Source: an uncultured beta proteobacterium
GTDB lineage: Bacteria > Pseudomonadota > Gammaproteobacteria > Burkholderiales > Burkholderiaceae_C
DNA length: 64,000 bases
Direction: 5' to 3'
Assembly (NCBI GenBank): GCA_903876735.1
Contig: CAIRAW010000054.1
Span: 1 to 64,000, forward strand
Part shown: positions 1-64,000 of the stretch, one piece after another
How the letters are laid out: each line of letters starts with the position of its first letter
Numbering within the stretch: the stretch's first letter is position 1
Notes under the pieces: model-generated
Seen by the model: the letters and a program-made list of their open reading frames with translations, nothing else
What the model was told of the DNA's origin: nothing
Databases searched by the model: none
Program-made: the position numbers and the translations under genes

Positions 1-96
1 CCAGAGACCAAAAGCAAGCAAAAAGGAGCCCAAACCAGACCCATCGTGACCGACACATCTACAATTTAGCCGCGCAACGCCAAACCGCTGCAAACC

Positions 97-135
97 GGTC
101 ACGATCGCCAGAACGATCGGTCACGGTCACCAGAA
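97..135. repeat. Pair of 17-bp direct repeats
   Basis: GGTCACGATCGCCAGAA at 97-113 recurs as GGTCACGGTCACCAGAA at 119-135, two mismatches apart, with a start-to-start distance of 22 bp or about two helical turns. Such spacing suits a protein-binding site, but no function can be assigned. Confidence 0.55.
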
Positions 136-259
136 TACGCATTTATCACCTGAAAACCGAGAAAATAATAAAATCCACTCAAAATCAGCGGTTTTTATAG
201 ACCAATTTACCCAAAACGAAAAATCGCTTGAAATCGACGTGGCGTCGCTGATAAGTGAT

Positions 260-274
260 GTCCGTTAAAAGGAC
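260..274. repeat. 15-bp near-palindrome, copy 1
   Basis: GTCCGTTAAAAGGAC is the exact reverse complement of the copy at 4574-4588 and differs slightly from a third copy at 2244-2258. All three are inside the element. Confidence 0.6.
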
Positions 275-415
275 AACATGCGTCGAATCAGTCTTAGTCA
301 GCGTAGGACAGCGCAGAAGCGATTCAATTGAATGAATCGACCTAGGTGTCTCTCTCGCTTTTTGCGTTGGCGCAGCGTCGTTCATGAAATCGGCACGAGG
401 CCGATTTCGGAGTTC

Positions 416-979
416 TCAGTGAAGACTGACAACGCCGCTGTCAAGAGCGCGATAAATTGTCGCCTTGCTCAGTTGATACTCAGCCATGATTTCAACGATC
501 TTTTTGCCATCGGTGCGACTTTGGCAAATGTCTTTGACTTGATTTTCAGTGAGCGCTTTTTTTCTGCCGAATTGAACGCCCTTGCGCTTAGCTATGACGA
601 TCCCATCAGTCTGACGCTCTTTGCGTAGATCATTCTCAAATGCTGCGATGGCACCGAGCATCGTAACAAGCAGCATTCCTGAAGCCGTTGCTGTATCAAT
701 CTTTTGATCAATGACATGCAGCTTGACTTGTTTCTTTTCAAGCGAATTCAAAATATTCAACAGATCACGAGTCGAGCGAGCCAAGCGATCCAACTTCGTG
801 ATGACAAGAACATCACCATCACGAACATAGTCAAGACAGAGCGCAAGCTGTTCGCGTTTCTCAGTGGTTCGCGCTGATTGCTTTTCTTGAAATACTCGAT
901 TGCAGTCTTTCAGCTTGTCTAATTGAACATCAAGCGACTGACCATAAGAGCTAACTCGCGCATAACCAATCTGTGCCAT
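416..979 (-). CDS. Serine recombinase, resolvase/invertase family
   Basis: This 187-aa protein is a small serine recombinase. Its N-terminal catalytic domain (about residues 1-138) opens with the YARVSS motif holding the nucleophile Ser10, followed by the conserved ITKLDRLARS segment. A C-terminal helix-turn-helix (about 146-181) matches the resolvase DNA-binding domain. The length is typical of Tn3-type resolvases and DNA invertases. A GGAG-like ribosome site lies just upstream of the ATG. The region upstream (993-1086) carries inverted GTCTCA/TGAGAC motifs that look like resolvase subsites. The role is probably resolution or inversion within the mobile element. Resolvase and invertase cannot be separated from sequence alone. 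Confidence 0.93.
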   Translation of the reverse strand: MAQIGYARVSSYGQSLDVQLDKLKDCNRVFQEKQSARTTEKREQLALCLDYVRDGDVLVITKLDRLARSTRDLLNILNSLEKKQVKLHVIDQKIDTATASGMLLVTMLGAIAAFENDLRKERQTDGIVIAKRKGVQFGRKKALTENQVKDICQSRTDGKKIVEIMAEYQLSKATIYRALDSGVVSLH

Positions 980-992
980 TTCAATTTACTCC

Positions 993-1086
993 GTCTCAAA
1001 TGCTTCTTGACTATATGAGACTGAATTATGAAGCATAAAATGAGACACTGTCAACCGAGAATAATCGCGTTTTTAAATCCGTCTCA
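993..1086. promoter_or_regulatory. Putative res (resolvase-binding) site
   Basis: Four copies of one 6-bp motif lie upstream of the resolvase gene: GTCTCA at 993-998, TGAGAC at 1016-1021 and 1041-1046, and GTCTCA at 1081-1086. The first two form an inverted pair spanning 29 bp, close to the size of a resolvase subsite. Position and arrangement fit a res site that also acts as operator. Binding itself is inferred. Confidence 0.5.
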
Positions 1087-1190
1087 AAAAGTAAACAATA
1101 AGAAGCGCACCTCGTAATGTTTCAGTGGACATTGAATAAGATGCGAACGGCAGTTGAAACGATGACATGATCAGAAAATGATCAGTGCAA

Positions 1191-1218
1191 TTAAAAAAGC
1201 CCACATTGCGTGTGCTTT
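1191..1218 (-). terminator. Rho-independent terminator, minus strand
   Basis: Read on the minus strand, an imperfect hairpin AAAGCACAC-GCAAT-GTGGGCTTT is followed by a T-run. It lies just past the stop of the minus-strand gene at 1227-1565. Confidence 0.6.
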
Positions 1219-1226
1219 CGAGTTGA

Positions 1227-1565
1227 TCAGCGGCCTATGTTGGCTATTACTTCGACTATCTCTTCCGTGGAGTATATTTGCTCATTATGGACAAACAATC
1301 GAATCCACCTATTTTTCGGCTTCCATTCATACCACAAACATTCGACCTCAACGGTGCGCTTGCCTTTGACGATGATACCTTGTGTTTTTGAATCAACCAC
1401 CGCGAATTTTCCCGTCACGACTGCATTTCTGATTGAGGCATTTACAACATCAATCACATTGCGACCTTTAGTCACTTCCTTCCATGCGATTGCCTTGGCA
1501 AGCTTATCGGTGTGCGGTGCTTCTCTTGGGAAAGTTGATCCGTCCTTGGATTGAGTTATTGCCAT
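1227..1565 (-). CDS. Hypothetical protein of the integrative element
   Basis: This 112-aa protein was not recognised. It starts at an ATG with a GGAG site 8 bases upstream and ends at a good terminator, so it is probably a real gene. It is basic and rich in Lys, Val and Ile, with no membrane segment or signal peptide and a Trp-rich patch (WYEWKPKNRWIRLF) near residue 85. It lies between the resolvase and the H-NS family gene, all on the minus strand. The upstream sequence resembles that of the H-NS family gene, which may mean shared regulation. Confidence 0.65.
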   Translation of the reverse strand: MAITQSKDGSTFPREAPHTDKLAKAIAWKEVTKGRNVIDVVNASIRNAVVTGKFAVVDSKTQGIIVKGKRTVEVECLWYEWKPKNRWIRLFVHNEQIYSTEEIVEVIANIGR

Positions 1566-1619
1566 TGATTTGTCTCCACATGAAAGTTTTAGGATTTATC
1601 GTGCCATTCCACACATGGC

Positions 1620-1642
1620 AGAGCCCACATTGTGTGGGCTCT
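1620..1642. terminator. 10-bp stem hairpin, possible terminator
   Basis: A perfect 10-bp inverted repeat (AGAGCCCACA / TGTGGGCTCT) with a 3-base loop lies just past the stop of the minus-strand H-NS family gene. No strong T-run follows on either strand, so it may instead protect mRNA ends. Confidence 0.4.
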
Positions 1643-1665
1643 ATTGCTTGATCAGCTTTGTCCGT

Positions 1666-1962
1666 CTATGCGATCAAGAATTTTGTTCTGTCTTGGTTAA
1701 CAATCCATAACGGTACTTTTCCACGACCAGTCCAAGTCTTGCCACTCACGGGATCTCGGTATTTAGCTGCGACTTTGCCAATTTTTGCGCGAATTTTCTT
1801 TGTGCCGCGAGTCGTGCCGAAGATGTCGCTCTTAGTCAGACCGTTTTCCGCGATCAGTGCAATCACTTTGGCGATGGCATCGGCATGTTCAACTTGACGC
1901 ACTTCATCAATTTGCTTTGCAAGTGCCACTTGCTGTGCCATCAGTTCTTTGAGGGTTGCCAT
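1666..1962 (-). CDS. H-NS histone-like family protein
   Basis: This 98-aa protein has the layout of beta-proteobacterial H-NS family proteins: an N-terminal helical dimerisation part (about 1-45) and a C-terminal DNA-binding domain (about 65-95) with the signature KYRDPVSGKTWTGRGKVPLW. Such proteins bind AT-rich DNA in the minor groove and silence foreign genes. An AAGGAAA ribosome site precedes the ATG. Being encoded in an AT-rich element, it may limit the element's cost or modulate host silencing. The second H-NS-like gene of the window (27090-27410) has the same C-terminal motif but a different N-terminus. Confidence 0.9.
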   Translation of the reverse strand: MATLKELMAQQVALAKQIDEVRQVEHADAIAKVIALIAENGLTKSDIFGTTRGTKKIRAKIGKVAAKYRDPVSGKTWTGRGKVPLWIVNQDRTKFLIA

Positions 1963-2010
1963 TTGTTTTCCTTTTATTAGAAGTTTTAGATTATATGGTG
2001 CCGAAATAGA

Positions 2011-2727
2011 TCAGCTTGGAAATTTGCCCATGGCCACATTAGCGATCAATTGCTGCGCTTCTTTCAAATAACGAAGTACGGCAGAAATGGCTGTGGCGCT
2101 TGCAAGAACATTAATTTTGTCAGCATCAACTTCAGCGCCACCTGTGAAAAATGGGAAGGGTAACGGATCGATCTTTCTGTTGGCATTCTTCAGTCGCTCT
2201 GTGCGATCTAAATAGAACTTTCGAACTGCAGCCAACAACTGACGTCCTTTTAAAGGACTTCGCTTGCCACTTGCCTTTTCAATTTCATCAATCAGTTTGC
2301 GATTGATGTCGTAGGTGTGGAGCCATCCACGGTAGGTCGAAAACCGAAGCTCCACGCTGTCATTTACGCGCAAACCCTTGGCCGTGCGTACGGGTGTGTG
2401 CTTGAGATCGATCAGCAATCGTCTGAGCTTGTTCGCAGCGTCCGTACTCGTAAGCGACTTGGGTACGGAAACGAGGTAGGCATTCTTGTCGCTGCGAGTG
2501 GCAGCGCAAACTATGGCGACATCGCCATCACCGAGCTGTATGGCGTCGCTGCCAATCTCGCGCCACCAACGGTCAAAGGCATAGCTACCCACATCGCCCC
2601 AACTCACATACAGCTTGCGATTGACTGTCACTGACTCGTCAGCGAGGGCTCGCTTCAGAAACTCAAACCAAAGTCTGTATGCCTCTTTCGTCTCTGAACG
2701 CTTGATTCTTGGTGGTGTGGTTGTCAT
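2011..2727 (-). CDS. Hypothetical protein of the integrative element
   Basis: This 238-aa soluble protein was not recognised. The start at 2727 gives the sequence MTTTPPRIKR. An in-frame ATG 24 codons further upstream exists but would add a poor extension. The N-terminal part has spaced aromatic motifs (YRLWFEFLKRA and, later, WGDVGSYAFDRWW) of a kind I associate with plasmid and island proteins of unknown role. The C-terminal half is basic. The coding sequence contains the middle copy of the 15-bp near-palindrome (2244-2258). The ribosome site is weak. The gene is divergent from the plus-strand gene at 3081 across a 353-base regulatory gap. Confidence 0.65.
   Translation of the reverse strand: MTTTPPRIKRSETKEAYRLWFEFLKRALADESVTVNRKLYVSWGDVGSYAFDRWWREIGSDAIQLGDGDVAIVCAATRSDKNAYLVSVPKSLTSTDAANKLRRLLIDLKHTPVRTAKGLRVNDSVELRFSTYRGWLHTYDINRKLIDEIEKASGKRSPLKGRQLLAAVRKFYLDRTERLKNANRKIDPLPFPFFTGGAEVDADKINVLASATAISAVLRYLKEAQQLIANVAMGKFPS
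2244..2258. repeat. 15-bp near-palindrome, copy 2
   Basis: GTCCTTTTAAAGGAC lies inside a coding region and is closest to a perfect palindrome of the three copies (see 260-274 and 4574-4588). Confidence 0.55.
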
Positions 2728-3080
2728 GTTCAATATGGAACAAATGAATATGACACGATTATCATGGCATTTATATCGAAATGTCAATAATAAACTCATT
2801 CATTAGTATGAAAATTCAATGTAGGATAAAATGATATCTTCAGTTAATATAGTTTTGCGCGTGAAAATAGTAATTAGAAGTTGATAACCAACTCACTCAT
2901 TATTATTTAAATGCTATAAGTCGTATACTGATAGTTCATTAGTTGACATGGATTACAAATACGAATAATAAGAAGAGGTTGATAACTGACTCGCTCATTA
3001 TCAATTAAATCGGTTTAGGAGTAAAGTAGAGTCTGAATCAACGGTGATTCAAAAATGTTAAATTAACTTAAAGGTAAATC
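2728..3080. promoter_or_regulatory. AT-rich divergent regulatory region with 33-bp repeats
   Basis: No gene lies in these 353 bases. Two direct 33-bp repeats, 2880-2912 and 2978-3010, agree at 28 of 33 positions. Both start GTTGATAAC and end with TTTAAAT or ATTAAAT. They are 98 bp apart start to start. They flank a perfect -35-like TTGACA (2943-2948) with a weak -10 (TAATAA, 2966-2971). Operators controlling the downstream pair of genes, or iterons of a replication origin, would both fit. Confidence 0.55.
2943..2971 (+). promoter_or_regulatory. Candidate sigma-70 promoter
   Basis: TTGACA at 2943-2948 and TAATAA at 2966-2971 are separated by 17 bases and point toward the gene at 3081. The -35 is perfect and the -10 is weak. 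The second 33-bp repeat would overlap the transcription start, which fits a repressor operator. Confidence 0.4.
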
Positions 3081-3851
3081 ATGGCTTCTAAAGCAAAAAA
3101 CAACGCAACTATCACCTCGTCTTTGCGTACTCGTATTGAGCAAATCAGCATTAATCGTGAAACTTGGGAGAATTCAGTTTATGTTGCCTCTAATGAGAAG
3201 TTGTATTCTATCATTGGCGATTGCTTGAGTCTTTATTATGAGTTGGTCAATGGCACTGATATCAAGGCAAAAAAGAAAGGACTTGAGGATTATATTAATA
3301 TAAAAGGTTATAAGTTCAAAGACTCAACTGCACTGAGTGGAAAGATCATTCGTTGCGTGTTTGGTGATCGTGATCGTCGTCGTCTGTCTACTTATCATAT
3401 TGCACTTCGAGTGGCAATCGCTGACAAGTGGGATGTGGCTGATGTGGCCAAGAAGATCTCTGTCTATGGGGGCATTCAAGAAATCTCTATGCGTAAAAAA
3501 GGTGGTCTGAGTGCTGCTGATCGTGCTGCGCAAACGAAGGATGCTGTTATGAGTCTGACTGTCGCTACGCTGCAATGTAAGAATCTACAAATGAATGCTG
3601 AGCATGTTGGAGAAAATGCAATTGCATTTATGACGCAAGAGGCTAATGGAACTTATAGCGTGCACTTTGTAATGCAAAGTACCACAGCGCAAAACGCGGC
3701 GTTGGCTGCTTACTTCTCTGCGAATAAGGAAAAGCTGAGCAAGAAAGCTGAAGCTGTCAAGGTTGTTGAGAAAAGCAAAGCAAAGACTGAATTGATTAAC
3801 AACGCCGTTGCTGCTGCTAATGATAGCAAACTTTTTGACAAAGCTGCTTGA
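3081..3851 (+). CDS. Hypothetical protein of the integrative element
   Basis: This 256-aa protein was not recognised. It is basic and soluble, with a Lys/Ala-rich C-terminal tail (about 205-256) likely to be helical. It starts at an ATG preceded by AAAGG and has AT-rich codon use unlike the core genes. It is followed after 56 bases by the AAA ATPase, probably in one transcript ending at the terminator 4593-4616. Position upstream of a clamp-loader-like gene suggests a replication or maintenance role, but nothing in the sequence proves this. Confidence 0.75.
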   Translation: MASKAKNNATITSSLRTRIEQISINRETWENSVYVASNEKLYSIIGDCLSLYYELVNGTDIKAKKKGLEDYINIKGYKFKDSTALSGKIIRCVFGDRDRRRLSTYHIALRVAIADKWDVADVAKKISVYGGIQEISMRKKGGLSAADRAAQTKDAVMSLTVATLQCKNLQMNAEHVGENAIAFMTQEANGTYSVHFVMQSTTAQNAALAAYFSANKEKLSKKAEAVKVVEKSKAKTELINNAVAAANDSKLFDKAA

Positions 3852-3907
3852 TTAATACTTAAGGCACATTTAGTGTGATACAACTTTTTAAATACTAAGG
3901 ATTTATT

Positions 3908-4567
3908 ATGATTGAAGAAAAAAACTACACACCTCAAACTTTGGCAGAATGTGTAATTGCCGATGTGAATGGAAGAAATGTATTAAAAAACATTATCAGT
4001 GGTAAAATCTCGTTTCCGTCTATCAAGTGCGGAATTATTTTGCATGGCGTATGGGGAACGGGAAAGACGACTTTAGCAAGGCTATTGCCTGAGCTATTTG
4101 AGATTGCACGTGGTGGGGATACCGCACATTATGATTTTTATGCGTGCGCTCAAGGACAGAACGGAGTGTCGTTGATTAATTTGATTACCAATTCTACTAA
4201 TTTAGTAAGTTTCAATCACAGTGGCTTGCACTATGTGATTTTGGATGAATTGGACAACTTGACTGATGCCGCGAGAGCTTCGCTTAAGGCGATCATGAAC
4301 GGTAGGCATGTTATTTTCATCATGACCACGAATAATTTGAGTGCCATTGATATGGGAATTCAAAATCGCAGCTATATCATTGATATGAATGCCGCGCCTC
4401 ACTCTGAGTGGCTTCCCTTGGTCCGTCGTGTTATTTCAAGTTTTGGCGCAACGGTACCATCTGACGCAGTATTGCTGCCACTTATTGCTGCTTGCGATGG
4501 TTCTGCTCGCGAAATAATAAGTGCTGCTATGGAAGTGGCGATCAATCAAGATTTGGAGGTCACTTGA
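3908..4567 (+). CDS. Clamp-loader-like AAA ATPase
   Basis: This 219-aa protein is a compact AAA+ ATPase. Walker A is GVWGTGKTT (about 47-55), Walker B is VILDELDNL (about 110-118), sensor 1 is IFIMTTNN (about 136-143), and an Asn-Arg-Ser (153-155) sits where RFC-type loaders carry the Ser-Arg-Cys arginine finger. The pattern resembles clamp-loader small subunits such as T4 gp44 and archaeal RFC more than DnaX, and the protein is shorter, with no collar domain. A role in replication or plasmid-like maintenance of the element is inferred. It follows an unrecognised gene by 56 bases and ends 26 bases before a strong terminator. Confidence 0.75.
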   Translation: MIEEKNYTPQTLAECVIADVNGRNVLKNIISGKISFPSIKCGIILHGVWGTGKTTLARLLPELFEIARGGDTAHYDFYACAQGQNGVSLINLITNSTNLVSFNHSGLHYVILDELDNLTDAARASLKAIMNGRHVIFIMTTNNLSAIDMGIQNRSYIIDMNAAPHSEWLPLVRRVISSFGATVPSDAVLLPLIAACDGSAREIISAAMEVAINQDLEVT

Positions 4568-4573
4568 ATGATT

Positions 4574-4588
4574 GTCCTTTTAACGGAC
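4574..4588. repeat. 15-bp near-palindrome, copy 3
   Basis: GTCCTTTTAACGGAC lies between the ATPase stop codon and its terminator. It is the exact reverse complement of the copy at 260-274. Confidence 0.6.
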
Positions 4589-4592
4589 TTAC

Positions 4593-4616
4593 AGAGTGCT
4601 TCGGCACTCTTTTTTT
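4593..4616 (+). terminator. Rho-independent terminator with UUCG loop
   Basis: A 7-bp perfect stem AGAGTGC-TTCG-GCACTCT closed by a UUCG tetraloop is followed by seven T residues. It ends the two-gene unit 3081-4567. Confidence 0.9.
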
Positions 4617-4905
4617 GTCTCGACATAAACCCATTACCATCTTGGCATCCATTTTGAACAAGATTGTCCACAGAGCCGTGCTCCGCACGCCTCTGTGTCA
4701 AGACCGCAAACCGCGCCGCAATCGTGCCACGCACGAATGCCCTCGCTGAAACCTCCAACGGAAGCCCCCACAAAGCCCCCTACAGCGTCACGCAAGCCCA
4801 AACAGCAGCGACACTGCTTTCGCCATGCTTCAGACGCTTGTGGGCGTGATTTTGGTGAGCGTCAACACTGAGTCGTTAGTCGTCTACGGTACAATCAACC
4901 ACAAC
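4617..4905. other. Intergenic segment upstream of tRNA-Ser
   Basis: I see no gene here. Composition is more GC-rich than the element genes to the left, as if this piece travelled with the tRNA gene from another chromosome. A TACAAT at 4890-4895, ten bases before the tRNA, is a likely -10 for it. Confidence 0.5.
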
Positions 4906-4993
4906 GGAGAGATGGCAGAGTGGCCGAATGTACCTGACTCGAAATCAGGCGTACCGCAAGGTACCGTGGGTTCGAATCCCACTCTCTCCGCCA
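4906..4993 (+). tRNA. tRNA-Ser(CGA)
   Basis: This is a complete 88-nt class II tRNA with encoded CCA. The acceptor stem pairs GGAGAGA (4906-4912) with TCTCTCC (4983-4989), followed by discriminator G and CCA. The anticodon stem CCTGA/TCAGG encloses the loop CTCGAAA with anticodon CGA at 4940-4942, reading UCG. The long variable arm GTACC-GCAA-GGTAC and the T-loop GTTCGAAT confirm tRNA-Ser. It lies inside the element, convergent with the integrase gene. A 5' fragment of a near-identical tRNA gene is at 6356-6402 on the other strand. Confidence 0.97.
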
Positions 4994-5042
4994 CTTCATT
5001 GCTATCTATTCGATAGTGTCACTTCCTACACATTGTGCAGAT

Positions 5043-6236
5043 TCAGTAGTCCCAACCCTCGACTTTGTTCCCCACTCGATTGATATTGCGTAGCATTTGT
5101 GCGCCCAAATGCCGTGCATACGATTCTTGAATCACGGCCACTGACGTTCGACAGTTGTTGGCTATTTCATAAATCGGAACGCCATTGAGCAAGCGAAAAC
5201 AGATATAGGTCGCTCTGAGCGAGACTGAATCACGCCTCGACGGCGGATTCGTCTTCGATATCTTCAAATCGGCTTTCACCAATATCTTGTTAAGCATCGT
5301 TCGGTGATGGATCAGAAAAAGTGGCTTGTCGCACTTGCTTGGCTCCTTGATGGCGCGTCGTTCGATGATGCGGCTAAACGGCGCGACAGCGCCGTAGAAG
5401 CTCTGACAACTTCCCGTTCCTCGCTTGCCCTTGACGTTGCTGATCATCAAAATTTCTTTGGCTGTCAGTTGCTCTTTGACAACCTTCACGTCGGAGACCT
5501 TGAGATTTTTCATTTCACCAACACGCATGCCTGTGTTGACCGCGAAAATCACGTAGTCATAGAGTTCCATCGCATGCTCGTAAAGCAGTCTGTCCCTCTT
5601 TTGCAGCTTTTTTGCGTGAGCCAAGATGGCACGATGAAGCTTGTTGTATTCGGCAGAATTGAACCATGGCCGCGGTGAATCGATTCGCCGCGCCGTGTAT
5701 TCGTCCTTGAAAACGGGCAGCTCTTTGATGTAGCCAAGCTTGTAAGCTTGATTCAGCACGACACGAATGGCGTTCTTGTACTGATGCAGCGTCCCTCGCT
5801 TGATCAGTGGATATTCTTTCACCATGTCCTCTTTGAACTTGTGCCAAGTCGTGTTGTCGATGGTGATGACGGGCATCTTTTTGAAGTACGGCATGATGCG
5901 CGACCTCATGATTCCGTCGATGCCATCAAGTGTTTTTTGACTGCGAATGCCTCGCGTGACAAGTCCCTTGTAGGCTGTCAGCGCATCTTCGGCCAACTTG
6001 TCAAATGCGTGTTTCGGTGATGCGATCTGACCGCTTGCGATTTCGTTCTGTTTTTTGAAGTACCACTGACTCGCAATGGCGTCGGCAGCGTCGCTGTTGA
6101 CTTGCTTCGTCGAAGTGCGAAGGTACTTGCCTTTGAAATGAAATCCACCCCACCAATACGGCGATCCATCACGCATGAAAACGTGAACTTTACCTTCGAG
6201 AATGGTGTGCGTTGGGTGTGACTTTTCAGCGTTCAT
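5043..6236 (-). CDS. int: Tyrosine integrase
   Basis: This 397-aa phage-type integrase has a SAM-like core-binding part (about 75-185) and a catalytic domain (about 195-380). Visible catalytic residues are Arg238 in NTGMRVGE, a beta-strand Lys near 269-271, Arg341 in VSLRATY, and the nucleophile Tyr373 in IQESYARH. The box II His that usually precedes Arg341 by three positions is Val here, a departure seen in some subfamilies. The gene ends 49 bases from the complete tRNA-Ser, and its start lies 120 bases from the truncated tRNA-Ser. It very probably recombined the element into the anticodon region of the resident tRNA gene. Confidence 0.93.
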   Translation of the reverse strand: MNAEKSHPTHTILEGKVHVFMRDGSPYWWGGFHFKGKYLRTSTKQVNSDAADAIASQWYFKKQNEIASGQIASPKHAFDKLAEDALTAYKGLVTRGIRSQKTLDGIDGIMRSRIMPYFKKMPVITIDNTTWHKFKEDMVKEYPLIKRGTLHQYKNAIRVVLNQAYKLGYIKELPVFKDEYTARRIDSPRPWFNSAEYNKLHRAILAHAKKLQKRDRLLYEHAMELYDYVIFAVNTGMRVGEMKNLKVSDVKVVKEQLTAKEILMISNVKGKRGTGSCQSFYGAVAPFSRIIERRAIKEPSKCDKPLFLIHHRTMLNKILVKADLKISKTNPPSRRDSVSLRATYICFRLLNGVPIYEIANNCRTSVAVIQESYARHLGAQMLRNINRVGNKVEGWDY

Positions 6237-6239
6237 TGA

Positions 6240-6315
6240 GGCTACACAAAATTAGTACAAACTGAATCGTACGCCCTCGTGTGTAAATTGTGTAGCCTTT
6301 GTGTAGATACACAAA
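6240..6315. promoter_or_regulatory. Inverted repeats upstream of integrase
   Basis: GGCTACACAA (6240-6249) and TTGTGTAGCC (6288-6297) are perfect inverted 10-mers. Immediately after them, TTTGTGTA-GA-TACACAAA (6298-6315) is a perfect 8-bp palindrome of the same TGTGTA core. Sited between the integrase start and the att fragment, these are good candidates for integrase arm-type sites or an operator. Confidence 0.55.
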
Positions 6316-6355
6316 ACGACTGAAAGCTACTGTTTATGCGGGTTTCAGCGTTTTT

Positions 6356-6402
6356 CGCCTGTATTTCGAGTCAGGTACATTCGGCCACTCTGCCACCTCT
6401 CC
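6356..6402 (-). pseudogene. 5' fragment of tRNA-Ser(CGA): attachment site
   Basis: Read on the minus strand from 6402, this matches the first 46 bases of the tRNA-Ser at 4906, with one substitution (GGAGAGG instead of GGAGAGA) and one extra A after CTCGAAAT. It then continues CAGGCG and loses all similarity inside the anticodon arm. The changed acceptor stem needs a partner CCTCTCC that is not nearby, so this is the native gene's 5' half rather than a decayed copy of the intact gene. It is interpreted as the right attachment site of the element. Confidence 0.85.
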
Positions 6403-6453
6403 GAGTGATGCAATGCTGTTGCAAGCAGGCGAGATTGTACCAGTGCTGCGGTG

Positions 6454-7752
6454 TTAGTCTGCTGCTGCGAGTTGCCGCAGTGCAGCGTCAATGTCGTCGG
6501 CGCTGACGTCCGCTATCGGCTGCAGACGGGCGCCGAGTTCGGCCAGGGCCGTGCTGCCTGTGGCCTGCAGCAACCGGATCGCTGCCGCCGCCTCGCGCGG
6601 TGATTCGAAGCCCAGGCTTTGCAGCAGCACACGGCCACCGGGTTCTGTCAGTTTGAAGCAGAATTTGCCGTCAACCTCGCGGTACTGCTTGAACAGTGGC
6701 AGCGCCGTCTTGGCCACCTTGGCCGCACGGCCGGGTGTGGCCGCCGTGCGCAGGTCGCGCAGGCCGACGGCGCGGCGCAGTTCGGCAGTAAAGGGTGTGG
6801 CGACGGCGCGCGCCTTGTCGGCGCCGGCCAGCAGGATTTCCTCGATTCTGCCGGGGGCGGCCATCAGCTCCGTGTAGTGCTCGCGCATCGGCGCGATTTC
6901 GCGGTCAATGCGCTCGAACAGCATGTGCTTGGCGTCGGCCCAGGCGATGCCCTCGGCGTAGGCGCGGCGCATGGCAGCGGTCTCCTCTGCGTTGGCAAAG
7001 GCCTGGTAGATCTGGAACAGGGCCGAGCCCTCGGTTTCCTTGGCTTCGCCGGGTGCGCGTGAGTCGGTCAGGATGCCGGCCACCTGCTTCTTCAGTTGCG
7101 CGCGCGGTGCAAACAGGGCGATGTGGTTGTCGTAGCTCTTGCTCATCTTGCGTCCGTCGAGCCCCGGCAGGGTGGCGACGTTGTCTTCAATGGCCGCTTC
7201 CGGCAGCGTGAAGTGCTCGCCATACAGGTGGTTGAAACGCTGCGCGATGTCGCGCGCCATCTCAATGTGCTGGACCTGGTCGCGTCCGACCGGCACCTGG
7301 TGCGCGTTGAACATCAGGATGTCAGCCGCCATCAGCACCGGGTACATGAAGAGGCCGGCGTTGATGTTGGCGTCGCTCTCCTGCTGCGACGCCGTGTTCT
7401 GGTCCACCGCAGCTTTGTAGGCGTGGGCACGGTTGAGCAGGCCCTTGGACGTGACGCAGGTCAGCAGCCAGGTCAGCTCGGGAATCTCCGGCACGTCGGA
7501 CTGGCGGTAAAAGGTGACGCGCTCGGGGTCCAGACCGGCGGCCAGCCAGCTCGCGGCGATCTCCAGCGTGGAGCGCTGGATGCGCGACGGCTCGTCGATC
7601 TTGATCAGGGCGTGGTAGTCGGCCAGAAAATAAAAACTCTGAACATCGGTGCGGCGGCTGGCTTGCACCGAAGGCCGGATGGAGCCAACGTAATTGCCCA
7701 GATGCGGTGTGCCCGAAGGCGTGATGCCGGTTAGAAAGCGGTGGGAACTCAT
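6454..7752 (-). CDS. trpS: Tryptophanyl-tRNA synthetase
   Basis: This cytosolic class I aminoacyl-tRNA synthetase charges tRNA-Trp. The 432-aa product has the HIGH-type signature PHLGNYVG near residue 16 and the KMSKS loop near residue 200. It is longer than the E. coli enzyme (334 aa), with a C-terminal extension typical of many beta-proteobacterial TrpRS. It is the first core gene after the integrative element and is followed upstream, on the same strand, by a site-2 protease gene. Confidence 0.97.
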   Translation of the reverse strand: MSSHRFLTGITPSGTPHLGNYVGSIRPSVQASRRTDVQSFYFLADYHALIKIDEPSRIQRSTLEIAASWLAAGLDPERVTFYRQSDVPEIPELTWLLTCVTSKGLLNRAHAYKAAVDQNTASQQESDANINAGLFMYPVLMAADILMFNAHQVPVGRDQVQHIEMARDIAQRFNHLYGEHFTLPEAAIEDNVATLPGLDGRKMSKSYDNHIALFAPRAQLKKQVAGILTDSRAPGEAKETEGSALFQIYQAFANAEETAAMRRAYAEGIAWADAKHMLFERIDREIAPMREHYTELMAAPGRIEEILLAGADKARAVATPFTAELRRAVGLRDLRTAATPGRAAKVAKTALPLFKQYREVDGKFCFKLTEPGGRVLLQSLGFESPREAAAAIRLLQATGSTALAELGARLQPIADVSADDIDAALRQLAAAD

Positions 7753-7785
7753 GACAAAAAAACTTGTTGATAGGTGCGTTGGAAA

Positions 7786-8454
7786 CTAGCCCAAGAGCAT
7801 GGCGATGGGTGTGAGCAGAAGATTGAGCAGGCCATAGGTCAGTCCCATCAGGGGTTGCATCCACAGGCTGCTGAGCACCCCCGCGATGACCAGCCCCATG
7901 ACGATGAAGAAGCCCCAGGGCTCGATGCGCGACACCATGACCGCCTGGCGGTAGGGCAGCAGGCCGACCAGAATGCGCCCGCCATCGAGCGGTGGCAGCG
8001 GGAACAGGTTGAAAACGAACATCACCACGTTGACCAGAACGCCGCCTTGGGCCATCTTGAGGAAGAAGGGCTCGGACACATCGGCGCCTTTGAGCACAAA
8101 CAGCAGCGCACCCCACAGAAAGGCCTGGACGAAGTTGGCCGCCGGCCCGGCCAGTGCCACCCAGATCATGTCGCGCTTGGGGTTGCGCAGGTTGCCAAAG
8201 CGCACCGGTACCGGTTTCGCGTAGCCGAACAGAAAGGCGCCTGATGTCGCAAAGTACAGCAGCAGCGGCATCAGGATCGTGCCCATGGGGTCAATGTGCT
8301 TGAGCGGGTTGAGCGTGATGCGCCCCAGCGCATAGGCTGTGTTGTCACCGAAATGGCGCGCCGCGTAACCGTGCGCCGCCTCGTGTACGGTGATGGCGAA
8401 CAGCACCGGCAGGGCGTAGAGGGCGACGGTCTGAATCAGTTGAGCAATGTCCAT
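7786..8454 (-). CDS. Site-2 protease family (M50) membrane metalloprotease
   Basis: This 222-aa multi-spanning membrane protein has the zinc ligand motif HEAAH at residues 24-28 in the first membrane segment and a second conserved NLFPLPPLDGGR motif with the third metal ligand Asp. It lacks the PDZ domain of RseP and belongs to the short YwhC/SpoIVFB-like branch. The substrate is unknown. It sits between trpS and a YciO-family gene on the same strand, an arrangement I recall from many Burkholderiales, so co-transcription is likely. Confidence 0.92.
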   Translation of the reverse strand: MDIAQLIQTVALYALPVLFAITVHEAAHGYAARHFGDNTAYALGRITLNPLKHIDPMGTILMPLLLYFATSGAFLFGYAKPVPVRFGNLRNPKRDMIWVALAGPAANFVQAFLWGALLFVLKGADVSEPFFLKMAQGGVLVNVVMFVFNLFPLPPLDGGRILVGLLPYRQAVMVSRIEPWGFFIVMGLVIAGVLSSLWMQPLMGLTYGLLNLLLTPIAMLLG

Positions 8455-8466
8455 GGCGCTATTGTC

Positions 8467-9090
8467 CTAGAGTCCGAGCGCCGACAGGGCACCACGGCCT
8501 TCACGGATCACCACCGGCTCGCCGCTGCTGAGGTCGACCACTGTGGTCGGCTCCAGCGCGCAGGCACCGGCGTCGATCACGGCAGCGATCTGGTTTTTGT
8601 AGCGATCCAGAATATCCTGCGCGTCGTTGAGCGGTTCGGTCTCGCCCGGTGCGATCAAGGTGGTCGCCAGCAGCGGGCCGCTGTGCAAGTCCAGCAGCGC
8701 CTGCAGCACCTTGTGCTCGGGCACACGCAGACCGATGGTGCGCCGCGCCGGGTGGCTCAGGCGGCGTGGCACCTCTTTGGTTGCTTCCAGAATGAAGGTG
8801 TAAGGCCCGGGCGTGGCCGACTTGATCAGGCGGAATTGCTGGTTGTCGACCATCGCGTAATTTGCCAGTTCGCGCAGGTCGCGGCACAGCAGGGTCAGGT
8901 GATGTTTGTCGTCGACACCCCGGATGCGGCGCAGCTTGTCCGCCGCCGCCTTGTCGTCAAGGTGGCAGACCAGCGCGTAGCTGGAGTCGGTTGGCACCGC
9001 CAGGATTTCACCTTTTTCCAGCAGCGCGACGGCCTGCTTGAGCAAGCGGATTTGCGGATTCTCGGGGTGAACTTCAAAAAATTGGGCCAT
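8467..9090 (-). CDS. YciO/Sua5/YrdC family protein (threonylcarbamoyl-AMP synthase-like)
   Basis: This 207-aa protein belongs to the Sua5/YciO/YrdC fold, whose best known member makes threonylcarbamoyl-AMP for t6A modification of ANN-decoding tRNAs. Motifs include the early AVPTDSSYAL strand and the GPYTFILEATKEVPRR nucleotide-binding segment. The KTREAD-like details are closer to YciO than to TsaC, so the exact reaction is less certain. The gene is 12 bases from the M50 protease gene and is probably co-transcribed. Confidence 0.88.
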   Translation of the reverse strand: MAQFFEVHPENPQIRLLKQAVALLEKGEILAVPTDSSYALVCHLDDKAAADKLRRIRGVDDKHHLTLLCRDLRELANYAMVDNQQFRLIKSATPGPYTFILEATKEVPRRLSHPARRTIGLRVPEHKVLQALLDLHSGPLLATTLIAPGETEPLNDAQDILDRYKNQIAAVIDAGACALEPTTVVDLSSGEPVVIREGRGALSALGL

Positions 9091-9114
9091 GGCGCTATTG
9101 TCGGCGAATGTGGG

Positions 9115-10026
9115 TCAATCCGTGGCCACTGGCGCCACCTTGGCGCGAGTCGCTCGTCCCTGCTCATGTGCCGAGAGCACGGCGTTGCCAACGCCGCTGG
9201 CGGCGATCACGGCAATGCCGAGCCAGGCGGGCCCATCGGGCACGTGGTCGAAGACCAGCCAGCCCGCCAGGGTGGCAAAGGCAATCTGCGTGTAAAGGTA
9301 GGGCATCAGCACTGGGGCCGAGGCCCGTTCGTAGGCCCGGATCAGCATCAGGTGGCCGAAGGTGCCCAGGAATCCGACTGTCAGAAACCAGCCCCAGTGC
9401 GCCAGCAGCGCCGCATTGCTCCAGTCCAGAAGCACGATCGGGCACATCAGCAGGGCACCGACCAGCCCGGTGTAAAACTGCGTGGTGTAGGGGTTTTCCT
9501 GGCCGCTCAGGCGGCTCGTCAGCACTTGAAACAGGCCATAGGCTGTCACTGCCGCAATCGGGTAGAGCAGAGCCCAGGTGAACACCTGACCCCCAGGTCG
9601 CACCACCAGCAGCACGCCGAGCAGCCCGCCCAGCATGAGCAGCCAGCGCTTGGTTGAGACCTGATTCTTGAGTAACCAGGCCGCCATGGCGGTGGCGACC
9701 AGCGGCGACAGCATCACCATGGCCGTGAATTCGCCCAATGGCAGATACTGCAGGGCCAGGAAGGAGCAGGCGCTGGTGATCAGCAAGAGCACACCGCGCA
9801 GCATTTGAAAGCGCGGGTTGGGTGTGCGCAGCAAGGCCGCTCTTTGCACCGGAAAGCGCAGGGCAAAGGTCACCACCGCCTGAAACACATAGCGCCCCCA
9901 AAGCAGCATCAGCACCGGCGCCATTTTGGCCGTGTGTTTGATCGAAAGATCAAGGGCCGCGAAACACACGGCCGCCAGCACAATGAGCAGAACACCGGCA
10001 TCTTGCCGGGTGCGCCAGAAGGACAT
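9115..10026 (-). CDS. EamA/DMT family transporter
   Basis: This 303-aa inner-membrane protein has about ten hydrophobic segments arranged as two EamA repeats (about 12-140 and 155-285), as in the drug/metabolite transporter superfamily. Substrates of this family range from amino acids to nucleotide metabolites, and none can be assigned here. It lies between the YciO-family gene and the PHP phosphoesterase on the same strand. It is one of three DMT transporters in the window, with 42900-43802 and 46010-46912. Confidence 0.9.
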   Translation of the reverse strand: MSFWRTRQDAGVLLIVLAAVCFAALDLSIKHTAKMAPVLMLLWGRYVFQAVVTFALRFPVQRAALLRTPNPRFQMLRGVLLLITSACSFLALQYLPLGEFTAMVMLSPLVATAMAAWLLKNQVSTKRWLLMLGGLLGVLLVVRPGGQVFTWALLYPIAAVTAYGLFQVLTSRLSGQENPYTTQFYTGLVGALLMCPIVLLDWSNAALLAHWGWFLTVGFLGTFGHLMLIRAYERASAPVLMPYLYTQIAFATLAGWLVFDHVPDGPAWLGIAVIAASGVGNAVLSAHEQGRATRAKVAPVATD

Positions 10027-10033
10027 GGCGGAA

Positions 10034-10933
10034 TCAGCGACCGCCAGCGGCGCTGGCCACCGGGGTCAGGTGCCCGGGTTTCTGGATCCGGTCGGCCAGC
10101 AGGTCCCAGACCGGTGTCAACTGGCCCGGCAGCGGCGGCAAGGTGCCGAGTTCGGTGTGGCTCTCGTCCGGGCTGTGAAAGTCGCTGCCGCGCGAGGCCG
10201 CCAGACCGAATTCACGCGCCGTGTCGGCGTAGCTCAGGTATTCAGCCGGCGTGTGGCTGCCGGTGACCACCTCCACGCCGCGCCCGCCATGGGCCTTGAA
10301 TTCGCTGAACAATGCGAATTCCTCATTGGCGCTGAATTTGTAGCGTGCCGGGTGGGCAATGACCGCCACGCCGCCCGCCTGGGTGATCCAGGTCACGGCG
10401 TCTTTCAGGCTGGCCCAGCGGTGTTCCACATAGCCGGGCTTGCCTTCGGTCAGGTACTTGCGAAAGACTTCGTTGGTCTCGCGGCAGACGCCGCTCTCCA
10501 CCATGAAGCGGGCGAAATGGGTGCGCGAGATCAGCGCATGGTTGCCAGCGTATTTGAGCGCGCCTTCGTAGGCGCCGTGGATGCCAACCTTGGCCAGGCT
10601 GGCTGCCATCTCCAGGGCGCGCTGTCCGCGCCCGCCTCGCGTCTGCAGCAGACCGCGCTGCAAGGCTTCGTTGTCCGGGTCAAAACCCAGGCCAACGATG
10701 TGAACGGTCTGGTGAATGAAGGTGACTGAAATCTCGACGCCACTCAGGTAGGGCAGCTCAAGTGCCGCAGCGGCGGCAGCGGCGCGCTGCTGGCCGCCGA
10801 TTTCATCGTGGTCGGTCAGTGCCCAGAGCGCCACACCGTTGGCCTTGGCCCGCGCCGCCAGTGCTTCAGGCGTGAGTGTTCCATCGGAGACGGTTGAATG
10901 GCAATGGAGGTCGGCGTTGAGGGCGGAGGACAC
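10034..10933 (-). CDS. PHP domain phosphoesterase (RNase AM-like)
   Basis: This 299-aa PHP-family hydrolase shows the metal-binding motif DLHCHSTVSDG at residues 8-18, then LTDHDE, an IAHPARY His, and GSDFH near the C-terminus. Length and motifs match the E. coli YciV/TrpH family, known as RNase AM or 3',5'-nucleotide bisphosphate phosphatase. The start is a GTG at 10931-10933. The gene follows recJ on the same strand, 31 bases away, a sensible pairing of nucleic-acid end-processing enzymes. Confidence 0.9.
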   Translation of the reverse strand: MSSALNADLHCHSTVSDGTLTPEALAARAKANGVALWALTDHDEIGGQQRAAAAAAALELPYLSGVEISVTFIHQTVHIVGLGFDPDNEALQRGLLQTRGGRGQRALEMAASLAKVGIHGAYEGALKYAGNHALISRTHFARFMVESGVCRETNEVFRKYLTEGKPGYVEHRWASLKDAVTWITQAGGVAVIAHPARYKFSANEEFALFSEFKAHGGRGVEVVTGSHTPAEYLSYADTAREFGLAASRGSDFHSPDESHTELGTLPPLPGQLTPVWDLLADRIQKPGHLTPVASAAGGR

Positions 10934-10964
10934 GGGATCATTCTAAGCCGCCGCGCCGGACTGG

Positions 10965-12689
10965 CTACGACTCTGCCGCCTCGACCAGAAAGCGCACGCG
11001 GCGCACGCCGTTCCAGGCATCGGCGTCGAGCCGAAAGGCGAGTTTGACGCGTGTCGGCAGCGGATCGGTGTGACCGAACCAGATGCCGTCCACCGGCTGG
11101 CCCTGGTGCTTGAGTTTGAGCGCCAGGTGTTTGCCGCCGACCAGACGTTGCGACACCACCTCGAGTTCTTCGCTGAAGGTCGGCGCGGCAAAGCCCTGGC
11201 CCCAGACCTCCTTGTGCAGCGTGTCGACCAGATCGACGCGGCGGTATTCGGGTTTGAGGGGGCCATCGGTGGCCAGGCGCCTTGTGAGCGTGTCGGCATC
11301 GAGCCATTCGCTGGCGACTGCGTTCAAGCCTTCCTCGAACGTGGCCAGGTTGTCGGCAGTGATGGTGCAACCGGCGGCCATCGCATGGCCGCCAAAGCGC
11401 AGCAGCACGCCCGGATGGCGCTTGGCCACCAGGTCGAGTGCATCGCGCAGGTGAAAGCCGGCAATCGAGCGCCCAGAGCCCTTGAGCTCGTGTTCGTGAC
11501 CGGGTGCTGCGCTTGCGGCGAAGACAAAGGTCGGGCGGTGCAGTTTGTCCTTGATGCGCGAGGCCACGATCCCGACCACGCCTTCGTGAAAACCGGCGTC
11601 GAAAACGCAAATGGCGGGCGGCGGTGTCTGCTCCGCATTGAACAGCGACTCGGCAATGACGAAGGCCTGCTCGCGCATCGTGCCTTCGATCTCGCGCCGG
11701 TCGCGGTTGATGCCGTCCAGCGTTTTCGCCAGTTCATCGGCGCGTGCCGGGTCGTCGGTCAGCAGGCATTCGATGCCCAGCGTCATATCGGACAGGCGCC
11801 CGGCGGCGTTGATGCGCGGACCCAGGGCAAAGCCGAAATCGAAGGTGGTCGCCGCTGCAGCTTGCCGTCCGGCTGCCGTGAACAGGGCGGCCAGACCGGG
11901 TGGCATCGTCCCGGCGCGCACGCGTTTGAGCCCTTGCGCGACGAGGCGGCGGTTATTGGCGTCGAGCTTGACCACATCGGCCACCGTGCCCAAGGCGACC
12001 AGCGGCAATAGGGTATCTAATTTTGGTTGCGCGGCGGTCTCAAAGCAGCCGCGTTGGCGCAACTCCGCGCGCAAGGCCAGCAGCACGTAGAACATGACGC
12101 CGACGCCGGCGATGGACTTGCTCTCGAAGGGGCACAGTGGCTGGTTCGGGTTGACGATGACGTCGGCCTCGGGCAGCAGCGTCTGGCCGTCTATGCTGGC
12201 TGGCAGGTGGTGGTCCGTTACCAGCACCTGCAGCCCGAGCGCACGCGCTGTTGTGACGCCTTCGAAGCTGGCAATGCCGTTGTCCACCGTGACCAGCAGG
12301 TCGGCGCCGCTGTCCTTGACGCGCTGGGCGATCGGCGGTGTCAGGCCGTAGCCATCGACCACGCGGTCCGGCACGATGTAGCTGATGTGTTTGGCCCCCA
12401 GCAGGCGCAGGCCACGCATGCCGACAGCACAGGCGGTGGCACCGTCGCAGTCATAGTCGGCCACGATGCACAGTTTTTTGTCGGACTCGATGGCATCGGC
12501 CAGCAAGCGCGCCGCCGCTGCCGCCCCAAGCAGGGTGTCGGGCGGCAGCAGGCGTGCCAGACCCTCGTCGAGTTCGACAGTGCTCTGCACGCCGCGCGCC
12601 GCGAACAACTGGGCCAGCAGTGGATGCACGCCACCCTGTTCCAGGGCCCAGGCGCTGCGCGGAGGAATGTCGCGTGCTGTCAGTTTCAT
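10965..12689 (-). CDS. recJ: Single-stranded-DNA-specific exonuclease RecJ
   Basis: RecJ is a 5'-3' ssDNA exonuclease for recombination and mismatch repair. The 574-aa protein shows the DHH phosphoesterase motifs: ADYDCDGATA near residue 72, VTVDNGI, VLVTDHHLP, and the DHHA1 motif RFGGHAMAAG. The ATG at 12687-12689 overlaps the stop of the upstream gene as ATGA, which fixes the start. A longer upstream reading would run into the preceding coding region. It heads a unit with the PHP phosphoesterase. Confidence 0.97.
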   Translation of the reverse strand: MKLTARDIPPRSAWALEQGGVHPLLAQLFAARGVQSTVELDEGLARLLPPDTLLGAAAAARLLADAIESDKKLCIVADYDCDGATACAVGMRGLRLLGAKHISYIVPDRVVDGYGLTPPIAQRVKDSGADLLVTVDNGIASFEGVTTARALGLQVLVTDHHLPASIDGQTLLPEADVIVNPNQPLCPFESKSIAGVGVMFYVLLALRAELRQRGCFETAAQPKLDTLLPLVALGTVADVVKLDANNRRLVAQGLKRVRAGTMPPGLAALFTAAGRQAAAATTFDFGFALGPRINAAGRLSDMTLGIECLLTDDPARADELAKTLDGINRDRREIEGTMREQAFVIAESLFNAEQTPPPAICVFDAGFHEGVVGIVASRIKDKLHRPTFVFAASAAPGHEHELKGSGRSIAGFHLRDALDLVAKRHPGVLLRFGGHAMAAGCTITADNLATFEEGLNAVASEWLDADTLTRRLATDGPLKPEYRRVDLVDTLHKEVWGQGFAAPTFSEELEVVSQRLVGGKHLALKLKHQGQPVDGIWFGHTDPLPTRVKLAFRLDADAWNGVRRVRFLVEAAES

Positions 12690-13618
12690 AGCTGTTCCAG
12701 AAACGTGTTGGGGCTTTGCGTTGCAAAGCGCTGGCGCAGGCCCTGGAAGAAAGTCTGCGTGGTGTTGCGAAAAACCAGGGCGTTGCGCTCGCCGCAGAGC
12801 GTCAGTTGCACCGGCTCGCCGCGCTGCAGGACGGCCAGCAGGGCCGCGCATTGCTGGCCGTCCAGCGCGCGCCAGGCTTGCGCCCAGGCTGACCAGTCTT
12901 CGCTCAAGGCGGCGTCGCGCAGGCTGGTGGGAATCACCGGATCCTCTGCGCCGGCTGTTGGGGCCGCGTTGAGCGTGCCGGTGCCACTGAGCCAGAAGGA
13001 ATTGACCGCTGGCAGACTGCGCGCCGCGCGCTCGTCGTTGAGCGGGTGGTGGTAGAGCAGCATCTGCATCTCGGCCTGCAGCCGTTGTACGGTAACGGCC
13101 TGCGCGCCTTGCGGCAACCAGCTTTGCACGTCGCGCCCGACCACGCGCTCCAGCGCTGCCGTGGCCAAGCCGTCAAAAAGTTCGCTGCGCGCCAGCCAGC
13201 AGTGCGGCTGCCAGTAGTGGAGTTCAATGCCGTCTTCGGCGAAGTAGGGCTGCATCGCGGCCAACAGGCGGCGCGAATCCTGTTCGGAGAACGCCGGCAG
13301 CGTCCGCCCCCCCATGGCCGCGTGCTTGGAACCAACGCGCCAGTGGCAGGGCGTGATGAAAGCCCAGGCGCCGCCGGGCAAGCCGTTTTGCAGCGCTTGC
13401 CGTGCCGCCCACGGAATCAGGCCATCGGCCAGTGGCAGCCCCAGCGCGCGTGCCAGCGCGCGTTCGTGTGGCGGCGACAGGCTGAAGGCGTCACCCGTGT
13501 TCAGCGGATCGGGCGCCAGGCGGGTCAGCAGTTTTTCGAGTTGTGCCAGCTTGAGCGTGGGCAAGGTCGTGGCGCAGGCTTCAGAACTGCAAAAAGCGTA
13601 CGGAATCAGGAGGTGCAT
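12686..13618 (-). CDS. Conserved hypothetical protein upstream of recJ
   Basis: This 310-aa soluble protein is a familiar but uncharacterised neighbour of recJ in Burkholderiales, sometimes annotated as phosphoglycerate-mutase-like (COG4255 type). It begins MHLLIPYAFC, contains a segment with several aromatic and Cys/His residues (WAFITPCHWRVG, and HYWQPHCWLA later), and has no membrane segment. Translation is coupled to recJ by an ATGA overlap. It is divergent from lolC/E across 52 bases. The function is unknown and the assignment rests on remembered gene order. Confidence 0.75.
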   Translation of the reverse strand: MHLLIPYAFCSSEACATTLPTLKLAQLEKLLTRLAPDPLNTGDAFSLSPPHERALARALGLPLADGLIPWAARQALQNGLPGGAWAFITPCHWRVGSKHAAMGGRTLPAFSEQDSRRLLAAMQPYFAEDGIELHYWQPHCWLARSELFDGLATAALERVVGRDVQSWLPQGAQAVTVQRLQAEMQMLLYHHPLNDERAARSLPAVNSFWLSGTGTLNAAPTAGAEDPVIPTSLRDAALSEDWSAWAQAWRALDGQQCAALLAVLQRGEPVQLTLCGERNALVFRNTTQTFFQGLRQRFATQSPNTFLEQL

Positions 13619-13670
13619 GGTGTGATTGTGCGGGATGCCACAATGACACCTGTTTCAATCCGGTTGGGCC

Positions 13671-14927
13671 ATGCAAATTCCCTACGAACTCATCCTGGGC
13701 TGGCGCTACACGCGGGCTGGTCGTGCCACCCGGCGCAACGGTTTCATCTCGTTCATCTCGGGCGTCTCCATGCTTGGCATCGCCCTGGGCGTGGCCGCGC
13801 TCATCATCGTGCTCAGCGTCATGAATGGTTTCCAGAAGGAAGTGCGCGACCGTATGCTGGGGGTGGTGTCGCACATCGAAATTTTCGGGGCCAACGGCGC
13901 GGCCCTGCCCGATCTGGCGCGCACACTGGAACAGGTGCGTGCCCATCCGCAGGTGCTGGCGGCCGCCCCCTTCATTGCCACGCAGGCACTGCTGGCGCGC
14001 GGCGAGGACATGAAGGGCACTGTGGTGCGCGGTATCGACCCGGCGCTCGAACCGTCTGTCACTGATCTGGCAGCGGGCCTGCAGAACGCGGCCCTCAAGC
14101 GTCTGCTGCCCGGTGAATTCGGTGTCGTGCTCGGTGGTGAACTGGCGCGCTCGCTGGGTGTGCGTGAGGGCGAGAAGGTGACGCTGGTGGCGCCCAGCGG
14201 CCAAGTCACGCCGGCTGGCGTTGTGCCGCGCCTGAAGCAGATGACGGTACTTGGCAGCTTCGACTCGGGCCACTACGAATACGACTCGGCATTGGCGCTG
14301 ATGCATTTGGAGGATGCGGCGCGCATCTTCCGGTTCGAAGGACCGACCGGGGTGCGCGTCAAACTGCGCGACCTGCACCAGGCGCGCCAGGTCGGCGCCG
14401 AACTCGAACGCAGCCTCAGCGGCGATCTGGTGGTGCGCGACTGGACGCGCCAGAACCGAACCTGGTTCGCAGCCGTGCAGGTGGAGAAGCGCATGATGTT
14501 CATCATCCTCACCTTGATCGTGGCGGTGGCCGCCTTCAACCTGGTCTCGACGCTGGTCATGACGGTGACCGACAAGCGCGCCGACATCGCCATCCTGCGC
14601 ACGCTGGGCGCGAGTCCGCGCTCCATCATGGGCATCTTTGTTGTGCAGGGCGCCATGGTCGGCGTCATCGGCACCCTGGCCGGTCTGGCGCTGGGCCTGG
14701 GCGTGGCCTACAACATTGACGTCATCGTGCCAGCGCTGGAGCAACTGTTCCATGCCAGCTTTTTGCCAAAGGACATTTACCTGATCAGCCGCATGCCAAG
14801 CGAGCCGCAACAGGCCGACATCCTGCCGATTGCCCTGATCTCGCTGGTGCTGGCATTCCTGGCCACGCTGTACCCGAGTTGGCATGCTTCGAAAGTCAAT
14901 CCGGCCGAGGCGCTGCGTTATGAGTGA
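13671..14927 (+). CDS. Lipoprotein-releasing ABC transporter permease (LolC/LolE/LolF-like)
   Basis: This 418-aa inner-membrane protein releases outer-membrane lipoproteins to LolA with the ATPase encoded next. It has an N-terminal membrane segment (about 20-45), a large periplasmic MacB-like domain (about 46-260) and three C-terminal membrane segments, and includes the family motif [10 protein letters not shown]. Only one permease gene is present beside lolD, so it may act as a LolF-type homodimer or have a partner elsewhere. The stop overlaps the lolD start by 8 bases. Confidence 0.95.
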
Positions 14928-15645
14928 AATCACACCTGCTCTTGCGGCTGATAAGTTAGGGCCCGGCGGCGAAGCAATTGTCTTGAGCGCACGCGCCCTG
15001 ACCAAGCGCTTCACCGAGGGCCGCCTCGATGTGACGGTGCTGCAAGGGGTTGACCTCGATGTGCGCGCGGGCGAGACGCTGGCCATCGTCGGCGCCTCCG
15101 GTTCGGGCAAAAGCACGCTGCTGCATTTGCTCGGTGGCCTGGATGCGCCGAGCAGCGGCTCGGTCTGGCTGCAGGGGCAGGACCTGGCGCAGCAGGACGC
15201 CGCGGCGCAGGGTCGCTTGCGCAACCGGCACCTGGGTTTTGTCTACCAGTTCCACCACCTGCTGCCCGAGTTCAGCGCCGTTGACAACGTCGCCATGCCG
15301 CTGTGGATTCGGCGCATGCTGCCGGCGCAGGCGGGGCAGATTGCTGCCGACATGCTGGGTCGCGTCGGACTGCAGGAGCGCCTGCTGCACCGCCCGGCCG
15401 AACTCTCCGGTGGCGAGCGCCAGCGCGTTGCCATCGCACGCGCCCTGGTCACGCAACCAGCCTGCGTGCTGGCCGACGAGCCCACCGGCAACCTGGACCG
15501 CAGCACCGCCAACGGCGTCTTCGAGTTGATGCTGGAACTGGCACGCACCCAGGGCACGGCCTTTATCGTCGTCACCCACGACGAGTCGCTGGCCGCGCGC
15601 TGCGACCGCCAACTGCGATTGGTGCAGGGGCGCTTGTCCCGGTAG
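14920..15645 (+). CDS. lolD: Lipoprotein-releasing ABC transporter ATPase LolD
   Basis: The ATPase of the Lol system powers lipoprotein detachment from the inner membrane. The 241-aa protein has Walker [10 protein letters not shown], a Q-loop in [12 protein letters not shown], the signature [13 protein letters not shown], Walker [12 protein letters not shown] and the switch His in VVTHDE. The ATG at 14920 overlaps the end of the permease gene, so the two are translationally coupled. A longer in-frame start upstream is rejected. Confidence 0.96.
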
Positions 15646-15673
15646 TTGCGCACGCAATGACAAAACAGGAATT

Positions 15674-16540
15674 TCAGGCTGCCGACTTGGCCTTGTCCCC
15701 GCGCAGCAGGGTCAGCGCCAGCACGGCTGAGGCCAGCATCAGGAACAGACTGACCGCATTGAGCACCGGCGTTGCGCCTTCGCGCATGCGGCCGTACATC
15801 ATGACGGTCAGCGGCGCGTCCGATCCCACCAGCATCAGCGTGGTGTTGAAGTTCTCGAACGACATCAAAAACGAAATCGCGGCGGCACCGATCAGCGCCG
15901 GCTGCAGATAGGGCAGGGTGATGGTGGTGAACACGGCAGCGCGCGTTGCGCCCAGGTTGTAGGCCGCGTCTTCGAGTGTGCGGTCAAAGCGTTTCAGGCG
16001 CGCCGTGATGGTGAGCGTGGCGATCGAGACGATGAAGGAGAACTGCCCCAGCACCACCAGTGGCAGACCCGGGCGCAGGAAACTCAGTTCAAGCCCCCAC
16101 AGGTCGTCGGCCAGGTTGGCGATGCGGCTGGCAAAAGCCAGGATCGAGATGCCCAGGATCACGCCCGGTATCACCAGCGGTGCCAGCATCAGCAAGGAGA
16201 GCGCCTGCTTGCCGCGAAACTGCGTGCGCTCGATCAGAAAGGCGTTGACGGTTCCGACCAGCACCGACAGCAGCGTGACCCATCCTGCCACCAGCAGACT
16301 GGTCCACAGGCTACCCAGCATGGCCTTGTCGGCAAACAGGCCACGGCGTGCGCTGCCCGGCGCGCCGGAGAGAAACCAGTCGAGCGTGAAGCCGCGCCAG
16401 GGCGGTGCCGGGTAGGGCGCGTCGTTGAAGGCGAACACCGCCACCACCAGCAGCGGCAAAAACAAAAAGGCGAAGAAGGCCAGCGCGTAGCACACGGTGC
16501 CGGTGCGCAGCCAGAGCGGTCGCGGTAGGGAGGGAATCAT
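15674..16540 (-). CDS. Polyamine-type ABC transporter permease (PotC-like)
   Basis: This 288-aa inner-membrane permease has six predicted membrane segments and the EAA loop near DAAYNLGATRAAVF, typical of the PotC/YdcV family. The ATG at 16538-16540 overlaps the stop of the PotB-like gene as ATGA. It is the last gene of a minus-strand operon encoding a receptor, an ATPase and two permeases, and it meets lolD tail to tail 28 bases away. Putrescine or spermidine is a likely substrate class from the family, but it is not proven. Confidence 0.92.
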   Translation of the reverse strand: MIPSLPRPLWLRTGTVCYALAFFAFLFLPLLVVAVFAFNDAPYPAPPWRGFTLDWFLSGAPGSARRGLFADKAMLGSLWTSLLVAGWVTLLSVLVGTVNAFLIERTQFRGKQALSLLMLAPLVIPGVILGISILAFASRIANLADDLWGLELSFLRPGLPLVVLGQFSFIVSIATLTITARLKRFDRTLEDAAYNLGATRAAVFTTITLPYLQPALIGAAAISFLMSFENFNTTLMLVGSDAPLTVMMYGRMREGATPVLNAVSLFLMLASAVLALTLLRGDKAKSAA

Positions 16541-17424
16541 GTGTTTTGCATGACCTCGCCAAAGCGCTGACCACTGAGTTTCAGGCCGAGCCAGACGATG
16601 GCCGTGCTCAAGCCCAGCAGCAGGAAACCGAAGGCCGCACCCTGCTCCCAGTTGAAGCGCGTGATGAACTGGGTGTAGATCTGCTCGGTGAACCACTGCG
16701 AGTTCTTGCCGCCGAGCAGTGTCGGTGTCAGGTAGTTGCCCAGCGTCAGCATGAAGACCACGATGCAGCCTGCCACGATGCCGGGCGCGGCGTGCGGGAT
16801 CACGATTCTCCGCAGGATGGACCAGCCGTTGCCGCCGAGATCGTAGGCGGCTTCGATCAGCGAATCGTCCAGGCTCTCGAGCGCACTGATCAGCGGCACG
16901 ACCATGAACAGCATCGAGGTGTAAACCAGCCCGACCACAATCGTGGCGTCGTGGTAGAGCAACTCAACCGGCGCTGGCGTCAGGCCCAGGCGTACCATCA
17001 GGGCGGGCAGCACGCCGGACTCGCGCAGCAGAATCATCCAGCCCAGCGTGCGCACCGTTTCGCTGACCCAGAACGGGATCAGGCACAGCACGAACAGCGT
17101 CGATTTGACGCGGCCGCGCGCAATCTTGGCAATGGTCCAGGCAATCGGGAACGCCAGCAGCAGCGTGATGGCGGTGGACACGATCGACATCGTGGCGGTG
17201 CGCACAAAGGTGTTCCAGTAAAGCGGCTCTTCGATGAAGGTGCGGAACTGCGCCAGGCTCGGCTCATAGACGCGCGGGGCCACGCGTGCCCGCAGCGACA
17301 GAATGCCGAGCTCTACATGCGGCAGCAGAATGAGGCCAAGCAGCCACAGCAGCGCCGGCGCCAGCAGCAGCATGAGCAGCAATCGCGCCTGGGCGCGCGT
17401 GCCGGTGGCGTCTTCAACGGGCAT
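16537..17424 (-). CDS. Polyamine-type ABC transporter permease (PotB-like)
   Basis: This 294-aa permease has six membrane segments and the EAA-type motif EAAYDLGGNGWSIL. The start at 17424 (MPVEDATG) lies inside the end of the ATPase gene, an 11-base overlap, and its stop overlaps the next permease start, showing tight coupling through the operon. It pairs with the PotC-like protein to form the membrane channel. Confidence 0.92.
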   Translation of the reverse strand: MPVEDATGTRAQARLLLMLLLAPALLWLLGLILLPHVELGILSLRARVAPRVYEPSLAQFRTFIEEPLYWNTFVRTATMSIVSTAITLLLAFPIAWTIAKIARGRVKSTLFVLCLIPFWVSETVRTLGWMILLRESGVLPALMVRLGLTPAPVELLYHDATIVVGLVYTSMLFMVVPLISALESLDDSLIEAAYDLGGNGWSILRRIVIPHAAPGIVAGCIVVFMLTLGNYLTPTLLGGKNSQWFTEQIYTQFITRFNWEQGAAFGFLLLGLSTAIVWLGLKLSGQRFGEVMQNT

Positions 17425-18556
17425 GGTCGTTGCCGGTCGCAAAGCACACGGCCAGTTGCGGGTCAAAGCCGAAGTGCACACGCTCGCCCACCACCAGGTC
17501 CGACAGGTGGCCGGTCTGCGGCAGGGCGATGCGGAACTCGGTGCCGGAATTTTCTTCGTGCAGCAGCACGGCCGAATTGGCGCCATCGAACAGCAGGCTG
17601 TCGATGCGGGCCTGGTAATGCGGCACGCCGGCCTCAGTGAAGGGCGCCGGTGTACGCGACAGGCTGGCCACTTCCGGGCGCACAAAGGCCTGCACGGTAT
17701 CGCCGACACGCGCGGTGCCCATCGCGCGCGCCGTGATCACCAGCCCCTTCGCGCTGGCCAGCGTCACCATAGTGCCATTGACCTGCGAGGCCCGCCCCGA
17801 GACGGCGTTGTTGGCGCCGACAAAGCCGGCCACGAACGGCGTCTGCGGCGCGTAGTAGAGATCCTGCGGCGTGCCGATCTGCTCGAAGCGGCCCTCGTTC
17901 ATCACCGCCACATGGTCCGACAGCACCAGCGCTTCGGACTGGTCGTGCGTGATGTAGACAAAGGTGGTGCCGATGGCGGCCTGCAACTGCTTGAGCTCGA
18001 TCTTCATGTGATCGCGCAGCTTCAGGTCGAGGGCGCCGAGCGGCTCGTCGAGCAGCAGCAGCGTGGGCTCGAGCACCAGGCTGCGCGCGATGGCAACGCG
18101 CTGCTTCTGCCCGCCCGACAACTGCTCGATGCGCTTGTCCTGCGAGCCGGGCAGGCTGACGCGCTCGAGCATGTCGCCAACCCGGCGTTTGATCTCGTCC
18201 TTGGCAACGCCGCGGCGCGTCAGTCCGTAGGCGACGTTGTCGCCGACCGACATCATCGGAAACAGCGCCAGGTGCTGGAACACCATGTTGACCGGGCGCT
18301 TGTTCGGTGGCACACCGTGCATGGTCTTGCCGCCGATGCGGACCTCGCCCGTGTCCGGGCTCAGAAAGCCCGCGATGATGCGCAGCAGCGTGGTCTTGCC
18401 GCAGCCCGAGGGCCCGAGTATGGAAAAGAAACTGCCGCGCTCCACGCTGAAAGACAGATCGTCCACCGCGCGAAAATCGCCGAAGCGCTTGCTCAAGCGC
18501 TCGGTTTGCAGGTCAGGCAGCGCTGCGCTCGTAGCAGTGCCAGACGGGGCGGTCAT
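17414..18556 (-). CDS. Polyamine-type ABC transporter ATPase (PotA-like)
   Basis: This 380-aa ATPase carries Walker A GPSGCGKTT, a Q-loop in NMVFQHLALFP, the signature LSGGQKQRVAIAR, Walker B LLLLDEPLGALD and a C-terminal TOBE regulatory domain (about 290-370), as in PotA and other CUT1/POPT family importers. It lies after the receptor gene and before the two permeases. The 130-base gap to the receptor gene contains a palindromic repeat element that may set relative expression. Confidence 0.94.
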   Translation of the reverse strand: MTAPSGTATSAALPDLQTERLSKRFGDFRAVDDLSFSVERGSFFSILGPSGCGKTTLLRIIAGFLSPDTGEVRIGGKTMHGVPPNKRPVNMVFQHLALFPMMSVGDNVAYGLTRRGVAKDEIKRRVGDMLERVSLPGSQDKRIEQLSGGQKQRVAIARSLVLEPTLLLLDEPLGALDLKLRDHMKIELKQLQAAIGTTFVYITHDQSEALVLSDHVAVMNEGRFEQIGTPQDLYYAPQTPFVAGFVGANNAVSGRASQVNGTMVTLASAKGLVITARAMGTARVGDTVQAFVRPEVASLSRTPAPFTEAGVPHYQARIDSLLFDGANSAVLLHEENSGTEFRIALPQTGHLSDLVVGERVHFGFDPQLAVCFATGNDHAR

Positions 18557-18592
18557 CGATTGATGTTTCCGGAATTCATGACACCACTGAGC

Positions 18593-18650
18593 TTGTCATG
18601 CCGGACCTGATCCGGCATCCATGGATTGCGGGTCAGGCCCGCAATGACAA
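18593..18650. repeat. Interspersed palindromic repeat family A, copy 1
   Basis: This is a 58-bp unit bounded by TTGTCAT and ATGACAA that holds two hairpins: ATGCCGG...CCGGCAT and ATTGCGGG...CCCGCAAT. Related units are at 42780-42862 and 45789-45861. Here it lies within the pot operon, between the receptor and ATPase genes, where such hairpins could protect the upstream mRNA segment. Confidence 0.85.
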
Positions 18651-18688
18651 TACAACATCCTGTGTGCGCGTCGTGATAACTGAAAGTC

Positions 18689-19756
18689 TCAATTCGCCGC
18701 TTTGACGCGGTCCAGCACGCGGCCTTCGATGTCTTCAATGCCAGCGGGAACGGCCGGGTACCACTTCACGTTTTTCAGTGCGGCTTCGGGGAAGCTGGCG
18801 GCGAACTGGGCTTTGAGTTTGGCGTCAGCCAGCTGATCCGCGCCCTTGGAGGCGGTGAAGTTGCCAGCCGACGCGCCGACCTTGGCCGCAATTTCGGGGC
18901 GCATGTTGAAGTTGATCCAGGCGTAGGCGGCAGCGTCGTTCTTGCCCTTGGCCGGAATGGCGAAGGTGTCAATCCAGCCCAGTGCGCCGGACTTCGGTGC
19001 GATGAACTGGATCTCGGCCTTCTCGCCGTTAAGCTTCCAGCCGCCGGTGTCCCACATCATGGCGCCGACGATCTCGCCGGTGCGCATGCCGTTGAGCAAC
19101 TGGTCCTTGTTGTCCCAGAAGAACTTGAGGTTGCCCTTGCAGGCGATCAGGGTCTTGCCGACCTCGTCCATCAGCGCGCCGTAGGCCTTGGGGTCGTTGT
19201 AGAGCGCAAACGGGTCTTTGCCAGCGGCGAAGGCGAAGGCCAGCAGGGTCGGGCGTTTCAGGCGCACGGCGGTCTTGCCTTTGACGTCGGCACGGCACAG
19301 GTCCGGGTAGTCACCCATCTTGGTGAGTTTGGTGTTGACGACCAGGCCATCCGTGCCCCAGATGTGGGGCAGGCCATACACCTTGCCGGCCAGTGTCGTG
19401 TTCTTCTTGGTGGCGTCAAGCATGGAGGGGATGAACAACTCGGCCTTGAGTTTGCTCAGGTCCATCGGCTTGTAGATGCCGAATTCCTGCTGCGGTCCGG
19501 TGATGCGGTCCTGCGACGGTTGCGCCAGATCGAAGCCGGCGCCGGCGGTGGCGCGCAGCTTGGAGATCATTTCTTCATTGTTGGAAAGCGTGAGCTCAAC
19601 CTTGTAGCCGCTTTCCTTCTCGAACTGCGCGACGATGTCGGCCGGCGCGTAGTCGGCCCAGGTCAGCAGGCGAAACGTCTTTTCCTGCGCCAGCGCCGAG
19701 CCGGTCAGGCCGAGCGCAAGAACGCTGGCGGCAATGAGGGTGTAGTGTGCTTTCAT
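18689..19756 (-). CDS. Polyamine-type ABC transporter substrate-binding protein (PotD/PotF-like)
   Basis: This 355-aa periplasmic receptor has a signal peptide of about 23 residues ending ALA-Q. The mature part begins EKTFRLLTWADY, close to the LYVYNWADY start of PotD/PotF proteins. The start at 19756 follows an AAGGAG-like ribosome site (aaggagcatcgc). It is the first gene of the operon and the ligand-specificity component. The spermidine/putrescine class is the usual reading, but the exact ligand cannot be told. Confidence 0.92.
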   Translation of the reverse strand: MKAHYTLIAASVLALGLTGSALAQEKTFRLLTWADYAPADIVAQFEKESGYKVELTLSNNEEMISKLRATAGAGFDLAQPSQDRITGPQQEFGIYKPMDLSKLKAELFIPSMLDATKKNTTLAGKVYGLPHIWGTDGLVVNTKLTKMGDYPDLCRADVKGKTAVRLKRPTLLAFAFAAGKDPFALYNDPKAYGALMDEVGKTLIACKGNLKFFWDNKDQLLNGMRTGEIVGAMMWDTGGWKLNGEKAEIQFIAPKSGALGWIDTFAIPAKGKNDAAAYAWINFNMRPEIAAKVGASAGNFTASKGADQLADAKLKAQFAASFPEAALKNVKWYPAVPAGIEDIEGRVLDRVKAAN

Positions 19757-19878
19757 GCGATGCTCCTTGAATGTGACAGTGCCAATTGATCGCCGCGCCA
19801 AGTTTGCAACGGCGATCCTCCCAAGTGATGATTTGCTGTAGCCTCAATGTGTCATGTGTCAAGGCTAATACCGGTGCG

Positions 19879-19894
19879 TGACATTCTGATGTCA
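19879..19894. promoter_or_regulatory. Inverted repeat in the pot/tatD divergent gap
   Basis: TGACAT-TCTG-ATGTCA is a perfect 6-bp inverted repeat with a 4-base spacer, located 33 bases before the tatD start in the region shared with the pot operon. It could be an operator. No regulator is encoded nearby. Confidence 0.35.
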
Positions 19895-19926
19895 ATTTGT
19901 GGGGCAAGCTATGGTATTTTCCCTGT

Positions 19927-20784
19927 ATGACCGACTGGATCGACAGCCATTGCCACCTTGATGCCACCGAGTTCGCGGCCGACGCGACCGCCGTTCGTGC
20001 GCGCGCGGCCAGTTTGCAGGTCGTGCATTGCGTGCTGCCAGCGGTCGAGGTTGGCAACTTTGAGGCCGTGCGAGTGTTGGCGCACGTCGGTGGCGACAGT
20101 TACGCGCTGGGCATCCACCCGCTTTATGTGGCGCAGGCCGACGATGGCGATCTGGCAGAACTTGACGCGCAACTGCTGCGCCACCGCGACGACCCGCGCC
20201 TGGTTGCGGTGGGCGAGATCGGGCTTGACTATTTCGTGCCCGACTTGTGTCAGCCACCGTTGCGCCAGCGCCAGGAATACTTTTATCTCGAACAGTTGAA
20301 GCTCGCGCGCAAGCATGGTTTGCCGGTGCTGCTGCATGTGCGGCGCTCGGCCGATCAACTGCTCAAGGGCTTGCGCGCGACGGCGCCAGGCCAGAACTGG
20401 CAGGGCATTGCCCATGCCTTCAACGGCAGCGAGCAGCAGGCGCAGGCCTTCCTGGCGCTGGGCTTCAAGCTCGGATTTGGCGGTGCGCTGACCTTTGAGC
20501 GCGCCCTGCAACTGCGCCGGCTCGCCAGCAGTCTGCCGCTTTCGGCACTGGTGCTGGAAACCGACGCGCCCGACATGCCGCCGCACTGGCTGTACCAGAG
20601 CGCTGCTCAGCGCGCCGGCGGCGCCCGACAAGGCCGCAATGAACCCGGCGAACTGCCACGCATCGGTGCCGAACTGGCGGCGCTGCGCAGCATCGCGGTC
20701 GATGCCTTGGCCGATGCGGTAAAGCGCAACACGCTGGCGGCGCTGCCGCGCTTGCGTGGCCTGCTGCCTGAGATCGACGCATGA
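19927..20784 (+). CDS. TatD family metal-dependent hydrolase
   Basis: This 285-aa TIM-barrel metallohydrolase is of the TatD/YcfH/YjjV type, 3'-5' nucleases active on DNA or RNA. Motifs are DSHCHLD near residue 5, VGEIGLDY, the LLHVRR strand in the position of the third His, and LETDAPDMPP. The start is the ATG at 19927, and an in-frame upstream ATG would add ten atypical residues. It heads a compact operon running through the GspE-like gene. Confidence 0.93.
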   Translation: MTDWIDSHCHLDATEFAADATAVRARAASLQVVHCVLPAVEVGNFEAVRVLAHVGGDSYALGIHPLYVAQADDGDLAELDAQLLRHRDDPRLVAVGEIGLDYFVPDLCQPPLRQRQEYFYLEQLKLARKHGLPVLLHVRRSADQLLKGLRATAPGQNWQGIAHAFNGSEQQAQAFLALGFKLGFGGALTFERALQLRRLASSLPLSALVLETDAPDMPPHWLYQSAAQRAGGARQGRNEPGELPRIGAELAALRSIAVDALADAVKRNTLAALPRLRGLLPEIDA

Positions 20785-21314
20785 TGCCGTCGCAGGACCT
20801 GCTCGTGGGCCAGCCGCAACGCCTGTTCGGTCTGGCGCCGGTTGCCGGCCCCAGCACCCGTTTGCTGGTGCTGGGCAGCTTTCCCGGAGCGGCCTCGCTG
20901 GCGCGCCAGCAGTATTACGCCCATGCGCAAAATCACTTCTGGAAAATTCTGCAAGCTCTGTGGCCCGCGCAGCCGCTGCCGGAGGTGGCGGACTATGCCG
21001 GACGCTGCCGCTGGCTGCTCGCGCGTGGCCTGGGTCTGTGGGATGTCTACGCCTCCTGTGAGCGCGCCGGCAGTCTGGACAGCGCCATCCGCAAGGCCGA
21101 GATCAATGATTTCGCCGCGCTGCTGCGCCGCTGCCCGCAGCTGTGCCTCATCGCCCACAACGGCGGCGAGAGTTTTCGTCAGTCGCACGGCATCGCTGCG
21201 CTGGGGTTGCCGGTTTGCAAGTTGCCGTCCACCAGCGCGGCCAATGCGAGCTGGCGTTTCGAGCGCAAGCTGGCCGCCTGGCATGAGGTGGTGGAGAGCG
21301 CCGGACTGCTGTGA
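20781..21314 (+). CDS. DNA-deoxyinosine glycosylase (UDG superfamily family 6)
   Basis: This 177-aa base-excision enzyme removes hypoxanthine from deaminated DNA. It shows the family motif LGSFPGAASLARQQYYAH near residue 30 and the HNGGESF region, matching the HDG family rather than classical Ung. Its ATG overlaps the tatD stop by 4 bases (ATGA), suggesting coupled expression of two DNA-processing enzymes. Confidence 0.88.
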   Translation: MMPSQDLLVGQPQRLFGLAPVAGPSTRLLVLGSFPGAASLARQQYYAHAQNHFWKILQALWPAQPLPEVADYAGRCRWLLARGLGLWDVYASCERAGSLDSAIRKAEINDFAALLRRCPQLCLIAHNGGESFRQSHGIAALGLPVCKLPSTSAANASWRFERKLAAWHEVVESAGLL

Positions 21315-21351
21315 GTGCGCGTGGCCGGCGTTTGGAGATAATGCCTGCATC

Positions 21352-22107
21352 TTGAAAAAACGCACACCTACCCTGCCCGAAGTCAATTTCTCTGACGACG
21401 GCCCGCTGCGCCACCTGCACCTGGGGACCGAATGGATTCAGGGCACGATGGTGATGGACGAGCCGACGGCGCTCTACCACGAGTACATCCAGCGCATGAT
21501 GGCCTGGTTGCTGTTCGTCGAGCCCGATTCGGTGCCACAGCGCCATGCCATGCAGTTGGGCCTGGGTGCCGCCTCGCTGACCAAGTTCAGCCACAAGGTG
21601 CTGCGCATGAAGACCACCGCCATCGAGCTCAATCCGCAGGTGCTGGTGGCGTGTCGTGGCTGGTTCAAGCTGCCGGCTGAAAACAGCCGCCTGCAGATCG
21701 TGCTGGCCGACGCCGCGCAGGAGATTCAGGACGCCAAATGGTGGGGCACGGTGGACGCGCTGCAGGTTGACCTGTACGACCATGAGGCCGCGACTCCGGT
21801 GCTCGACAGCCTGCCGTTCTATTCCCATTGCCGGCGTCTGCTGACCGCCGACGGCTGCATGACGGTCAACCTGTTTGGCCGCGCGTCAAGTTTTGCGCGC
21901 ACGGTCGAGAAGATTTCAGCCGCATTTGGCGCGGACGCCGTCTGGGCCTTCAAGCCAACGCGTGAGGGCAATACCGTGGTGCTGGCGCAGCGCACCCCGC
22001 TGCGACCCAGGCGCGATGCGCTGACGCCGCGCGCCGGCGACATTCAGACCCGCTGGGGTTTGCCAGCGACCAAGTGGGTGCGGGTCTTCCGGCCCCTGCA
22101 GGGATGA
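21352..22107 (+). CDS. Spermidine-synthase-like methyltransferase-fold protein
   Basis: This 251-aa protein resembles the catalytic half of spermidine synthase: a Rossmann-like fold with a LGLGAASL glycine loop, the acidic IELNPQV residue, and a VDLYDHEA segment where SpeE has its catalytic Asp. The likely start is TTG at 21352 (MKKRTPTLPEV), as no in-frame ATG precedes the conserved N-terminus. It lies 37 bases after the glycosylase gene, and its stop overlaps the next start as ATGA. True aminopropyl transfer is unproven. Confidence 0.82.
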   Translation: MKKRTPTLPEVNFSDDGPLRHLHLGTEWIQGTMVMDEPTALYHEYIQRMMAWLLFVEPDSVPQRHAMQLGLGAASLTKFSHKVLRMKTTAIELNPQVLVACRGWFKLPAENSRLQIVLADAAQEIQDAKWWGTVDALQVDLYDHEAATPVLDSLPFYSHCRRLLTADGCMTVNLFGRASSFARTVEKISAAFGADAVWAFKPTREGNTVVLAQRTPLRPRRDALTPRAGDIQTRWGLPATKWVRVFRPLQG

Positions 22108-23894
22108 ACAGCAGCACCCGCCCCAAAGCAGCGGCTGCGAGCGCGTTCAGCGGTCCGTTGACGTGGCGCCACCTGGTGCAGTGGTTGCAAGCCGATGCGG
22201 TGATCAGCGCCGAGGAGGCGCAGCGCATCACGGCGCGCTGCGCCCAGGCTGAAAGCGCCCAGCATCCCTTGCTGCGCCTGGCCAGCGTCTCGGTGCGTCG
22301 CGCCAGCGATGGCAAGGCGATTGACGTTGAGTTGCTGACGCAGTGGCTGGCGGCGCGCACCGGCCTGGACTATTTGCGCATCGATCCGCTCAAGGTCGAT
22401 GTCGGCAAAGTAGCCGACACGCTGAGCGCCGCCTATGCCGAGCGTCACAAGATCCTGCCGGTCCAGGTCAACGCCAGCGAAGTCGTGATCGCCACCGCTG
22501 AACCTTTTCTCACCGAATGGGTGGCCGAGGTCGAGCGTCAGGCGCGGCGCAGTGTGCGCCGCGTGCTGGCCAGTCCGCTGGAAATCCAGCGCTACACGGC
22601 CGAGTTTTTTGCCCTGGCCAAATCGGTGAAGGCGGCCAACAAGGCCGGCGGCAACAGTGGCGGCGCCAGTTTTGAGCAGTTGGTGGAACTGGGCAAGACC
22701 AGCAAGCAGATCGATGCCAATGACCAAAGCGTGGTGCAGGTGGTGGACTGGCTCTGGCAGTACGCCTTTGACCAGCGCGCCAGCGATATTCACCTTGAGC
22801 CCCGGCGCGAGCAGGGCGTGATCCGTTTTCGCATTGACGGCGTGTTGCATCCGGTCTACCAGATGCCCATGGGCGTGCTCAATGCGATGATCGCGCGCAT
22901 CAAACTGCTGGGCCGCATGGATGTGGTTGAGAAGCGCCGACCGCAGGACGGCCGCATCAAAACCCGAAATCCGGGGGGCGACGAGGTCGAGATGCGCCTG
23001 TCGACGCTGCCGACCGCTTTTGGCGAGAAGATGGTGATGCGCATCTTCGATCCCGACACCACGGTCAAGGACCTCGACGCCCTGGGTTTTTCCGATCATG
23101 ACGCGCAGCGCTGGGAGGCGCTGGTCAAGCGCCCCAATGGCATCATTCTGGTTACGGGCCCGACCGGGTCCGGCAAGACCACCACGCTGTACGCCACCTT
23201 GAAGCGGCTGGCGACGGAAGAGGTCAATGTCAGCACGATCGAGGACCCGATCGAGATGATCGAGCCCGCCTTTAACCAGACCCAGGTCCAGGTGCAGCTT
23301 GACTTCGGTTTCCCGCAGGGCGTGCGCGCGCTGATGCGCCAGGACCCCGACATCATCATGGTCGGCGAAATCCGTGACCAGCAGACGGCCGAGATGGCGG
23401 TGCAGGCCGCGCTGACCGGGCATCTGGTGTTCTCCACGCTGCACACCAACGACGCGCCCTCGGCCGTGACACGCCTGCTTGAACTCGGCGTGCCGGCCTA
23501 CCTGATCAACGCCACGCTGCTGGGCGTGCTGGCACAGCGTCTGGTGCGCACGCTGTGCCCGAAGTGCAAGCAGCCCGACAGCCACAGCACACGCGAGGCG
23601 TTGGCGCAACTGGTCAAGCCGTGGCCAGTCGACGGCCCTTACCAGCCCTTCAAACCGGTTGGCTGCGTTGACTGCCGCATGACCGGTTTTCGGGGACGCA
23701 TGGGGCTTTATGAATTGCTGGAGGTCAGCGAAGCCCTCAAGGAACAGGTCAACCGTGAGCCCAACACCGACGCGCTCAGGCGCCAGGCGGTCAGCGACGG
23801 CATGCGCCCGCTGCGACTGGCCGGTGCGCTGCGGGTCGCGCAAGGCCTGACGGTGATGGACGAGGTCTTGTCGACCACGCCGCCTGTGCGCTGA
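22104..23894 (+). CDS. GspE/PulE-type secretion or pilus ATPase
   Basis: This 596-aa protein has an N-terminal T2SSE_N-like domain (about 40-190), Walker A GPTGSGKTTT near residue 352, an Asp box region with IEDPIE, Walker B IIMVGEIRD, and the CPKC...CVDC zinc motif near 490-530 that marks GspE-type ATPases. It would power a type II secretion or type IV pilus assembly. No other gsp or pil gene is nearby, so it is an orphan here, coupled to the upstream gene by ATGA. Confidence 0.92.
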   Translation: MNSSTRPKAAAASAFSGPLTWRHLVQWLQADAVISAEEAQRITARCAQAESAQHPLLRLASVSVRRASDGKAIDVELLTQWLAARTGLDYLRIDPLKVDVGKVADTLSAAYAERHKILPVQVNASEVVIATAEPFLTEWVAEVERQARRSVRRVLASPLEIQRYTAEFFALAKSVKAANKAGGNSGGASFEQLVELGKTSKQIDANDQSVVQVVDWLWQYAFDQRASDIHLEPRREQGVIRFRIDGVLHPVYQMPMGVLNAMIARIKLLGRMDVVEKRRPQDGRIKTRNPGGDEVEMRLSTLPTAFGEKMVMRIFDPDTTVKDLDALGFSDHDAQRWEALVKRPNGIILVTGPTGSGKTTTLYATLKRLATEEVNVSTIEDPIEMIEPAFNQTQVQVQLDFGFPQGVRALMRQDPDIIMVGEIRDQQTAEMAVQAALTGHLVFSTLHTNDAPSAVTRLLELGVPAYLINATLLGVLAQRLVRTLCPKCKQPDSHSTREALAQLVKPWPVDGPYQPFKPVGCVDCRMTGFRGRMGLYELLEVSEALKEQVNREPNTDALRRQAVSDGMRPLRLAGALRVAQGLTVMDEVLSTTPPVR

Positions 23895-23991
23895 CCCGGG
23901 TCACTTGCGCGACATAGGTGGAACCCACATTACAGTTGCCTGTGTTTCACATGCAAAATCATCTATCCGAAATTTTTCGAGGAGCAAATGA

Positions 23992-24480
23992 ATGAATATA
24001 AAAAGTCAAAAAGACTTTTTCTCGGGTCTCATGTTCATGGCAGTGGGTATCGCCTTTGCCTGGGGTGCCACCACCTACACCGTGGGCACGGGTGCCCGCA
24101 TGGGTCCGGGTTACTTCCCTCTTATGCTAGGTATCCTGATGGCGATATTGGGTGCCATCGTCACCTTCAAGTCCCTGGTGGTTGAGACCGAGGATGGCGA
24201 AAAAATTGGCAAATGGGCCTGGAAGCCCTTGTTCTACATCATCGCTGCAAACTTGGTCTTTGGCGTACTGCTGGGCGGACTGCCCAGCATCAAGGTGCCG
24301 GCAATGGGCCTGATTGCGGCCATTTACGCTTTGACCTTCATATCAAGCATGGCCGGCGATGAATTCAAGTTCAAGGAAGTCCTGGTGTTGTCCACAGTAC
24401 TTGCCGTCATGAGCTACCTGGCTTTCGTCCTGGTGCTCAAACTGCAGTTCCCGGTCTGGCCGACCTTTATCACGGGTTAG
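23992..24480 (+). CDS. tctB: Tripartite tricarboxylate transporter TctB family protein
   Basis: This 162-aa small membrane subunit has four predicted membrane segments, as in TctB of the TTT family, which imports citrate and other carboxylates using a periplasmic Bug/TctC receptor. A GAGGAG site precedes the ATG. tctA follows after 13 bases. No receptor gene lies directly upstream, unlike classical tctCBA operons. The nearest in this window is at 44767. Confidence 0.93.
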   Translation: MNIKSQKDFFSGLMFMAVGIAFAWGATTYTVGTGARMGPGYFPLMLGILMAILGAIVTFKSLVVETEDGEKIGKWAWKPLFYIIAANLVFGVLLGGLPSIKVPAMGLIAAIYALTFISSMAGDEFKFKEVLVLSTVLAVMSYLAFVLVLKLQFPVWPTFITG

Positions 24481-24493
24481 AAAGAGAACAACA

Positions 24494-26005
24494 ATGGATC
24501 TGATCGCAAATCTCTCGCTCGGTTTTGGCGTGGCCTTCACGCCGATCAACCTGATGTACGCCTTCATCGGCTGCTTTCTGGGCACCGTCATTGGCGTGCT
24601 GCCTGGTATCGGTCCGGTGGCCACCATTGCCATGCTGCTGCCCGCCACCTATGCGCTGCCACCGGTGTCGGCCCTGATCATGCTGGCCGGCATTTACTAC
24701 GGCGCGCAATATGGCGGCTCCACCACTGCCATTCTGGTCAACCTGCCGGGTGAGACCTCGTCCGTGGTGACGGTGATTGACGGCTACCAGATGGCACGCC
24801 AGGGCAGAGCCGGTCCGGCGCTGGCGGCTGCCGGTCTGGGTTCCTTCTTCGCCGGTTGCGTCGGCACCCTGGTGCTGGCGGCGTTCGCCGTGCCTCTGAC
24901 CGAAGTCGCCTTCAAGTTCGGCCCGGCCGAATACTTTTCGCTCATGGTGCTGGGCCTGGTCGGCGCGGTTGTGCTGGCCTCAGGTTCCCTGATCAAGGCC
25001 GTCGGCATGATTTTGCTGGGCCTGCTGATGGGCCTGGTCGGCACCGATGTGAACTCGGGTGTGGCACGCTTCAGTTTTGATGTGCCGGAGTTGACCGACG
25101 GCATCGGCTTCATCGTCATCGCGATGGGTGTTTTTGGCTACGGCGAGATCATCATGAACCTGGGCAAGCACGAGAGCGAGCGCGAAGTGTTCACGGCCAA
25201 CGTCACAGGCTTGTGGCCAACCAAGGAAGACTTCAAGCGCATGATACCGGCCGTGCTGCGTGGCACGGCGCTGGGATGCGTGCTCGGTATTTTGCCCGGT
25301 GGCGGTGCGGTGATGGCGGCGTTTGGTGCCTACACCATTGAAAAGAAGACCAAGCTGCAACCCGGTGAAGTGCCGTTTGGCAAGGGCAACATTCGAGGCG
25401 TGGCTTCGCCTGAATCGGCCAACAATGCCGCTTCGCAAACCTCCTTTATCCCGCTGCTGACACTGGGCATTCCGCCCAATGCGGTGATGGCCCTGATGGT
25501 GGGCGCGATGACGATCCACAACATCCAACCCGGCCCGCAGGTCATGACCAGCAACCCCGAACTGTTCTGGGGTCTGATCGCCTCGATGTGGATCGGAAAC
25601 GCGATGCTGATCATTTTGAACCTGCCACTGATCGGGATCTGGATCAAACTGCTGAGCGTTCCCTACCGCTGGCTGTTTCCGGCGATTGTTCTGTTCTGCG
25701 CCATCGGTGTTTATTCGACCAACAACAACACCTTTGACATCTGGTTGGTGGGTGTGTTCGGCTTCATCGGCTATCTGTTCATCAAACTCGGGGCCGAGCC
25801 GGCACCGCTGCTCTTGGGCTTCATCCTGGGGCCGATGATGGAAGAAAATCTGCGTCGCGCCCTGCTGCTCTCACGTGGCGACTGGAGCGTGTTTGTAACG
25901 CGCGGCCTGTCGGCCAGCCTGCTGGCGGTGGCGGCCTTCCTGCTCGTCATCGTGCTGCTGCCGTCGATCAAGCAGAAACGTGAAGAGGCGTTTGTCGAGG
26001 ACTGA
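24494..26005 (+). CDS. tctA: Tripartite tricarboxylate transporter large permease TctA
   Basis: This 503-aa permease has about twelve membrane segments and the family glycine-rich motifs GVLPGIGPVATIAML near residue 35 and GILPGGGAVMAAFGAY near residue 260. It is the transport channel of the TTT system and works with TctB and a Bug receptor. Its terminator, starting 9 bases after the stop, has been split by the 6-kb transposon that follows. Confidence 0.96.
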   Translation: MDLIANLSLGFGVAFTPINLMYAFIGCFLGTVIGVLPGIGPVATIAMLLPATYALPPVSALIMLAGIYYGAQYGGSTTAILVNLPGETSSVVTVIDGYQMARQGRAGPALAAAGLGSFFAGCVGTLVLAAFAVPLTEVAFKFGPAEYFSLMVLGLVGAVVLASGSLIKAVGMILLGLLMGLVGTDVNSGVARFSFDVPELTDGIGFIVIAMGVFGYGEIIMNLGKHESEREVFTANVTGLWPTKEDFKRMIPAVLRGTALGCVLGILPGGGAVMAAFGAYTIEKKTKLQPGEVPFGKGNIRGVASPESANNAASQTSFIPLLTLGIPPNAVMALMVGAMTIHNIQPGPQVMTSNPELFWGLIASMWIGNAMLIILNLPLIGIWIKLLSVPYRWLFPAIVLFCAIGVYSTNNNTFDIWLVGVFGFIGYLFIKLGAEPAPLLLGFILGPMMEENLRRALLLSRGDWSVFVTRGLSASLLAVAAFLLVIVLLPSIKQKREEAFVED

Positions 26006-26014
26006 TTCGGTATC

Positions 26015-26041
26015 AGCCCACAAGAAAAAGGCTCCTGCGGG
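26015..26041 (+). terminator. Left half of the disrupted tctA terminator
   Basis: AGCCCACAAGAAAAAGGCTCC plus the loop bases pair almost perfectly with the segment at 32110-32130. Together they made a long hairpin with a T-rich 3' arm before the transposon entered. Confidence 0.85.
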
Positions 26042-26064
26042 CAAGCCCCTCTCTTCCCGTGTTG
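26042..26064 (+). repeat. Left terminal inverted repeat of transposon
   Basis: This 23-bp repeat is the exact reverse complement of 32081-32103. Similarity continues inward with a T-run after a one-base shift. Confidence 0.93.
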
Positions 26065-26111
26065 TTTTTTGCAACCTGAAATTTAGGGACTTTGCCCCCA
26101 AGTAGGCACCC

Positions 26112-26139
26112 CAAGACACCCTCGCCCGAGGGTGTCTTG
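26112..26139 (-). terminator. 13-bp stem hairpin after mrr
   Basis: A perfect 13-bp inverted repeat (CAAGACACCCTCG and its complement) with a 2-base loop lies 17 bases past the mrr stop. The only T-rich flank is on the plus side, so it may act in either direction or shield the transposon genes from outside transcription. Confidence 0.6.
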
Positions 26140-26155
26140 CTTTATACCAAGCTAA

Positions 26156-27076
26156 TTAGGACTCTTCAAAGTAGTCCATATCCAGTTTCTTGACGATATA
26201 CGTGGTCGTTGGTGATACGCCCACATTGAATTCAAGCATTAAATTCGCCAGTTCTTCGCCGTCAATCAATACAACCTTTTGAGGTAAATGTTTCACGTAT
26301 TGCTTTGCTTCATCTGTAAATCGTGAAGTGGTAAGCATTACGCCTTTTGAAGCACTTTTACCCACCAGACTACCGACAAAATTCTGTACATGTGGACGAC
26401 CAACGGGATTAGTCCAGCGTTTGGCTTGAAGATAGATTAAATCTAAACCCAATCGGTCTTCTTTAATGACCCCATCAATGCCTTCATCACCACTTTGACC
26501 AATTGCTTTACCTGCGTCTATTCTTGAACCGCCGTAGCCCATGGCTACCAATACATCAACCACCAGTTGTTCAAAGAATGCAGGTGTAGCAAGTAAAACT
26601 TGCTGTAATAACGACAATGCCAAATCTTTGCGTAATGATTGATAGCTGGATTCCAAACGCTCTTCGGGCGTTTCATCATTTACTATCAATACTTCGCTAT
26701 TAGTGGTTACATCTTGCGTCGAATCATTAGGACTGGCTTGGTGAAAGGTTTGAAACTCTGGATACTGTTTAAGCGATTTAACATCCAGCTTTACGGGCTT
26801 ACTTGCCAATAAATCTAAACCCCGTTGTGTAATCTTAAAAATTCCTCGGCCAGTGGATTCAACCAATAAAGCTTTGCCAAAATAAGTTCGAGTCCATGCA
26901 ATGCGATTCATGAACTTGGTTTGTTTGCCACTTGGAAGGATTTCCGCTAATTCATCAGGTGTCAAATTGAATTTAACTGCCAAATGGTCAGATACATCAT
27001 TCTTTGTATGTATATTGCCATCGGCAATGTAAGCAAGAAATGGAAGAAACATTTCTTGAAATGTTGGCATGGTCAT
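26156..27076 (-). CDS. mrr: Mrr-type restriction endonuclease
   Basis: This 306-aa protein matches the E. coli Mrr type IV restriction enzyme in length and layout. It has an N-terminal winged-helix Mrr_N domain (about 5-90), a linker, and a C-terminal PD-(D/E)XK nuclease domain with Asp201 in DEGIDGVI and Gln217-Ala-Lys219 in LQAKRW, followed by a conserved TTSRFT segment. Mrr cleaves DNA bearing foreign methyl groups. It is the last gene of a minus-strand unit with an H-NS family gene and a fused restriction-methylase. Carriage beside a methylase is notable, since Mrr can attack methylated DNA. Confidence 0.93.
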   Translation of the reverse strand: MTMPTFQEMFLPFLAYIADGNIHTKNDVSDHLAVKFNLTPDELAEILPSGKQTKFMNRIAWTRTYFGKALLVESTGRGIFKITQRGLDLLASKPVKLDVKSLKQYPEFQTFHQASPNDSTQDVTTNSEVLIVNDETPEERLESSYQSLRKDLALSLLQQVLLATPAFFEQLVVDVLVAMGYGGSRIDAGKAIGQSGDEGIDGVIKEDRLGLDLIYLQAKRWTNPVGRPHVQNFVGSLVGKSASKGVMLTTSRFTDEAKQYVKHLPQKVVLIDGEELANLMLEFNVGVSPTTTYIVKKLDMDYFEES

Positions 27077-27089
27077 GAAAGACCCCTAT

Positions 27090-27410
27090 CTATTTGATTA
27101 AGAGGTCTTCCAGCTTCCCGCCTTTGGCGATGTGTTCTTTCACCCATAGAGGCGTTGCACCCTTACCACCCGCCCAAGTCTTCTCGGGATTAGCGGGGTT
27201 GGCATATTTAGGGGGCAATTTGGCCTTTATGGGCTTTGTCTTGGGGGTCGCTATACCCAAACCCAATTCGGAGGCTGTAAAGCCGTATTTAGCCACCGTG
27301 GCCTTTGTGGCGGTGAGAGCCGCTTGCCTGCTCTCTGCCAATAGAGCCTGTCGCTCGGCTTCCAGGCTGGCAATTTTCTTATCTAACTCCGCTACTTTGG
27401 CATCGGTCAT
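27090..27410 (-). CDS. H-NS histone-like family protein on the transposon
   Basis: This 106-aa protein has an N-terminal coiled coil (about 3-40) and a C-terminal H-NS DNA-binding domain with the signature KYANPANPEKTWAGGKG followed by PLWV. It is likely a nucleoid silencer of AT-rich DNA. GGAG precedes its ATG by 6 bases. It lies between the restriction-methylase (73 bases upstream) and mrr (13 bases downstream), so the three probably share a transcript, and it may keep the restriction genes quiet. Confidence 0.9.
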   Translation of the reverse strand: MTDAKVAELDKKIASLEAERQALLAESRQAALTATKATVAKYGFTASELGLGIATPKTKPIKAKLPPKYANPANPEKTWAGGKGATPLWVKEHIAKGGKLEDLLIK

Positions 27411-27483
27411 CTATGACTCCATTGGTTAAAGGGCAATGGAGGGGATGATACACGGTATAGAAGGCAGCTTAATAGCTTTATCG

Positions 27484-29736
27484 TCAAAGTAATTTAGATA
27501 AACTCTTTTGAACAGAATCTTCGGCGATTTTGAGTTGCTTTCTAGCCTTTTCAAGTTTATCCAAATTCTTTTTTACAAATGCATCTTGCACATTTTTTGG
27601 TATGTATTCAATGTAATATTCGCCAAAATCCTTCTTTGCTATGGTCAATTTTGATGCCCCATCCGCCAAATCGGATACTATTTGTTTTCTTATCACGGAG
27701 AAATAGAAATTATAGAATTGCATATTTATAGGGTACGTTGTGTTTAATGACTCCAACACAAAACACAAATTGCTTGCATTGAATTTTCCATTAACGTAAT
27801 GAGTTCTCCCCAAAGAACCTGCTGCACTAGCTGCATACACAATGGCCTCAGCCTCATGCGAATATGAAGAGTGAGTTTTCCATTCTTCAGAAGCAGTTAT
27901 AAAAGGATAGTCTCCACAATCATCACACTCATTGCTGGGCAGAATGCCATCTTGACTTTTGAATAAATCATTGACTTTTACCATAGCATAACCTGATGTA
28001 CTATTAGCCTGAGATTGAATGCCAGCACAATTAAGAATACTATCTTTGTATATTTTTCTTTTCACGCATGTGTTTGCAATCTCGTTACCATTCGTAATTG
28101 CATCAAATATTTTCTGTTCAAGAGAACCCCATCCATTGTGCTTATCAATCTTTCCTTTGTGTTGAATGCTTACAAAGCCATCGTCTTCTAAGTTATAAAA
28201 CAGAACATCATCATTTGGATTGTGTGGTGTTTTGGTAAAGCCAAAAATAGCTGTATTGACCGACCGATTTTGCTCGGAAAACAATTTATATGGCATTTTG
28301 ATTATGAAATCCAGTTTTGCTATTTTCAAGATTTTATCAGTGTAATTGCCGTGATTCTTCGTCAAAGTTGGAGTTGGCATTATGATTATAAGTTTTCCAT
28401 TTGGCTCCAAATAGTCCAATGCTTGCTTGGTAAATTTAATGGAATTATTATTTTCGTATGGTGGATTAATGATAACCTTGGTAGGTTTCATGTTCTTAAT
28501 ATATTTTAAGAGGTCACCGTCACTCCCGTTGACAGTGCCGTCTTGTGCCTCATTTAGTAGGCTGCTTCGATATAATAGATTAGTTCTACCATCACCATGC
28601 AGAAACAGATTTGAGCATGCCAAAGAAAAGAGAACGGAGTCAATTTCGAATCCTATGAGTTGCTTCTCCTTAATATGATCAATTTTCACAGCATTACCCA
28701 AGGCCAATTTAGTCATGACTTCCATAGACTCCATAAGGAAGCCACCTGAACCCGTACACGTATCCAATACAACATCGTCCTTAGTTAATCTCGCAAGTTT
28801 GACCATTAAGCCTTTGATGTGATCTGGCGTCAGTATGATGTTTTTATTTTCAGCTTTCCCCGCCCTTTCCAAAAATATCTTATAAGCACGACCCAAAATG
28901 TCTTGTTTTTCGTCGTTTTTGAAAGGCAAGAATATTTTGGTCTCTATCGTATTAATAATCTTTTTGTATTCATCAAGTGAAAAATCAATGTTCTTTATGA
29001 ATGAGAATTTATCATGCCAATTAAATGCCTTTGACAAATTATTTATTTTGCTTTTAAGCTGACCTGCAATGGCTTGAATGATTGCAGCATTTAAATTGAA
29101 TGCTTCTAACACAATTGCTTTTGTCGTAGCCAATTCTTCATCAGATGGCTTTTGTATGCCCTTATATGTGCTGCGGAAATTGTTGCTATTCAATGCAATC
29201 ATAATTCCAGAAAAGAATAGACTTCTGTCGCTATCTCGGACCTTGTTTCCGTCGTGAAACTGCTTATTCAGTGATTTTAAAACTGTAATTAATGCCTCTG
29301 TTGTTATGAGTTCTCCGCATATTATTTTTTTATAAGACTTCTCAAGGTCAACAATTTTCAATAGCACGTCTGCAATATTCGGAAATGTATTTATCTCACT
29401 TTGTAAATAGCGTTTATAGTAGTACGTAATCTTTAAGTCATCGTCCTTTTGACCAGATATCGCAATTCCAATAATATCCTTTTGTATATTATTTGTTGCC
29501 ATATAGAATTTCACTTCTTTTTCGGCAGCTTTATGATTTGTAGCCTTTGCTTCCACAACAATCGAGAAATCACCTGAGTCTTTAAAAAAGTCTGGATAGC
29601 CCTTTGAGGCCGTTCCTCTTTTTGACATAAAACCATAGATGTCAGGAATGGCAGAGGCTTCAATAAATGAATCGTCTTTGTGAAATGTTCTAAATATGTT
29701 TGATGTTATTGTCTCGCTAGATTTTGCCTTTGCCAT
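27484..29736 (-). CDS. Fused restriction-modification enzyme, type IIG-like
   Basis: This 750-aa protein combines three parts. The N-terminus (about 30-110) looks like a PD-(D/E)XK nuclease, with Asp49 in GYPDFF and Glu62-Ala-Lys64 in VVEAKAT. The middle (about 280-560) is an N6-adenine methyltransferase of the HsdM type with the SAM motif DTCTGSGGF (325-333) and catalytic NPPY (424-427). The C-terminus (about 590-740) resembles one HsdS target-recognition domain with a terminal helix. This is the layout of single-chain type IIG enzymes. It is divergent from the small gene at 29883, and a palindrome lies 17 bases upstream of its start. The recognition sequence is unknown. Confidence 0.88.
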   Translation of the reverse strand: MAKAKSSETITSNIFRTFHKDDSFIEASAIPDIYGFMSKRGTASKGYPDFFKDSGDFSIVVEAKATNHKAAEKEVKFYMATNNIQKDIIGIAISGQKDDDLKITYYYKRYLQSEINTFPNIADVLLKIVDLEKSYKKIICGELITTEALITVLKSLNKQFHDGNKVRDSDRSLFFSGIMIALNSNNFRSTYKGIQKPSDEELATTKAIVLEAFNLNAAIIQAIAGQLKSKINNLSKAFNWHDKFSFIKNIDFSLDEYKKIINTIETKIFLPFKNDEKQDILGRAYKIFLERAGKAENKNIILTPDHIKGLMVKLARLTKDDVVLDTCTGSGGFLMESMEVMTKLALGNAVKIDHIKEKQLIGFEIDSVLFSLACSNLFLHGDGRTNLLYRSSLLNEAQDGTVNGSDGDLLKYIKNMKPTKVIINPPYENNNSIKFTKQALDYLEPNGKLIIIMPTPTLTKNHGNYTDKILKIAKLDFIIKMPYKLFSEQNRSVNTAIFGFTKTPHNPNDDVLFYNLEDDGFVSIQHKGKIDKHNGWGSLEQKIFDAITNGNEIANTCVKRKIYKDSILNCAGIQSQANSTSGYAMVKVNDLFKSQDGILPSNECDDCGDYPFITASEEWKTHSSYSHEAEAIVYAASAAGSLGRTHYVNGKFNASNLCFVLESLNTTYPINMQFYNFYFSVIRKQIVSDLADGASKLTIAKKDFGEYYIEYIPKNVQDAFVKKNLDKLEKARKQLKIAEDSVQKSLSKLL

Positions 29737-29752
29737 ATGTCATCCCTGTTCT

Positions 29753-29769
29753 TTTGGTTTAATACCAAA
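29753..29769. promoter_or_regulatory. Palindrome, putative operator of the restriction gene
   Basis: TTTGGT-TTAAT-ACCAAA is a perfect 6-bp inverted repeat 17-33 bases upstream of the restriction-methylase start, in the divergent promoter region. It is well placed to bind the small regulator-like protein encoded at 29883. Confidence 0.45.
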
Positions 29770-29882
29770 TTACAGGAATAAAAATTAAATGCAATAAATT
29801 CGGGGTCTATTTCACTATAAAACCTAACTATTTATTGCAGAAGTCTATGGTTCTGCTATAACAATCTATAAGAGGTATAGAA

Positions 29883-30107
29883 ATGAGCAAAAAACAAAGA
29901 CAAAAGAACATCAGCATGGACGAAGACCTGTTAACGCAGGTGGAAGCGTTATGCACCGTGCTACACACGAACTTCACCAATAAAACCAAGGAGCTATTGG
30001 TGAATTGGAAGATTGAAGAGTTAAATCGGCTTAAAGCCATTGCTCCTGAATTGCTTGCTGAATATCATCAGGAACTATTGAAAGCATCCAAGGAAGTCAC
30101 CTCGTAA
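29883..30107 (+). CDS. Small regulator-like protein (possible ribbon-helix-helix)
   Basis: This 74-aa basic protein was not recognised as a known family. Its N-terminal 45 residues (QKNISMDEDLLTQVEAL, then TNKTKELLVNWK) have the strand-helix-helix pattern of ribbon-helix-helix repressors, and the rest is helical. AGAGG precedes the ATG by 6 bases. It is divergent from the restriction-methylase and lies upstream of the transposase, a position typical of controller or repressor genes. The DNA-binding role is inferred. Confidence 0.6.
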   Translation: MSKKQRQKNISMDEDLLTQVEALCTVLHTNFTNKTKELLVNWKIEELNRLKAIAPELLAEYHQELLKASKEVTS

Positions 30108-30247
30108 GAGGCTCTAATACCCATTGAATTCAGTAGGAAATTGTCAATAGAAATGGAGCGTAGCTCCAAATAAAAACAATGAATTCTTATTGCATTAAAT
30201 CCCAATTCGCTTTATGATTGCGGTGTTTTAATGACACGGCGAAACGA

Positions 30248-31972
30248 ATGGTTAAAGTGAGCAAGGCATGGATTCCAAGTGCCTTTAATGGTATTCAATA
30301 CAATACCTGTAAGAATCCGAAGTGTGAGAACTACGGATTGGACCCCGAGCTTCACCCCAAGGCGTATCGCATTACCTACGGCGGTAAAGCGTTGCCTTTA
30401 CTCCAATGCGTTAAATGTGGCGAAGTGCCACCCATTAAAAGCAATCAAGGCATTGATGAAGAAGTGAAGCGTCTTATTGCCCATACGATGGGCGACAAGC
30501 CCCTTTCCTGCCTTAATGAAGAATGTCTTAACCATGGGGTGCCCGTGGGCACCAAGAAGGCTTATAGAGCCTTTGGCAAAACCGCCAGCGGTACACAACG
30601 GTATCGCTGTAATGCGTGTTTAAAGACGGTATCCAAGCCCAAAGCTTCCAGTGGACAACGGGATACCTATCACAACCTCGACATTTTTAAAATGTTGGTC
30701 AACAAAGTGCCATTAAGCCGTATTGTTGATATGTTGGGTATTTCGTGGTCTCTGTTGTATAACCGTATTGATTACATCCATGCTCAATGCATGCAATTCG
30801 CTGGCAATCGGGAAAGCAAGCTTTCCACAATGAACATTGAACGCCTTAACATTGCGATTGACCGCCAAGAACACGTTATTAACTGGTCCGAGCGTAAAGA
30901 CAAGCGTAATGTGGTGTTATCCGCTATTACAAGCGTTGATAACACAACCCATTATGTATTCGGCGTACATCCGAACTTTGACGGTAATGCGGATAGGAGT
31001 GTTATTGAGGCCTTGGCCGTTTCCAATGGCGATTCCGCATTGGCGGCTCCGCTGCGGGAAACCGCACGGTATTGGACCCAAGCGGATTACACCGATTCGG
31101 TAAACAATAGCGTAAGTCGCCCCTTTAAAACGGGCAACTTAATGTCCAACGTCAAGAAGAAATACGTGGCATTGGAGAGTCGTGAAGACGTTGAAAACTT
31201 CGACGACAAAACAGAAGACGAACAATTGCCCAGCTATGGATTACAAATCCATAGCGAGTACACGATGATTGCCCACTTCTACTTTTTAAAGGCTTTAATG
31301 CCCAATGTGAAGAAGTGGCGTTTCTTTCTGGACCAAGAATCAGGCATTCGGGCTGCTTGCTTGGCCGTATTCAAGGATGAAGTCCAAGCACATAAAGCCG
31401 AAGCGTTTTATGTATCCATCAATAAACGGATGACGGTGGATGAAAAACGCCAAATCACAGGTGCTTCAAAAGCACTATTGAGGGAGCGTAAAGCCGACTT
31501 CCCCAATAAGACGGACAATGAAATCAAGTTGGAATTGTTAAAGGAAGCCATATCCAATGTTAGTCACATTGGATTATGGAAGGATAGGTGGGTAAAGCAT
31601 CCTTTACCCGATATGTCGGAGCCCGAAAAGGCCATGTGCTGGATTACAGAACATAAGGCCTTTGATGAAGACCATGTGGCATGGTTGTATAACAAAGCCA
31701 CGCTCCACGGAGTGGATAGCTTCTTTGAGAAGGTTAGACGGCGTATATCGCTGTTTGAACGTGCCGTGCGTTCGTCTGCGAATGACGGACGTACATGGAA
31801 TGGTTACAGTGCCTATAACCCCGCCATGGTGGGCAAGTTGTTGGACATCTTCCGAGTGGTCCATAACTACATTGACGTTCGTAAGAAAGACGGCATAACC
31901 ACAACGGCGGCTATGCGTCTCGGACTGGCTAATGCACCCCTGTCCTATAAGGACGTGCTGTATTACGAATAA
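30248..31972 (+). CDS. IS1-like transposase with tandem zinc ribbons
   Basis: This 574-aa protein has two zinc ribbons of the form C-x4-C...C-x2-C (Cys 21/26/54/57 and 88/93/121/124). The second ends GTQRYRCNACLKT, as in IS1 InsA. A helix-turn-helix follows (about 146-175). The remainder looks like a DDE-type nuclease, with candidate acidic residues Asp205 (AIDRQEH), Asp362 (FFLDQESG) and Asp490 before SFFEKVRRR, the place where IS1 relatives have Glu. It is over twice the length of IS1 InsAB'. A TTG start 10 codons upstream is possible. The family assignment is supported by the 9-bp target duplication, but this is a divergent member. Confidence 0.8.
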   Translation: MVKVSKAWIPSAFNGIQYNTCKNPKCENYGLDPELHPKAYRITYGGKALPLLQCVKCGEVPPIKSNQGIDEEVKRLIAHTMGDKPLSCLNEECLNHGVPVGTKKAYRAFGKTASGTQRYRCNACLKTVSKPKASSGQRDTYHNLDIFKMLVNKVPLSRIVDMLGISWSLLYNRIDYIHAQCMQFAGNRESKLSTMNIERLNIAIDRQEHVINWSERKDKRNVVLSAITSVDNTTHYVFGVHPNFDGNADRSVIEALAVSNGDSALAAPLRETARYWTQADYTDSVNNSVSRPFKTGNLMSNVKKKYVALESREDVENFDDKTEDEQLPSYGLQIHSEYTMIAHFYFLKALMPNVKKWRFFLDQESGIRAACLAVFKDEVQAHKAEAFYVSINKRMTVDEKRQITGASKALLRERKADFPNKTDNEIKLELLKEAISNVSHIGLWKDRWVKHPLPDMSEPEKAMCWITEHKAFDEDHVAWLYNKATLHGVDSFFEKVRRRISLFERAVRSSANDGRTWNGYSAYNPAMVGKLLDIFRVVHNYIDVRKKDGITTTAAMRLGLANAPLSYKDVLYYE

Positions 31973-31992
31973 GGGGGCGTAGCCACCATGAC

Positions 31993-32022
31993 AAAGGGAG
32001 CCAGTTGGCTCCCTTGTTTTTT
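31993..32022 (+). terminator. Rho-independent terminator of the transposase gene
   Basis: A perfect 10-bp stem AAGGGAGCCA-GT-TGGCTCCCTT is followed by G and six T residues, 21 bases after the transposase stop. A second small hairpin (GCCTAC...GTAGGC, 32023-32040) follows. Confidence 0.9.
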
Positions 32023-32080
32023 GCCTACTTATTTGTAGGCTGGTTTAGACCCCATTCTTCGAGGGAGGCTTTGAAAAAAG

Positions 32081-32103
32081 CAACACGGGAAGAGAGGGGC
32101 TTG
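32081..32103 (-). repeat. Right terminal inverted repeat of transposon
   Basis: This 23-bp repeat is the exact reverse complement of 26042-26064. The target duplication TCCTGCGGG follows at 32104-32112. Confidence 0.93.
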
Positions 32104-32109
32104 TCCTGC

Positions 32110-32130
32110 GGGAGCCTTTTTTTGTGGGCT
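32110..32130 (+). terminator. Right half of the disrupted tctA terminator
   Basis: GGGAGCC followed by seven T and GTGGGCT pairs with 26015-26035. Without the transposon the two halves form a hairpin with a GGCTCC-TGCG-GGAGCC core and T-rich 3' arm. Confidence 0.85.
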
Positions 32131-32361
32131 CGGGTTTTACTATGCTGTTACCCAACTTTATGAGCCCCATTTTGGCTCCACTTGATGAACGGCTTTTAAC
32201 GGTTCATCGTCAGCAATGCAGCGGGATGGTGACCTGCAAGCAGCTAAACCAGTCCCTCGTCTCAGTCGCAACTGAAACAAGTTGCAGATTGGCTTTTAGG
32301 GAGTAAGCGCAGGGTATTTTGCAATTAGGGCAAATTGGGCATAACCTGTCCATAATTCAAC

Positions 32362-34731
32362 ATGCTGCCAGAACCCGCCATGAAGATCAAAGAGGCGAAA
32401 TCACACCCGTCGGGGGAGGGGGAGGGCGTGAGCGTCACCTCCGCAGCCAGCGACGACGCATTGCGTAGACGTGCTGAAGCCATCGCGCAACATGAGCATG
32501 CAGGGTTGAACGATCAGACGGAACTCGCGTGGCCTGGGCCGGCACAGCAAACGCTGCACGAACTGCGCGTGCACCAGATTGAACTGGAAATGCAAAATGA
32601 AGAACTGCGCCGCGCACAGGCCGAGCTTGACATTCAGCGCGAACGCTACTTTGACATCTATGACAACGCGCCGGTTGGCTATTGCATCGTTAACGACCGG
32701 GAATTGATTGTCGAGGCCAACCTCACAGCGGCGACCCTGCTCGGCGTCGCCCGCAATGCGCTCATCAAGCAACCCATCTTTCGCCTCCTGCGGCACGAAG
32801 GTCGGCCTATTTTTCATCAGATGTGCCAGCGACTCCTGGCTGGTGGTGAGCCGCAAACTTGCGAAGTGCAGCTAGTCGAGAATGACACAGCGCATACCTG
32901 GGTCCATCTGACTGCCAGTGCTGCGCATGATGATGCAGGCAAACCCGTGATGCGCATTGTGCTGAGCGACATCAGCGAGCGCAAACGAATCCAGTCTGAA
33001 CTCCAGAACATAAGGGAGTTTTCGGAAAACATCGTTGAAACCATGCGCGAACCGCTGCTGGTGCTCAACGCCAGACTGGAAGTCGTCTCGGCGAACCCCG
33101 GCTTCTACAAGACCTTCAAGGCATCGCCGGCGCAAACCATCGGCAAGGCCATCTATGACCTCGGCGACGGGCAATGGAACATTCCGAAGCTGCGCGTGCT
33201 GTTCGAGGAAATCATTCCCAATTCATCGGTGTTCGATGGCTATCTGGTGGAGCATGATTTTCCCGGAGTCGGGCGCAAGACCATGATCCTCAATGCCAGA
33301 GAGATTATTCAGCAGAGCAGGGGCCAGAAATTCATCCTGCTCGTCATGGAGGACATCACCGAGCGTCAAATGGCGGAAGGGCTGGTGCGCCATCATCTGG
33401 CCTACTACGACGCACTGACCAGGTTGGCGAACCGGGAACTGCTCAAGGACCGACTGCTGCAGTCGATGAAGGCCGGTCAGCGAAGCGGGCGTTATGGCGC
33501 CCTGGTATTCCTGGACATCGACAACTTCAAGTCGCTCAATGACACGCAAGGGCATGCCGCCGGCGACTTGCTGCTGATGGAAGTGGCCGAACGGTTGCGC
33601 AATTGTGTTCGCCAGATCGACTCCGTGGCCCGTTTTGGTGGTGATGAGTTTGTTGTGCTCCTCAACGACTTGCCCGCCGACCGGGCGCAGGCCCGCAGTC
33701 AGGCTGGATTGGTGGCCGAGAAAATCCGCAGTGTTCTGGCCATCCCCTATGCCTTGCAGGTGGCCAGCACCGAGGGCAGTTTGCCGCAGCCCCTGATACA
33801 CAACTGCACCGCCAGCCTCGGCGTGGTGCTGTTCCTGGGTCGGGAGTATTCGGAGGAAGAAATCATCAAGTGGGCCGATTTGGCGATGTACAAGGCCAAG
33901 GACGAAGGGCGCAACACCTTGTGCTTCTTTGACTCCCTGATGCAGATCGAGAACACGGCGCGTGTAGTTCTGGAAGAAGACCTGCGCGAAGCGCTCCTGA
34001 AAAAGCAGTTCACCGTCTATTATCAGGCCCAGGTTAGTGGCAAGAGCGAAATAACGGGCGTTGAAGCACTGCTGCGCTGGCAGCATCCGGTACGTGGCTG
34101 GGTGACCCCGTACGAGTTCATTCCGAAGGCGGAAACGACGGGGCTGATCCTTCCTCTGGGCTTGTGGGTTCTGGAGACGGCCTGCACCCAGCTGGCGCTG
34201 TGGGCCTTGCGCCCCGGAACTGCACACCTGACGATTGCGGTCAATGTCACCGCGCGTCAGTTCCATCAGGCAGATTTTTTGGACCAAGTGATGGCGGTGG
34301 CAGAGCGCACCGGCGCCAATCTCAATCGACTCAAATTGGAACTCACAGAAAGCGTGCTGATCGCCGATGTCGAAAGTGTCATCACCAAGATGAACACGCT
34401 CAAGAACAAAGGCGTCAGCTTTTCCCTGGACGACTTTGGCACCGGTTATTCATCGCTGTCCGCACTGAAACGCCTGCCGTTGGACCAGCTCAAGATCGGT
34501 CAGAATTTTGTGCGCGACATTCTGGTTGACCCGGATGACGCTGCCATCGCCAGAATGGTGGTCGCCTTGACTGAAAGCATGGGCTTGGCAGTGATCGCCG
34601 AGGGGGTTGAGTCCGAAGCACAGCGCGACTTTCTCGCCGGCCTGGGTTGTCACAACTACCAGGGCTATCTGTTCAGCGAGGCGCTGCCGGCAAAGGAGTT
34701 CGAGGCGCTTATGGCGCGATTGCGAGCCTGA
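32362..34731 (+). CDS. PAS-PAS-GGDEF-EAL cyclic-di-GMP signalling protein
   Basis: This 789-aa cytoplasmic protein has a coiled N-terminus, two PAS domains (about 95-210 and 219-338), a GGDEF domain with intact FGGDEF (425-430) and an I-site RQID (417-420), and an EAL domain with EALLRW (568-573), the loop DDFGTGYSS, and QGYLFS near the C-terminus. Both catalytic signatures look intact, so synthase and phosphodiesterase activity are each possible, with the GGDEF part perhaps acting as a GTP sensor. The start could be 32362 or 32380. There are no membrane segments, so the signal is probably intracellular. Confidence 0.94.
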   Translation: MLPEPAMKIKEAKSHPSGEGEGVSVTSAASDDALRRRAEAIAQHEHAGLNDQTELAWPGPAQQTLHELRVHQIELEMQNEELRRAQAELDIQRERYFDIYDNAPVGYCIVNDRELIVEANLTAATLLGVARNALIKQPIFRLLRHEGRPIFHQMCQRLLAGGEPQTCEVQLVENDTAHTWVHLTASAAHDDAGKPVMRIVLSDISERKRIQSELQNIREFSENIVETMREPLLVLNARLEVVSANPGFYKTFKASPAQTIGKAIYDLGDGQWNIPKLRVLFEEIIPNSSVFDGYLVEHDFPGVGRKTMILNAREIIQQSRGQKFILLVMEDITERQMAEGLVRHHLAYYDALTRLANRELLKDRLLQSMKAGQRSGRYGALVFLDIDNFKSLNDTQGHAAGDLLLMEVAERLRNCVRQIDSVARFGGDEFVVLLNDLPADRAQARSQAGLVAEKIRSVLAIPYALQVASTEGSLPQPLIHNCTASLGVVLFLGREYSEEEIIKWADLAMYKAKDEGRNTLCFFDSLMQIENTARVVLEEDLREALLKKQFTVYYQAQVSGKSEITGVEALLRWQHPVRGWVTPYEFIPKAETTGLILPLGLWVLETACTQLALWALRPGTAHLTIAVNVTARQFHQADFLDQVMAVAERTGANLNRLKLELTESVLIADVESVITKMNTLKNKGVSFSLDDFGTGYSSLSALKRLPLDQLKIGQNFVRDILVDPDDAAIARMVVALTESMGLAVIAEGVESEAQRDFLAGLGCHNYQGYLFSEALPAKEFEALMARLRA

Positions 34732-34762
34732 TTTCTGGCATATGCGGAACCGCAAAAGGGTT

Positions 34763-34791
34763 CCCGTATGGCGCCTTCGGCATGATACGGG
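34763..34791. terminator. Hairpin between convergent genes
   Basis: CCCGTAT (34763-34769) pairs with ATACGGG (34785-34791), with an inner GCC-TTC-GGC stem. It sits between the GGDEF-EAL gene and the convergent permease gene and may end transcription from either side. Confidence 0.45.
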
Positions 34792-34828
34792 CTACAGATC
34801 GAAAGAGCGGCCGCAATGACGCCAACGA

Positions 34829-35722
34829 TCAGTGCAGTTCCTGCAGCGGCGCCGGGCGCCACTTGGCGAGCTTGTTTTCGACGTGGGTCATCGCGTATTC
34901 CGCGGCCAGCGCCACGACCATGATGATGACAATGGCCGCATACATGCCGGCGGCGTCGAAAGAGCCCTTGGCCACATTGATGAGCAGACCGATGCCGTAA
35001 CGGGCGCCGACGAACTCACCGACGATGGCGCCGACGATGGCAAAGCCGAAGCTTACATGCAGCGAGGCAAAGATCCAACTCATGGCCGAGGGGATCACCA
35101 CCGAGCGCGTCAGTTGCCAGCCTTTGGCGCCCAGGATCTGCGCGTTAGCGAGCAGGTTGCGGTCAGCCTCCACCACGCCCTGAAAGGCGTTCGAGAACAC
35201 AACGAAGAACACCATGACAAAGGACAGCGCCACCTTGGAGGTTAGACCCAGGCCAAAGATCATGATGAAGATCGGGGCCAGCACCACGCGCGGTACCGAG
35301 TTGATGACCTTGATGTAGATCGAGAACACATCGGCCAGCATCCGGTTGCGTCCGAGCGCGATGCCGGCAATGATGCCGGCGATGGAGCCCGAGAAAAAGC
35401 CCAGCAATGATTCTTCCATCGTCACCCAGAGGTGGAACCAGAGCGGACCTTCGGAAGTGCCTTCCAGGATCCACTCCTGCAAACGCAGCACGATGGCCCA
35501 CGGGCTGGAGAAGAAGAAGGGGTCGATCAGCTTGAAGCCAACCGCCAGTTGCCAGCCGCCGAGAAAGACGACCAGAATGAAGTAGCGCCAGAAGTAGACA
35601 GCAAAGTGGCGCCGGCGCGCGGCCAGTGCGGCTGCGGCCTCGATCTCGGCATCTGAAGTGCCGGGCTGAAAGACAGGTGCGTTGGGTTTTGTTGTGTTGG
35701 TCATGGTGGTCATGGTGGTCAT
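34829..35722 (-). CDS. ABC transporter permease, nitrate/sulfonate/taurine type
   Basis: This 297-aa SsuC/TauC-like permease has six membrane segments and the EAA-type loop with ANAQILGAKGWQLTRSVVIP. It begins with a tandem MTTMTTMTN caused by repeated TGGTCATGG units, so three ATGs (35722, 35713, 35704) are candidate starts. The first directly abuts the ATPase stop codon. It forms an importer with the ATPase (35723) and periplasmic receptor (36555) encoded on the same strand. Confidence 0.93.
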   Translation of the reverse strand: MTTMTTMTNTTKPNAPVFQPGTSDAEIEAAAALAARRRHFAVYFWRYFILVVFLGGWQLAVGFKLIDPFFFSSPWAIVLRLQEWILEGTSEGPLWFHLWVTMEESLLGFFSGSIAGIIAGIALGRNRMLADVFSIYIKVINSVPRVVLAPIFIMIFGLGLTSKVALSFVMVFFVVFSNAFQGVVEADRNLLANAQILGAKGWQLTRSVVIPSAMSWIFASLHVSFGFAIVGAIVGEFVGARYGIGLLINVAKGSFDAAGMYAAIVIIMVVALAAEYAMTHVENKLAKWRPAPLQELH

Positions 35723-36541
35723 TCAGGCAACCCGGGATTCGTCACGCGCAGCGCCACGCAGCACTTCGTCACGCAGGTCTTCCCAGATCGTGCGTGCGAT
35801 GTCGATGAAGGCTTTGTCATAGCGGATTTCGCTCACGATGCGCGGGCGCGGGATGTCGATGGTGTAGACCGATTTGACGGTGGCTGGCCCTGAGGTCAGC
35901 ACAAAGACCTTGTCGGCCAGCGCAATTGCTTCTTCCAGGTCGTGGGTGACGAACACCACGGAGGCCTTGGACTGCGACCAGAGTTTGAGCAGTTCTTCGT
36001 GCATCAGGACGCGGGTCTGCACATCGAGTGCAGAAAACGGCTCGTCCATCAACAGGATTTGTGGCTCGTTGATAAAGGTCTGGGCCAGTGAGACGCGCTT
36101 GCGCATGCCGCCTGACAACTGGTGCGGATACTTGGTCTCATGCTGGGACAGGTTGACCCGGGCCAGCCAGTCGCGCGCCTTGGCATAGGCCTGCTCTTTG
36201 GGCATGCCCCGAAACAGCGGACCGGTCACGACGTTGTCGATCACGCTGCGCCATGGAAACAGGGCATCGGTCTGAAAGACAAAACCAATACGTGGGTCGA
36301 TGCCGTTCACCGGCGCACCCATGACGCGAACTTCGCCGGCCGAGGGTTTGGCCAGGCCGGTGACCAGGTTCAGCGTGGTGGATTTGCCGCAACCAGTCGG
36401 GCCGACCACCGCCACGAATTCGCCACGCGCGACGCTCATGTTGAACTCGCGCAAGGCGGTCATGGACTTGCCGTCCGGCGTCAGGAAACGCCGGCTGACG
36501 TTGATCAGTTCGATCGCCGGGCTGTTGTTGTCAGGGGTCAT
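35723..36541 (-). CDS. ABC transporter ATPase, nitrate/sulfonate/taurine type
   Basis: This 272-aa ATPase has Walker A GPTGCGKST, the Q-loop in GFVFQTDALFPW, the signature LSGGMRKRVSLAQ, Walker B ILLMDEPFSALD and the switch His in FVTHDLEE, all typical of SsuB/TauB proteins. It energises the importer made with the permease (stop and start codons adjacent) and the NMT1-like receptor 13 bases upstream. Confidence 0.94.
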   Translation of the reverse strand: MTPDNNSPAIELINVSRRFLTPDGKSMTALREFNMSVARGEFVAVVGPTGCGKSTTLNLVTGLAKPSAGEVRVMGAPVNGIDPRIGFVFQTDALFPWRSVIDNVVTGPLFRGMPKEQAYAKARDWLARVNLSQHETKYPHQLSGGMRKRVSLAQTFINEPQILLMDEPFSALDVQTRVLMHEELLKLWSQSKASVVFVTHDLEEAIALADKVFVLTSGPATVKSVYTIDIPRPRIVSEIRYDKAFIDIARTIWEDLRDEVLRGAARDESRVA

Positions 36542-36554
36542 GGGTGTGATGGCT

Positions 36555-37565
36555 TTACTTGGCGTTCTTGACGAACTCGGTGGTGAAAGTCTTGGACAGG
36601 TCGATGGATTTGCCTTTGACGTTCTTGGAGAAGGCCGACAACACGGCCAGCACCGTTTCTGGTCCGCCGGTCGGCATCACGCCGTCGGGCGTGAACATGG
36701 CCTTGCCGTCGGCCAGTGCCTTGATGTAGCCGTCCTTGTCACCGGCGTAAAAGTCTTTGGGCATCTTGTCGGCGATCTCGGCCGCGCTGTGTGTATTGAT
36801 GAACTTGAGCGTCTTGACGAAGGCGTTGGCAAGCTTCTGGACCAGGGGTTTGTTTTTGGCCACCCAGTCGCTCGACATGTAAAGCGAGGCGGCCGGGTAG
36901 GTGCCACCCAGGGCTGCCTTGGTCTTTTCAACGGTTCGCATGTCCACCAGGATCCGCGCTTCGCCGGTCTTGAGCATGCGCGAAATGGTGGGTTCGGTTG
37001 TCATGCCCGCCTGGATTTTGTCCTGCTGCATGGCCATGATGAAGGTGGTGCCGGCGCCGACCGGTATGGTGCTGAATTCGCCCAGTGGCACGCCGGACTT
37101 CACCATCAGGTACTGCGACAGGAAGTTGGTCGACGAACCCAGCCCTGTCACGCCCAGGCTCTTGCCGCGCAGGTCGGCCATGGATTTGATTTCCGGGTGC
37201 TTGGTCGAGACCAGTTCGACCTCGCCCGGGGCCTGGCTGAATTGCACCACCGACTGCACGTATTTGCCCTTGGCCTGCAGATCGACGCAGTGGTCGTAGA
37301 AACCGACCACGCCCTGCACAGCACCGGCCAGCATTTCATTCTCGGCGTCGACGCCCGAGGCTTCGTTGAGCAACTCGACATCGAGTCCCTCGGCCTTGAA
37401 GTAGCCCAGGCTTTCGGTCAGCTTGGCCGGCAGATAAATCTGCTTTTCATAGCCGCCAATGATGATGGTGACCTTGTCGGCGGCCAGAGCGGCGGAGGAA
37501 GCTACTACAACAGCGGCCAGTGTCAAGGCCTGGAACAAGCGGCTTGGGCTAAGTTTGAATTTCAT
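36555..37565 (-). CDS. ABC transporter substrate-binding protein (NMT1/THI5-like)
   Basis: This 336-aa periplasmic receptor has a signal peptide (about 1-28, ending AALA) and an NMT1/SsuA-like fold, including an IIGGYEKQIYLPAKLTE N-terminal strand. It is the first gene of the importer operon. Relatives bind sulfonates, pyrimidine precursors, aromatic carboxylates or riboflavin, so the ligand is open. The operon is divergent from a TctD/TctE-like two-component system, which may control it. Confidence 0.92.
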   Translation of the reverse strand: MKFKLSPSRLFQALTLAAVVVASSAALAADKVTIIIGGYEKQIYLPAKLTESLGYFKAEGLDVELLNEASGVDAENEMLAGAVQGVVGFYDHCVDLQAKGKYVQSVVQFSQAPGEVELVSTKHPEIKSMADLRGKSLGVTGLGSSTNFLSQYLMVKSGVPLGEFSTIPVGAGTTFIMAMQQDKIQAGMTTEPTISRMLKTGEARILVDMRTVEKTKAALGGTYPAASLYMSSDWVAKNKPLVQKLANAFVKTLKFINTHSAAEIADKMPKDFYAGDKDGYIKALADGKAMFTPDGVMPTGGPETVLAVLSAFSKNVKGKSIDLSKTFTTEFVKNAK

Positions 37566-37638
37566 GGGATCTCCTGGGTTGATCGGATGGCGAACGATAG
37601 TGGCATGAGGCTTTCAATCGGCTTTCAGTCTGCTTATC

Positions 37639-37655
37639 CTAGGGTAAGTACCTAG
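37639..37655. promoter_or_regulatory. Inverted repeat in the divergent promoter region
   Basis: CTAGGGTAAGTACCTAG contains a 5-bp perfect inverted repeat extended imperfectly to 7-8 bp. It lies between the divergent receptor and response-regulator genes and is a candidate response-regulator box. Confidence 0.4.
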
Positions 37656-37713
37656 ATTGCGTCGGCGTCTATGATCGGCCATCATTTTTCAGAGCCTACT
37701 TTAGCTGCAAGCC

Positions 37714-38388
37714 ATGCGAATCCTGGTCGTCGAAGACAACGTCGAGTTGGCGCAATGGTTGCAGCGCAACCTGCGCCAGCAGCAATATGCCGTTGACTGG
37801 ATCGACAACGGGGTTGATGCCGACTTCGCGCTGCGCTGTGAACACTACGATCTGGTGATTCTGGACCTGGCACTGCCCCGGATGAACGGACGCGAGGTGC
37901 TGCAGCGCCTGCGGGCGCGACAGGATGCAACGCCGGTACTGGTGCTGACCGCCAACAACAGCGTGCAGAGCCGGGTTAGCGAACTCGATGAAGGCGCGGA
38001 CGACTACATGGCCAAGCCCTTTGAAGTCGAGGAACTTGAGGCGCGCATCCGCATGCTGCTGCGCCGTGCCGCAGGCCAGCCGAGTCCGGTGATCAGTTCC
38101 GGCGACCTGAGCTACAACACGAACACACGTGAATTCAGGATTGGGCAGCAAGCCCTGGCACTAACACCGCGCGAGCGCGCAGTGCTGGAGGTCCTGATAC
38201 GCAAGGTCGGCGCCACGGTGACCAAGCAGGCACTGGCGCAAAGCCTGTTTTCGCTCGATGAAGACGTATCGACCGAGGCGATCGAAATCTATGTTTATCG
38301 CTTGCGCAAGAAACTCGAAACCAGTTCGGCCCGGATCATGACTTTGCGTGGGCTGGGTTACCTTCTGCGCCAGACCGGCCATGAGTAG
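37714..38388 (+). CDS. Response regulator, OmpR/PhoB family (TctD-like)
   Basis: This 224-aa protein has a receiver domain (1-115) with acidic pair Glu7/Asp8, phosphoacceptor Asp51 in VILDLALP and Lys near 101 (YMAKPFE), plus a winged-helix DNA-binding domain (about 125-220). It overlaps the kinase gene by 8 bases, so the two form a cognate pair. Similarity of the partner kinase to TctE suggests carboxylate sensing. The divergent ABC operon is the most obvious target and tctBA a more distant one. Confidence 0.94.
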   Translation: MRILVVEDNVELAQWLQRNLRQQQYAVDWIDNGVDADFALRCEHYDLVILDLALPRMNGREVLQRLRARQDATPVLVLTANNSVQSRVSELDEGADDYMAKPFEVEELEARIRMLLRRAAGQPSPVISSGDLSYNTNTREFRIGQQALALTPRERAVLEVLIRKVGATVTKQALAQSLFSLDEDVSTEAIEIYVYRLRKKLETSSARIMTLRGLGYLLRQTGHE

Positions 38389-39760
38389 AAGCCTCAGAAA
38401 TCAGTTGCTGGCATGGGTCCTGCTGCCATTGGCCAGCGCGGTCGCGATTGATGCCTGGCTTGAGTACCGAAGCTCGGTCGATACCGCTTCTGTGATCCAG
38501 GACAACATGCTGCTCGGCTCGGCGCGAATGATCGCCGAGCAGATCAGCTTTGAGAATGGTGCGTTTGAGCACCTGATCCCGCCCGCTGCGCTGGAGCTTT
38601 TCGAGTCCCAGAACGCGGACCGGATTTATTACCGGGTGACCACTGGTGGCGGCCATTTGCTGGCGGGATACACCGACCTGCCCGTGCCAAAAGCCGCTGC
38701 TTCATCCGAATCCCCTTACTACTTTGGCGCCACGATGCGCGGCGAAGCGGTGCGCGTGGTGGCCTTCTTCCAGCCGGTGATCGGCAACCCGTCCGCCTTG
38801 CCCGTGGTTGTGGAAGTGGCGCAAACCATGCGCGGGCGTGAGCAACTGACCGGCAAACTCTGGCTCCACGCGGTGGAACAGCAGGTGCTGATACTGGCGC
38901 TGGTCGCAGTCTTCATCCTGTTTGGGCTGCACCGCGGCCTACAGCCCCTGATCCGCCTGCGCAACGATGTCCGTTCGCGTCAGGAAGGTTCGTTGCAGCC
39001 CCTGCAGAACAACGGTGTGCCAGCGGAGTTGCTGCCGCTGGTTGAAGCCTTTAACGACTACATCGCCCGTCTGGAAAATTACACCAATCGGCGTGGCATC
39101 TTCATCCAGAACGTCGCGCACCAGTTGCGCACGCCGCTGACCGTGCTGACGACCCAGATCAGCGATGCCCTGCGCGCGCCGGACAAGCCATCCGCTGATG
39201 GGTCGCTGCTGGCCGCGCGCCGCACGCTGCAGCAGACCGCCCGACTGGTGAACCAGTTCCTGACTCTGTCCTCGGCGCAGGCCTTCGTCGCCACCCGAAA
39301 GCCCATGCGCACGCAGGACTGCTGCGAGCTTGTCCAGACGGTGCTGGAAGACCTGGCGCTGCAGGCGCACGGCAAGGGCATCGATCTCGGTTTCGAGCGG
39401 CTCGGCGGCGAGGCCGTGATTCTGGCCGATGCGGTGGCGCTGCGCGAAATCACGATGAACCTGCTTGACAACGCCATCCGCTATACGCCGGAAAACGGCA
39501 CTGTGACAGTGCGAGTCGAGTCGGGTGCTGGCAAGTTGGTACTGGCGGTGGAAGACAATGGCCCGGGCGTGGTGCAGGAGAACCGGGACAAGATCTTTGA
39601 GCGCTTCTTTCGCGTTGACGGTAGCGAAGCCGGCGGTAGCGGCCTTGGACTGGCGATTGTCAGGGAACTGGTCGAACAGTGCGGCGGTGTGATCCGGGTC
39701 GGGACACCACCCCAGGGCGGGCACGGCCTGTTGGTGCTGGTTGAATTCGTTTCAAGTTGA
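38381..39760 (+). CDS. Sensor histidine kinase (TctE-like)
   Basis: This 460-aa membrane kinase has two membrane segments (about 8-26 and 167-185) around a periplasmic 2CSK_N-type domain characteristic of TctE, then HisKA with His247 in FIQNVAHQLRTP, and HATPase_c with N, G1 and G2 boxes (LLDNAIRYTP, EDNGPGV, GGSGLGLAI). It phosphorylates the overlapping response regulator. TctE relatives sense tricarboxylates. The ligand here is inferred only. Confidence 0.94.
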   Translation: MSRSLRNQLLAWVLLPLASAVAIDAWLEYRSSVDTASVIQDNMLLGSARMIAEQISFENGAFEHLIPPAALELFESQNADRIYYRVTTGGGHLLAGYTDLPVPKAAASSESPYYFGATMRGEAVRVVAFFQPVIGNPSALPVVVEVAQTMRGREQLTGKLWLHAVEQQVLILALVAVFILFGLHRGLQPLIRLRNDVRSRQEGSLQPLQNNGVPAELLPLVEAFNDYIARLENYTNRRGIFIQNVAHQLRTPLTVLTTQISDALRAPDKPSADGSLLAARRTLQQTARLVNQFLTLSSAQAFVATRKPMRTQDCCELVQTVLEDLALQAHGKGIDLGFERLGGEAVILADAVALREITMNLLDNAIRYTPENGTVTVRVESGAGKLVLAVEDNGPGVVQENRDKIFERFFRVDGSEAGGSGLGLAIVRELVEQCGGVIRVGTPPQGGHGLLVLVEFVSS

Positions 39761-39808
39761 GCCGCGCATGGCATCTGTCTTGCGTCACAATGGCAACAGA
39801 CATCTGCT

Positions 39809-41101
39809 ATGCAAAGTAAAAACCAACTTCAGCAACATCCGCAACGAGCGGTTCTGCACAATGAAATCCATGCCCGGCCACCGCAGGCGCTCAATGCACC
39901 ACTGGCGATCTCGCATGTGGTCATGGCCTGCGACGCGGCGCAGCGCGAGGCCAGCCGCGCCCACATCGCGGCGCTGCTGCGCGACCACCATCTGCCGCAA
40001 CCGGATCCGCAGTCCAGCCACTTGCGCATGGACCTGGCGGCCTTTCACCTGCGCTGGGAGTTGCATACTGAATTTGTGACCTGGACCTTTCTCGTTCCCC
40101 TGGCCAACGAGCGACTGGGCGAGGGCGAGCTCTCACGTGCACTGCAGGCCGTGCCGCAGGACTGGTTTGCCGCATTGCCAGGCCAGTGCCTCTCCAGCCT
40201 GCACCTGTGGGCGCTGCCAAATCACGCCTTTGGTAGCGCAAGCCTGGTCAAGCAAATGCTGCTGGAGGACACGCTGGTGGCCTCCAGCGTGGCGGGAGGC
40301 GGCGCCGAGGCCTATACTGATTTTGCGATTCATGCCGATGGTTTTTCGCGCATGCTGCTGCTGGTGGGCAAGCTGTCACCACGCCGCCTCGGGCGTCTGG
40401 TGCAGCGACTGCTCGAGATCGAGACCTACCGCATGACGGCCCTGCTTGGCCTGCCGGCGGCGCGCGAGGTCGGCAGCGTGCTGGCCAGCGCCGAGCGCGA
40501 ACTGGCCGAACTCGCCAGCGCCATCCGCAGCGCGGTGACAACAGACGAGCCCATGCTGCTGGACCGCCTGACCAAGCTGGCGGGCCAGGTCGAGAGCCAG
40601 CACGCGGCAACGCACGCGCGCTTTTCCGCCAGCACGGCTTACTTCGAATTGGTCGACAAGCGCATCAGTGACATCGATGAATCGGCGCTGCCGGGCATGC
40701 AGACCATCGGCGAATTCATGGAGCGCCGCCTGAGCCCGGCGCGCGGAACCTGCGAGTGGGCGGCGCGCCGGCAGGACGCCTTGTCGCAACGCGTATCGCG
40801 CATCAGCAACCTGCTGCGCACGCGCGTCGAGATCGAGCAGCAGCAAAGCAGCCAGGCCTTGCTGGCCACCATGAACCAGCGCCAGGACATCCAGATCAAG
40901 CTGCAGTCAACGGTCGAAGGCCTGTCGGTCGCGGCCATCACCTATTACATCGTCGGTCTGGTCAGCTACCTGGCCAAAGGTTCTTCCAAACTGGGTTGGC
41001 CCTGGAGTGCCGAAAGCACGGCGGCGGCGGCCATTCCCTTTGTCGCGTTCGGTGTTTGGTGGTCGTTGCGCCGACTGCACCACAAGGTCTTCAAGAACTG
41101 A
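39809..41101 (+). CDS. DUF3422 family protein
   Basis: This 430-aa protein belongs to the DUF3422 family common in alpha- and beta-proteobacteria. It opens with the NEIHARPP motif near residue 18, has a long helical middle part, and ends with two closely spaced C-terminal membrane segments (about 368-390 and 400-420), so it is probably anchored in the inner membrane. The function is unknown. It lies 30 bases before a gamma-glutamyltransferase gene. Confidence 0.88.
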   Translation: MQSKNQLQQHPQRAVLHNEIHARPPQALNAPLAISHVVMACDAAQREASRAHIAALLRDHHLPQPDPQSSHLRMDLAAFHLRWELHTEFVTWTFLVPLANERLGEGELSRALQAVPQDWFAALPGQCLSSLHLWALPNHAFGSASLVKQMLLEDTLVASSVAGGGAEAYTDFAIHADGFSRMLLLVGKLSPRRLGRLVQRLLEIETYRMTALLGLPAAREVGSVLASAERELAELASAIRSAVTTDEPMLLDRLTKLAGQVESQHAATHARFSASTAYFELVDKRISDIDESALPGMQTIGEFMERRLSPARGTCEWAARRQDALSQRVSRISNLLRTRVEIEQQQSSQALLATMNQRQDIQIKLQSTVEGLSVAAITYYIVGLVSYLAKGSSKLGWPWSAESTAAAAIPFVAFGVWWSLRRLHHKVFKN

Positions 41102-41131
41102 ACGCAGCAGTCATCCCGCACGGATTCCCAC

Positions 41132-42754
41132 ATGGATTTCAACTACCAAAACACTTACCCTTCAGTCCGCCTGCCGCTGTTCGCGCGCAATGTGGTTTCC
41201 ACGTCGCATCCGCTGGCGGCACAGGCCGGTCTGCGCATGCTGCTGCAAGGCGGCAGCGCAGTCGATGCGGCCATCGCTGCGGCCGCTGCGCTGACAGTGG
41301 TCGAGCCGGTCAGCAACGGTCTGGGCAGCGACGCCTTCTGCATCCTGTGGGATGGATCGGCGCTGCACGGCCTGAATGCCTCCGGGCGCGCGCCGCAAGC
41401 CTGGACGCCAGACTACTTCCGTTCCCGATACGGCCAGGACGCGGCAACACCACCGCAGCGCGGTATTGATTCGGTCACGGTGCCGGGCGCGGTCAGCGCC
41501 TGGACCGCTTTGAGCCAGCGTTTTGGCAAACTGCCGTTTGCCGAACTGATGGCGCCTGCGATCGAACTCGCCGAGCGTGGCTACTGCGTGCCGCTGGTGG
41601 TGCAGCGCAAGTGGGTGGCAGCGCAGGTGTTGGCCAGCCAGCCCGGTTTTACGCAGACCTTTCTGCCGCGCGGACGCGCGCCGGCGGTCGGCGAGTTGTT
41701 TCAGTTTCCGGCAGCGGCGCGTGCCCTGCGCTCGATTGCGGCGAGTGGCGGTGAATCCTTTTACAGCGGTGACATCGCGCAGGCGATCGCCAGGTTTTCA
41801 GCTGAGCACGGCGGTGCCCTGAGCCTGGCAGACCTGAGCGCGCACCGCTGCGACTGGGTCACGCCGATCGCCAAAAACTACCGTGGCTACACGCTGCACG
41901 AAATTCCACCCAGCGGCCAGGGCATTGCCGCGCTGATGGCGCTGGGCATGCTCGAACACTTTGACCTGGGCGCGATGGCGGTTGATGGCGTGGACGCACA
42001 GCATCTGCAGATCGAAGCCATGAAGCTGGCGTTTGCTGATATCTACCGTTTTGTCGCTGATCCGGGCAGCATGGAAGTCACAGTCGAGCAGATGCTCTCA
42101 GTCGATTACCTGGCGGCACGCGCGCGCCTGATCGACCCGCGCCGGGCGCAGGAATTCAAGGCCGGTAGCCCGGCCGATGCGCACCGGCGTGGCGGAACGG
42201 TTTACCTGACGGCGGCCGATGCCTCGGGCATGATGGTCAGCTTCATCCAGAGCAATTACCAGGGTTTCGGCTCGGGCTGCGTCGAGCCATCATTTGGCAT
42301 CAGCCTGCAAAACCGCGGCTTCGGCTTCAGCCTGCAGCCGGGCAGTCCGAATCTGGTGGCGCCAGGCAAGCGGCCGTTTCACACCATCATCCCGGCCTTT
42401 CTCACCAAGGATGGGCAACCCGTCATGAGCTTTGGCGTGATGGGCGCCAACATGCAACCGCAGGGCCATGTGCAGACATTGGTGCGCATGCTTGACCACC
42501 ACCAGAATCCGCAGGCCGCGTGCGACGCGCCGCGCTGGCGCTTCAACGCCGGGCTTGAGATCAATGTCGAGCCGACCATGGCAGCGCAGACGGTTCAGGG
42601 GCTGGCCGATCTGGGGCACAAGACCGTGACCAGCACGGATGTTTACCAGGATTTTGGCGCTGGCCAGTTCATCTGGCGCGCTGGCGACCCGTCAACGCAG
42701 GGTTATATAGCGGCCAGTGACGCGCGCCGTGACGGCCAGGCGGTGGGGTTTTGA
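41132..42754 (+). CDS. Gamma-glutamyltransferase family protein
   Basis: This 540-aa Ntn-hydrolase precursor is of the GGT/YwrD type. The early motif EPVSNGLGSDAF is conserved, and the autoprocessing site is the Thr in GGTVYLT near residue 355, which becomes the N-terminal nucleophile of the small subunit. A later GFGSG-type loop and FHTIIPAF are also present. No signal peptide is evident, so it is probably cytoplasmic and may act on glutathione conjugates or other gamma-glutamyl or amide substrates. Confidence 0.92.
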   Translation: MDFNYQNTYPSVRLPLFARNVVSTSHPLAAQAGLRMLLQGGSAVDAAIAAAAALTVVEPVSNGLGSDAFCILWDGSALHGLNASGRAPQAWTPDYFRSRYGQDAATPPQRGIDSVTVPGAVSAWTALSQRFGKLPFAELMAPAIELAERGYCVPLVVQRKWVAAQVLASQPGFTQTFLPRGRAPAVGELFQFPAAARALRSIAASGGESFYSGDIAQAIARFSAEHGGALSLADLSAHRCDWVTPIAKNYRGYTLHEIPPSGQGIAALMALGMLEHFDLGAMAVDGVDAQHLQIEAMKLAFADIYRFVADPGSMEVTVEQMLSVDYLAARARLIDPRRAQEFKAGSPADAHRRGGTVYLTAADASGMMVSFIQSNYQGFGSGCVEPSFGISLQNRGFGFSLQPGSPNLVAPGKRPFHTIIPAFLTKDGQPVMSFGVMGANMQPQGHVQTLVRMLDHHQNPQAACDAPRWRFNAGLEINVEPTMAAQTVQGLADLGHKTVTSTDVYQDFGAGQFIWRAGDPSTQGYIAASDARRDGQAVGF

Positions 42755-42779
42755 GCTTGCTGGTCAAGGCGGGCTTTTG

Positions 42780-42862
42780 TTGTCATCCCGGACTTGATCC
42801 GGGATCCATGTCTTCTTACAGTGCGGCGCGTGCCATGGATTGCGGGTCAAGCCCGCAATGAC
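42780..42862. repeat. Interspersed palindromic repeat family A, copy 2
   Basis: This 83-bp unit has two hairpins, CATCCCGG...CCGGGATCC and ATTGCGGG...CCCGCAAT, with a longer centre than copy 1. It is the near reverse complement of copy 3 (45789-45861), apart from the middle, and lies between the gamma-glutamyltransferase and EamA genes. Confidence 0.88.
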
Positions 42863-42899
42863 CCGTAAATCGGCTAAACGGCACACCGACCCAGACCCC

Positions 42900-43802
42900 A
42901 TGCAATCATCACCCCAGGCACGCAAGCGCATTGCCACCGGCATGCTGCTGGCGACCGTCGGCGCGATTGCCTTCAGCGGCAAGGCCATCATCGTCAAACT
43001 CGCGTATCGCCATGGGGTCGACGCGGTCACGCTCATCATGTACCGCATGCTGTTCGCCTTTCCCATTTTCGCGGCGATGGCCTGGTGGTCCAGTCGCGGC
43101 AAGCCGGCGCTCTCGGGCAAGGACTGGTTCGGCATTCTGGGTCTGGGCGTGACCGGCTATTACCTGGCCAGTTACCTCGATTTTGCCGGCCTGTCCTACA
43201 TCAGCGCCTCGCTCGAACGCCTGATCCTGTATGTGAACCCGACGCTGGTGCTGCTGCTCGGATTGTTCCTGTACCAGCGTTCGGTCCAGCGCCTGCAGGC
43301 GCTGGGCATGCTGATCAGCTATGCCGGTGTGCTGCTGGTGTTTGGCCATGAGGTCACGCTGGCCGGCGCCAACGTGGCGCTAGGGGCTGTACTGGTTTTT
43401 TTGAGTGCGGTCTGCTATGCGCTGTACCTGATCTACAGTGGCGAGATGGTGCAGCGCATCGGCTCCTTGCGCCTGGTTGGTCTGGCCACCAGCGTGGCCT
43501 GCGTCCTGTGCATCACGCAGTTCGTCGTGCTGCGTCCCTGGAGCGCGGCCCTGGTGGCGCCGCCGGTGCTCTGGCTCTCGCTGCTCAACGCCACGCTGTG
43601 CACGGCGCTGCCGGTGTTGCTGGTGATGATGGCGATCGAGCGCCTGGGCGCCAGCGTGGTGTCGCAGGTCGGCATGATCGGCCCGATGTCGACCATTCTG
43701 ATGGGCGTTGTGATTCTGGGCGAACCGTTCACGGTCTGGATTGCCGGTGGCACGGTGCTGGTGATTTCCGGCATCTTCGTCTTCAGTCGCAGCGGGCGCT
43801 AG
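42900..43802 (+). CDS. EamA/DMT family transporter
   Basis: This 300-aa membrane protein has ten hydrophobic segments in two EamA repeats. The start at 42900 (MQSSPQARKR) is preferred, because upstream in-frame ATGs fall at or in the palindromic repeat 42780-42862. The substrate is unknown. It is followed directly by a second type of interspersed repeat (43803-43894), which may serve as its transcript end. Confidence 0.88.
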   Translation: MQSSPQARKRIATGMLLATVGAIAFSGKAIIVKLAYRHGVDAVTLIMYRMLFAFPIFAAMAWWSSRGKPALSGKDWFGILGLGVTGYYLASYLDFAGLSYISASLERLILYVNPTLVLLLGLFLYQRSVQRLQALGMLISYAGVLLVFGHEVTLAGANVALGAVLVFLSAVCYALYLIYSGEMVQRIGSLRLVGLATSVACVLCITQFVVLRPWSAALVAPPVLWLSLLNATLCTALPVLLVMMAIERLGASVVSQVGMIGPMSTILMGVVILGEPFTVWIAGGTVLVISGIFVFSRSGR

Positions 43803-43894
43803 CGTTTCGCCGCCGGGCCGCCCCAAGGCGAAACAGCCCCCTCGGGGGGCAGCGACGACACGATAGTGCGGAGCGTGGGGGCTAGCGTTTCGCC
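43803..43894. repeat. Interspersed repeat family B, copy 1
   Basis: This unit of about 90 bp begins CGTTTCGCCGCCGGGCCG and contains GCCCCAAGGCGAAAC, then CCCCCTCGGGGGG and GCGTGGGGGCT. It directly follows the EamA stop codon. A second copy is at 45922-46005. Both sit at gene ends, so a role in mRNA 3'-end formation is plausible. Confidence 0.85.
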
Positions 43895-43935
43895 ACTATC
43901 ATCACGGGATTCTTTTCAACGAACGAAGGTGATTT

Positions 43936-44730
43936 ATGGATCTGGGCATTGCAGGCAAATGGGCTTTGGTATGTGGCGCGAGCAAAGGTCTGGGTTTTGG
44001 TTGCGCCCAGGCGCTGGTGCGTGAAGGCGTCAACGTGCTGATCGTGGCGCGGGGTGCAGAGGCTTTGCAGGCAGCGGTGGCAGCGCTGCTGGCCGATGCG
44101 GCACGCCCAACGGCAACCGAAGTGCTGGCCGTGGCGGCCGATATCACCACGGTCGAGGGGCGCGCAGCGGTGTTTGCACAGCGGCGCGATTTCGACATCG
44201 TCGTGACCAACGCCGGCGGCCCGCCCCCCGGTGATTTCCGTGACTGGGACCGCACGGCCTGGATCAAGGCACTGGACGCCAACATGCTGACGCCGATCGA
44301 ACTGATCAAGGCCACGGTTGACGGCATGGCGGCGCGCGGCTTTGGGCGCATCATCAACATCACGTCCGGTGCGGTCAAGGCACCGATCGACATCCTGGGC
44401 CTGTCCAATGGCGCGCGCAGCGGCCTGACCGGCTTTGTCGCCGGCGTGGCGCGCAGCAAGGTGGCGTCTCAAGGCGTGACCATCAACAACCTGCTGCCCG
44501 GTGCGTTTGATACCGACCGGCTCAAGGCTACGCTGCAGGGCGCAGCGCAAAAGAGCGGTCAGACGGTTGAAGCGGTGATGGAGACGCGCAAGAAGACGAT
44601 ACCGGCGCAGCGCTTTGGCCAACCGGCTGAGTTTGGTGCCATCTGCGCCTTTCTGTGCAGTGCGCATGCCGGCTTTGTGAATGGCCAGAATGTGCTGGCC
44701 GATGGCGGCAATTTCCCCGGGTCCTTCTGA
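43936..44730 (+). CDS. SDR family protein without the canonical active-site Tyr
   Basis: This 264-aa Rossmann protein has the cofactor motif GASKGLGFG at residues 14-22, the NAGG motif, and Ser in INITSGA. Where classical short-chain dehydrogenases have YxxxK, this protein reads SNGARSGL, so both Tyr and Lys are missing. Members with SNxxR-type sequences form a recognisable subgroup usually annotated as 3-oxoacyl-ACP reductase-like. Activity is therefore uncertain. It precedes a Bug receptor by 36 bases. Confidence 0.88.
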   Translation: MDLGIAGKWALVCGASKGLGFGCAQALVREGVNVLIVARGAEALQAAVAALLADAARPTATEVLAVAADITTVEGRAAVFAQRRDFDIVVTNAGGPPPGDFRDWDRTAWIKALDANMLTPIELIKATVDGMAARGFGRIINITSGAVKAPIDILGLSNGARSGLTGFVAGVARSKVASQGVTINNLLPGAFDTDRLKATLQGAAQKSGQTVEAVMETRKKTIPAQRFGQPAEFGAICAFLCSAHAGFVNGQNVLADGGNFPGSF

Positions 44731-44766
44731 GTCCGAATTTTCAAAACCAATCCAACGGAGTCCCTC

Positions 44767-45756
44767 ATGGTCAGTTCCCCCTTGCAGCGCTTGTCACGCG
44801 CGATTCGCAACACCCTCGCGCTCGGCGCCTTTCTGCTCACAGGGCTGGCACAGGCGCAGCAGCCTGCTGTGATCAAACTGATGGTGGGTTTTCCACCTGG
44901 CGGCGGCACCGATGCGATTGCCCGTACCCTGGCTGACAAGCTCAAGGACCAGCTTGGCGCGACCGTGATCGTCGAGAACAAGGCCGGCGCCGGCGGCCAG
45001 ATTGCGGCGCAGGCCCTGAAGGCGGCAGCACCCGATGGAACCACGTTCTTCCTGTCGCATGACCATAGCGTGTCGATCCTGCCCTTGATCATGAAGAACC
45101 CCGGCTTTGATCCGGCGCGCGATTTTGTCGCGGTCGCGGGCTTTGCGACCTTTGTCAACGCGCTGGCGGTCTCAGGTGGCACGCCGGCCAAAAGCATGAA
45201 CGAGTATGTGGCCTGGATTCGCAGCCAGGGCGCGGGCAAGGGCACGGTGGGCGTGCCGGCGCCGGCTTCAGTGCCCGAATTCCTGGTCAAGGTTATCGGC
45301 CAGAAGTACGCACTGGACCTGCAGGCCGCACCGTATCGCGGTAGCGCACCGATGATGGCCGACATGCTGGGCAACCAGATCAATGCTGGTGTCGCGTCCA
45401 TTCCCGATTTCATCGAGAACCACAAGGCCGGCAAGGTTCGTGTCGTTGCCGTGCTGGGCGGTGCGCGCCAGGCCTCACTGCCCGATGTGCCGACCTTCGC
45501 CGAACTCGGTTTGGCCGGTTTCGAGGACGTTCCTTACTACGGCATTTTTGCGCCCGCCGGGACGCCGAAGGCCGTGATCGACCGTTTCTCGGAAGCCGTG
45601 GCCAAGGTCATCGCGCAGCCCGAGGTGCGGGAGCGCCTGACAGCCATGGGTCTGACCGTGGCCTACATGACACCGCAACAACTGACGGCGCGTGAGCACG
45701 CCTACTCCCAAACCTGGGCTCGCATCATCAAGGCCAGCGGTTTCCAGGCGCAGTAG
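44767..45756 (+). CDS. Bug/TctC family tripartite tricarboxylate transporter receptor
   Basis: This 329-aa periplasmic receptor has a signal peptide (about 1-30, ending AQAQ) and the Bug family N-terminus IKLMVGFPPGGGTDAIAR, followed by VIVENKAGAGGQIAAQ. GGAG lies 6 bases before the ATG. Bug receptors feed TctBA-type permeases. The only tctBA pair in the window is 18 kb away, so this one could work with that pair or be one of the many orphan receptors of Burkholderiales. Confidence 0.94.
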   Translation: MVSSPLQRLSRAIRNTLALGAFLLTGLAQAQQPAVIKLMVGFPPGGGTDAIARTLADKLKDQLGATVIVENKAGAGGQIAAQALKAAAPDGTTFFLSHDHSVSILPLIMKNPGFDPARDFVAVAGFATFVNALAVSGGTPAKSMNEYVAWIRSQGAGKGTVGVPAPASVPEFLVKVIGQKYALDLQAAPYRGSAPMMADMLGNQINAGVASIPDFIENHKAGKVRVVAVLGGARQASLPDVPTFAELGLAGFEDVPYYGIFAPAGTPKAVIDRFSEAVAKVIAQPEVRERLTAMGLTVAYMTPQQLTAREHAYSQTWARIIKASGFQAQ

Positions 45757-45788
45757 AGTCTGTTTCGGGGTGCGATATTTCCCCTGCG

Positions 45789-45861
45789 TGTCATTGCGGG
45801 CCTCGACCCGCAATCCATGGCACGCGTGGCACTGGATCCCGGATCAAGTCCGGGATGACAA
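45789..45861. repeat. Interspersed palindromic repeat family A, copy 3
   Basis: This 73-bp unit has hairpins CATTGCGGG...CCCGCAAT and GATCCCGG...CCGGGATGAC. It is inverted relative to copy 2 and lies just past the Bug receptor gene. Confidence 0.88.
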
Positions 45862-45921
45862 TTTCAGGTTCAAGGCGAGTGGTTTTCAAGCCCAATGAGG
45901 TAGCAAACGTCGAAGTCAAGC

Positions 45922-46005
45922 CGTTTCGCCGCCGGGCCGCCCCAAGGCGAAACAGCCCCCTTTGGGGGGCGGCGCAGTACGCGCAGCGACAAGCGTGGGG
46001 GCTAT
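45922..46005. repeat. Interspersed repeat family B, copy 2
   Basis: This matches 43803-43894 closely over the first 40 bases (CGTTTCGCCGCCGGGCCG...GCGAAACAGCCCCC) and again at GCGTGGGGGCTA. It lies between the Bug receptor gene and the convergent EamA gene. Confidence 0.85.
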
Positions 46006-46009
46006 ATTT

Positions 46010-46912
46010 TCAGCGTCGCGACGACACCACGATGCCGCCCATGATCAGGGCGAAGGCCAGCACGTGGTAGAGGTGCGGCGTCTCATTCAGTAAGGCGCTG
46101 GAGAGCAGGGCGGTGAAGAGCGGCGTCAGGTTGGCAAAGAAGCCGGCCACAGTCGGGCCGGCGCGCGCCACGCCGGCACCCCAGGCGCGAAAGGCGAGCA
46201 CGGCCGGGCCAAGCGCGATAAAGAGCAGCGCCGCCGCCACCGGCCAGTTCCAAGTGAGATGGCCCTTGCCCAGCGCCCATTCGCCGGCGGCAAGCAGGCC
46301 CGACCAGAACAAGCCGAACACGACTTGCGCCAGCAGAAAGGCCGACCAGTCGGCGCGGATGGCGCGTGGCTCGCTGGTGGGGTGCGCCAGCATCCAGCTG
46401 TACCAGGCCCAGCCCACCGATGCCAGCAGCACGTAGAGGTCGCCCGGCACCAGATGCACCTGCAGCAGCGCCTGCAACTCGCCCTGGCCCAGCACCAGCA
46501 ACACGCCGCTGATCGAGAGCAGGGCGCCGAGCAACTGGCGTCGCGAGACCGGCACCCGGAAAAACACGCGCCCGACCAGCAGCATCCAGACCGGCGTGCT
46601 CGAGCCCACCAGGGTGACGTTCAGCGGTGTCGAGGTATTGAGCGCCAGGTAGAGCAGCGCGTTGTAGCTGCCCACGCTGAGCAGTCCGAGCAAGGAAAAG
46701 CGCCGCCAGTTCGGCCACAGGCCGCTGCCCGGACGCAGCACCGACCCGGCCAGCGGCGCCAGCAGGGCAAAGGCGATCAGCCAGCGCAGGAAGTTCAGCG
46801 TCATCGGCGACACCAGTGTGCCCACGAGGCGCCCGACCACGGCATTGCCGGCCCAGAGCAGGGGCGGCAGGGTCAGCAGCAGGACAGTGGTCGGATTGAG
46901 TTTGGGGTGCAT
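46010..46912 (-). CDS. EamA/DMT family transporter
   Basis: This 300-aa inner-membrane protein has ten hydrophobic segments in two EamA domains (about 8-140 and 155-290). Motifs include NAVVGRLVG near residue 23 and GALLSISGVLLVLGQ. The substrate is unknown. It is divergent from the quinone oxidoreductase gene across 122 bases. It is the third DMT transporter of the window. Confidence 0.9.
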   Translation of the reverse strand: MHPKLNPTTVLLLTLPPLLWAGNAVVGRLVGTLVSPMTLNFLRWLIAFALLAPLAGSVLRPGSGLWPNWRRFSLLGLLSVGSYNALLYLALNTSTPLNVTLVGSSTPVWMLLVGRVFFRVPVSRRQLLGALLSISGVLLVLGQGELQALLQVHLVPGDLYVLLASVGWAWYSWMLAHPTSEPRAIRADWSAFLLAQVVFGLFWSGLLAAGEWALGKGHLTWNWPVAAALLFIALGPAVLAFRAWGAGVARAGPTVAGFFANLTPLFTALLSSALLNETPHLYHVLAFALIMGGIVVSSRR

Positions 46913-47034
46913 GGCAGAACGCTAGGGTCCCAGACTGTAGCAAGCTCTGGTGGTTTGCCCTGATGGCCCGGCGACAGCGGTGGATACCATTTCATGGCAC
47001 CATTGCTCCCGATTTCAATTACAAGGATACCGCT

Positions 47035-48030
47035 ATGAGTTCATTTCCTTCCCGTGCCATTTGCATCGATCAACACGGTGGCGTCGAGCAGATGAAGCTT
47101 GTCAACGTCACGGTCGGCGAGCCCGGCCCCGGCGAGATCCGCATTCGCCACCACGCGGTCGGACTCAACTTCATCGACGTCTACCAGCGCAGCGGTTTGT
47201 ACCAGTTGCCGATGCCGTTGCAACTCGGCATGGAGGCTGCCGGTGTCGTCGAGGCGGTCGGCGCCGGTGTCAGCCATCTGGCAGTTGGTGATCGCGCCGC
47301 CTACGCCAGCCAGCCCCCGGGCAGCTACTGCGAGCGCCGTGTCATGCCGGCCAAGAGTGTCTGCAAGCTGCCCGACGCGATTTCGTTCGAGACCGGTGCG
47401 GCCATGATGCTCAAGGGCCTGACCGCGCAGTACCTGCTCAAGCGCACGCTGCCGCAAGGTGGACTGCAAGCCGGTGACTTCGTTCTGTTCCACGCCGCCG
47501 CCGGTGGCGTCGGCCTGATCGCCTGCCAGTGGGCGCGCGCGCTCGGCCTGCAACTGATAGGCACGGCCGGGTCGGATGCCAAGTGCGCGCTTGCCAAGGA
47601 GCATGGCGCAGCCCACGTCATCAACTATTCAAGCGAAGATTTTCTTTCACGCGTCAAGGAGATCACCGGTGGCAAGGGTGTCAAGGTGGTGTACGACTCG
47701 GTTGGCAAGGACACCTGGGACAAGTCGCTCGACTGCCTCTCACCCTTTGGCCTGATGGCCAGCTTCGGCAACGCCTCAGGTCCGGTGGCGCCGTTTGCGC
47801 CCGGCATTCTGGGCCCCAAGGGCTCGCTTTACGTGACGCGCCAGACCCTGTTCACGCACATCAGCACGCGAGAGAGCACGCAGGCCATGGCCGATGACCT
47901 GTTCGAAGCGGTGACCAGCGGCAAGGTGACGATTCGCATCGATCAGCGCTATGCCCTGGAAGACGTGCAGCAGGCGCACCGCGACCTGGAAGCGCGCAAG
48001 ACCACCGGTTGCACCATCCTCACGCTGTGA
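47035..48030 (+). CDS. NADPH:quinone oxidoreductase, zeta-crystallin type
   Basis: This 331-aa zinc-free MDR-family oxidoreductase has the N-terminal GroES-like part with GLNFIDVYQRSG near 43-54 and the Rossmann motif AAAGGVGLIACQWA. This is the QOR layout, reducing quinones or related electrophiles with NADPH. The ATG at 47035 is preferred, since upstream codons in frame give an atypical leader. The stop overlaps the GTG start of the Nudix gene (GTGA). Confidence 0.93.
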   Translation: MSSFPSRAICIDQHGGVEQMKLVNVTVGEPGPGEIRIRHHAVGLNFIDVYQRSGLYQLPMPLQLGMEAAGVVEAVGAGVSHLAVGDRAAYASQPPGSYCERRVMPAKSVCKLPDAISFETGAAMMLKGLTAQYLLKRTLPQGGLQAGDFVLFHAAAGGVGLIACQWARALGLQLIGTAGSDAKCALAKEHGAAHVINYSSEDFLSRVKEITGGKGVKVVYDSVGKDTWDKSLDCLSPFGLMASFGNASGPVAPFAPGILGPKGSLYVTRQTLFTHISTRESTQAMADDLFEAVTSGKVTIRIDQRYALEDVQQAHRDLEARKTTGCTILTL

Positions 48031-48860
48031 GCGCCTTCGCGCCCGATGCACGCTGGTGCGCGGCGCTGGCCAAGCGTGCCGCGCAGGAACCGTTGTGCGA
48101 GCGCGTGCCGCTGTTCTGGCGCGAGCACCAGATCGGTTCGGTCGAACCGGATTTTCTGCGACAGATTGATTGGCAGAGAACAGACGACGGACCAGTGCCG
48201 TTGCAGCAGGAAACCTTGGCCGGGGTGCCGGTCTGGCGCGTGCGGGGAGAGGCCAGCGCCTCGCTGAACCGGATTGCCCGGGTTTTGCGCGCGGCCGGTG
48301 TCGGCCGCGTGGTGCAGCACTGGCGTGACGAGCAACTTGCAGTCTGCAGCGCGCAGGGCGAACAAATTGCTACCGTGGAGCGCGGCATCGTGCGCCCGCT
48401 CGGTATTGCGACGCAGGCGGTGCACCTGGTCGGCTCGGCACCCAATGGCCGTGTCTGGGTTCAGCAGCGTTCGCTCAGCAAGGCCAATGAGCCGGGCCTG
48501 TGGGACACGCTGATGGGCGGCATGGTGTCGGCGCAGGACAGTATTGAATCGGCACTGGCGCGCGAGACCTGGGAAGAGGCCGGTTTGCATCTGGCGCAGT
48601 TGACTGATCTGCGCCGCGGTGGCGATGTCATGCTGCGTAAGCCGAGTTCGGACGGCGCCGACGCCGGTTATGTGGTGGAGCGCGTTGACTGGTACCGCTG
48701 CACCGTGCCCGAGGGCGTGCAGCCACTCAACCAGGACGGCGAAGTGGCGCAGTTTGAACTGCTGGATCTGATTGAGCTGGCGCAGCGTCTACAGCGCGAT
48801 GAATTCACGACCGAGGCGGCTTTGATTCTGTTGGCCGCCCTGCGGCGTGATGGCCCTTGA
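48027..48860 (+). CDS. Nudix hydrolase with DUF4743-like N-terminus
   Basis: This 277-aa protein has an N-terminal domain (about 1-125) like DUF4743 and a Nudix fold with the box GGMVSAQDSIESALARETWEEAG near residues 165-190. Such two-domain proteins resemble the Tnr3/YJR142W group acting on thiamine-diphosphate derivatives. The GTG start at 48027 overlaps the upstream stop codon. The last 56 bases overlap, tail to tail, the Na/Pi cotransporter gene on the other strand. Confidence 0.86.
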   Translation: MSAFAPDARWCAALAKRAAQEPLCERVPLFWREHQIGSVEPDFLRQIDWQRTDDGPVPLQQETLAGVPVWRVRGEASASLNRIARVLRAAGVGRVVQHWRDEQLAVCSAQGEQIATVERGIVRPLGIATQAVHLVGSAPNGRVWVQQRSLSKANEPGLWDTLMGGMVSAQDSIESALARETWEEAGLHLAQLTDLRRGGDVMLRKPSSDGADAGYVVERVDWYRCTVPEGVQPLNQDGEVAQFELLDLIELAQRLQRDEFTTEAALILLAALRRDGP

Positions 48861-50520
48861 CCTGATGGTGGTTGTGCGAGACCGGTTCGCGCAAGCGGTT
48901 CGGCGCCAGCACACCGGCTGAATCGAGAATCGGGTAGGCGATCGAGCAGATGTGCGAGTTGATGCGTTTGAGGTCGCTGATCAGGTCCAGGTGCAGCGAA
49001 CTGGTTTCCATGCTTTGCAGGGTGTTGACCGACAGACGCTCCAGATGGGTGGCGGCGTAGGCGCGTTCCAGATCCCGAAAGCGCGTTTTTTCTTCGAGCA
49101 GTTTGCGCGCATCGCGCACATTGCCGTCCAGGAACACGCTCATCCCCAGGCGCAGGTTGTCCACCAGGCGCCCGTGCAGGTCGGTGATCTCCAGCATGCC
49201 GGCTTCGGAGAATTCGCGTCCCGGTTTGATCTTCTTGTTCTCGATGTCTTCGAGCACCCGCTCGATGATGTCGCCGATCTGCTCCATGTTGATGGTGAAG
49301 CTGATGATATCGGTCCAGCGCTGGCCTTCTTTCTCGCTCAGGGCCTCGCGCGAAATTTTGGTCAGGTAGTACTTGATGTCGGAATAGAGTTCATCGACCG
49401 TGTCGTCCATCTTTTGCAGCGTCTGCGCCAGCACGAAGTCGTTGTTGCGGATGACTTCGATCACGCCCAGCAGCATGCTCTCGACCACATCGGCCTGGTG
49501 CATGGATTCGCGCACGGCGCAGGAGATTGCCAGTGACGGGGTTTCCAGCGCCGAGGGGTCGAGGTGGCGCTGACGCCCCGCCACCGTGCTCTTTTCCAGC
49601 TTCGGCAGCATTTGCTCGACCCAGCGCGCCACGGTCTGCGTCAGGGCAATGAAGACGATGCCGACCACCAGGTTGAAAGTCAGGTGGTAGAGCACGACCA
49701 TCGTCGCCGTGTCGCCCACCCAGGGCCGCATTTCACGCAGCCACAGACCAACAAAAGGCGCGCAGAGGGCAACCCCGATGATCTTGAACACCAGATTGCC
49801 CAGCGGCACCTGGCGTGTCTCCACGTTGGAATTGAGCGTGGTCAGCACCGCCAGCAGACCGCTGCCCAGATTGGCGCCGAGTACCAGACCGAGGGCCACA
49901 TCAATCGACACGACGCCGGTGCTGGCCAGCGTGGCGGTCAGCAGCACCATGGCCAGACTGGAATACGAGAGCACCGACAGGATGCAGCCCACCGTGATCT
50001 CCAGCATCAGGTCGCTGCTGAGCGAGCCCAGCAAGGCCTTGATGGCGGGCGCCTGCGTCAGCACGCTGGTCGATTCCCGCACCAGTTGCAGCGCCAGCAG
50101 CATCAGGCCCAGACCGATCAGGATGCGTCCGATGCGGCCAACCGTGGTCGACTGGCGCGCGATGAACAGCACAACGCCGACAAAGATGAACAGCGGCGAG
50201 AGCCAGGACAGGTCGCGAGAGAACACCACGGCCATCAGGCTGGTGCCAATGTCGGCGCCCAGCATGACCGCCAGCGCCGCCGGCAGTGTCATCAGGCCCT
50301 GGCCGACAAAGGACGAGACGATCAGCGCCGTGGCGGTGCTCGACTGCACCAGCGCCGTGACGCCGACGCCCGACATCATGGCGGTGAGGCGGTTGGATAC
50401 GCTGGTAGCCAGGATATTGCGCAGGCTGGCGCCAAACACGCGCAGGATGCCGGTGCGGACCAGTTGCGTGCCCCAGACCAGCAGGGCAATGGCGGCGAGA
50501 AGGTTGAGCAGGTGCGTCAA
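48805..50520 (-). CDS. Na/Pi cotransporter family protein
   Basis: This 571-aa membrane protein has two Na_Pi_cotrans repeats with the QSSTATALIVSSF motif near residue 60, about eight to ten membrane segments in the first 320 residues, and a C-terminal PhoU-like helical domain (about 340-545). It likely imports phosphate with sodium or acts in phosphate homeostasis. The start is TTG at 50518-50520 with AAGGA 7 bases upstream. Its C-terminal tail overlaps the convergent Nudix gene by 56 bases. Confidence 0.92.
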   Translation of the reverse strand: MTHLLNLLAAIALLVWGTQLVRTGILRVFGASLRNILATSVSNRLTAMMSGVGVTALVQSSTATALIVSSFVGQGLMTLPAALAVMLGADIGTSLMAVVFSRDLSWLSPLFIFVGVVLFIARQSTTVGRIGRILIGLGLMLLALQLVRESTSVLTQAPAIKALLGSLSSDLMLEITVGCILSVLSYSSLAMVLLTATLASTGVVSIDVALGLVLGANLGSGLLAVLTTLNSNVETRQVPLGNLVFKIIGVALCAPFVGLWLREMRPWVGDTATMVVLYHLTFNLVVGIVFIALTQTVARWVEQMLPKLEKSTVAGRQRHLDPSALETPSLAISCAVRESMHQADVVESMLLGVIEVIRNNDFVLAQTLQKMDDTVDELYSDIKYYLTKISREALSEKEGQRWTDIISFTINMEQIGDIIERVLEDIENKKIKPGREFSEAGMLEITDLHGRLVDNLRLGMSVFLDGNVRDARKLLEEKTRFRDLERAYAATHLERLSVNTLQSMETSSLHLDLISDLKRINSHICSIAYPILDSAGVLAPNRLREPVSHNHHQVKGHHAAGRPTESKPPRS

Positions 50521-50544
50521 CGTTGTTCCTTGTTTGTCTTCAGT

Positions 50545-51036
50545 TTAGCGTGCGCGGCGCACGCGCAGCAGTTCATCGAGTATCAGGCAGGCGGCACCGA
50601 TGGTAATCGCGCTGTCGGCCACATTGAAAGCGGGAAAGTGCCAGCTGCGCCAGTGGAAATCCAGAAAGTCGACCACGTGGCCGTAGAGCAGGCGGTCGAT
50701 CACGTTGCCGATGGCGCCGCCCAGGATGCAGGCCAGCGCGAACGAAAACAGCTTTTGCCCGCTGTGTGACTTCAAAAGCCACACGATCAGACCGGCCGCC
50801 ACCACGCCAACCGCGGTGAAAAACCAGCGCTGCCAGCCCGAGGAGCCGGCCAGAAACGAGAACGCCGCGCCGCTGTTGTGCACACGCACGACGTTGAAAA
50901 AACTGGTCACCAGCGTGCTGTCGCCGAGCTGGTAGAAGCCCACGATCAGCACTTTGCTGAACTGGTCGATGAGCAGGATGACAAAGGCCAGGCCCAGCCA
51001 TTGCAGCATGCCGCCAGCACCTGACTTGCGTGCCAT
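50545..51036 (-). CDS. lspA: Lipoprotein signal peptidase
   Basis: LspA cleaves the signal peptide of prolipoproteins after lipidation. The 163-aa membrane protein has four membrane segments and the catalytic aspartates in [10 protein letters not shown] and [11 protein letters not shown]. The ATG at 51034-51036 overlaps the ileS stop by one base, as is common for the conserved ileS-lspA pair. Confidence 0.96.
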
Positions 51037-53888
51037 CAGGCGTGCTCCCGGGTTTCTCCGGCGCCGAACAGGTTGCTGGTGCAGCGGCCACACAGACCCG
51101 GGTGCGCAGCGTCGCTGCCAACGTCGTCTCGGTAATGCCAGCAGCGCTCGCACTTGACGGCGCCGGATGGCGTTGCGGTGATCGCCAGGGCTTCGCCCGC
51201 GACCAGATCGATGGCCGAGGTGATGAAGACAAACTTCAGGTCCGCGCCCAGACTGGCGAGCAGTGCGTGGTCATCGGCATTGACCGTCAGTGTCACGCTC
51301 GCTTGCAGCGAGGAGCCGACCTGGCCTTGCGCGCGCAGCGTCTCGATCTCTTTGTTGACGGCGTCGCGGATTTCGCGGATGCGATTCCATTTGGCCAGCA
51401 GCGCTTCGTCGGCGGCCGGCAGCGACGCGTAGACGTCCATGAAGATCGACTGGCGCGTGGCGCTTGGCGTCTTGCCGGCCGCGCCGAGCACAGCCCAGGC
51501 CTCTTCGGCGGTGAAGCTCAGGAACGGCGCCATCCAGCGCAGCATCGCTTGCGTGATCTGCCACAGCGCAGTCTGCGCGCTGCGCCGTGCCAGTGAATCG
51601 GGTGCTGTCGTGTAGAGCCGGTCTTTCAGGATGTCGAGGTAGAAGGAGCCCAGGTCTTCCGAGCAGTAGATCTGCAGTTTGGCGACGACCGGGTGGAATT
51701 CATAGACCTCGTAATGCGCCAGGATGTCGGCCTGCAACTGCGCCGCGCGGCTCAGCGCGTAGCGGTCGATCTCGAGCAACTGCTCCGGCGCGACGGAATC
51801 CAGCGTTGGGTCGAAATCGCTGACGTTGGCGAGCAAAAACTTGAGCGTGTTGCGAACGCGCCGGTAGGTGTCGACCACGCGCGCCAGGATCTTGTCGTCG
51901 CCGGCGATGTCGCCCGAGTAGTCGCTGGCTGCAACCCACAGGCGGATGATTTCGGCGCCGAGCTTCTTCGAGGTCTCCTGCGGATCAACGCCGTTGCCGG
52001 CGCTCTTGCTCATCTTGTGGCCCTTGCTATCGACCGTGAAGCCGTGCGTCAGGATGCCCTTGTAGGGCGCGCGGCCGTACATGGCGCAGGCTGTCAGAAG
52101 GGACGAGTGGAACCAGCCGCGGTGCTGGTCATGGCCCTCCAGGTAAAGGTCGGCCTCGCAGCCTTCGTCGTGGCCGCAGCCCGCATGCGAGCCCTTGAGC
52201 ACGGTGGTGTGCGTGGTGCCGGAGTCGAACCAGACTTCCAGGATGTCGCTGCTCTTGGTGTAGTGCGGCGCGTCTGCGGCTCCCAGGATGGATTCGGTGC
52301 TGGCCTTGCTCCAGGCCTCGATGCCGCCTTGCTGCACCATGTCGGCGGCGATGTCGAGAATCTCCATCGTGCGCGGATGCAGCTCGCCGCTGTCCTTGTG
52401 CAGGAAGAAGGGCAGCGGCACGCCCCAGCTGCGCTGGCGGCTGATGCACCAGTCGGGCCGGCCCGCGATCATGTCGCGCAAACGCACCTTGCCGTTTTCC
52501 GGGTAGAAGGAAGTCTGCTCGATCGCGTCCAGCGCAATTTTGCGCAGCGACTTCGGCGCCTTGTCTTTGGTGAACACACCCTCGCCCTCGTCCATGCGGA
52601 TGAACCACTGGGCGGCGGCGCGGTAAATCACCGGCGTCTTGTGGCGCCAGCAGTGCGGGTAGCTGTGGGTGATGGTGGACGTGGCAAACAAACGGTCCGA
52701 CTCGCCCAGCACCTCGATGATGCGCGGGCAGGCTTTCCAGATATTGAGGCCGCCAAACAGTGGCAGTTCGGCTTCATAGCTGCCGTTGCCCTGCACCGGG
52801 TTCAGGATGTCGTCGTACTTCATGCCGTGCGCAACACAGCTGTTGAAATCCTCCACGCCGTAGGCCGGCGCCGAGTGCACGACGCCGGTGCCGTCGTCGG
52901 CCGTGGCGTACTCGGCCAGGTAGATCGGGCTCAGGCGATCAAAGCCAGCGTCGATGTGCGCCAGCGGGTGTTTGAAGTGGATGCCACCCAGGCGCTCGCC
53001 CAGTGTGGTGGCGACCACCGTGCCGGCCAGGCCATAGCGCTCCAGGCATTTGTCCACCAGCACCGAGGCCAGAACCAGCAGGCCGCGCGGCGTTTGCACC
53101 AGCGAATACTCAAGCGCCGGGTTCAGGTTGAGCGCCTGGTTCGCGGGGATGGTCCAGGCCGTGGTGGTCCAGATCACGGCGAAGGCCGGGCGGTCCAGGC
53201 TCGCCAGACCGAAGGCGGCGGCCAGCTTGTCCGGCTCAGCGCAGAGAAAGCCGACGTCAAGCGTCTGCGACTTCTTGTCGGCGTATTCGATCTCGAACTC
53301 GGCCAGGCTCGAGCCGCAGTCGAAACACCAGTACACGGGCTTCAAGCCGCGGTAGACGAAGCCGCGTTCCACCACGCGCTTGAAGGCGCGGATCTCGTCG
53401 GCTTCATTGCTGAAGTCCATGGTGCGGTAGGGATGGTCCCAGTCGCCCAGCACGCCCAGGCGCTTGAAGTCGGCGCGCTGGATGTCGATCTGCTCGGTGG
53501 CAAAGGCGCGGCTCTTGGCCTGCATCTCGTCGCGCGGCAGATTGCGGCCGAACTTCTTTTCGATCGCGTTCTCGATCGGCAGGCCGTGGCAATCCCAGCC
53601 CGGGATGTAGATCGCGTCCAGCCCCTTGAGCTGGCGCGCCTTGACGATCATGTCTTTGAGGATCTTGTTGACGGCGTGGCCCATGTGGATCTGGCCGTTG
53701 GCATAAGGCGGGCCGTCGTGCAGCACGAACTTCGGCGCGCCCGCGCGCGCGGCGCGCAGCTTCGGGTACAGGCCTTGCTCTTCCCATTCGCGCACCCAGT
53801 TCGGCTCGCGCTTGGGCAGGTCGCCGCGCATGGGAAACGGGGTGTCGGGCAGGTTCAGGGTACTTCGGTAATCAACTTTTTCGGTCAT
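51036..53888 (-). CDS. ileS: Isoleucyl-tRNA synthetase
   Basis: This 950-aa class I synthetase charges tRNA-Ile and edits valine. It has the HIGH-type motif [12 protein letters not shown] near residue 60, the KMSKS loop ([11 protein letters not shown]) near residue 610, and the C-terminal zinc site with CERCWHYR and LCGRC. The ATG at 53888 ([10 protein letters not shown]) is preferred over an in-frame upstream ATG that adds 20 atypical residues. It forms an operon with lspA and, upstream, ribF. Confidence 0.97.
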
Positions 53889-53984
53889 GACAAATCTCAA
53901 TTCGGCAAAGGGGGCACGCAGCGCGCCTGACAGCGAGGCGCGGGGCAAACAGGACGCGGGGCAAGGTGCGTCGGTGTGGCCCCG

Positions 53985-54959
53985 TCAAATTCGTGCCGCG
54001 AGCCAGGCACGTGCATCGTCGCAGTCTTTCCGTATGCCGCGGGTGAGGGCATCAAGACCGTCGTATTTCAGCTCGTCGTGCAATTTGTGCAGCAGTTCCA
54101 CGCGGATGATTTTACCGTACGCTCCCTCGGCGCCCAGGCTGTCGGGCCAGTCCAGGCAATGCGTCTCCAGCAGCACGCGCCCGCCGTTGACGTCGCGCGG
54201 GTCGAGCGAGGGCCGGATCCCCATGTTGGCAACGCCGGCCAGGGGCTTTTCAGTCAGACCATGGACGCGCACAACGAAGATGCCGCTGGCGGCGGGCTTC
54301 CAGTGCGCAAAGCGCAGGTTCAGGGTTCGAAAACCGAGTTCGCGCCCGAGCTTGCGCCCGTGCACCACGTGACCCGAGATGCGGTACGGGCGTCCGAGCA
54401 GGCGCGCCGTGTCGACCATGCGGCCCTGCGACAAGGCCTCGCGCACGGCCGAGCTCGAGACGCGCAGGCCGTGCACCTCGTAGCTGTTCATGCGCGCCAC
54501 ATCGAAACCCTGTTCCGAGCCGACACGGTCGAGCAGCGCGTAGTCGCCCGCGCGTTTGGCGCCGAAGCGGAAGTCGTCACCGACCAGAACGTATTGCGCG
54601 CCCAGTCCCGTGCGCAGCACTTCGTCGATGAAGGCCTGAGGCGAGAGCGCGGCCAGTTGCGCGTCGAAAGGCAGGACCACGGCCTGGTCCAGTCCGCACT
54701 GGGCCAGATCAATCAGTTTGTCGCGCAGCGTTCCGATACGCGCCGGCGCCAGCTCCGGCTTGTTTGTCACGGCGGCAAAGTAGTCGCGCGGATGCGGCTC
54801 GAAGGTCAGCGCGCAGCTTGGCAGGCCGCGCTGCTGCGCCTCGCTCTTGAGCAGCGCCAGCATGGCCTGGTGGCCACGGTGCACGCCGTCGAAGTTGCCG
54901 ATCGTCAGCGCGCAAGCCGCGTTCAGACCGGGGTGGTGGAAGCCACGAAAAACCTTCAT
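53985..54959 (-). CDS. ribF: Bifunctional riboflavin kinase/FAD synthetase
   Basis: This 324-aa enzyme makes FMN and FAD. The N-terminal FAD synthetase domain has the nucleotidyltransferase motif TIGNFDGVHRGH (about 21-32). The C-terminal riboflavin kinase domain begins near GRPYRISGHVVHG. The usual GFPTANL motif reads GFRTLNL here, a variant I believe recurs in relatives. It lies upstream of ileS on the same strand, a conserved order. Confidence 0.95.
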   Translation of the reverse strand: MKVFRGFHHPGLNAACALTIGNFDGVHRGHQAMLALLKSEAQQRGLPSCALTFEPHPRDYFAAVTNKPELAPARIGTLRDKLIDLAQCGLDQAVVLPFDAQLAALSPQAFIDEVLRTGLGAQYVLVGDDFRFGAKRAGDYALLDRVGSEQGFDVARMNSYEVHGLRVSSSAVREALSQGRMVDTARLLGRPYRISGHVVHGRKLGRELGFRTLNLRFAHWKPAASGIFVVRVHGLTEKPLAGVANMGIRPSLDPRDVNGGRVLLETHCLDWPDSLGAEGAYGKIIRVELLHKLHDELKYDGLDALTRGIRKDCDDARAWLAARI

Positions 54960-55091
54960 GGGATTGTTATTTTCTTGATGGCTTGCAGCGCATTCCGTTG
55001 ATCCGCCGCAAACCGGGTTGTCACAAATACAGGGTATATTGTCTCTTAGCCGCGCAGTGACGAACGGAATGTCTTTTTCAGGAGGCGTTTT

Positions 55092-55649
55092 TTGAAAGTC
55101 TTGAAGCTATCAGCCCAGGGGTTGCCCCAGTCGTGGATATCGCTGGAACAGGCGGTGATCCACTACGCCGCGCAGGAAGTGCGTTGGGAGATGGGCTGCG
55201 AGGTCGCTGTGTTCCACGGCGGTCATAACGCGGTCACTGGCGTGCAGTCCATCATCACCATCAACAGCATCATCGGCACCAAGGGCGTGCCCAGCATCAA
55301 TCCGTTTCACCTCAAGCCCGGTCTGACCAATCGCAAGCTGTTTGCGCGCGACCGCAACATCTGCGCTTATTGCGGCGAGCATTTCTTCGAGGAAGAACTG
55401 ACGCGCGAACACATTGTTCCGTTCGCGCAGGACGGCATCGACACCTGGATGAATGTGGTCACGGCGTGCCGCGCCTGCAACCACCGCAAAAGCCATCGCA
55501 CGCCCGAGCAGGCCAAGATGCCGCTGCTCTACACGCCCTACGTGCCCAGCCTGTGGGAAGACTTCATCCTGCGCAACCGGCGCATTCTGGCCGACCAGAT
55601 GGAGTTTTTGATGGCGCACGTGCCAAAGTCGTCACGGCTGGTCGCCTGA
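55092..55649 (+). CDS. HNH endonuclease family protein
   Basis: This 185-aa protein carries an HNH domain at about residues 95-140, with CAYCGE, the LTREHIVPFAQDG strand with the catalytic His, and CRACNHRKSH completing a four-Cys zinc site. The start is TTG at 55092 with a strong AGGAGG 6-7 bases upstream. Such short housekeeping HNH proteins are common in Burkholderiales and lack a known substrate. No phage or restriction genes are adjacent. Confidence 0.9.
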   Translation: MKVLKLSAQGLPQSWISLEQAVIHYAAQEVRWEMGCEVAVFHGGHNAVTGVQSIITINSIIGTKGVPSINPFHLKPGLTNRKLFARDRNICAYCGEHFFEEELTREHIVPFAQDGIDTWMNVVTACRACNHRKSHRTPEQAKMPLLYTPYVPSLWEDFILRNRRILADQMEFLMAHVPKSSRLVA

Positions 55650-55804
55650 GGTCGTTCTGCCGCGCCCAAAACAGCGGCTCAGTTGATAGTTGGCAATAAG
55701 GCCAGCAGTTTCCGTACCGAGAATCAGGTCCATCTGAACCCATCAGCCGAGGCGCTGTGCCAGGCCGGTTCGCATTGCCATCTCAGATACGGGGACTACA
55801 CAAC

Positions 55805-57292
55805 ATGCAAGCCAGCATTCGCCTGCCACAAATCAATCTGCGTTCGCTTGGCCTGTCCTGGCCGCTGTTGGTGGCGCTGGCGGTTTGTGTTGGTTTCCTG
55901 GCGGGCCCGACCACACAAATCCTTGGTGATCCGGACACTTATCTGCACGTGGCCAGTGGGCGCTGGATGCTGCAGCACCAGCGCGTGCCGGGCGTTGATG
56001 TTTTTTCCCAAACGATGGCTGGTCAGCCCTGGATAGCGCATGAGTGGCTGGCGCAATCTTTGATGGCCTTGGTCTACGATCTGTGCGGCTGGACCGGCCT
56101 GGTGCTGCTGGCTGTCAGTTCGCTGGCGCTGACCCTGGCCTATCTGTTGCGTTTTTTGCTGCGCACCATGCCGCCGATCTATGCACTGCTTTTTGCAGCG
56201 CTGGCCTGCTGCGCGCTGGCGCCGCATTTGCTGGCACGGCCGCACGTGCTGGCCTGGCCGATACTGGCACTGTGGGCGGGGACTCTGGCTGCTGCCAGCG
56301 AACAGGGGCGCGCACCGCCGCACTGGCTGGCGGGCCTGATGCTGGTGTGGGCCAATCTCCATGGCAGCTTCACGCTCGGGCTGGTGCTGGGCCTGGTTTT
56401 CGCGTTCGAGGCCGTTATCAGCAGCACGCCGGAGCGCCGGTGGCAGACCGTCAAGCCCTGGTGCGCCTTCCTCGGTCTTGCATTGCTGGCTGCCATGCTG
56501 ACGCCAGCGGGGTGGCGCGGTCTGTGGTTCACGTTTCATCTGGTTAACCTGAAACATCTGGACATGATCGGTGAGTGGATGCCGGCCAGTTTTACGACCT
56601 TTAATCCGATTGAATTGTGGCTGGTGGCACTGCTTGGTCTGGCGCTCACCGGCTATCTGCGCTTGCCGGTTTTTCGCCTGTTGCTGGTGCTGGGTCTGCT
56701 GCATCAGGCACTGCTGCACGGGCGTTATGTATCACTTTTTGGACTGATCGTTCCGATGCTGATTGCCGCACCGTTTGGCAAGCTCTACCCGACACTGTCG
56801 CATGGCGCGCCACAGGCGTCGACGCTGGACCAATTCTTTGACACGCTGGCTGCGCCGGCCGGGCGCTCAACGATTACTGTCATCGCCGCGCTGGTCCTGC
56901 TGACCGGTGTTGTTACGGCTCAGACGGGTCGCCACAGACCAGCAGCGTCAATAAGCCCGAGCGCAGCTTTGGATGCAGCGCTGCGTTCGGGCGTGAGCGG
57001 GCCTGTGCTGAATTCTTATGATTTCGGCGGTTACCTTGTCTATCGCGGAATTCCGGTATTTGTCGACGGGCGCGCCGACCTTTACGGTGACCGGCACCTG
57101 GATGCTTACCTCGACGTTATCGCGTCCAACAAGGCAGAAAAAATCCAGAAGGTGCTGGCTGACTTCAAGATCACGTGGACCCTGCTGCCGCCAGGTTCAG
57201 CGACGCTGCTGTACCTCAACACGCGCCCCGAGTGGCGCAAGGTCTATGAGGACGAAACGGCGGTTGTCCACATCCGGCAACCGCCTTCCTGA
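55805..57292 (+). CDS. Large integral membrane protein of unknown function
   Basis: This 495-aa protein has about ten to twelve hydrophobic segments between residues 18 and 370 and a C-terminal soluble part (about 390-495) with YDFGGYLVYRGIPVFVDGRADLYG. An N-terminal motif GDPDTYLHVASGRWM precedes a WIAHEWLAQ stretch, a layout that resembles GT-C glycosyltransferase-like proteins and families annotated as hypothetical membrane proteins. The start at 55805 is chosen over an in-frame ATG 48 bases upstream. No function is assigned. Confidence 0.8.
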   Translation: MQASIRLPQINLRSLGLSWPLLVALAVCVGFLAGPTTQILGDPDTYLHVASGRWMLQHQRVPGVDVFSQTMAGQPWIAHEWLAQSLMALVYDLCGWTGLVLLAVSSLALTLAYLLRFLLRTMPPIYALLFAALACCALAPHLLARPHVLAWPILALWAGTLAAASEQGRAPPHWLAGLMLVWANLHGSFTLGLVLGLVFAFEAVISSTPERRWQTVKPWCAFLGLALLAAMLTPAGWRGLWFTFHLVNLKHLDMIGEWMPASFTTFNPIELWLVALLGLALTGYLRLPVFRLLLVLGLLHQALLHGRYVSLFGLIVPMLIAAPFGKLYPTLSHGAPQASTLDQFFDTLAAPAGRSTITVIAALVLLTGVVTAQTGRHRPAASISPSAALDAALRSGVSGPVLNSYDFGGYLVYRGIPVFVDGRADLYGDRHLDAYLDVIASNKAEKIQKVLADFKITWTLLPPGSATLLYLNTRPEWRKVYEDETAVVHIRQPPS

Positions 57293-57297
57293 GCGCC

Positions 57298-58413
57298 TCA
57301 GGCGAAAACGCCTGCTGTGTCCTGCATGCGGTTGGCCACTTCGCCGAGGTGGTGCATCGAATCGCCGAAGGTCATTTCGAGTTGCGTGAGCTTCTTGAAA
57401 TAGTGGCTTCCGATGTACTCGTCGGTCACGCCAATGCCGCCGTGCAGTTGTACCGACTGCTGGCCGACAAAGCGCATCGAATTGCCGAGCTGGTATTTGG
57501 CCCTTGCCATGGCGGCGCGGCGCTCCGGCGCTGGCGCGTTGAGCTTGAGCGCGGCGTAGTAGCTCATGGAGCGTGCCAGTTCCAGTTGCATCTTCACGTC
57601 GGCCATGCGGTGGCGCAGAGCCTGGAAGCTGGCAATCGTGACGCCGAACTGCTTGCGCGTGTTCATGTACTCGGCCGTGAGGGCAACCGTCTTGTCCATC
57701 ACGCCCACCGCTTCGGCGCAGGTGGCGGCGATGCCGATGTCAACGGCGTGTTCCAGCGCAGTCAGGCCATCCAGGGTGATCAGGGCTGCCGGGGTGTTTT
57801 GCAGCGTCAGTTCGGCGGCGCGGCTGCCGTCCTGCGTGCCGTAGCCGCGGGTCTTGACGCCGGCGGCAGTCTGCTCCACCAGGAACAGCGCGAGCTTGCC
57901 GTTGACCGTGGCCGGGACGATGAAGGCCGTGGCCTTGTCGCCCGCAGGTACCACGCTCTTGCTCGCCACCAGGGTCCAGCCGGCTGCGGCCTGCGTCGCC
58001 TTGGCCTGGCAGGCGTCAAGCGTGTAGCGCGCGGCGCGTTCCTGATACGCCAGCACCAGCAGCGCTTCGCCGCTGGCAACCTTGGGCAGCCAGGCTGACT
58101 TGAGGCCGTCGGGGGCGTAGCCGCTGAGCACAGCGCCAGCAATCAGGCTTTGCACCAGCGGTTCGAGCACCAGACCGCGGCCCAGCTCCTCCATCACCAC
58201 CATGCCCTCGACCGGGCCCATGCCCATGCCGTCGTTGGCTTCAGGAACGTAGAGGCCGGCGAGGCCGAGTTCGGCCAGTTCGGTGAACGATTCCTGCGAA
58301 TAGCCGCCGGCCTTCACGGCCGCATGGCGGCGCTCGAAGCTGTAGCCCTTGTCAACCCATTTGCGAACCGCGTCGCGCAGTTGCTCTTGATCATCTGTGA
58401 AGTCAAAGTCCAT
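57298..58413 (-). CDS. Acyl-CoA dehydrogenase family protein
   Basis: This 371-aa FAD enzyme has the three acyl-CoA dehydrogenase domains: an N-terminal helical part (DFTDDQEQLRDAVRKW start), a beta middle domain, and a C-terminal four-helix domain with QLHGGIGVTDEY. ATG at 58413 follows an AGGTGA site 6 bases upstream, which decides the start. It lies downstream of a second acyl-CoA dehydrogenase gene on the same strand. Such pairs often form heteromeric enzymes for branched or cyclic acyl-CoAs. Confidence 0.92.
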   Translation of the reverse strand: MDFDFTDDQEQLRDAVRKWVDKGYSFERRHAAVKAGGYSQESFTELAELGLAGLYVPEANDGMGMGPVEGMVVMEELGRGLVLEPLVQSLIAGAVLSGYAPDGLKSAWLPKVASGEALLVLAYQERAARYTLDACQAKATQAAAGWTLVASKSVVPAGDKATAFIVPATVNGKLALFLVEQTAAGVKTRGYGTQDGSRAAELTLQNTPAALITLDGLTALEHAVDIGIAATCAEAVGVMDKTVALTAEYMNTRKQFGVTIASFQALRHRMADVKMQLELARSMSYYAALKLNAPAPERRAAMARAKYQLGNSMRFVGQQSVQLHGGIGVTDEYIGSHYFKKLTQLEMTFGDSMHHLGEVANRMQDTAGVFA

Positions 58414-58441
58414 ATTGGTCACCTGCATTTATCTGAATAGA

Positions 58442-58458
58442 ACCCCCTCCTGGAGGGG
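58442..58458. repeat. Hairpin between the two acyl-CoA dehydrogenase genes
   Basis: CCCCCTCCTGGAGGGGG is a near-perfect palindrome in the 93-base gap. It may modulate relative expression of the two genes. Confidence 0.4.
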
Positions 58459-58506
58459 GCACGGGGGAGTGGTCTTGTCGCGCATCGCGCGGACGGTTCT
58501 GGTGCG

Positions 58507-59688
58507 TCAGCCCAGAACAGTCTGCGCGACGATGGTGCGCTGCACCTCGTTGCTACCGCCGTAAATGGTGGTCTTGCGCATGTTGAAGTAGGTCGAGGTC
58601 AACGGGGCGCACCAGGTGCCGCCGCCGGGGAAGTCGCCCTGCCAGCCGGCTTCCATGGCTTCCTGGATCAGTGGCAGTGCAAAGGGGCCGGCTGCCAGCA
58701 TCATCAGTTCGCTGTAGCGTTGCTGGATCTCGCTGCCGCGAATCTTGAGCAGGCCGGCGATGTCGAGCGAATTTTTGCCCGATTTTTCTGCCGCCAGCAC
58801 GCGCAGCACCAGCATTTCCAGTGCCACCACATCCACTTCCAGCTTGGCAATCTCGTCGCGGAAGCGCGGCTCGTCGTAGACGTTTTCGGCCTTGGCGATG
58901 CGTTTGAGGCGTTCGAGTTCGCGCTTGGCGCGGTTCACGTCGGCGATGTTGGTGCGCTCATGGCTGAGCAGGTGCTTGGCGTAAGTCCAGCCCTTGTTCT
59001 CTTCGCCAATCAGGTTTTCCACCGGCACTTCAACGTTGTCGAAGAAGACCTCATTGACTTCGGGTTCGCCGTCGAGCAGCACGGTCGGGCGTACCGTGAC
59101 GCCGGGCGACTTCATGTCGATCAGCAGAAAACTGATGCCGGTTTGGGGCTTGCCCTCGTTGCTGGTGCGCACCAGGCAGAAAATCCATTCGCCGTACTGG
59201 CCCAGCGTGGTCCAGGCCTTCTGGCCGTTGACGATGTACTTGTTGCCCTGGCGTTCGGCCTTGGTCCGCACCGAGGCCAGGTCGGAGCCGGAGCCTGGTT
59301 CGCTGTAGCCCTGGCTCCACCAGACATCACCGCTGGCGATGCCGGGCAGAAAGCGCTGCTGCTGCTCGGCATTACCAAATGCCATGATGACCGGCGCCAC
59401 CATCACCGGGCCGAAGGGGATCACGCGTGGCGCACCGGCCAGCGCGCATTCTTCCTCGAACAAATGCTTCTGGATCGAGTTCCAGCCCGGGCCGCCAAAG
59501 GCCTTTGGCCAGGCGTGTCCCAGCCAGCCCTTCTTACCCAGGATCTTGCCCCAGCGCTGCATGTCGTCACGGCTCAGGCGCAGGGCGTTGTGCACCTTGT
59601 GCGAGATGTCTGCGGGCAGGTTTTCGCTGACCCAGGTGCGGATCTCCTTGCGAAACTGCTGCTCTTCAGGGGTGAATGCCAAATCCAT
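58507..59688 (-). CDS. Acyl-CoA dehydrogenase family protein
   Basis: This 393-aa protein has the domain order of acyl-CoA dehydrogenases, with MDLAFTPEEQQFRKEIR at the N-terminus, the substrate-binding QGYSEPGSGSDLAS motif near 130-145, and a C-terminal end TIYGGSNEVQRTIVAQ. It differs from the 57298 protein and likely forms the large partner of a two-subunit enzyme. It is first in the pair. The acyl substrate is unknown. Confidence 0.93.
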   Translation of the reverse strand: MDLAFTPEEQQFRKEIRTWVSENLPADISHKVHNALRLSRDDMQRWGKILGKKGWLGHAWPKAFGGPGWNSIQKHLFEEECALAGAPRVIPFGPVMVAPVIMAFGNAEQQQRFLPGIASGDVWWSQGYSEPGSGSDLASVRTKAERQGNKYIVNGQKAWTTLGQYGEWIFCLVRTSNEGKPQTGISFLLIDMKSPGVTVRPTVLLDGEPEVNEVFFDNVEVPVENLIGEENKGWTYAKHLLSHERTNIADVNRAKRELERLKRIAKAENVYDEPRFRDEIAKLEVDVVALEMLVLRVLAAEKSGKNSLDIAGLLKIRGSEIQQRYSELMMLAAGPFALPLIQEAMEAGWQGDFPGGGTWCAPLTSTYFNMRKTTIYGGSNEVQRTIVAQTVLG

Positions 59689-59738
59689 AAAAAGATCTCC
59701 AAATTTCCGATGGGTGATGTTTTAGCACGGTCGTTCGA

Positions 59739-60422
59739 TTAAGGCTGTCCAGGTTGTGACACACCGAGTTCGGCACACAGCTTTTGCACGGTTTCGCGCA
59801 GCAGCGCGACTTCGGCCTCAAGCCTTGCGATGCGCTCGGCCTGGCTGCCGCTGACGGGCGCGCCGGGCTCGGCGCCCTGGTTGGGGTCGACCGCGCCGCA
59901 CAGCAGATGGGCCCAGCGCTGCTCGCGTGCCCCATGGGCACGGGCCAGTTTGACCACCAGCGGACCGCCTTTCTCTGCAGAGCGGTCCTGCAACTCTTCC
60001 AGAAAGCCCTCCACCGATGAGATGTCGGCAAACTTGTACCAGCGCTCGGCATTCAGGCGCAACTCGCCGGCGGTTTGCGCGCCGCGCAGCATCAAGAGGC
60101 CCAGCAGCACGGCCGCCTGCTCGTAGACGCCGATACCGCGCTGGAAGTTGTGCTCAAAGCGCGTGCTGCGCCCGCCGCTGGATTCACGCACCAGGTTGAG
60201 GTTCTTGAGATTGTCGAGCGCGCTGGCCACTTCGACCTCGTCCACTTCCATGGAGGGCTCGCGGCTGGATTTCTGGTTGCAGCCCAGCAGCAGCGAGTTG
60301 AGCGTCAGCGGGTAGCTGTCGGGCACGGTGCGGGCTTTTTCCATCAGGGTGCCCAGCACGCGGGCTTCGATGGCGCTCAGGGTCGGTGTGGTGGCGGCTG
60401 GGGTATCAGGGGTCGCGGTCAT
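59739..60422 (-). CDS. YceH family (DUF480) protein
   Basis: This 227-aa protein has two winged-helix repeats typical of YceH/DUF480: [18 protein letters not shown] with [16 protein letters not shown] in the first, and [17 protein letters not shown] in the second. A coiled coil closes the C-terminus (about 193-222). The role is unknown, and DNA binding is suggested by the fold. The ATG at 60422 lies 13 bases from the divergent purN start, so the two promoters overlap coding or leader sequence. Confidence 0.9.
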
Positions 60423-60435
60423 AATTGGCTCAGGT

Positions 60436-61026
60436 ATGAAGAACATCGTTATTTTGATCTCTGGCGGCGGCTCCAACATGGCGGCCATCGTAAAGACCGC
60501 ACGGCGCGATGCCTGGGCGGAAAAATTTGGTGCCCGCGTGGTCGCTGTCATCAGCAACAAGGCCAGTGCCGCTGGCTTGGTTTTTGCGGCCGAGCACGGC
60601 CTGGCGACCCTGGTGCTGGACCACAAGGCCTTCGAGTCGCGCGAAGCCTTCGATGCGGCCCTGGCCCAGGCAATTGATCGCTATGACCAGCCCGGGCAAC
60701 CCGCGCTGGTGGTGCTGGCCGGTTTCATGCGCATCCTGACGCCCGGTTTTGTCAGCCGCTATGAAGGCCGCCTGCTCAACATCCATCCCTCGCTGCTGCC
60801 GGCCTTTCCCGGCTTGCACACGCACCAGCGGGCGATTGATGCCGGCTGCAAGGTGGCCGGCGTCACGGTGCACCAGGTGACGGCCGAACTGGACCACGGC
60901 CCTATCCTGGCCCAAGCCGTGGTGCCGGTGTTGCCGGGCGACAGCGCGGAAACACTCGCCGCGCGCGTGCTCACGCAAGAGCACCACATCTACCCGCAGG
61001 CGATTGCCGATTTGCTAAGCACATAG
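60436..61026 (+). CDS. purN: Phosphoribosylglycinamide formyltransferase
   Basis: This 196-aa enzyme uses 10-formyl-THF to formylate GAR in purine synthesis. It has the N-terminal ISGGGSNM phosphate loop (residues 7-14), the catalytic Asn and His in [13 protein letters not shown], and [12 protein letters not shown] with the catalytic Asp. The ATG at 60436 is preferred over longer in-frame readings that enter the divergent yceH-like gene. Confidence 0.97.
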
Positions 61027-61080
61027 CAGCGCCTAGCTGCTATTGGCGCGCGCTGCGGCTGTGCCCGCGCCGATAACCCG

Positions 61081-61142
61081 TGTCGAAGTTGATCCTTATC
61101 AACGGTTCTGCGCTGGCCTCTGTCGAAGTTGATAGTTATCAA
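61081..61142. promoter_or_regulatory. Two perfect FNR/Anr-type boxes in a 22-bp direct repeat
   Basis: TTGATCCTTATCAA (61089-61102) and TTGATAGTTATCAA (61129-61142) both match the FNR consensus TTGAT-N4-ATCAA exactly. Each is preceded by TGTCGAAG, so the pair forms a 22-bp direct repeat with two differences and a 40-bp period, close to four helical turns. They lie upstream of the first Flp pilin gene and imply oxygen-responsive control. Confidence 0.75.
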
Positions 61143-61290
61143 TTGCGGGGCGCCGCTCGTGGCGCACGCTACTCCCCATGCAGAAACTGAATCGATAACA
61201 CGCTGATCAAAGGGTGCTGTTGATTGTTCTGCTAATCGGTCAGTTGCCTTTGGAAGGTGGCTGGTGTTTTAGTCGAACTGGGGATCCATT

Positions 61291-61485
61291 ATGGAAAAAG
61301 TAATTCTCGCAACGCGCAGCTTCCTGCGTGATGAAGAGGGCGTGACCGCCATCGAATATGGACTGATCGCAGCCCTGATTGCGGTCGCCGTCATTGCCAC
61401 CGTCTATCTCGTCGGAACCGAACTCAATTCTGTCTTCGTCAAGATCAAGACCTGCCTGACCAACGCGTCGGCTTGCGGCACCTGA
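61291..61485 (+). CDS. Flp/Fap-type pilin 1
   Basis: This 64-aa prepilin has a short leader ending in Gly17 (DEEGVTAIEYGLIAA) with the Flp signature of Glu at +5 and Tyr at +6 after cleavage, followed by one hydrophobic helix and a short tail with two Cys residues. It is the likely major subunit of a Tad pilus. Two FNR-type boxes lie 149-210 bases upstream. A second pilin gene follows. Confidence 0.94.
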   Translation: MEKVILATRSFLRDEEGVTAIEYGLIAALIAVAVIATVYLVGTELNSVFVKIKTCLTNASACGT

Positions 61486-61588
61486 TCCACACAAGCGCTT
61501 GAGCGTCAGAGGGCGGTGCGCCTGCCAGCCTTGGCAGGCGCTGTGGATGTTCCTGACCTGAAGTTTGCTGTGCAACCGAAAGATCCAA

Positions 61589-61777
61589 GTGAACGATCTC
61601 GTTTCTGTCAGTGCCAGACTGCTGTGTGAGGAAGACGGTGTCAGTGCCATCGAATACGCACTGATCGCTTCCATCATCGCGATCGCCGTGACGGTAACCG
61701 TTCTTCTTCTCGGGCAGCAGGTGCACAGCTTCTTCCTTCGTCTCAAGGCCTGCATGCTGGCACCGTCGACCTGCTGA
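61589..61777 (+). CDS. Flp/Fap-type pilin 2
   Basis: This 62-aa second prepilin starts at GTG 61589. This start gives a leader of 17 residues to Gly17 (CEEDGVSAIEYALIAS), exactly as in pilin 1, whereas a TTG start 8 codons upstream would break that match. The same Glu-Tyr pair follows. The C-terminal tail again has two Cys. It may be a minor or alternative subunit. Confidence 0.85.
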   Translation: MNDLVSVSARLLCEEDGVSAIEYALIASIIAIAVTVTVLLLGQQVHSFFLRLKACMLAPSTC

Positions 61778-61814
61778 ATCCGAGCCAAATGCCGCAACCC
61801 AAGGGAATCCTTTC

Positions 61815-62414
61815 ATGCAAACCGATCTCACCCCGGCAACCTGGCAACTGTGGTGTTTTGCACTGCTCACACTGACCATGATGATGGTGCTGGACTCCGA
61901 TCTGCGCGAGCGGCGCATTCCCAATGCCGTGGTGCTGCTCGGTTTGTGCGCTGGTGTCCTGCTCAACAGCTTCGGACCGGCCAACGGCCAAGCCGGCTTG
62001 TTCGGCGACTTTCCCGGGGCGTTGGGCGCGGCCCAGGCGATTCTGGGCGCGCTGGTCGGGCTGTTGGTCTTTCTTCCGCTCTATCTGATGCGGGCGATGG
62101 GGGCCGGCGATGTCAAACTGCTGGCCGCGCTCGGTTCCTTTGTCGGCCCGGTTGAGGTTCTCGGCGTGGCTCTGTGCATTCTGCTCGCAGGCGGTCTGCT
62201 CGCGCTGGCGCGCATGCTGTGGACGCACCAGTCGCGCCAAGTGCTCGGCAACGTCTGGCTCGTGCTCGGCGGCATGGTGCAGGGTGGCGTGCACCGTTTC
62301 GATCCTGCCACGCAGTCGGTTGAACGCATGCCCTATGCGCTGGCTTTTGCCGCAGGTCTGCTGCTCTATGGCGGCTGGCGCTCGGTTGGCGGTATGCCAT
62401 TGATCGGCATTTGA
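61815..62414 (+). CDS. Prepilin peptidase, CpaA/TadV type (A24)
   Basis: This 199-aa membrane aspartic peptidase processes Flp prepilins. The catalytic Asp residues lie in LDSDLRERRIPN (about 31-42) and GAGDVKLLAALG (about 97-108). It has about six membrane segments. It follows the two pilin genes in the same direction, as in Tad loci. Confidence 0.93.
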   Translation: MQTDLTPATWQLWCFALLTLTMMMVLDSDLRERRIPNAVVLLGLCAGVLLNSFGPANGQAGLFGDFPGALGAAQAILGALVGLLVFLPLYLMRAMGAGDVKLLAALGSFVGPVEVLGVALCILLAGGLLALARMLWTHQSRQVLGNVWLVLGGMVQGGVHRFDPATQSVERMPYALAFAAGLLLYGGWRSVGGMPLIGI

Positions 62415-62444
62415 GAACACGGCAAAAACCTCACAGGCGCCATC

Positions 62445-63770
62445 ATGTACGTCGAACAAACAATCCCCCTGCACAGCGTCGAGGCTGAAACCGCTGGCGT
62501 ACCGAATGCCTTTCTGACGGAGATGCTGCTGCGCCACCTCTCGCGCATGGGCGAGTTGCCTTTGTTCCAGATAGCCAAGCGCATGGGCATGAGTCCGGTG
62601 CAGGTTCTTCCTTTGCTCGTGCACATGCGTGCCCTGCAGTTGATCGAGGTGCCGCGCCGCGGCGAAACCGAGGGCGATGTCAGCTATGCCCTGACTGAAG
62701 GCGGTCGCAACCAGGGCGCGCTGGCCTTCGAGCGGTGCCAGTATGTCGGCCCAGCACCGGTCCCGCTGTGGGAGTATGTCGATCGGGTGAATCGGCAGAG
62801 CCTGCGCCACCAACCGACAACGGTACAGCGGCTCAAGGACGCGATGGGCACTCTGGTGCTGGAGGACGATCTGCTGCCGACCCTTGGCAGCGCGCTCAAC
62901 TCGGGCAAGGCGATCTATCTTTACGGCCCCAGCGGCACAGGAAAGTCCTATCTGGCAGAGCATCTGGTCAAGACGCTGCAGGGCGAGATCTGGGTGCCGC
63001 ATGCCATCTACGTCGAGGGCGAGGTGATTCAGGTCTTCGATCCCACGGTACACCATGCGGTGGAACAAACAGTGCAGGAGCGTCACCTGAGCCGCGATGA
63101 GGCGGCCGACGGGCGCTGGGTGCGCGTGGCGCGCCCGGTGGTGGTCACGGCGGGTGAACTCACACTGCAGATGCTCGATCTTGAGTTTGACCGGATGAGC
63201 CGCCTCTATGTGGCGCCGCCGCAGATGAAGGCCAACAACGGCATCCTGGTGGTTGATGACCTCGGTCGCCAGCGCGTGAGCGCGCGCGACCTGCTCAACC
63301 GCTGGATCGTGCCGCTGGACCGCCATGTGGATTACCTGGGACTGCATACCGGCGCGACCTTTGAAGTGCCGTTTGACGTGACGGTCATCTTTGCCTCGAA
63401 CTTGACACCCGAGGAATTGACCGACCCCGCTTTTGCCCGGCGCCTGGGCTACAAGATTGCGATCGGCGCGATGAGCCAGGAGGGTTATCGCAAAGTGATC
63501 GCACAGGCCTGCAAGCGCGTGGGCGTGACGGCCGATCCGGTCTCGATCGATTTCATGATTGAGCGCCTGCATCCGTCCTATGAGCAGGCCTACCTGCCCT
63601 GCATTCCGTATGACGTGATCAGCAAGATTCGGGACCGCGCACTGTATCTCGGGCAGTCGCCCCGACTCACGCCCGACTTGATCGAGTGGGCCTGGAAAAC
63701 GTACTTTGGTGCGGGCAGTCAGCCGCAACCAGGGCTTGCAAGCAATGGATTTGAGGAGCGTAGAACATGA
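62445..63770 (+). CDS. AAA ATPase in the Tad/Flp pilus locus
   Basis: This 441-aa protein has an N-terminal winged-helix-like part (about 20-90), then an AAA domain with Walker A GPSGTGKS (161-168) and Walker B NNGILVVDDLG (264-273), and a C-terminal helical lid (about 370-430). It is not the CpaF secretion ATPase nor the CpaE MinD-like protein. Proteins like this are, as I recall, found near some Tad loci of Burkholderiales without a known role. Its stop overlaps the start of cpaB by ATGA. Confidence 0.8.
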   Translation: MYVEQTIPLHSVEAETAGVPNAFLTEMLLRHLSRMGELPLFQIAKRMGMSPVQVLPLLVHMRALQLIEVPRRGETEGDVSYALTEGGRNQGALAFERCQYVGPAPVPLWEYVDRVNRQSLRHQPTTVQRLKDAMGTLVLEDDLLPTLGSALNSGKAIYLYGPSGTGKSYLAEHLVKTLQGEIWVPHAIYVEGEVIQVFDPTVHHAVEQTVQERHLSRDEAADGRWVRVARPVVVTAGELTLQMLDLEFDRMSRLYVAPPQMKANNGILVVDDLGRQRVSARDLLNRWIVPLDRHVDYLGLHTGATFEVPFDVTVIFASNLTPEELTDPAFARRLGYKIAIGAMSQEGYRKVIAQACKRVGVTADPVSIDFMIERLHPSYEQAYLPCIPYDVISKIRDRALYLGQSPRLTPDLIEWAWKTYFGAGSQPQPGLASNGFEERRT

Positions 63771-64000
63771 GAAGCACCCGTGCAATTGTGATGATCCTGC
63801 TGTCGCTGGTCGCCGGCATCGCCGCTGTCTTTCTGGCCGCCCGCTGGGTCGGGCAGCAGGCGGCGCAAAACACCAGCCCGGTGGTGGTCGCCGCGCGCGA
63901 TCTTGAGCCTGGCCTCCCGCTGACCTCGGTCATGCTGCAGCAAGCACCCTGGCCCTCCGGTTCCGTTCCGGTAGGCGCCTTCGAGGACAGCAAGAAACTC
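63767..64000 (+). CDS. cpaB: Flp pilus assembly protein CpaB/RcpC, partial
   Basis: The first 78 residues are present and the gene runs off the window. A signal-anchor segment (about 7-25) is followed by the start of an SAF domain (VVVAARDLEPGLPLTS), as in CpaB/RcpC, which works with the secretin of Tad pili. The ATG overlaps the upstream stop codon. Confidence 0.9.
   Translation, partial: MRSTRAIVMILLSLVAGIAAVFLAARWVGQQAAQNTSPVVVAARDLEPGLPLTSVMLQQAPWPSGSVPVGAFEDSKKL

What the first reader, a model, noticed from the sequence alone, without database searches (positions are those of the whole stretch)
26033..32112. Complete restriction-modification transposon with perfect ends and target duplication
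The sequence shows 23-bp perfect terminal inverted repeats at 26042-26064 and 32081-32103, and a perfect 9-bp direct duplication TCCTGCGGG outside them. Between them is a self-contained set: a zinc-ribbon transposase, a fused restriction-methylase, an Mrr nuclease, an H-NS family protein and a small regulator-like protein. Restriction systems are usually linked to phage-like or integrative elements. A compact DDE transposon of about 6 kb that carries its own defence cargo as a unit is unusual, and it could be an undescribed transposon family.
Basis: partly seen in the sequence, partly recalled or inferred. Interest (0 to 1): 0.9.

Follow-up and report, generated by a model that had tools for sequence, protein, structure and literature searches.

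The report
Terminator-targeting transposon carrying swappable restriction systems
A jumping piece of bacterial DNA carrying a set of likely anti-virus restriction genes belongs to a little-described family whose members mostly land, almost to the base, in the middle of the signals that end genes, which would be a safe landing place for them.

Summary
In detail: perfect 23-bp inverted ends (26042-26064, 32081-32103), flanked by a 9-bp duplication, enclose a 6,062-bp element with five genes. It is one member of a wide transposon family. Of 100 loci encoding a related transposase, 57 have both conserved ends plus a 9- or 10-bp duplication, at 55 different sites.

The main result is the target. 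Most rebuilt empty sites are intrinsic transcription terminators split at their dyad axis. A hairpin stem score of at least 8 is centred on the duplication in 33 of 55 sites (1.25% of 3'-intergenic controls). The bases 10-17 from the centre are at least half A on one side in 50 of 55 and half T on the other in 42 of 55. Two same-genus genomes hold the uninterrupted terminator.

Restriction cargo recurs: 14 of 47 bounded non-dfrG elements carry a DNA methyltransferase. Two siblings in other hosts keep the Mrr, H-NS-like, regulator and transposase genes but differ in the slot between them.

The closest named relative is the dfrG transposon Tn7491 (26% identical transposase). Terminator targeting was not found in five literature searches. 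Transposition, recognition mode and defence function are untested.

The parts
24494..26005 (+). host gene (tripartite tricarboxylate transporter TctA-like, 503 aa; name recalled from sequence, not searched) whose terminator is the target
   Evidence: ORF; its stop is 27 bp before the left duplication; orthologues with an intact terminator in relatives
26025..26041 (.). left half of the split target terminator: A-tract, GGC, then the duplicated bases
   Evidence: sequence; rejoined site folds as an intrinsic terminator
26033..26041 (.). left target-site duplication TCCTGCGGG
26042..26064 (+). left terminal inverted repeat, 23 bp
   Evidence: family end consensus
26115..26136 (.). perfect inverted repeat near the left end, followed on + by TTGCTTT; possible internal terminator (inferred)
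   Evidence: read in sequence; not tested
26156..27076 (-). Mrr-type (type IV) methyl-directed nuclease, 306 aa
   Evidence: Pfam Mrr_cat 2.3e-34, Mrr_N 4.1e-28; PADLOC mREase_IV 2.9e-90; 95% identical in sibling L016, 96% in L015
27090..27410 (-). H-NS-like protein, 106 aa
   Evidence: Pfam Histone_HNS 1.8e-12; 69% identical in L016
27484..29736 (-). type IIG-like restriction-methyltransferase, 750 aa; occupies the exchangeable slot
   Evidence: N6_Mtase 1.3e-24; PADLOC type IIG 1.2e-37 and specificity-subunit match at residues 580-733, 1e-7; replaced by other genes in L016 and L015
29753..29769 (.). palindrome TTTGGTTTAATACCAAA, candidate operator in the divergent promoter region
   Evidence: identical in window, L016 and L015; once in the window with up to 2 mismatches, in none of 100 shuffles; operator role inferred
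29883..30107 (+). small ribbon-helix-helix-like protein, 74 aa, probable regulator
   Evidence: ParG 0.0082, below cut-off; 69% identical over 54 aa in L016
30218..31972 (+). transposase, 584 aa (TTG start as listed), two zinc ribbons and a predicted RNase-H-like core
   Evidence: 64-sequence alignment with 8 invariant Cys and invariant D215; model pLDDT 89.6, best PDB match ISCth4 transposase, E 7.2e-4
31994..32015 (+). hairpin followed by T-run, probable terminator of the transposase gene
   Evidence: read in sequence; not tested
32081..32103 (-). right terminal inverted repeat, 23 bp
32104..32112 (.). right target-site duplication TCCTGCGGG
32113..32123 (.). right half of the split target terminator: AGCC and T-tract

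Best explanation
This is a complete DDE-type transposon whose transposase, of an IS1/IS256-related but unclassified family, chooses intrinsic transcription terminators as targets. It makes a 9-bp (in some members 10-bp) staggered joining centred on the dyad axis, between an A-tract and a T-tract lying about 10-17 bp to either side. The window copy thereby split the terminator of a tctA-like gene. SHOWN: the ends, the duplication, conserved ends at 55 different sites, the mostly dyad-centred terminator targets, and uninterrupted sites in two relatives. INFERRED: that the 584-aa protein does the cutting and joining by DDE chemistry; that it reads the A-tract/core/T-tract arrangement directly, with the hairpin an additional or correlated feature; that the benefit is a target that leaves genes intact. 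The cargo is probably a defence module. Mrr, an H-NS-like protein, an RHH-like regulator and the transposase form a chassis shared by three sibling elements, and a slot beside a conserved divergent promoter region and palindrome holds different genes in each: type IIG-like enzymes in the window and L016, two unidentified genes in L015 (difference shown; exchange mechanism and regulation inferred).
For: Family and ends: 57 of 100 loci have both ends plus duplication (47 of 9 bp, 10 of 10 bp; 5 with one mismatch). Targets, 55 unique sites (2 duplicates dropped): stem score >=8 within 2 bp of the centre of the duplication 33/55 against 0.2% of any control positions and 1.25% of 3'-intergenic ones (binomial against 1.25%, p about 1e-48); A >=50% at -17..-10 in 50/55 (13.9%, 21.5%); T >=50% at +10..+17 in 42/55 (14.3%, 23.2%). 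Scoring hairpins with the centre shifted: 31 sites at 0, 4 and 9 at -1 and +1, 0-1 at every larger shift tried. Both features count: of 1,822 control positions with both tracts 5.5% have a centred hairpin, against 25 of 32 sites; of 184 control hairpins (exact centre only) 7.6% have both tracts, against 25 of 33 sites. Distance to the T-run varies less than in control terminators (s.d. 1.5 against 4.2 bp), and A- plus T-run occur in 28/30 against 55/167 (the control asks for a perfect stem and counts both strands, so definitions differ slightly). Context: of 52 sites with ORFs on both sides, 3 lie between divergent and 20 between convergent ORFs. Uninterrupted sites: L118 and L110. Slot: blastn matches window-element positions 116-1414 and 3896-6062 to L015 and 1-1412 and 4062-6062 to L016; between them only short promoter-region matches (edges).
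Against: No transposition was observed; the window genome holds a single copy. 43 of 100 loci gave no resolved pair; many stop at contig ends, but L021, L036, L043, L052, L082, L008, L010 and L095 have both ends without a matching 9-10-bp duplication. 19 of 55 sites have no centred hairpin of score 6 or more, and L081 has neither tracts nor hairpin. In Tn7491 sites hairpins are mostly absent (score >=6 in 2 of 8) though tracts are present (A 8/8, T 7/8). Half-sites of unresolved loci are less clean: A 20/29, T 7/12. The uninterrupted sites are in other species (90% and 79% identity), not in sister strains; ten of the 14 relatives looked at show other sequence there. The third catalytic acid is ambiguous (D500 or E514). 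Three of the eight zinc cysteines are not kept in Tn7491 (A1 alignment). Many loci are metagenome-assembled.
Confidence: 0.88

Rival explanations
1. The transposase inserts without target preference and terminators are merely where insertions survive, because they lie between genes.
For: Selection against gene disruption is general; 34 of 52 sites are within 100 bp after the end of an ORF that reads towards them.
Against: Survival cannot place the duplication within half a base of the hairpin axis in 31 of 33 hairpin sites or make the signal vanish on a shift of 2 bp. 3'-intergenic controls show such a hairpin at 1.25% of positions against 60% of sites.
Confidence: 0.04
2. The enzyme reads only A-tract - about 20 bp - T-tract on duplex DNA; hairpins are found because terminators are the commonest such sequence. 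No structure is recognised.
For: Tracts are the more constant feature: at least one tract of 50% or more in 51 of 55 sites; the 19 hairpin-less sites still average 0.62 A and 0.54 T (control 0.25); Tn7491 sites mostly have tracts without hairpins.
Against: Among control positions with both tracts only 5.5% are centred hairpins, against 25 of 32 target sites; L073 is a long hairpin with poor tracts on both sides, 0.25 each.
Confidence: 0.4
3. The enzyme needs the hairpin itself, as an extruded cruciform or a transcription-linked structure, as proposed for IS1272 stem-loop targets.
For: Centred stems of score 8 or more in 33 of 55 sites; IS1272 precedent (PMC5678879 passages).
Against: 19 of 55 sites lack it; 6 of 8 Tn7491 sites lack it; IS1272 is reported to replace its stem-loop and leave no duplication, whereas here it is split and 9-10 bp are duplicated.
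Confidence: 0.25
4. The repeats are the boundary of an integrative island moved by another enzyme, and the 584-aa protein is a passenger.
For: The third catalytic residue is ambiguous and no activity is shown.
Against: Ten bounded loci (nine distinct sites) of 1.93-2.05 kb hold this gene and no other ORF of 90 codons or more between the ends (L009, L011, L019, L028 = L029, L033, L039, L046, L053, L071; L071's frame is interrupted).
Confidence: 0.03

Closest known systems
Tn7491 (also printed Tn4791), dfrG transposon of Staphylococcus, Enterococcus and Listeria (PMC10763498, passages read; loci L013, L014, L095-L102, L106 here)
   Same: Homologous transposase over 97% of the query; perfect inverted ends over the 25 bp compared; 9-bp duplication (10 bp in L098 and, with a mismatch, L102); sites bracketed by A- and T-tracts (A 8/8, T 7/8). 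The paper reports a second copy between convergent csbB and saeS.
   Different: Transposase 25.8% identical, different end sequence, cargo dfrG plus a 98-aa ORF, centred hairpin of score 6 or more in only 2 of 8 sites. The word terminator has no occurrence in the paper's main text.
IS1272 / IS1182 family (PMC5678879, passages read)
   Same: Reported to target inverted repeats (stem-loops) rather than a fixed sequence.
   Different: Reported to replace the stem-loop and leave no duplication; here the hairpin is cut at its axis and 9-10 bp are duplicated. Sequence relatedness not tested.
IS256 family (ISCth4) and IS1 family
   Same: Best structural match ISCth4 (E 7.2e-4); weak N-terminal matches to IS1 (2e-6, 27.9 bits) and to an IS256-type zinc domain (20.7 bits) in NCBIfam.
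   Different: All these NCBIfam matches are below their cut-offs (100 and 27 bits); no IS256 transposase model matched at E up to 1. At 584 aa it is longer than IS1 and IS256 transposases (their lengths recalled).
[quoted passage not shown]
   Same: Restriction genes moved within a genome.
   Different: As the title says, movement there was linked to an IS (details recalled); here restriction genes lie inside a unit with its own transposase and ends.
Tn7 at attTn7 (recalled)
   Same: A transposon that uses a harmless site at a gene's end.
   Different: Tn7 uses one sequence-specific site through TnsD; here many unrelated terminators are used.

Membership tests
Tn7491-like transposon family | homologous transposase | tested here: met
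   tblastn E 7e-34 over 97% of the query; D215, D372, E514 shared
Tn7491-like transposon family | inverted ends plus 9-bp duplication | tested here: met
Tn7491-like transposon family | same end sequence and cargo (same element) | tested here: not met
   ends CAAGCC... against TAAGTAG...; no dihydrofolate reductase among the window's five proteins
IS1 family | NCBIfam IS1 transposase model at cut-off | tested here: not met
   27.9 bits against 100
IS1 family | InsA/IS1 zinc ribbon | tested here: inconclusive
   Pfam PF03811 12.9 bits against 26.1; NCBIfam NF050000 22.4 against 28; eight invariant Cys in 64 members
IS256 family | transposase fold of ISCth4 | tested here: inconclusive
   E 7.2e-4, but TM-score 0.26 and 0.35 and rmsd 17.5
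IS256 family | third acidic residue in an E-R-x-x-x-x-I-R-type motif (motif recalled) | tested here: inconclusive
   D500 stands there in 63 of 64, N in Tn7491; E514 is the alternative, 60 of 64
IS1182/IS1272 stem-loop-replacing elements | no duplication, target stem-loop lost | tested here: not met
   9-10-bp duplications in 57 loci; both terminator halves kept
Type IIG restriction-modification enzyme (750-aa protein) | N6 methylase plus nuclease plus specificity domain in one chain | tested here: inconclusive
   methylase and specificity-type matches; nuclease motif only by eye; no assay

The most novel reading that the evidence does not exclude
A widespread transposon family homes on bidirectional intrinsic terminators by recognising their dyad symmetry bracketed by A- and T-tracts, a target rule that my searches did not find in print. 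One branch has become a dedicated defence carrier: a fixed chassis (ends, transposase, RHH regulator, divergent palindrome, H-NS-like silencer, Mrr) with a plug-in slot in which restriction-modification genes are swapped while their control region stays.
Probability: 0.58. Interest if true: 0.9.

Novelty: new variant of a known kind. Interest (0 to 1): 0.8.

Why it matters
It offers a new answer to how a transposon avoids harming its host: land inside the terminator. It gives a clear, testable target rule at base resolution. It also supplies a vehicle for restriction-modification systems, which are known to move between genomes often without an obvious mover (recalled). A distant branch of the same transposase family carries dfrG between staphylococci, enterococci and listeria, so the tract rule could help to annotate those insertions. 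34 of the 40 plasmid records listed annotate the transposase only as a hypothetical protein.

Tried and rejected
Viral contigs: no relative confirmed among 34 pattern matches. Five literature searches for terminator-targeting transposons or insertion sequences (one search returned nothing) listed no title or abstract start describing it; the claim of no prior report covers only these listings of an open-licence library. A first count of 38 sites with exact 9-bp duplications was replaced by the 55-site set after 10-bp duplications were found. A test of whether sites lie outside open frames (23 of 55) is not informative, because stop-to-stop frames of 100 codons are common in GC-rich DNA; I used ORF ends instead. 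Tree test: among bounded rows (plus L015, counted there as restriction-bearing) the restriction label needs 9 changes; against the eight transposase-only rows alone it needs 7, shuffled mean 6.9, so it is not a clade trait. The two L015 slot genes match nothing in Pfam or PADLOC, and the left end of L015 is not in the 364 bp of contig beyond Mrr, so L015 is not in the count of 14. PDB sequence search hits shown (60 of 138) are nearly all zinc-finger proteins, taken as zinc-ribbon or composition matches. Loci L002-L007 (short contigs or interrupted genes) were not put into the end and target analysis. The palindrome's operator role and the internal terminators were not tested.
Full report
OBSERVATION. 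The element is 6,062 bp, AT-rich against its host, and single-copy in a 3.9-Mb genome.

GENES. Left to right: Mrr (type IV), H-NS-like protein, a 750-aa type IIG-like restriction-methyltransferase, all on the minus strand; then on the plus strand a 74-aa ribbon-helix-helix-like protein (weak) and the 584-aa transposase. The transposase has no Pfam match above cut-off and only weak IS1- and IS256-type N-terminal matches in NCBIfam.

FAMILY. tblastn found relatives in 128 of 72,556 plasmid records and 2 of 50,697 phage records. In a spread of 274 genomes of the same class, 4 have a match, the window's own genome included. A profile scan of species genomes found 107 relatives, of which the best 80 were returned; a scan of viral contigs found none. 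The window, those 80, 7 first plasmid/phage loci and 12 fetched later make the 100 loci examined. 57 have both ends and a duplication, 47 of 9 bp and 10 of 10 bp, five with one mismatch. The end consensus over 86 ends is CAAGCCGTTCACTTAAGGTGTTGAA. Sizes run from 1.93 to 11.0 kb. Ten bounded loci, nine of them distinct sites because L028 and L029 are one site, hold only the transposase.

TARGET. The choice of ends used only the ends and the duplication, so it is blind to the target. Rebuilt empty sites (2 duplicate sites dropped, 55 left) show a consistent picture: A-tract at -17 to -10, GC-rich core, T-tract at +10 to +17 from the centre of the duplication (for the first 38, for 55). A centred hairpin of stem score 8 or more is in 33 of 55; 31 of these 33 are within half a base of the duplication's centre. 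Shifting the scored centre by 2 bp or more leaves 0 or 1 site. Controls: 79,234 flank positions and 7,948 positions in 3'-intergenic DNA give 0.2% and 1.25%. Tract and hairpin are each enriched given the other. The targets are mostly bidirectional terminators with short stems: A- and T-runs in 28 of 30 against 55 of 167 control terminators (control terminators were sought with a slightly different definition and on both strands). Leaving out mismatched duplications and Tn7491, 30 of 44 sites have the hairpin, 39 the A-tract and 34 the T-tract.

AGAINST AND EXCEPTIONS. 19 of 55 sites lack a hairpin of score 6; one, L081, lacks tracts and hairpin. Tn7491 sites have tracts (A 8/8, T 7/8) but a hairpin of score 6 in only 2 of 8. 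Among unresolved loci, the flank next to a single end is A-rich in 20 of 29 and T-rich in 7 of 12. I therefore think the tracts may be the primary signal and the hairpin an added or correlated one; this is not settled.

EMPTY SITE. A tctA 3'-end query matched 40 of 60 genomes at any strength, the own genome included; the 14 best loci from other genomes were looked at. In L118 (79% identity) and L110 (90%), both same genus, the stop codon is followed at the same place by an uninterrupted terminator of similar sequence. Of the other 12, L112 has an uninterrupted terminator of different sequence, L119 ends before the site, and ten show other sequence there.

CARGO. Of 47 bounded non-Tn7491 sites, 14 carry a DNA methyltransferase by Pfam: the window, L016, L020 (with NotI-type nuclease), L024 and L025 (with specificity subunit), L027 (with BsuBI/PstI-type nuclease), L032, L034 (type III Res and Mod), L038, L040, L041, L058, L065, L072. 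50 of 66 cargo ORFs of 150 aa or more were scanned one by one with Pfam; all 66 with PADLOC as a tally, in which type I methyltransferase models match up to 8 members, mad2 7 and type IIG models up to 5. The same tally on 113 of 206 flanking ORFs, picked in locus order from 150 printed plus two of the window, shows no type I, II or IIG methyltransferase model among the 25 of 131 families listed; the methyltransferase model mad2 matches 3 and a type I nuclease model 1. Other cargo includes AbiEii (L031, L081), Fic (L049, L076), HipA (L073), DnaJ (L067) and metabolic genes (L057). On the transposase tree the restriction label needs 9 changes among bounded rows plus L015, so cargo came and went several times.

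SLOT. L015 (Sterolibacterium MAG) and L016 (Rhodoferax MAG) hold siblings of the window element. Transposases are 93% and 74% identical to the window's, Mrr 96% and 95%, while 2.3-2.5 kb between the H-NS gene and the regulator does not align apart from short promoter-region matches. L016 has an 812-aa enzyme sharing only a 33% methylase core. L015 has two genes of 355 and 253 aa, the first with an NPPY motif seen by eye, without database match; its left end was not found. The edges are sharp: 17 identical bases beside the H-NS gene, and the start-codon region plus TTTGGTTTAATACCAAA on the other side. In L016 Mrr is closer than the transposase, which points to recombination between elements (inference). 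L015's right end also abuts a terminator half.

TRANSPOSASE. 64 aligned members share eight invariant cysteines (two zinc ribbons) and D215; D372 is kept in 61 of 64, D500 in 63, E514 in 60. In the seven-row alignment with Tn7491, D215, D372 and E514 are invariant but D500 and three of the cysteines are not. The model is confident (pLDDT 89.6) and its best match is the ISCth4 transposase (E 7.2e-4; IS256 family by recall), though global superposition is poor. D215 and D372 are likely catalytic; the third acid is D500 or E514.

KNOWN. The dfrG transposon Tn7491 has been described with its ends and 9-bp duplication, and evidence of movement (PMC10763498, passages); its transposase is annotated as an insertion element protein in phage records (also PMC8638950 passages). 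Stem-loop targeting with replacement is reported for IS1272 (PMC5678879 passages). PMC5267571 and PMC8407400 (passages) added nothing on the transposon. I found no report of terminator targeting with duplication in the listings.

The probability of the novel case was lowered from 0.60 to 0.58, because L015's slot genes are unidentified and its left end was not found.

Noticed in passing
window 416-6236: AT-rich region with a tRNA-Ser(CGA) gene (4906-4993), a tyrosine-integrase-like protein (5043-6236), a resolvase-like protein (416-979) and a small clamp-loader-like ATPase (3908-4567); looks like a second, integrase-type mobile element (names by eye).
   Followed up: no
L016 41-1729: The Rhodoferax sibling lies a few kb from a DpdF-like gene, so its neighbourhood may be a defence island.
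   Followed up: no
L020 and L027: Two different family members with two different restriction systems (NotI-type, BsuBI/PstI-type) sit in one genome, Mariprofundus micogutta.
   Followed up: partly
L057 9885-20518: A 10.6-kb bounded element whose four scanned genes (of eight ORFs of 150 aa or more) are metabolic-looking (Fe-dependent alcohol dehydrogenase, dienelactone-hydrolase-like, carboxymuconolactone decarboxylase) rather than defence.
   Followed up: no
L033, L038, L039, L046, L067, L081, L092, L093, L098, L102: These ten have 10-bp rather than 9-bp duplications; the label needs 6 changes on the tree among bounded rows.
   Followed up: partly
L028 and L029: A contig binned as an alphaproteobacterium has the same insertion and flank as Thiocapsa roseopersicina; probably a mis-binned contig.
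   Followed up: no
L016 and window, element left part: Mrr is 95% identical between the two elements although their transposases are only 74% identical, and the left 1.4 kb is 84% identical in DNA against 71% for the right part.
   Followed up: partly
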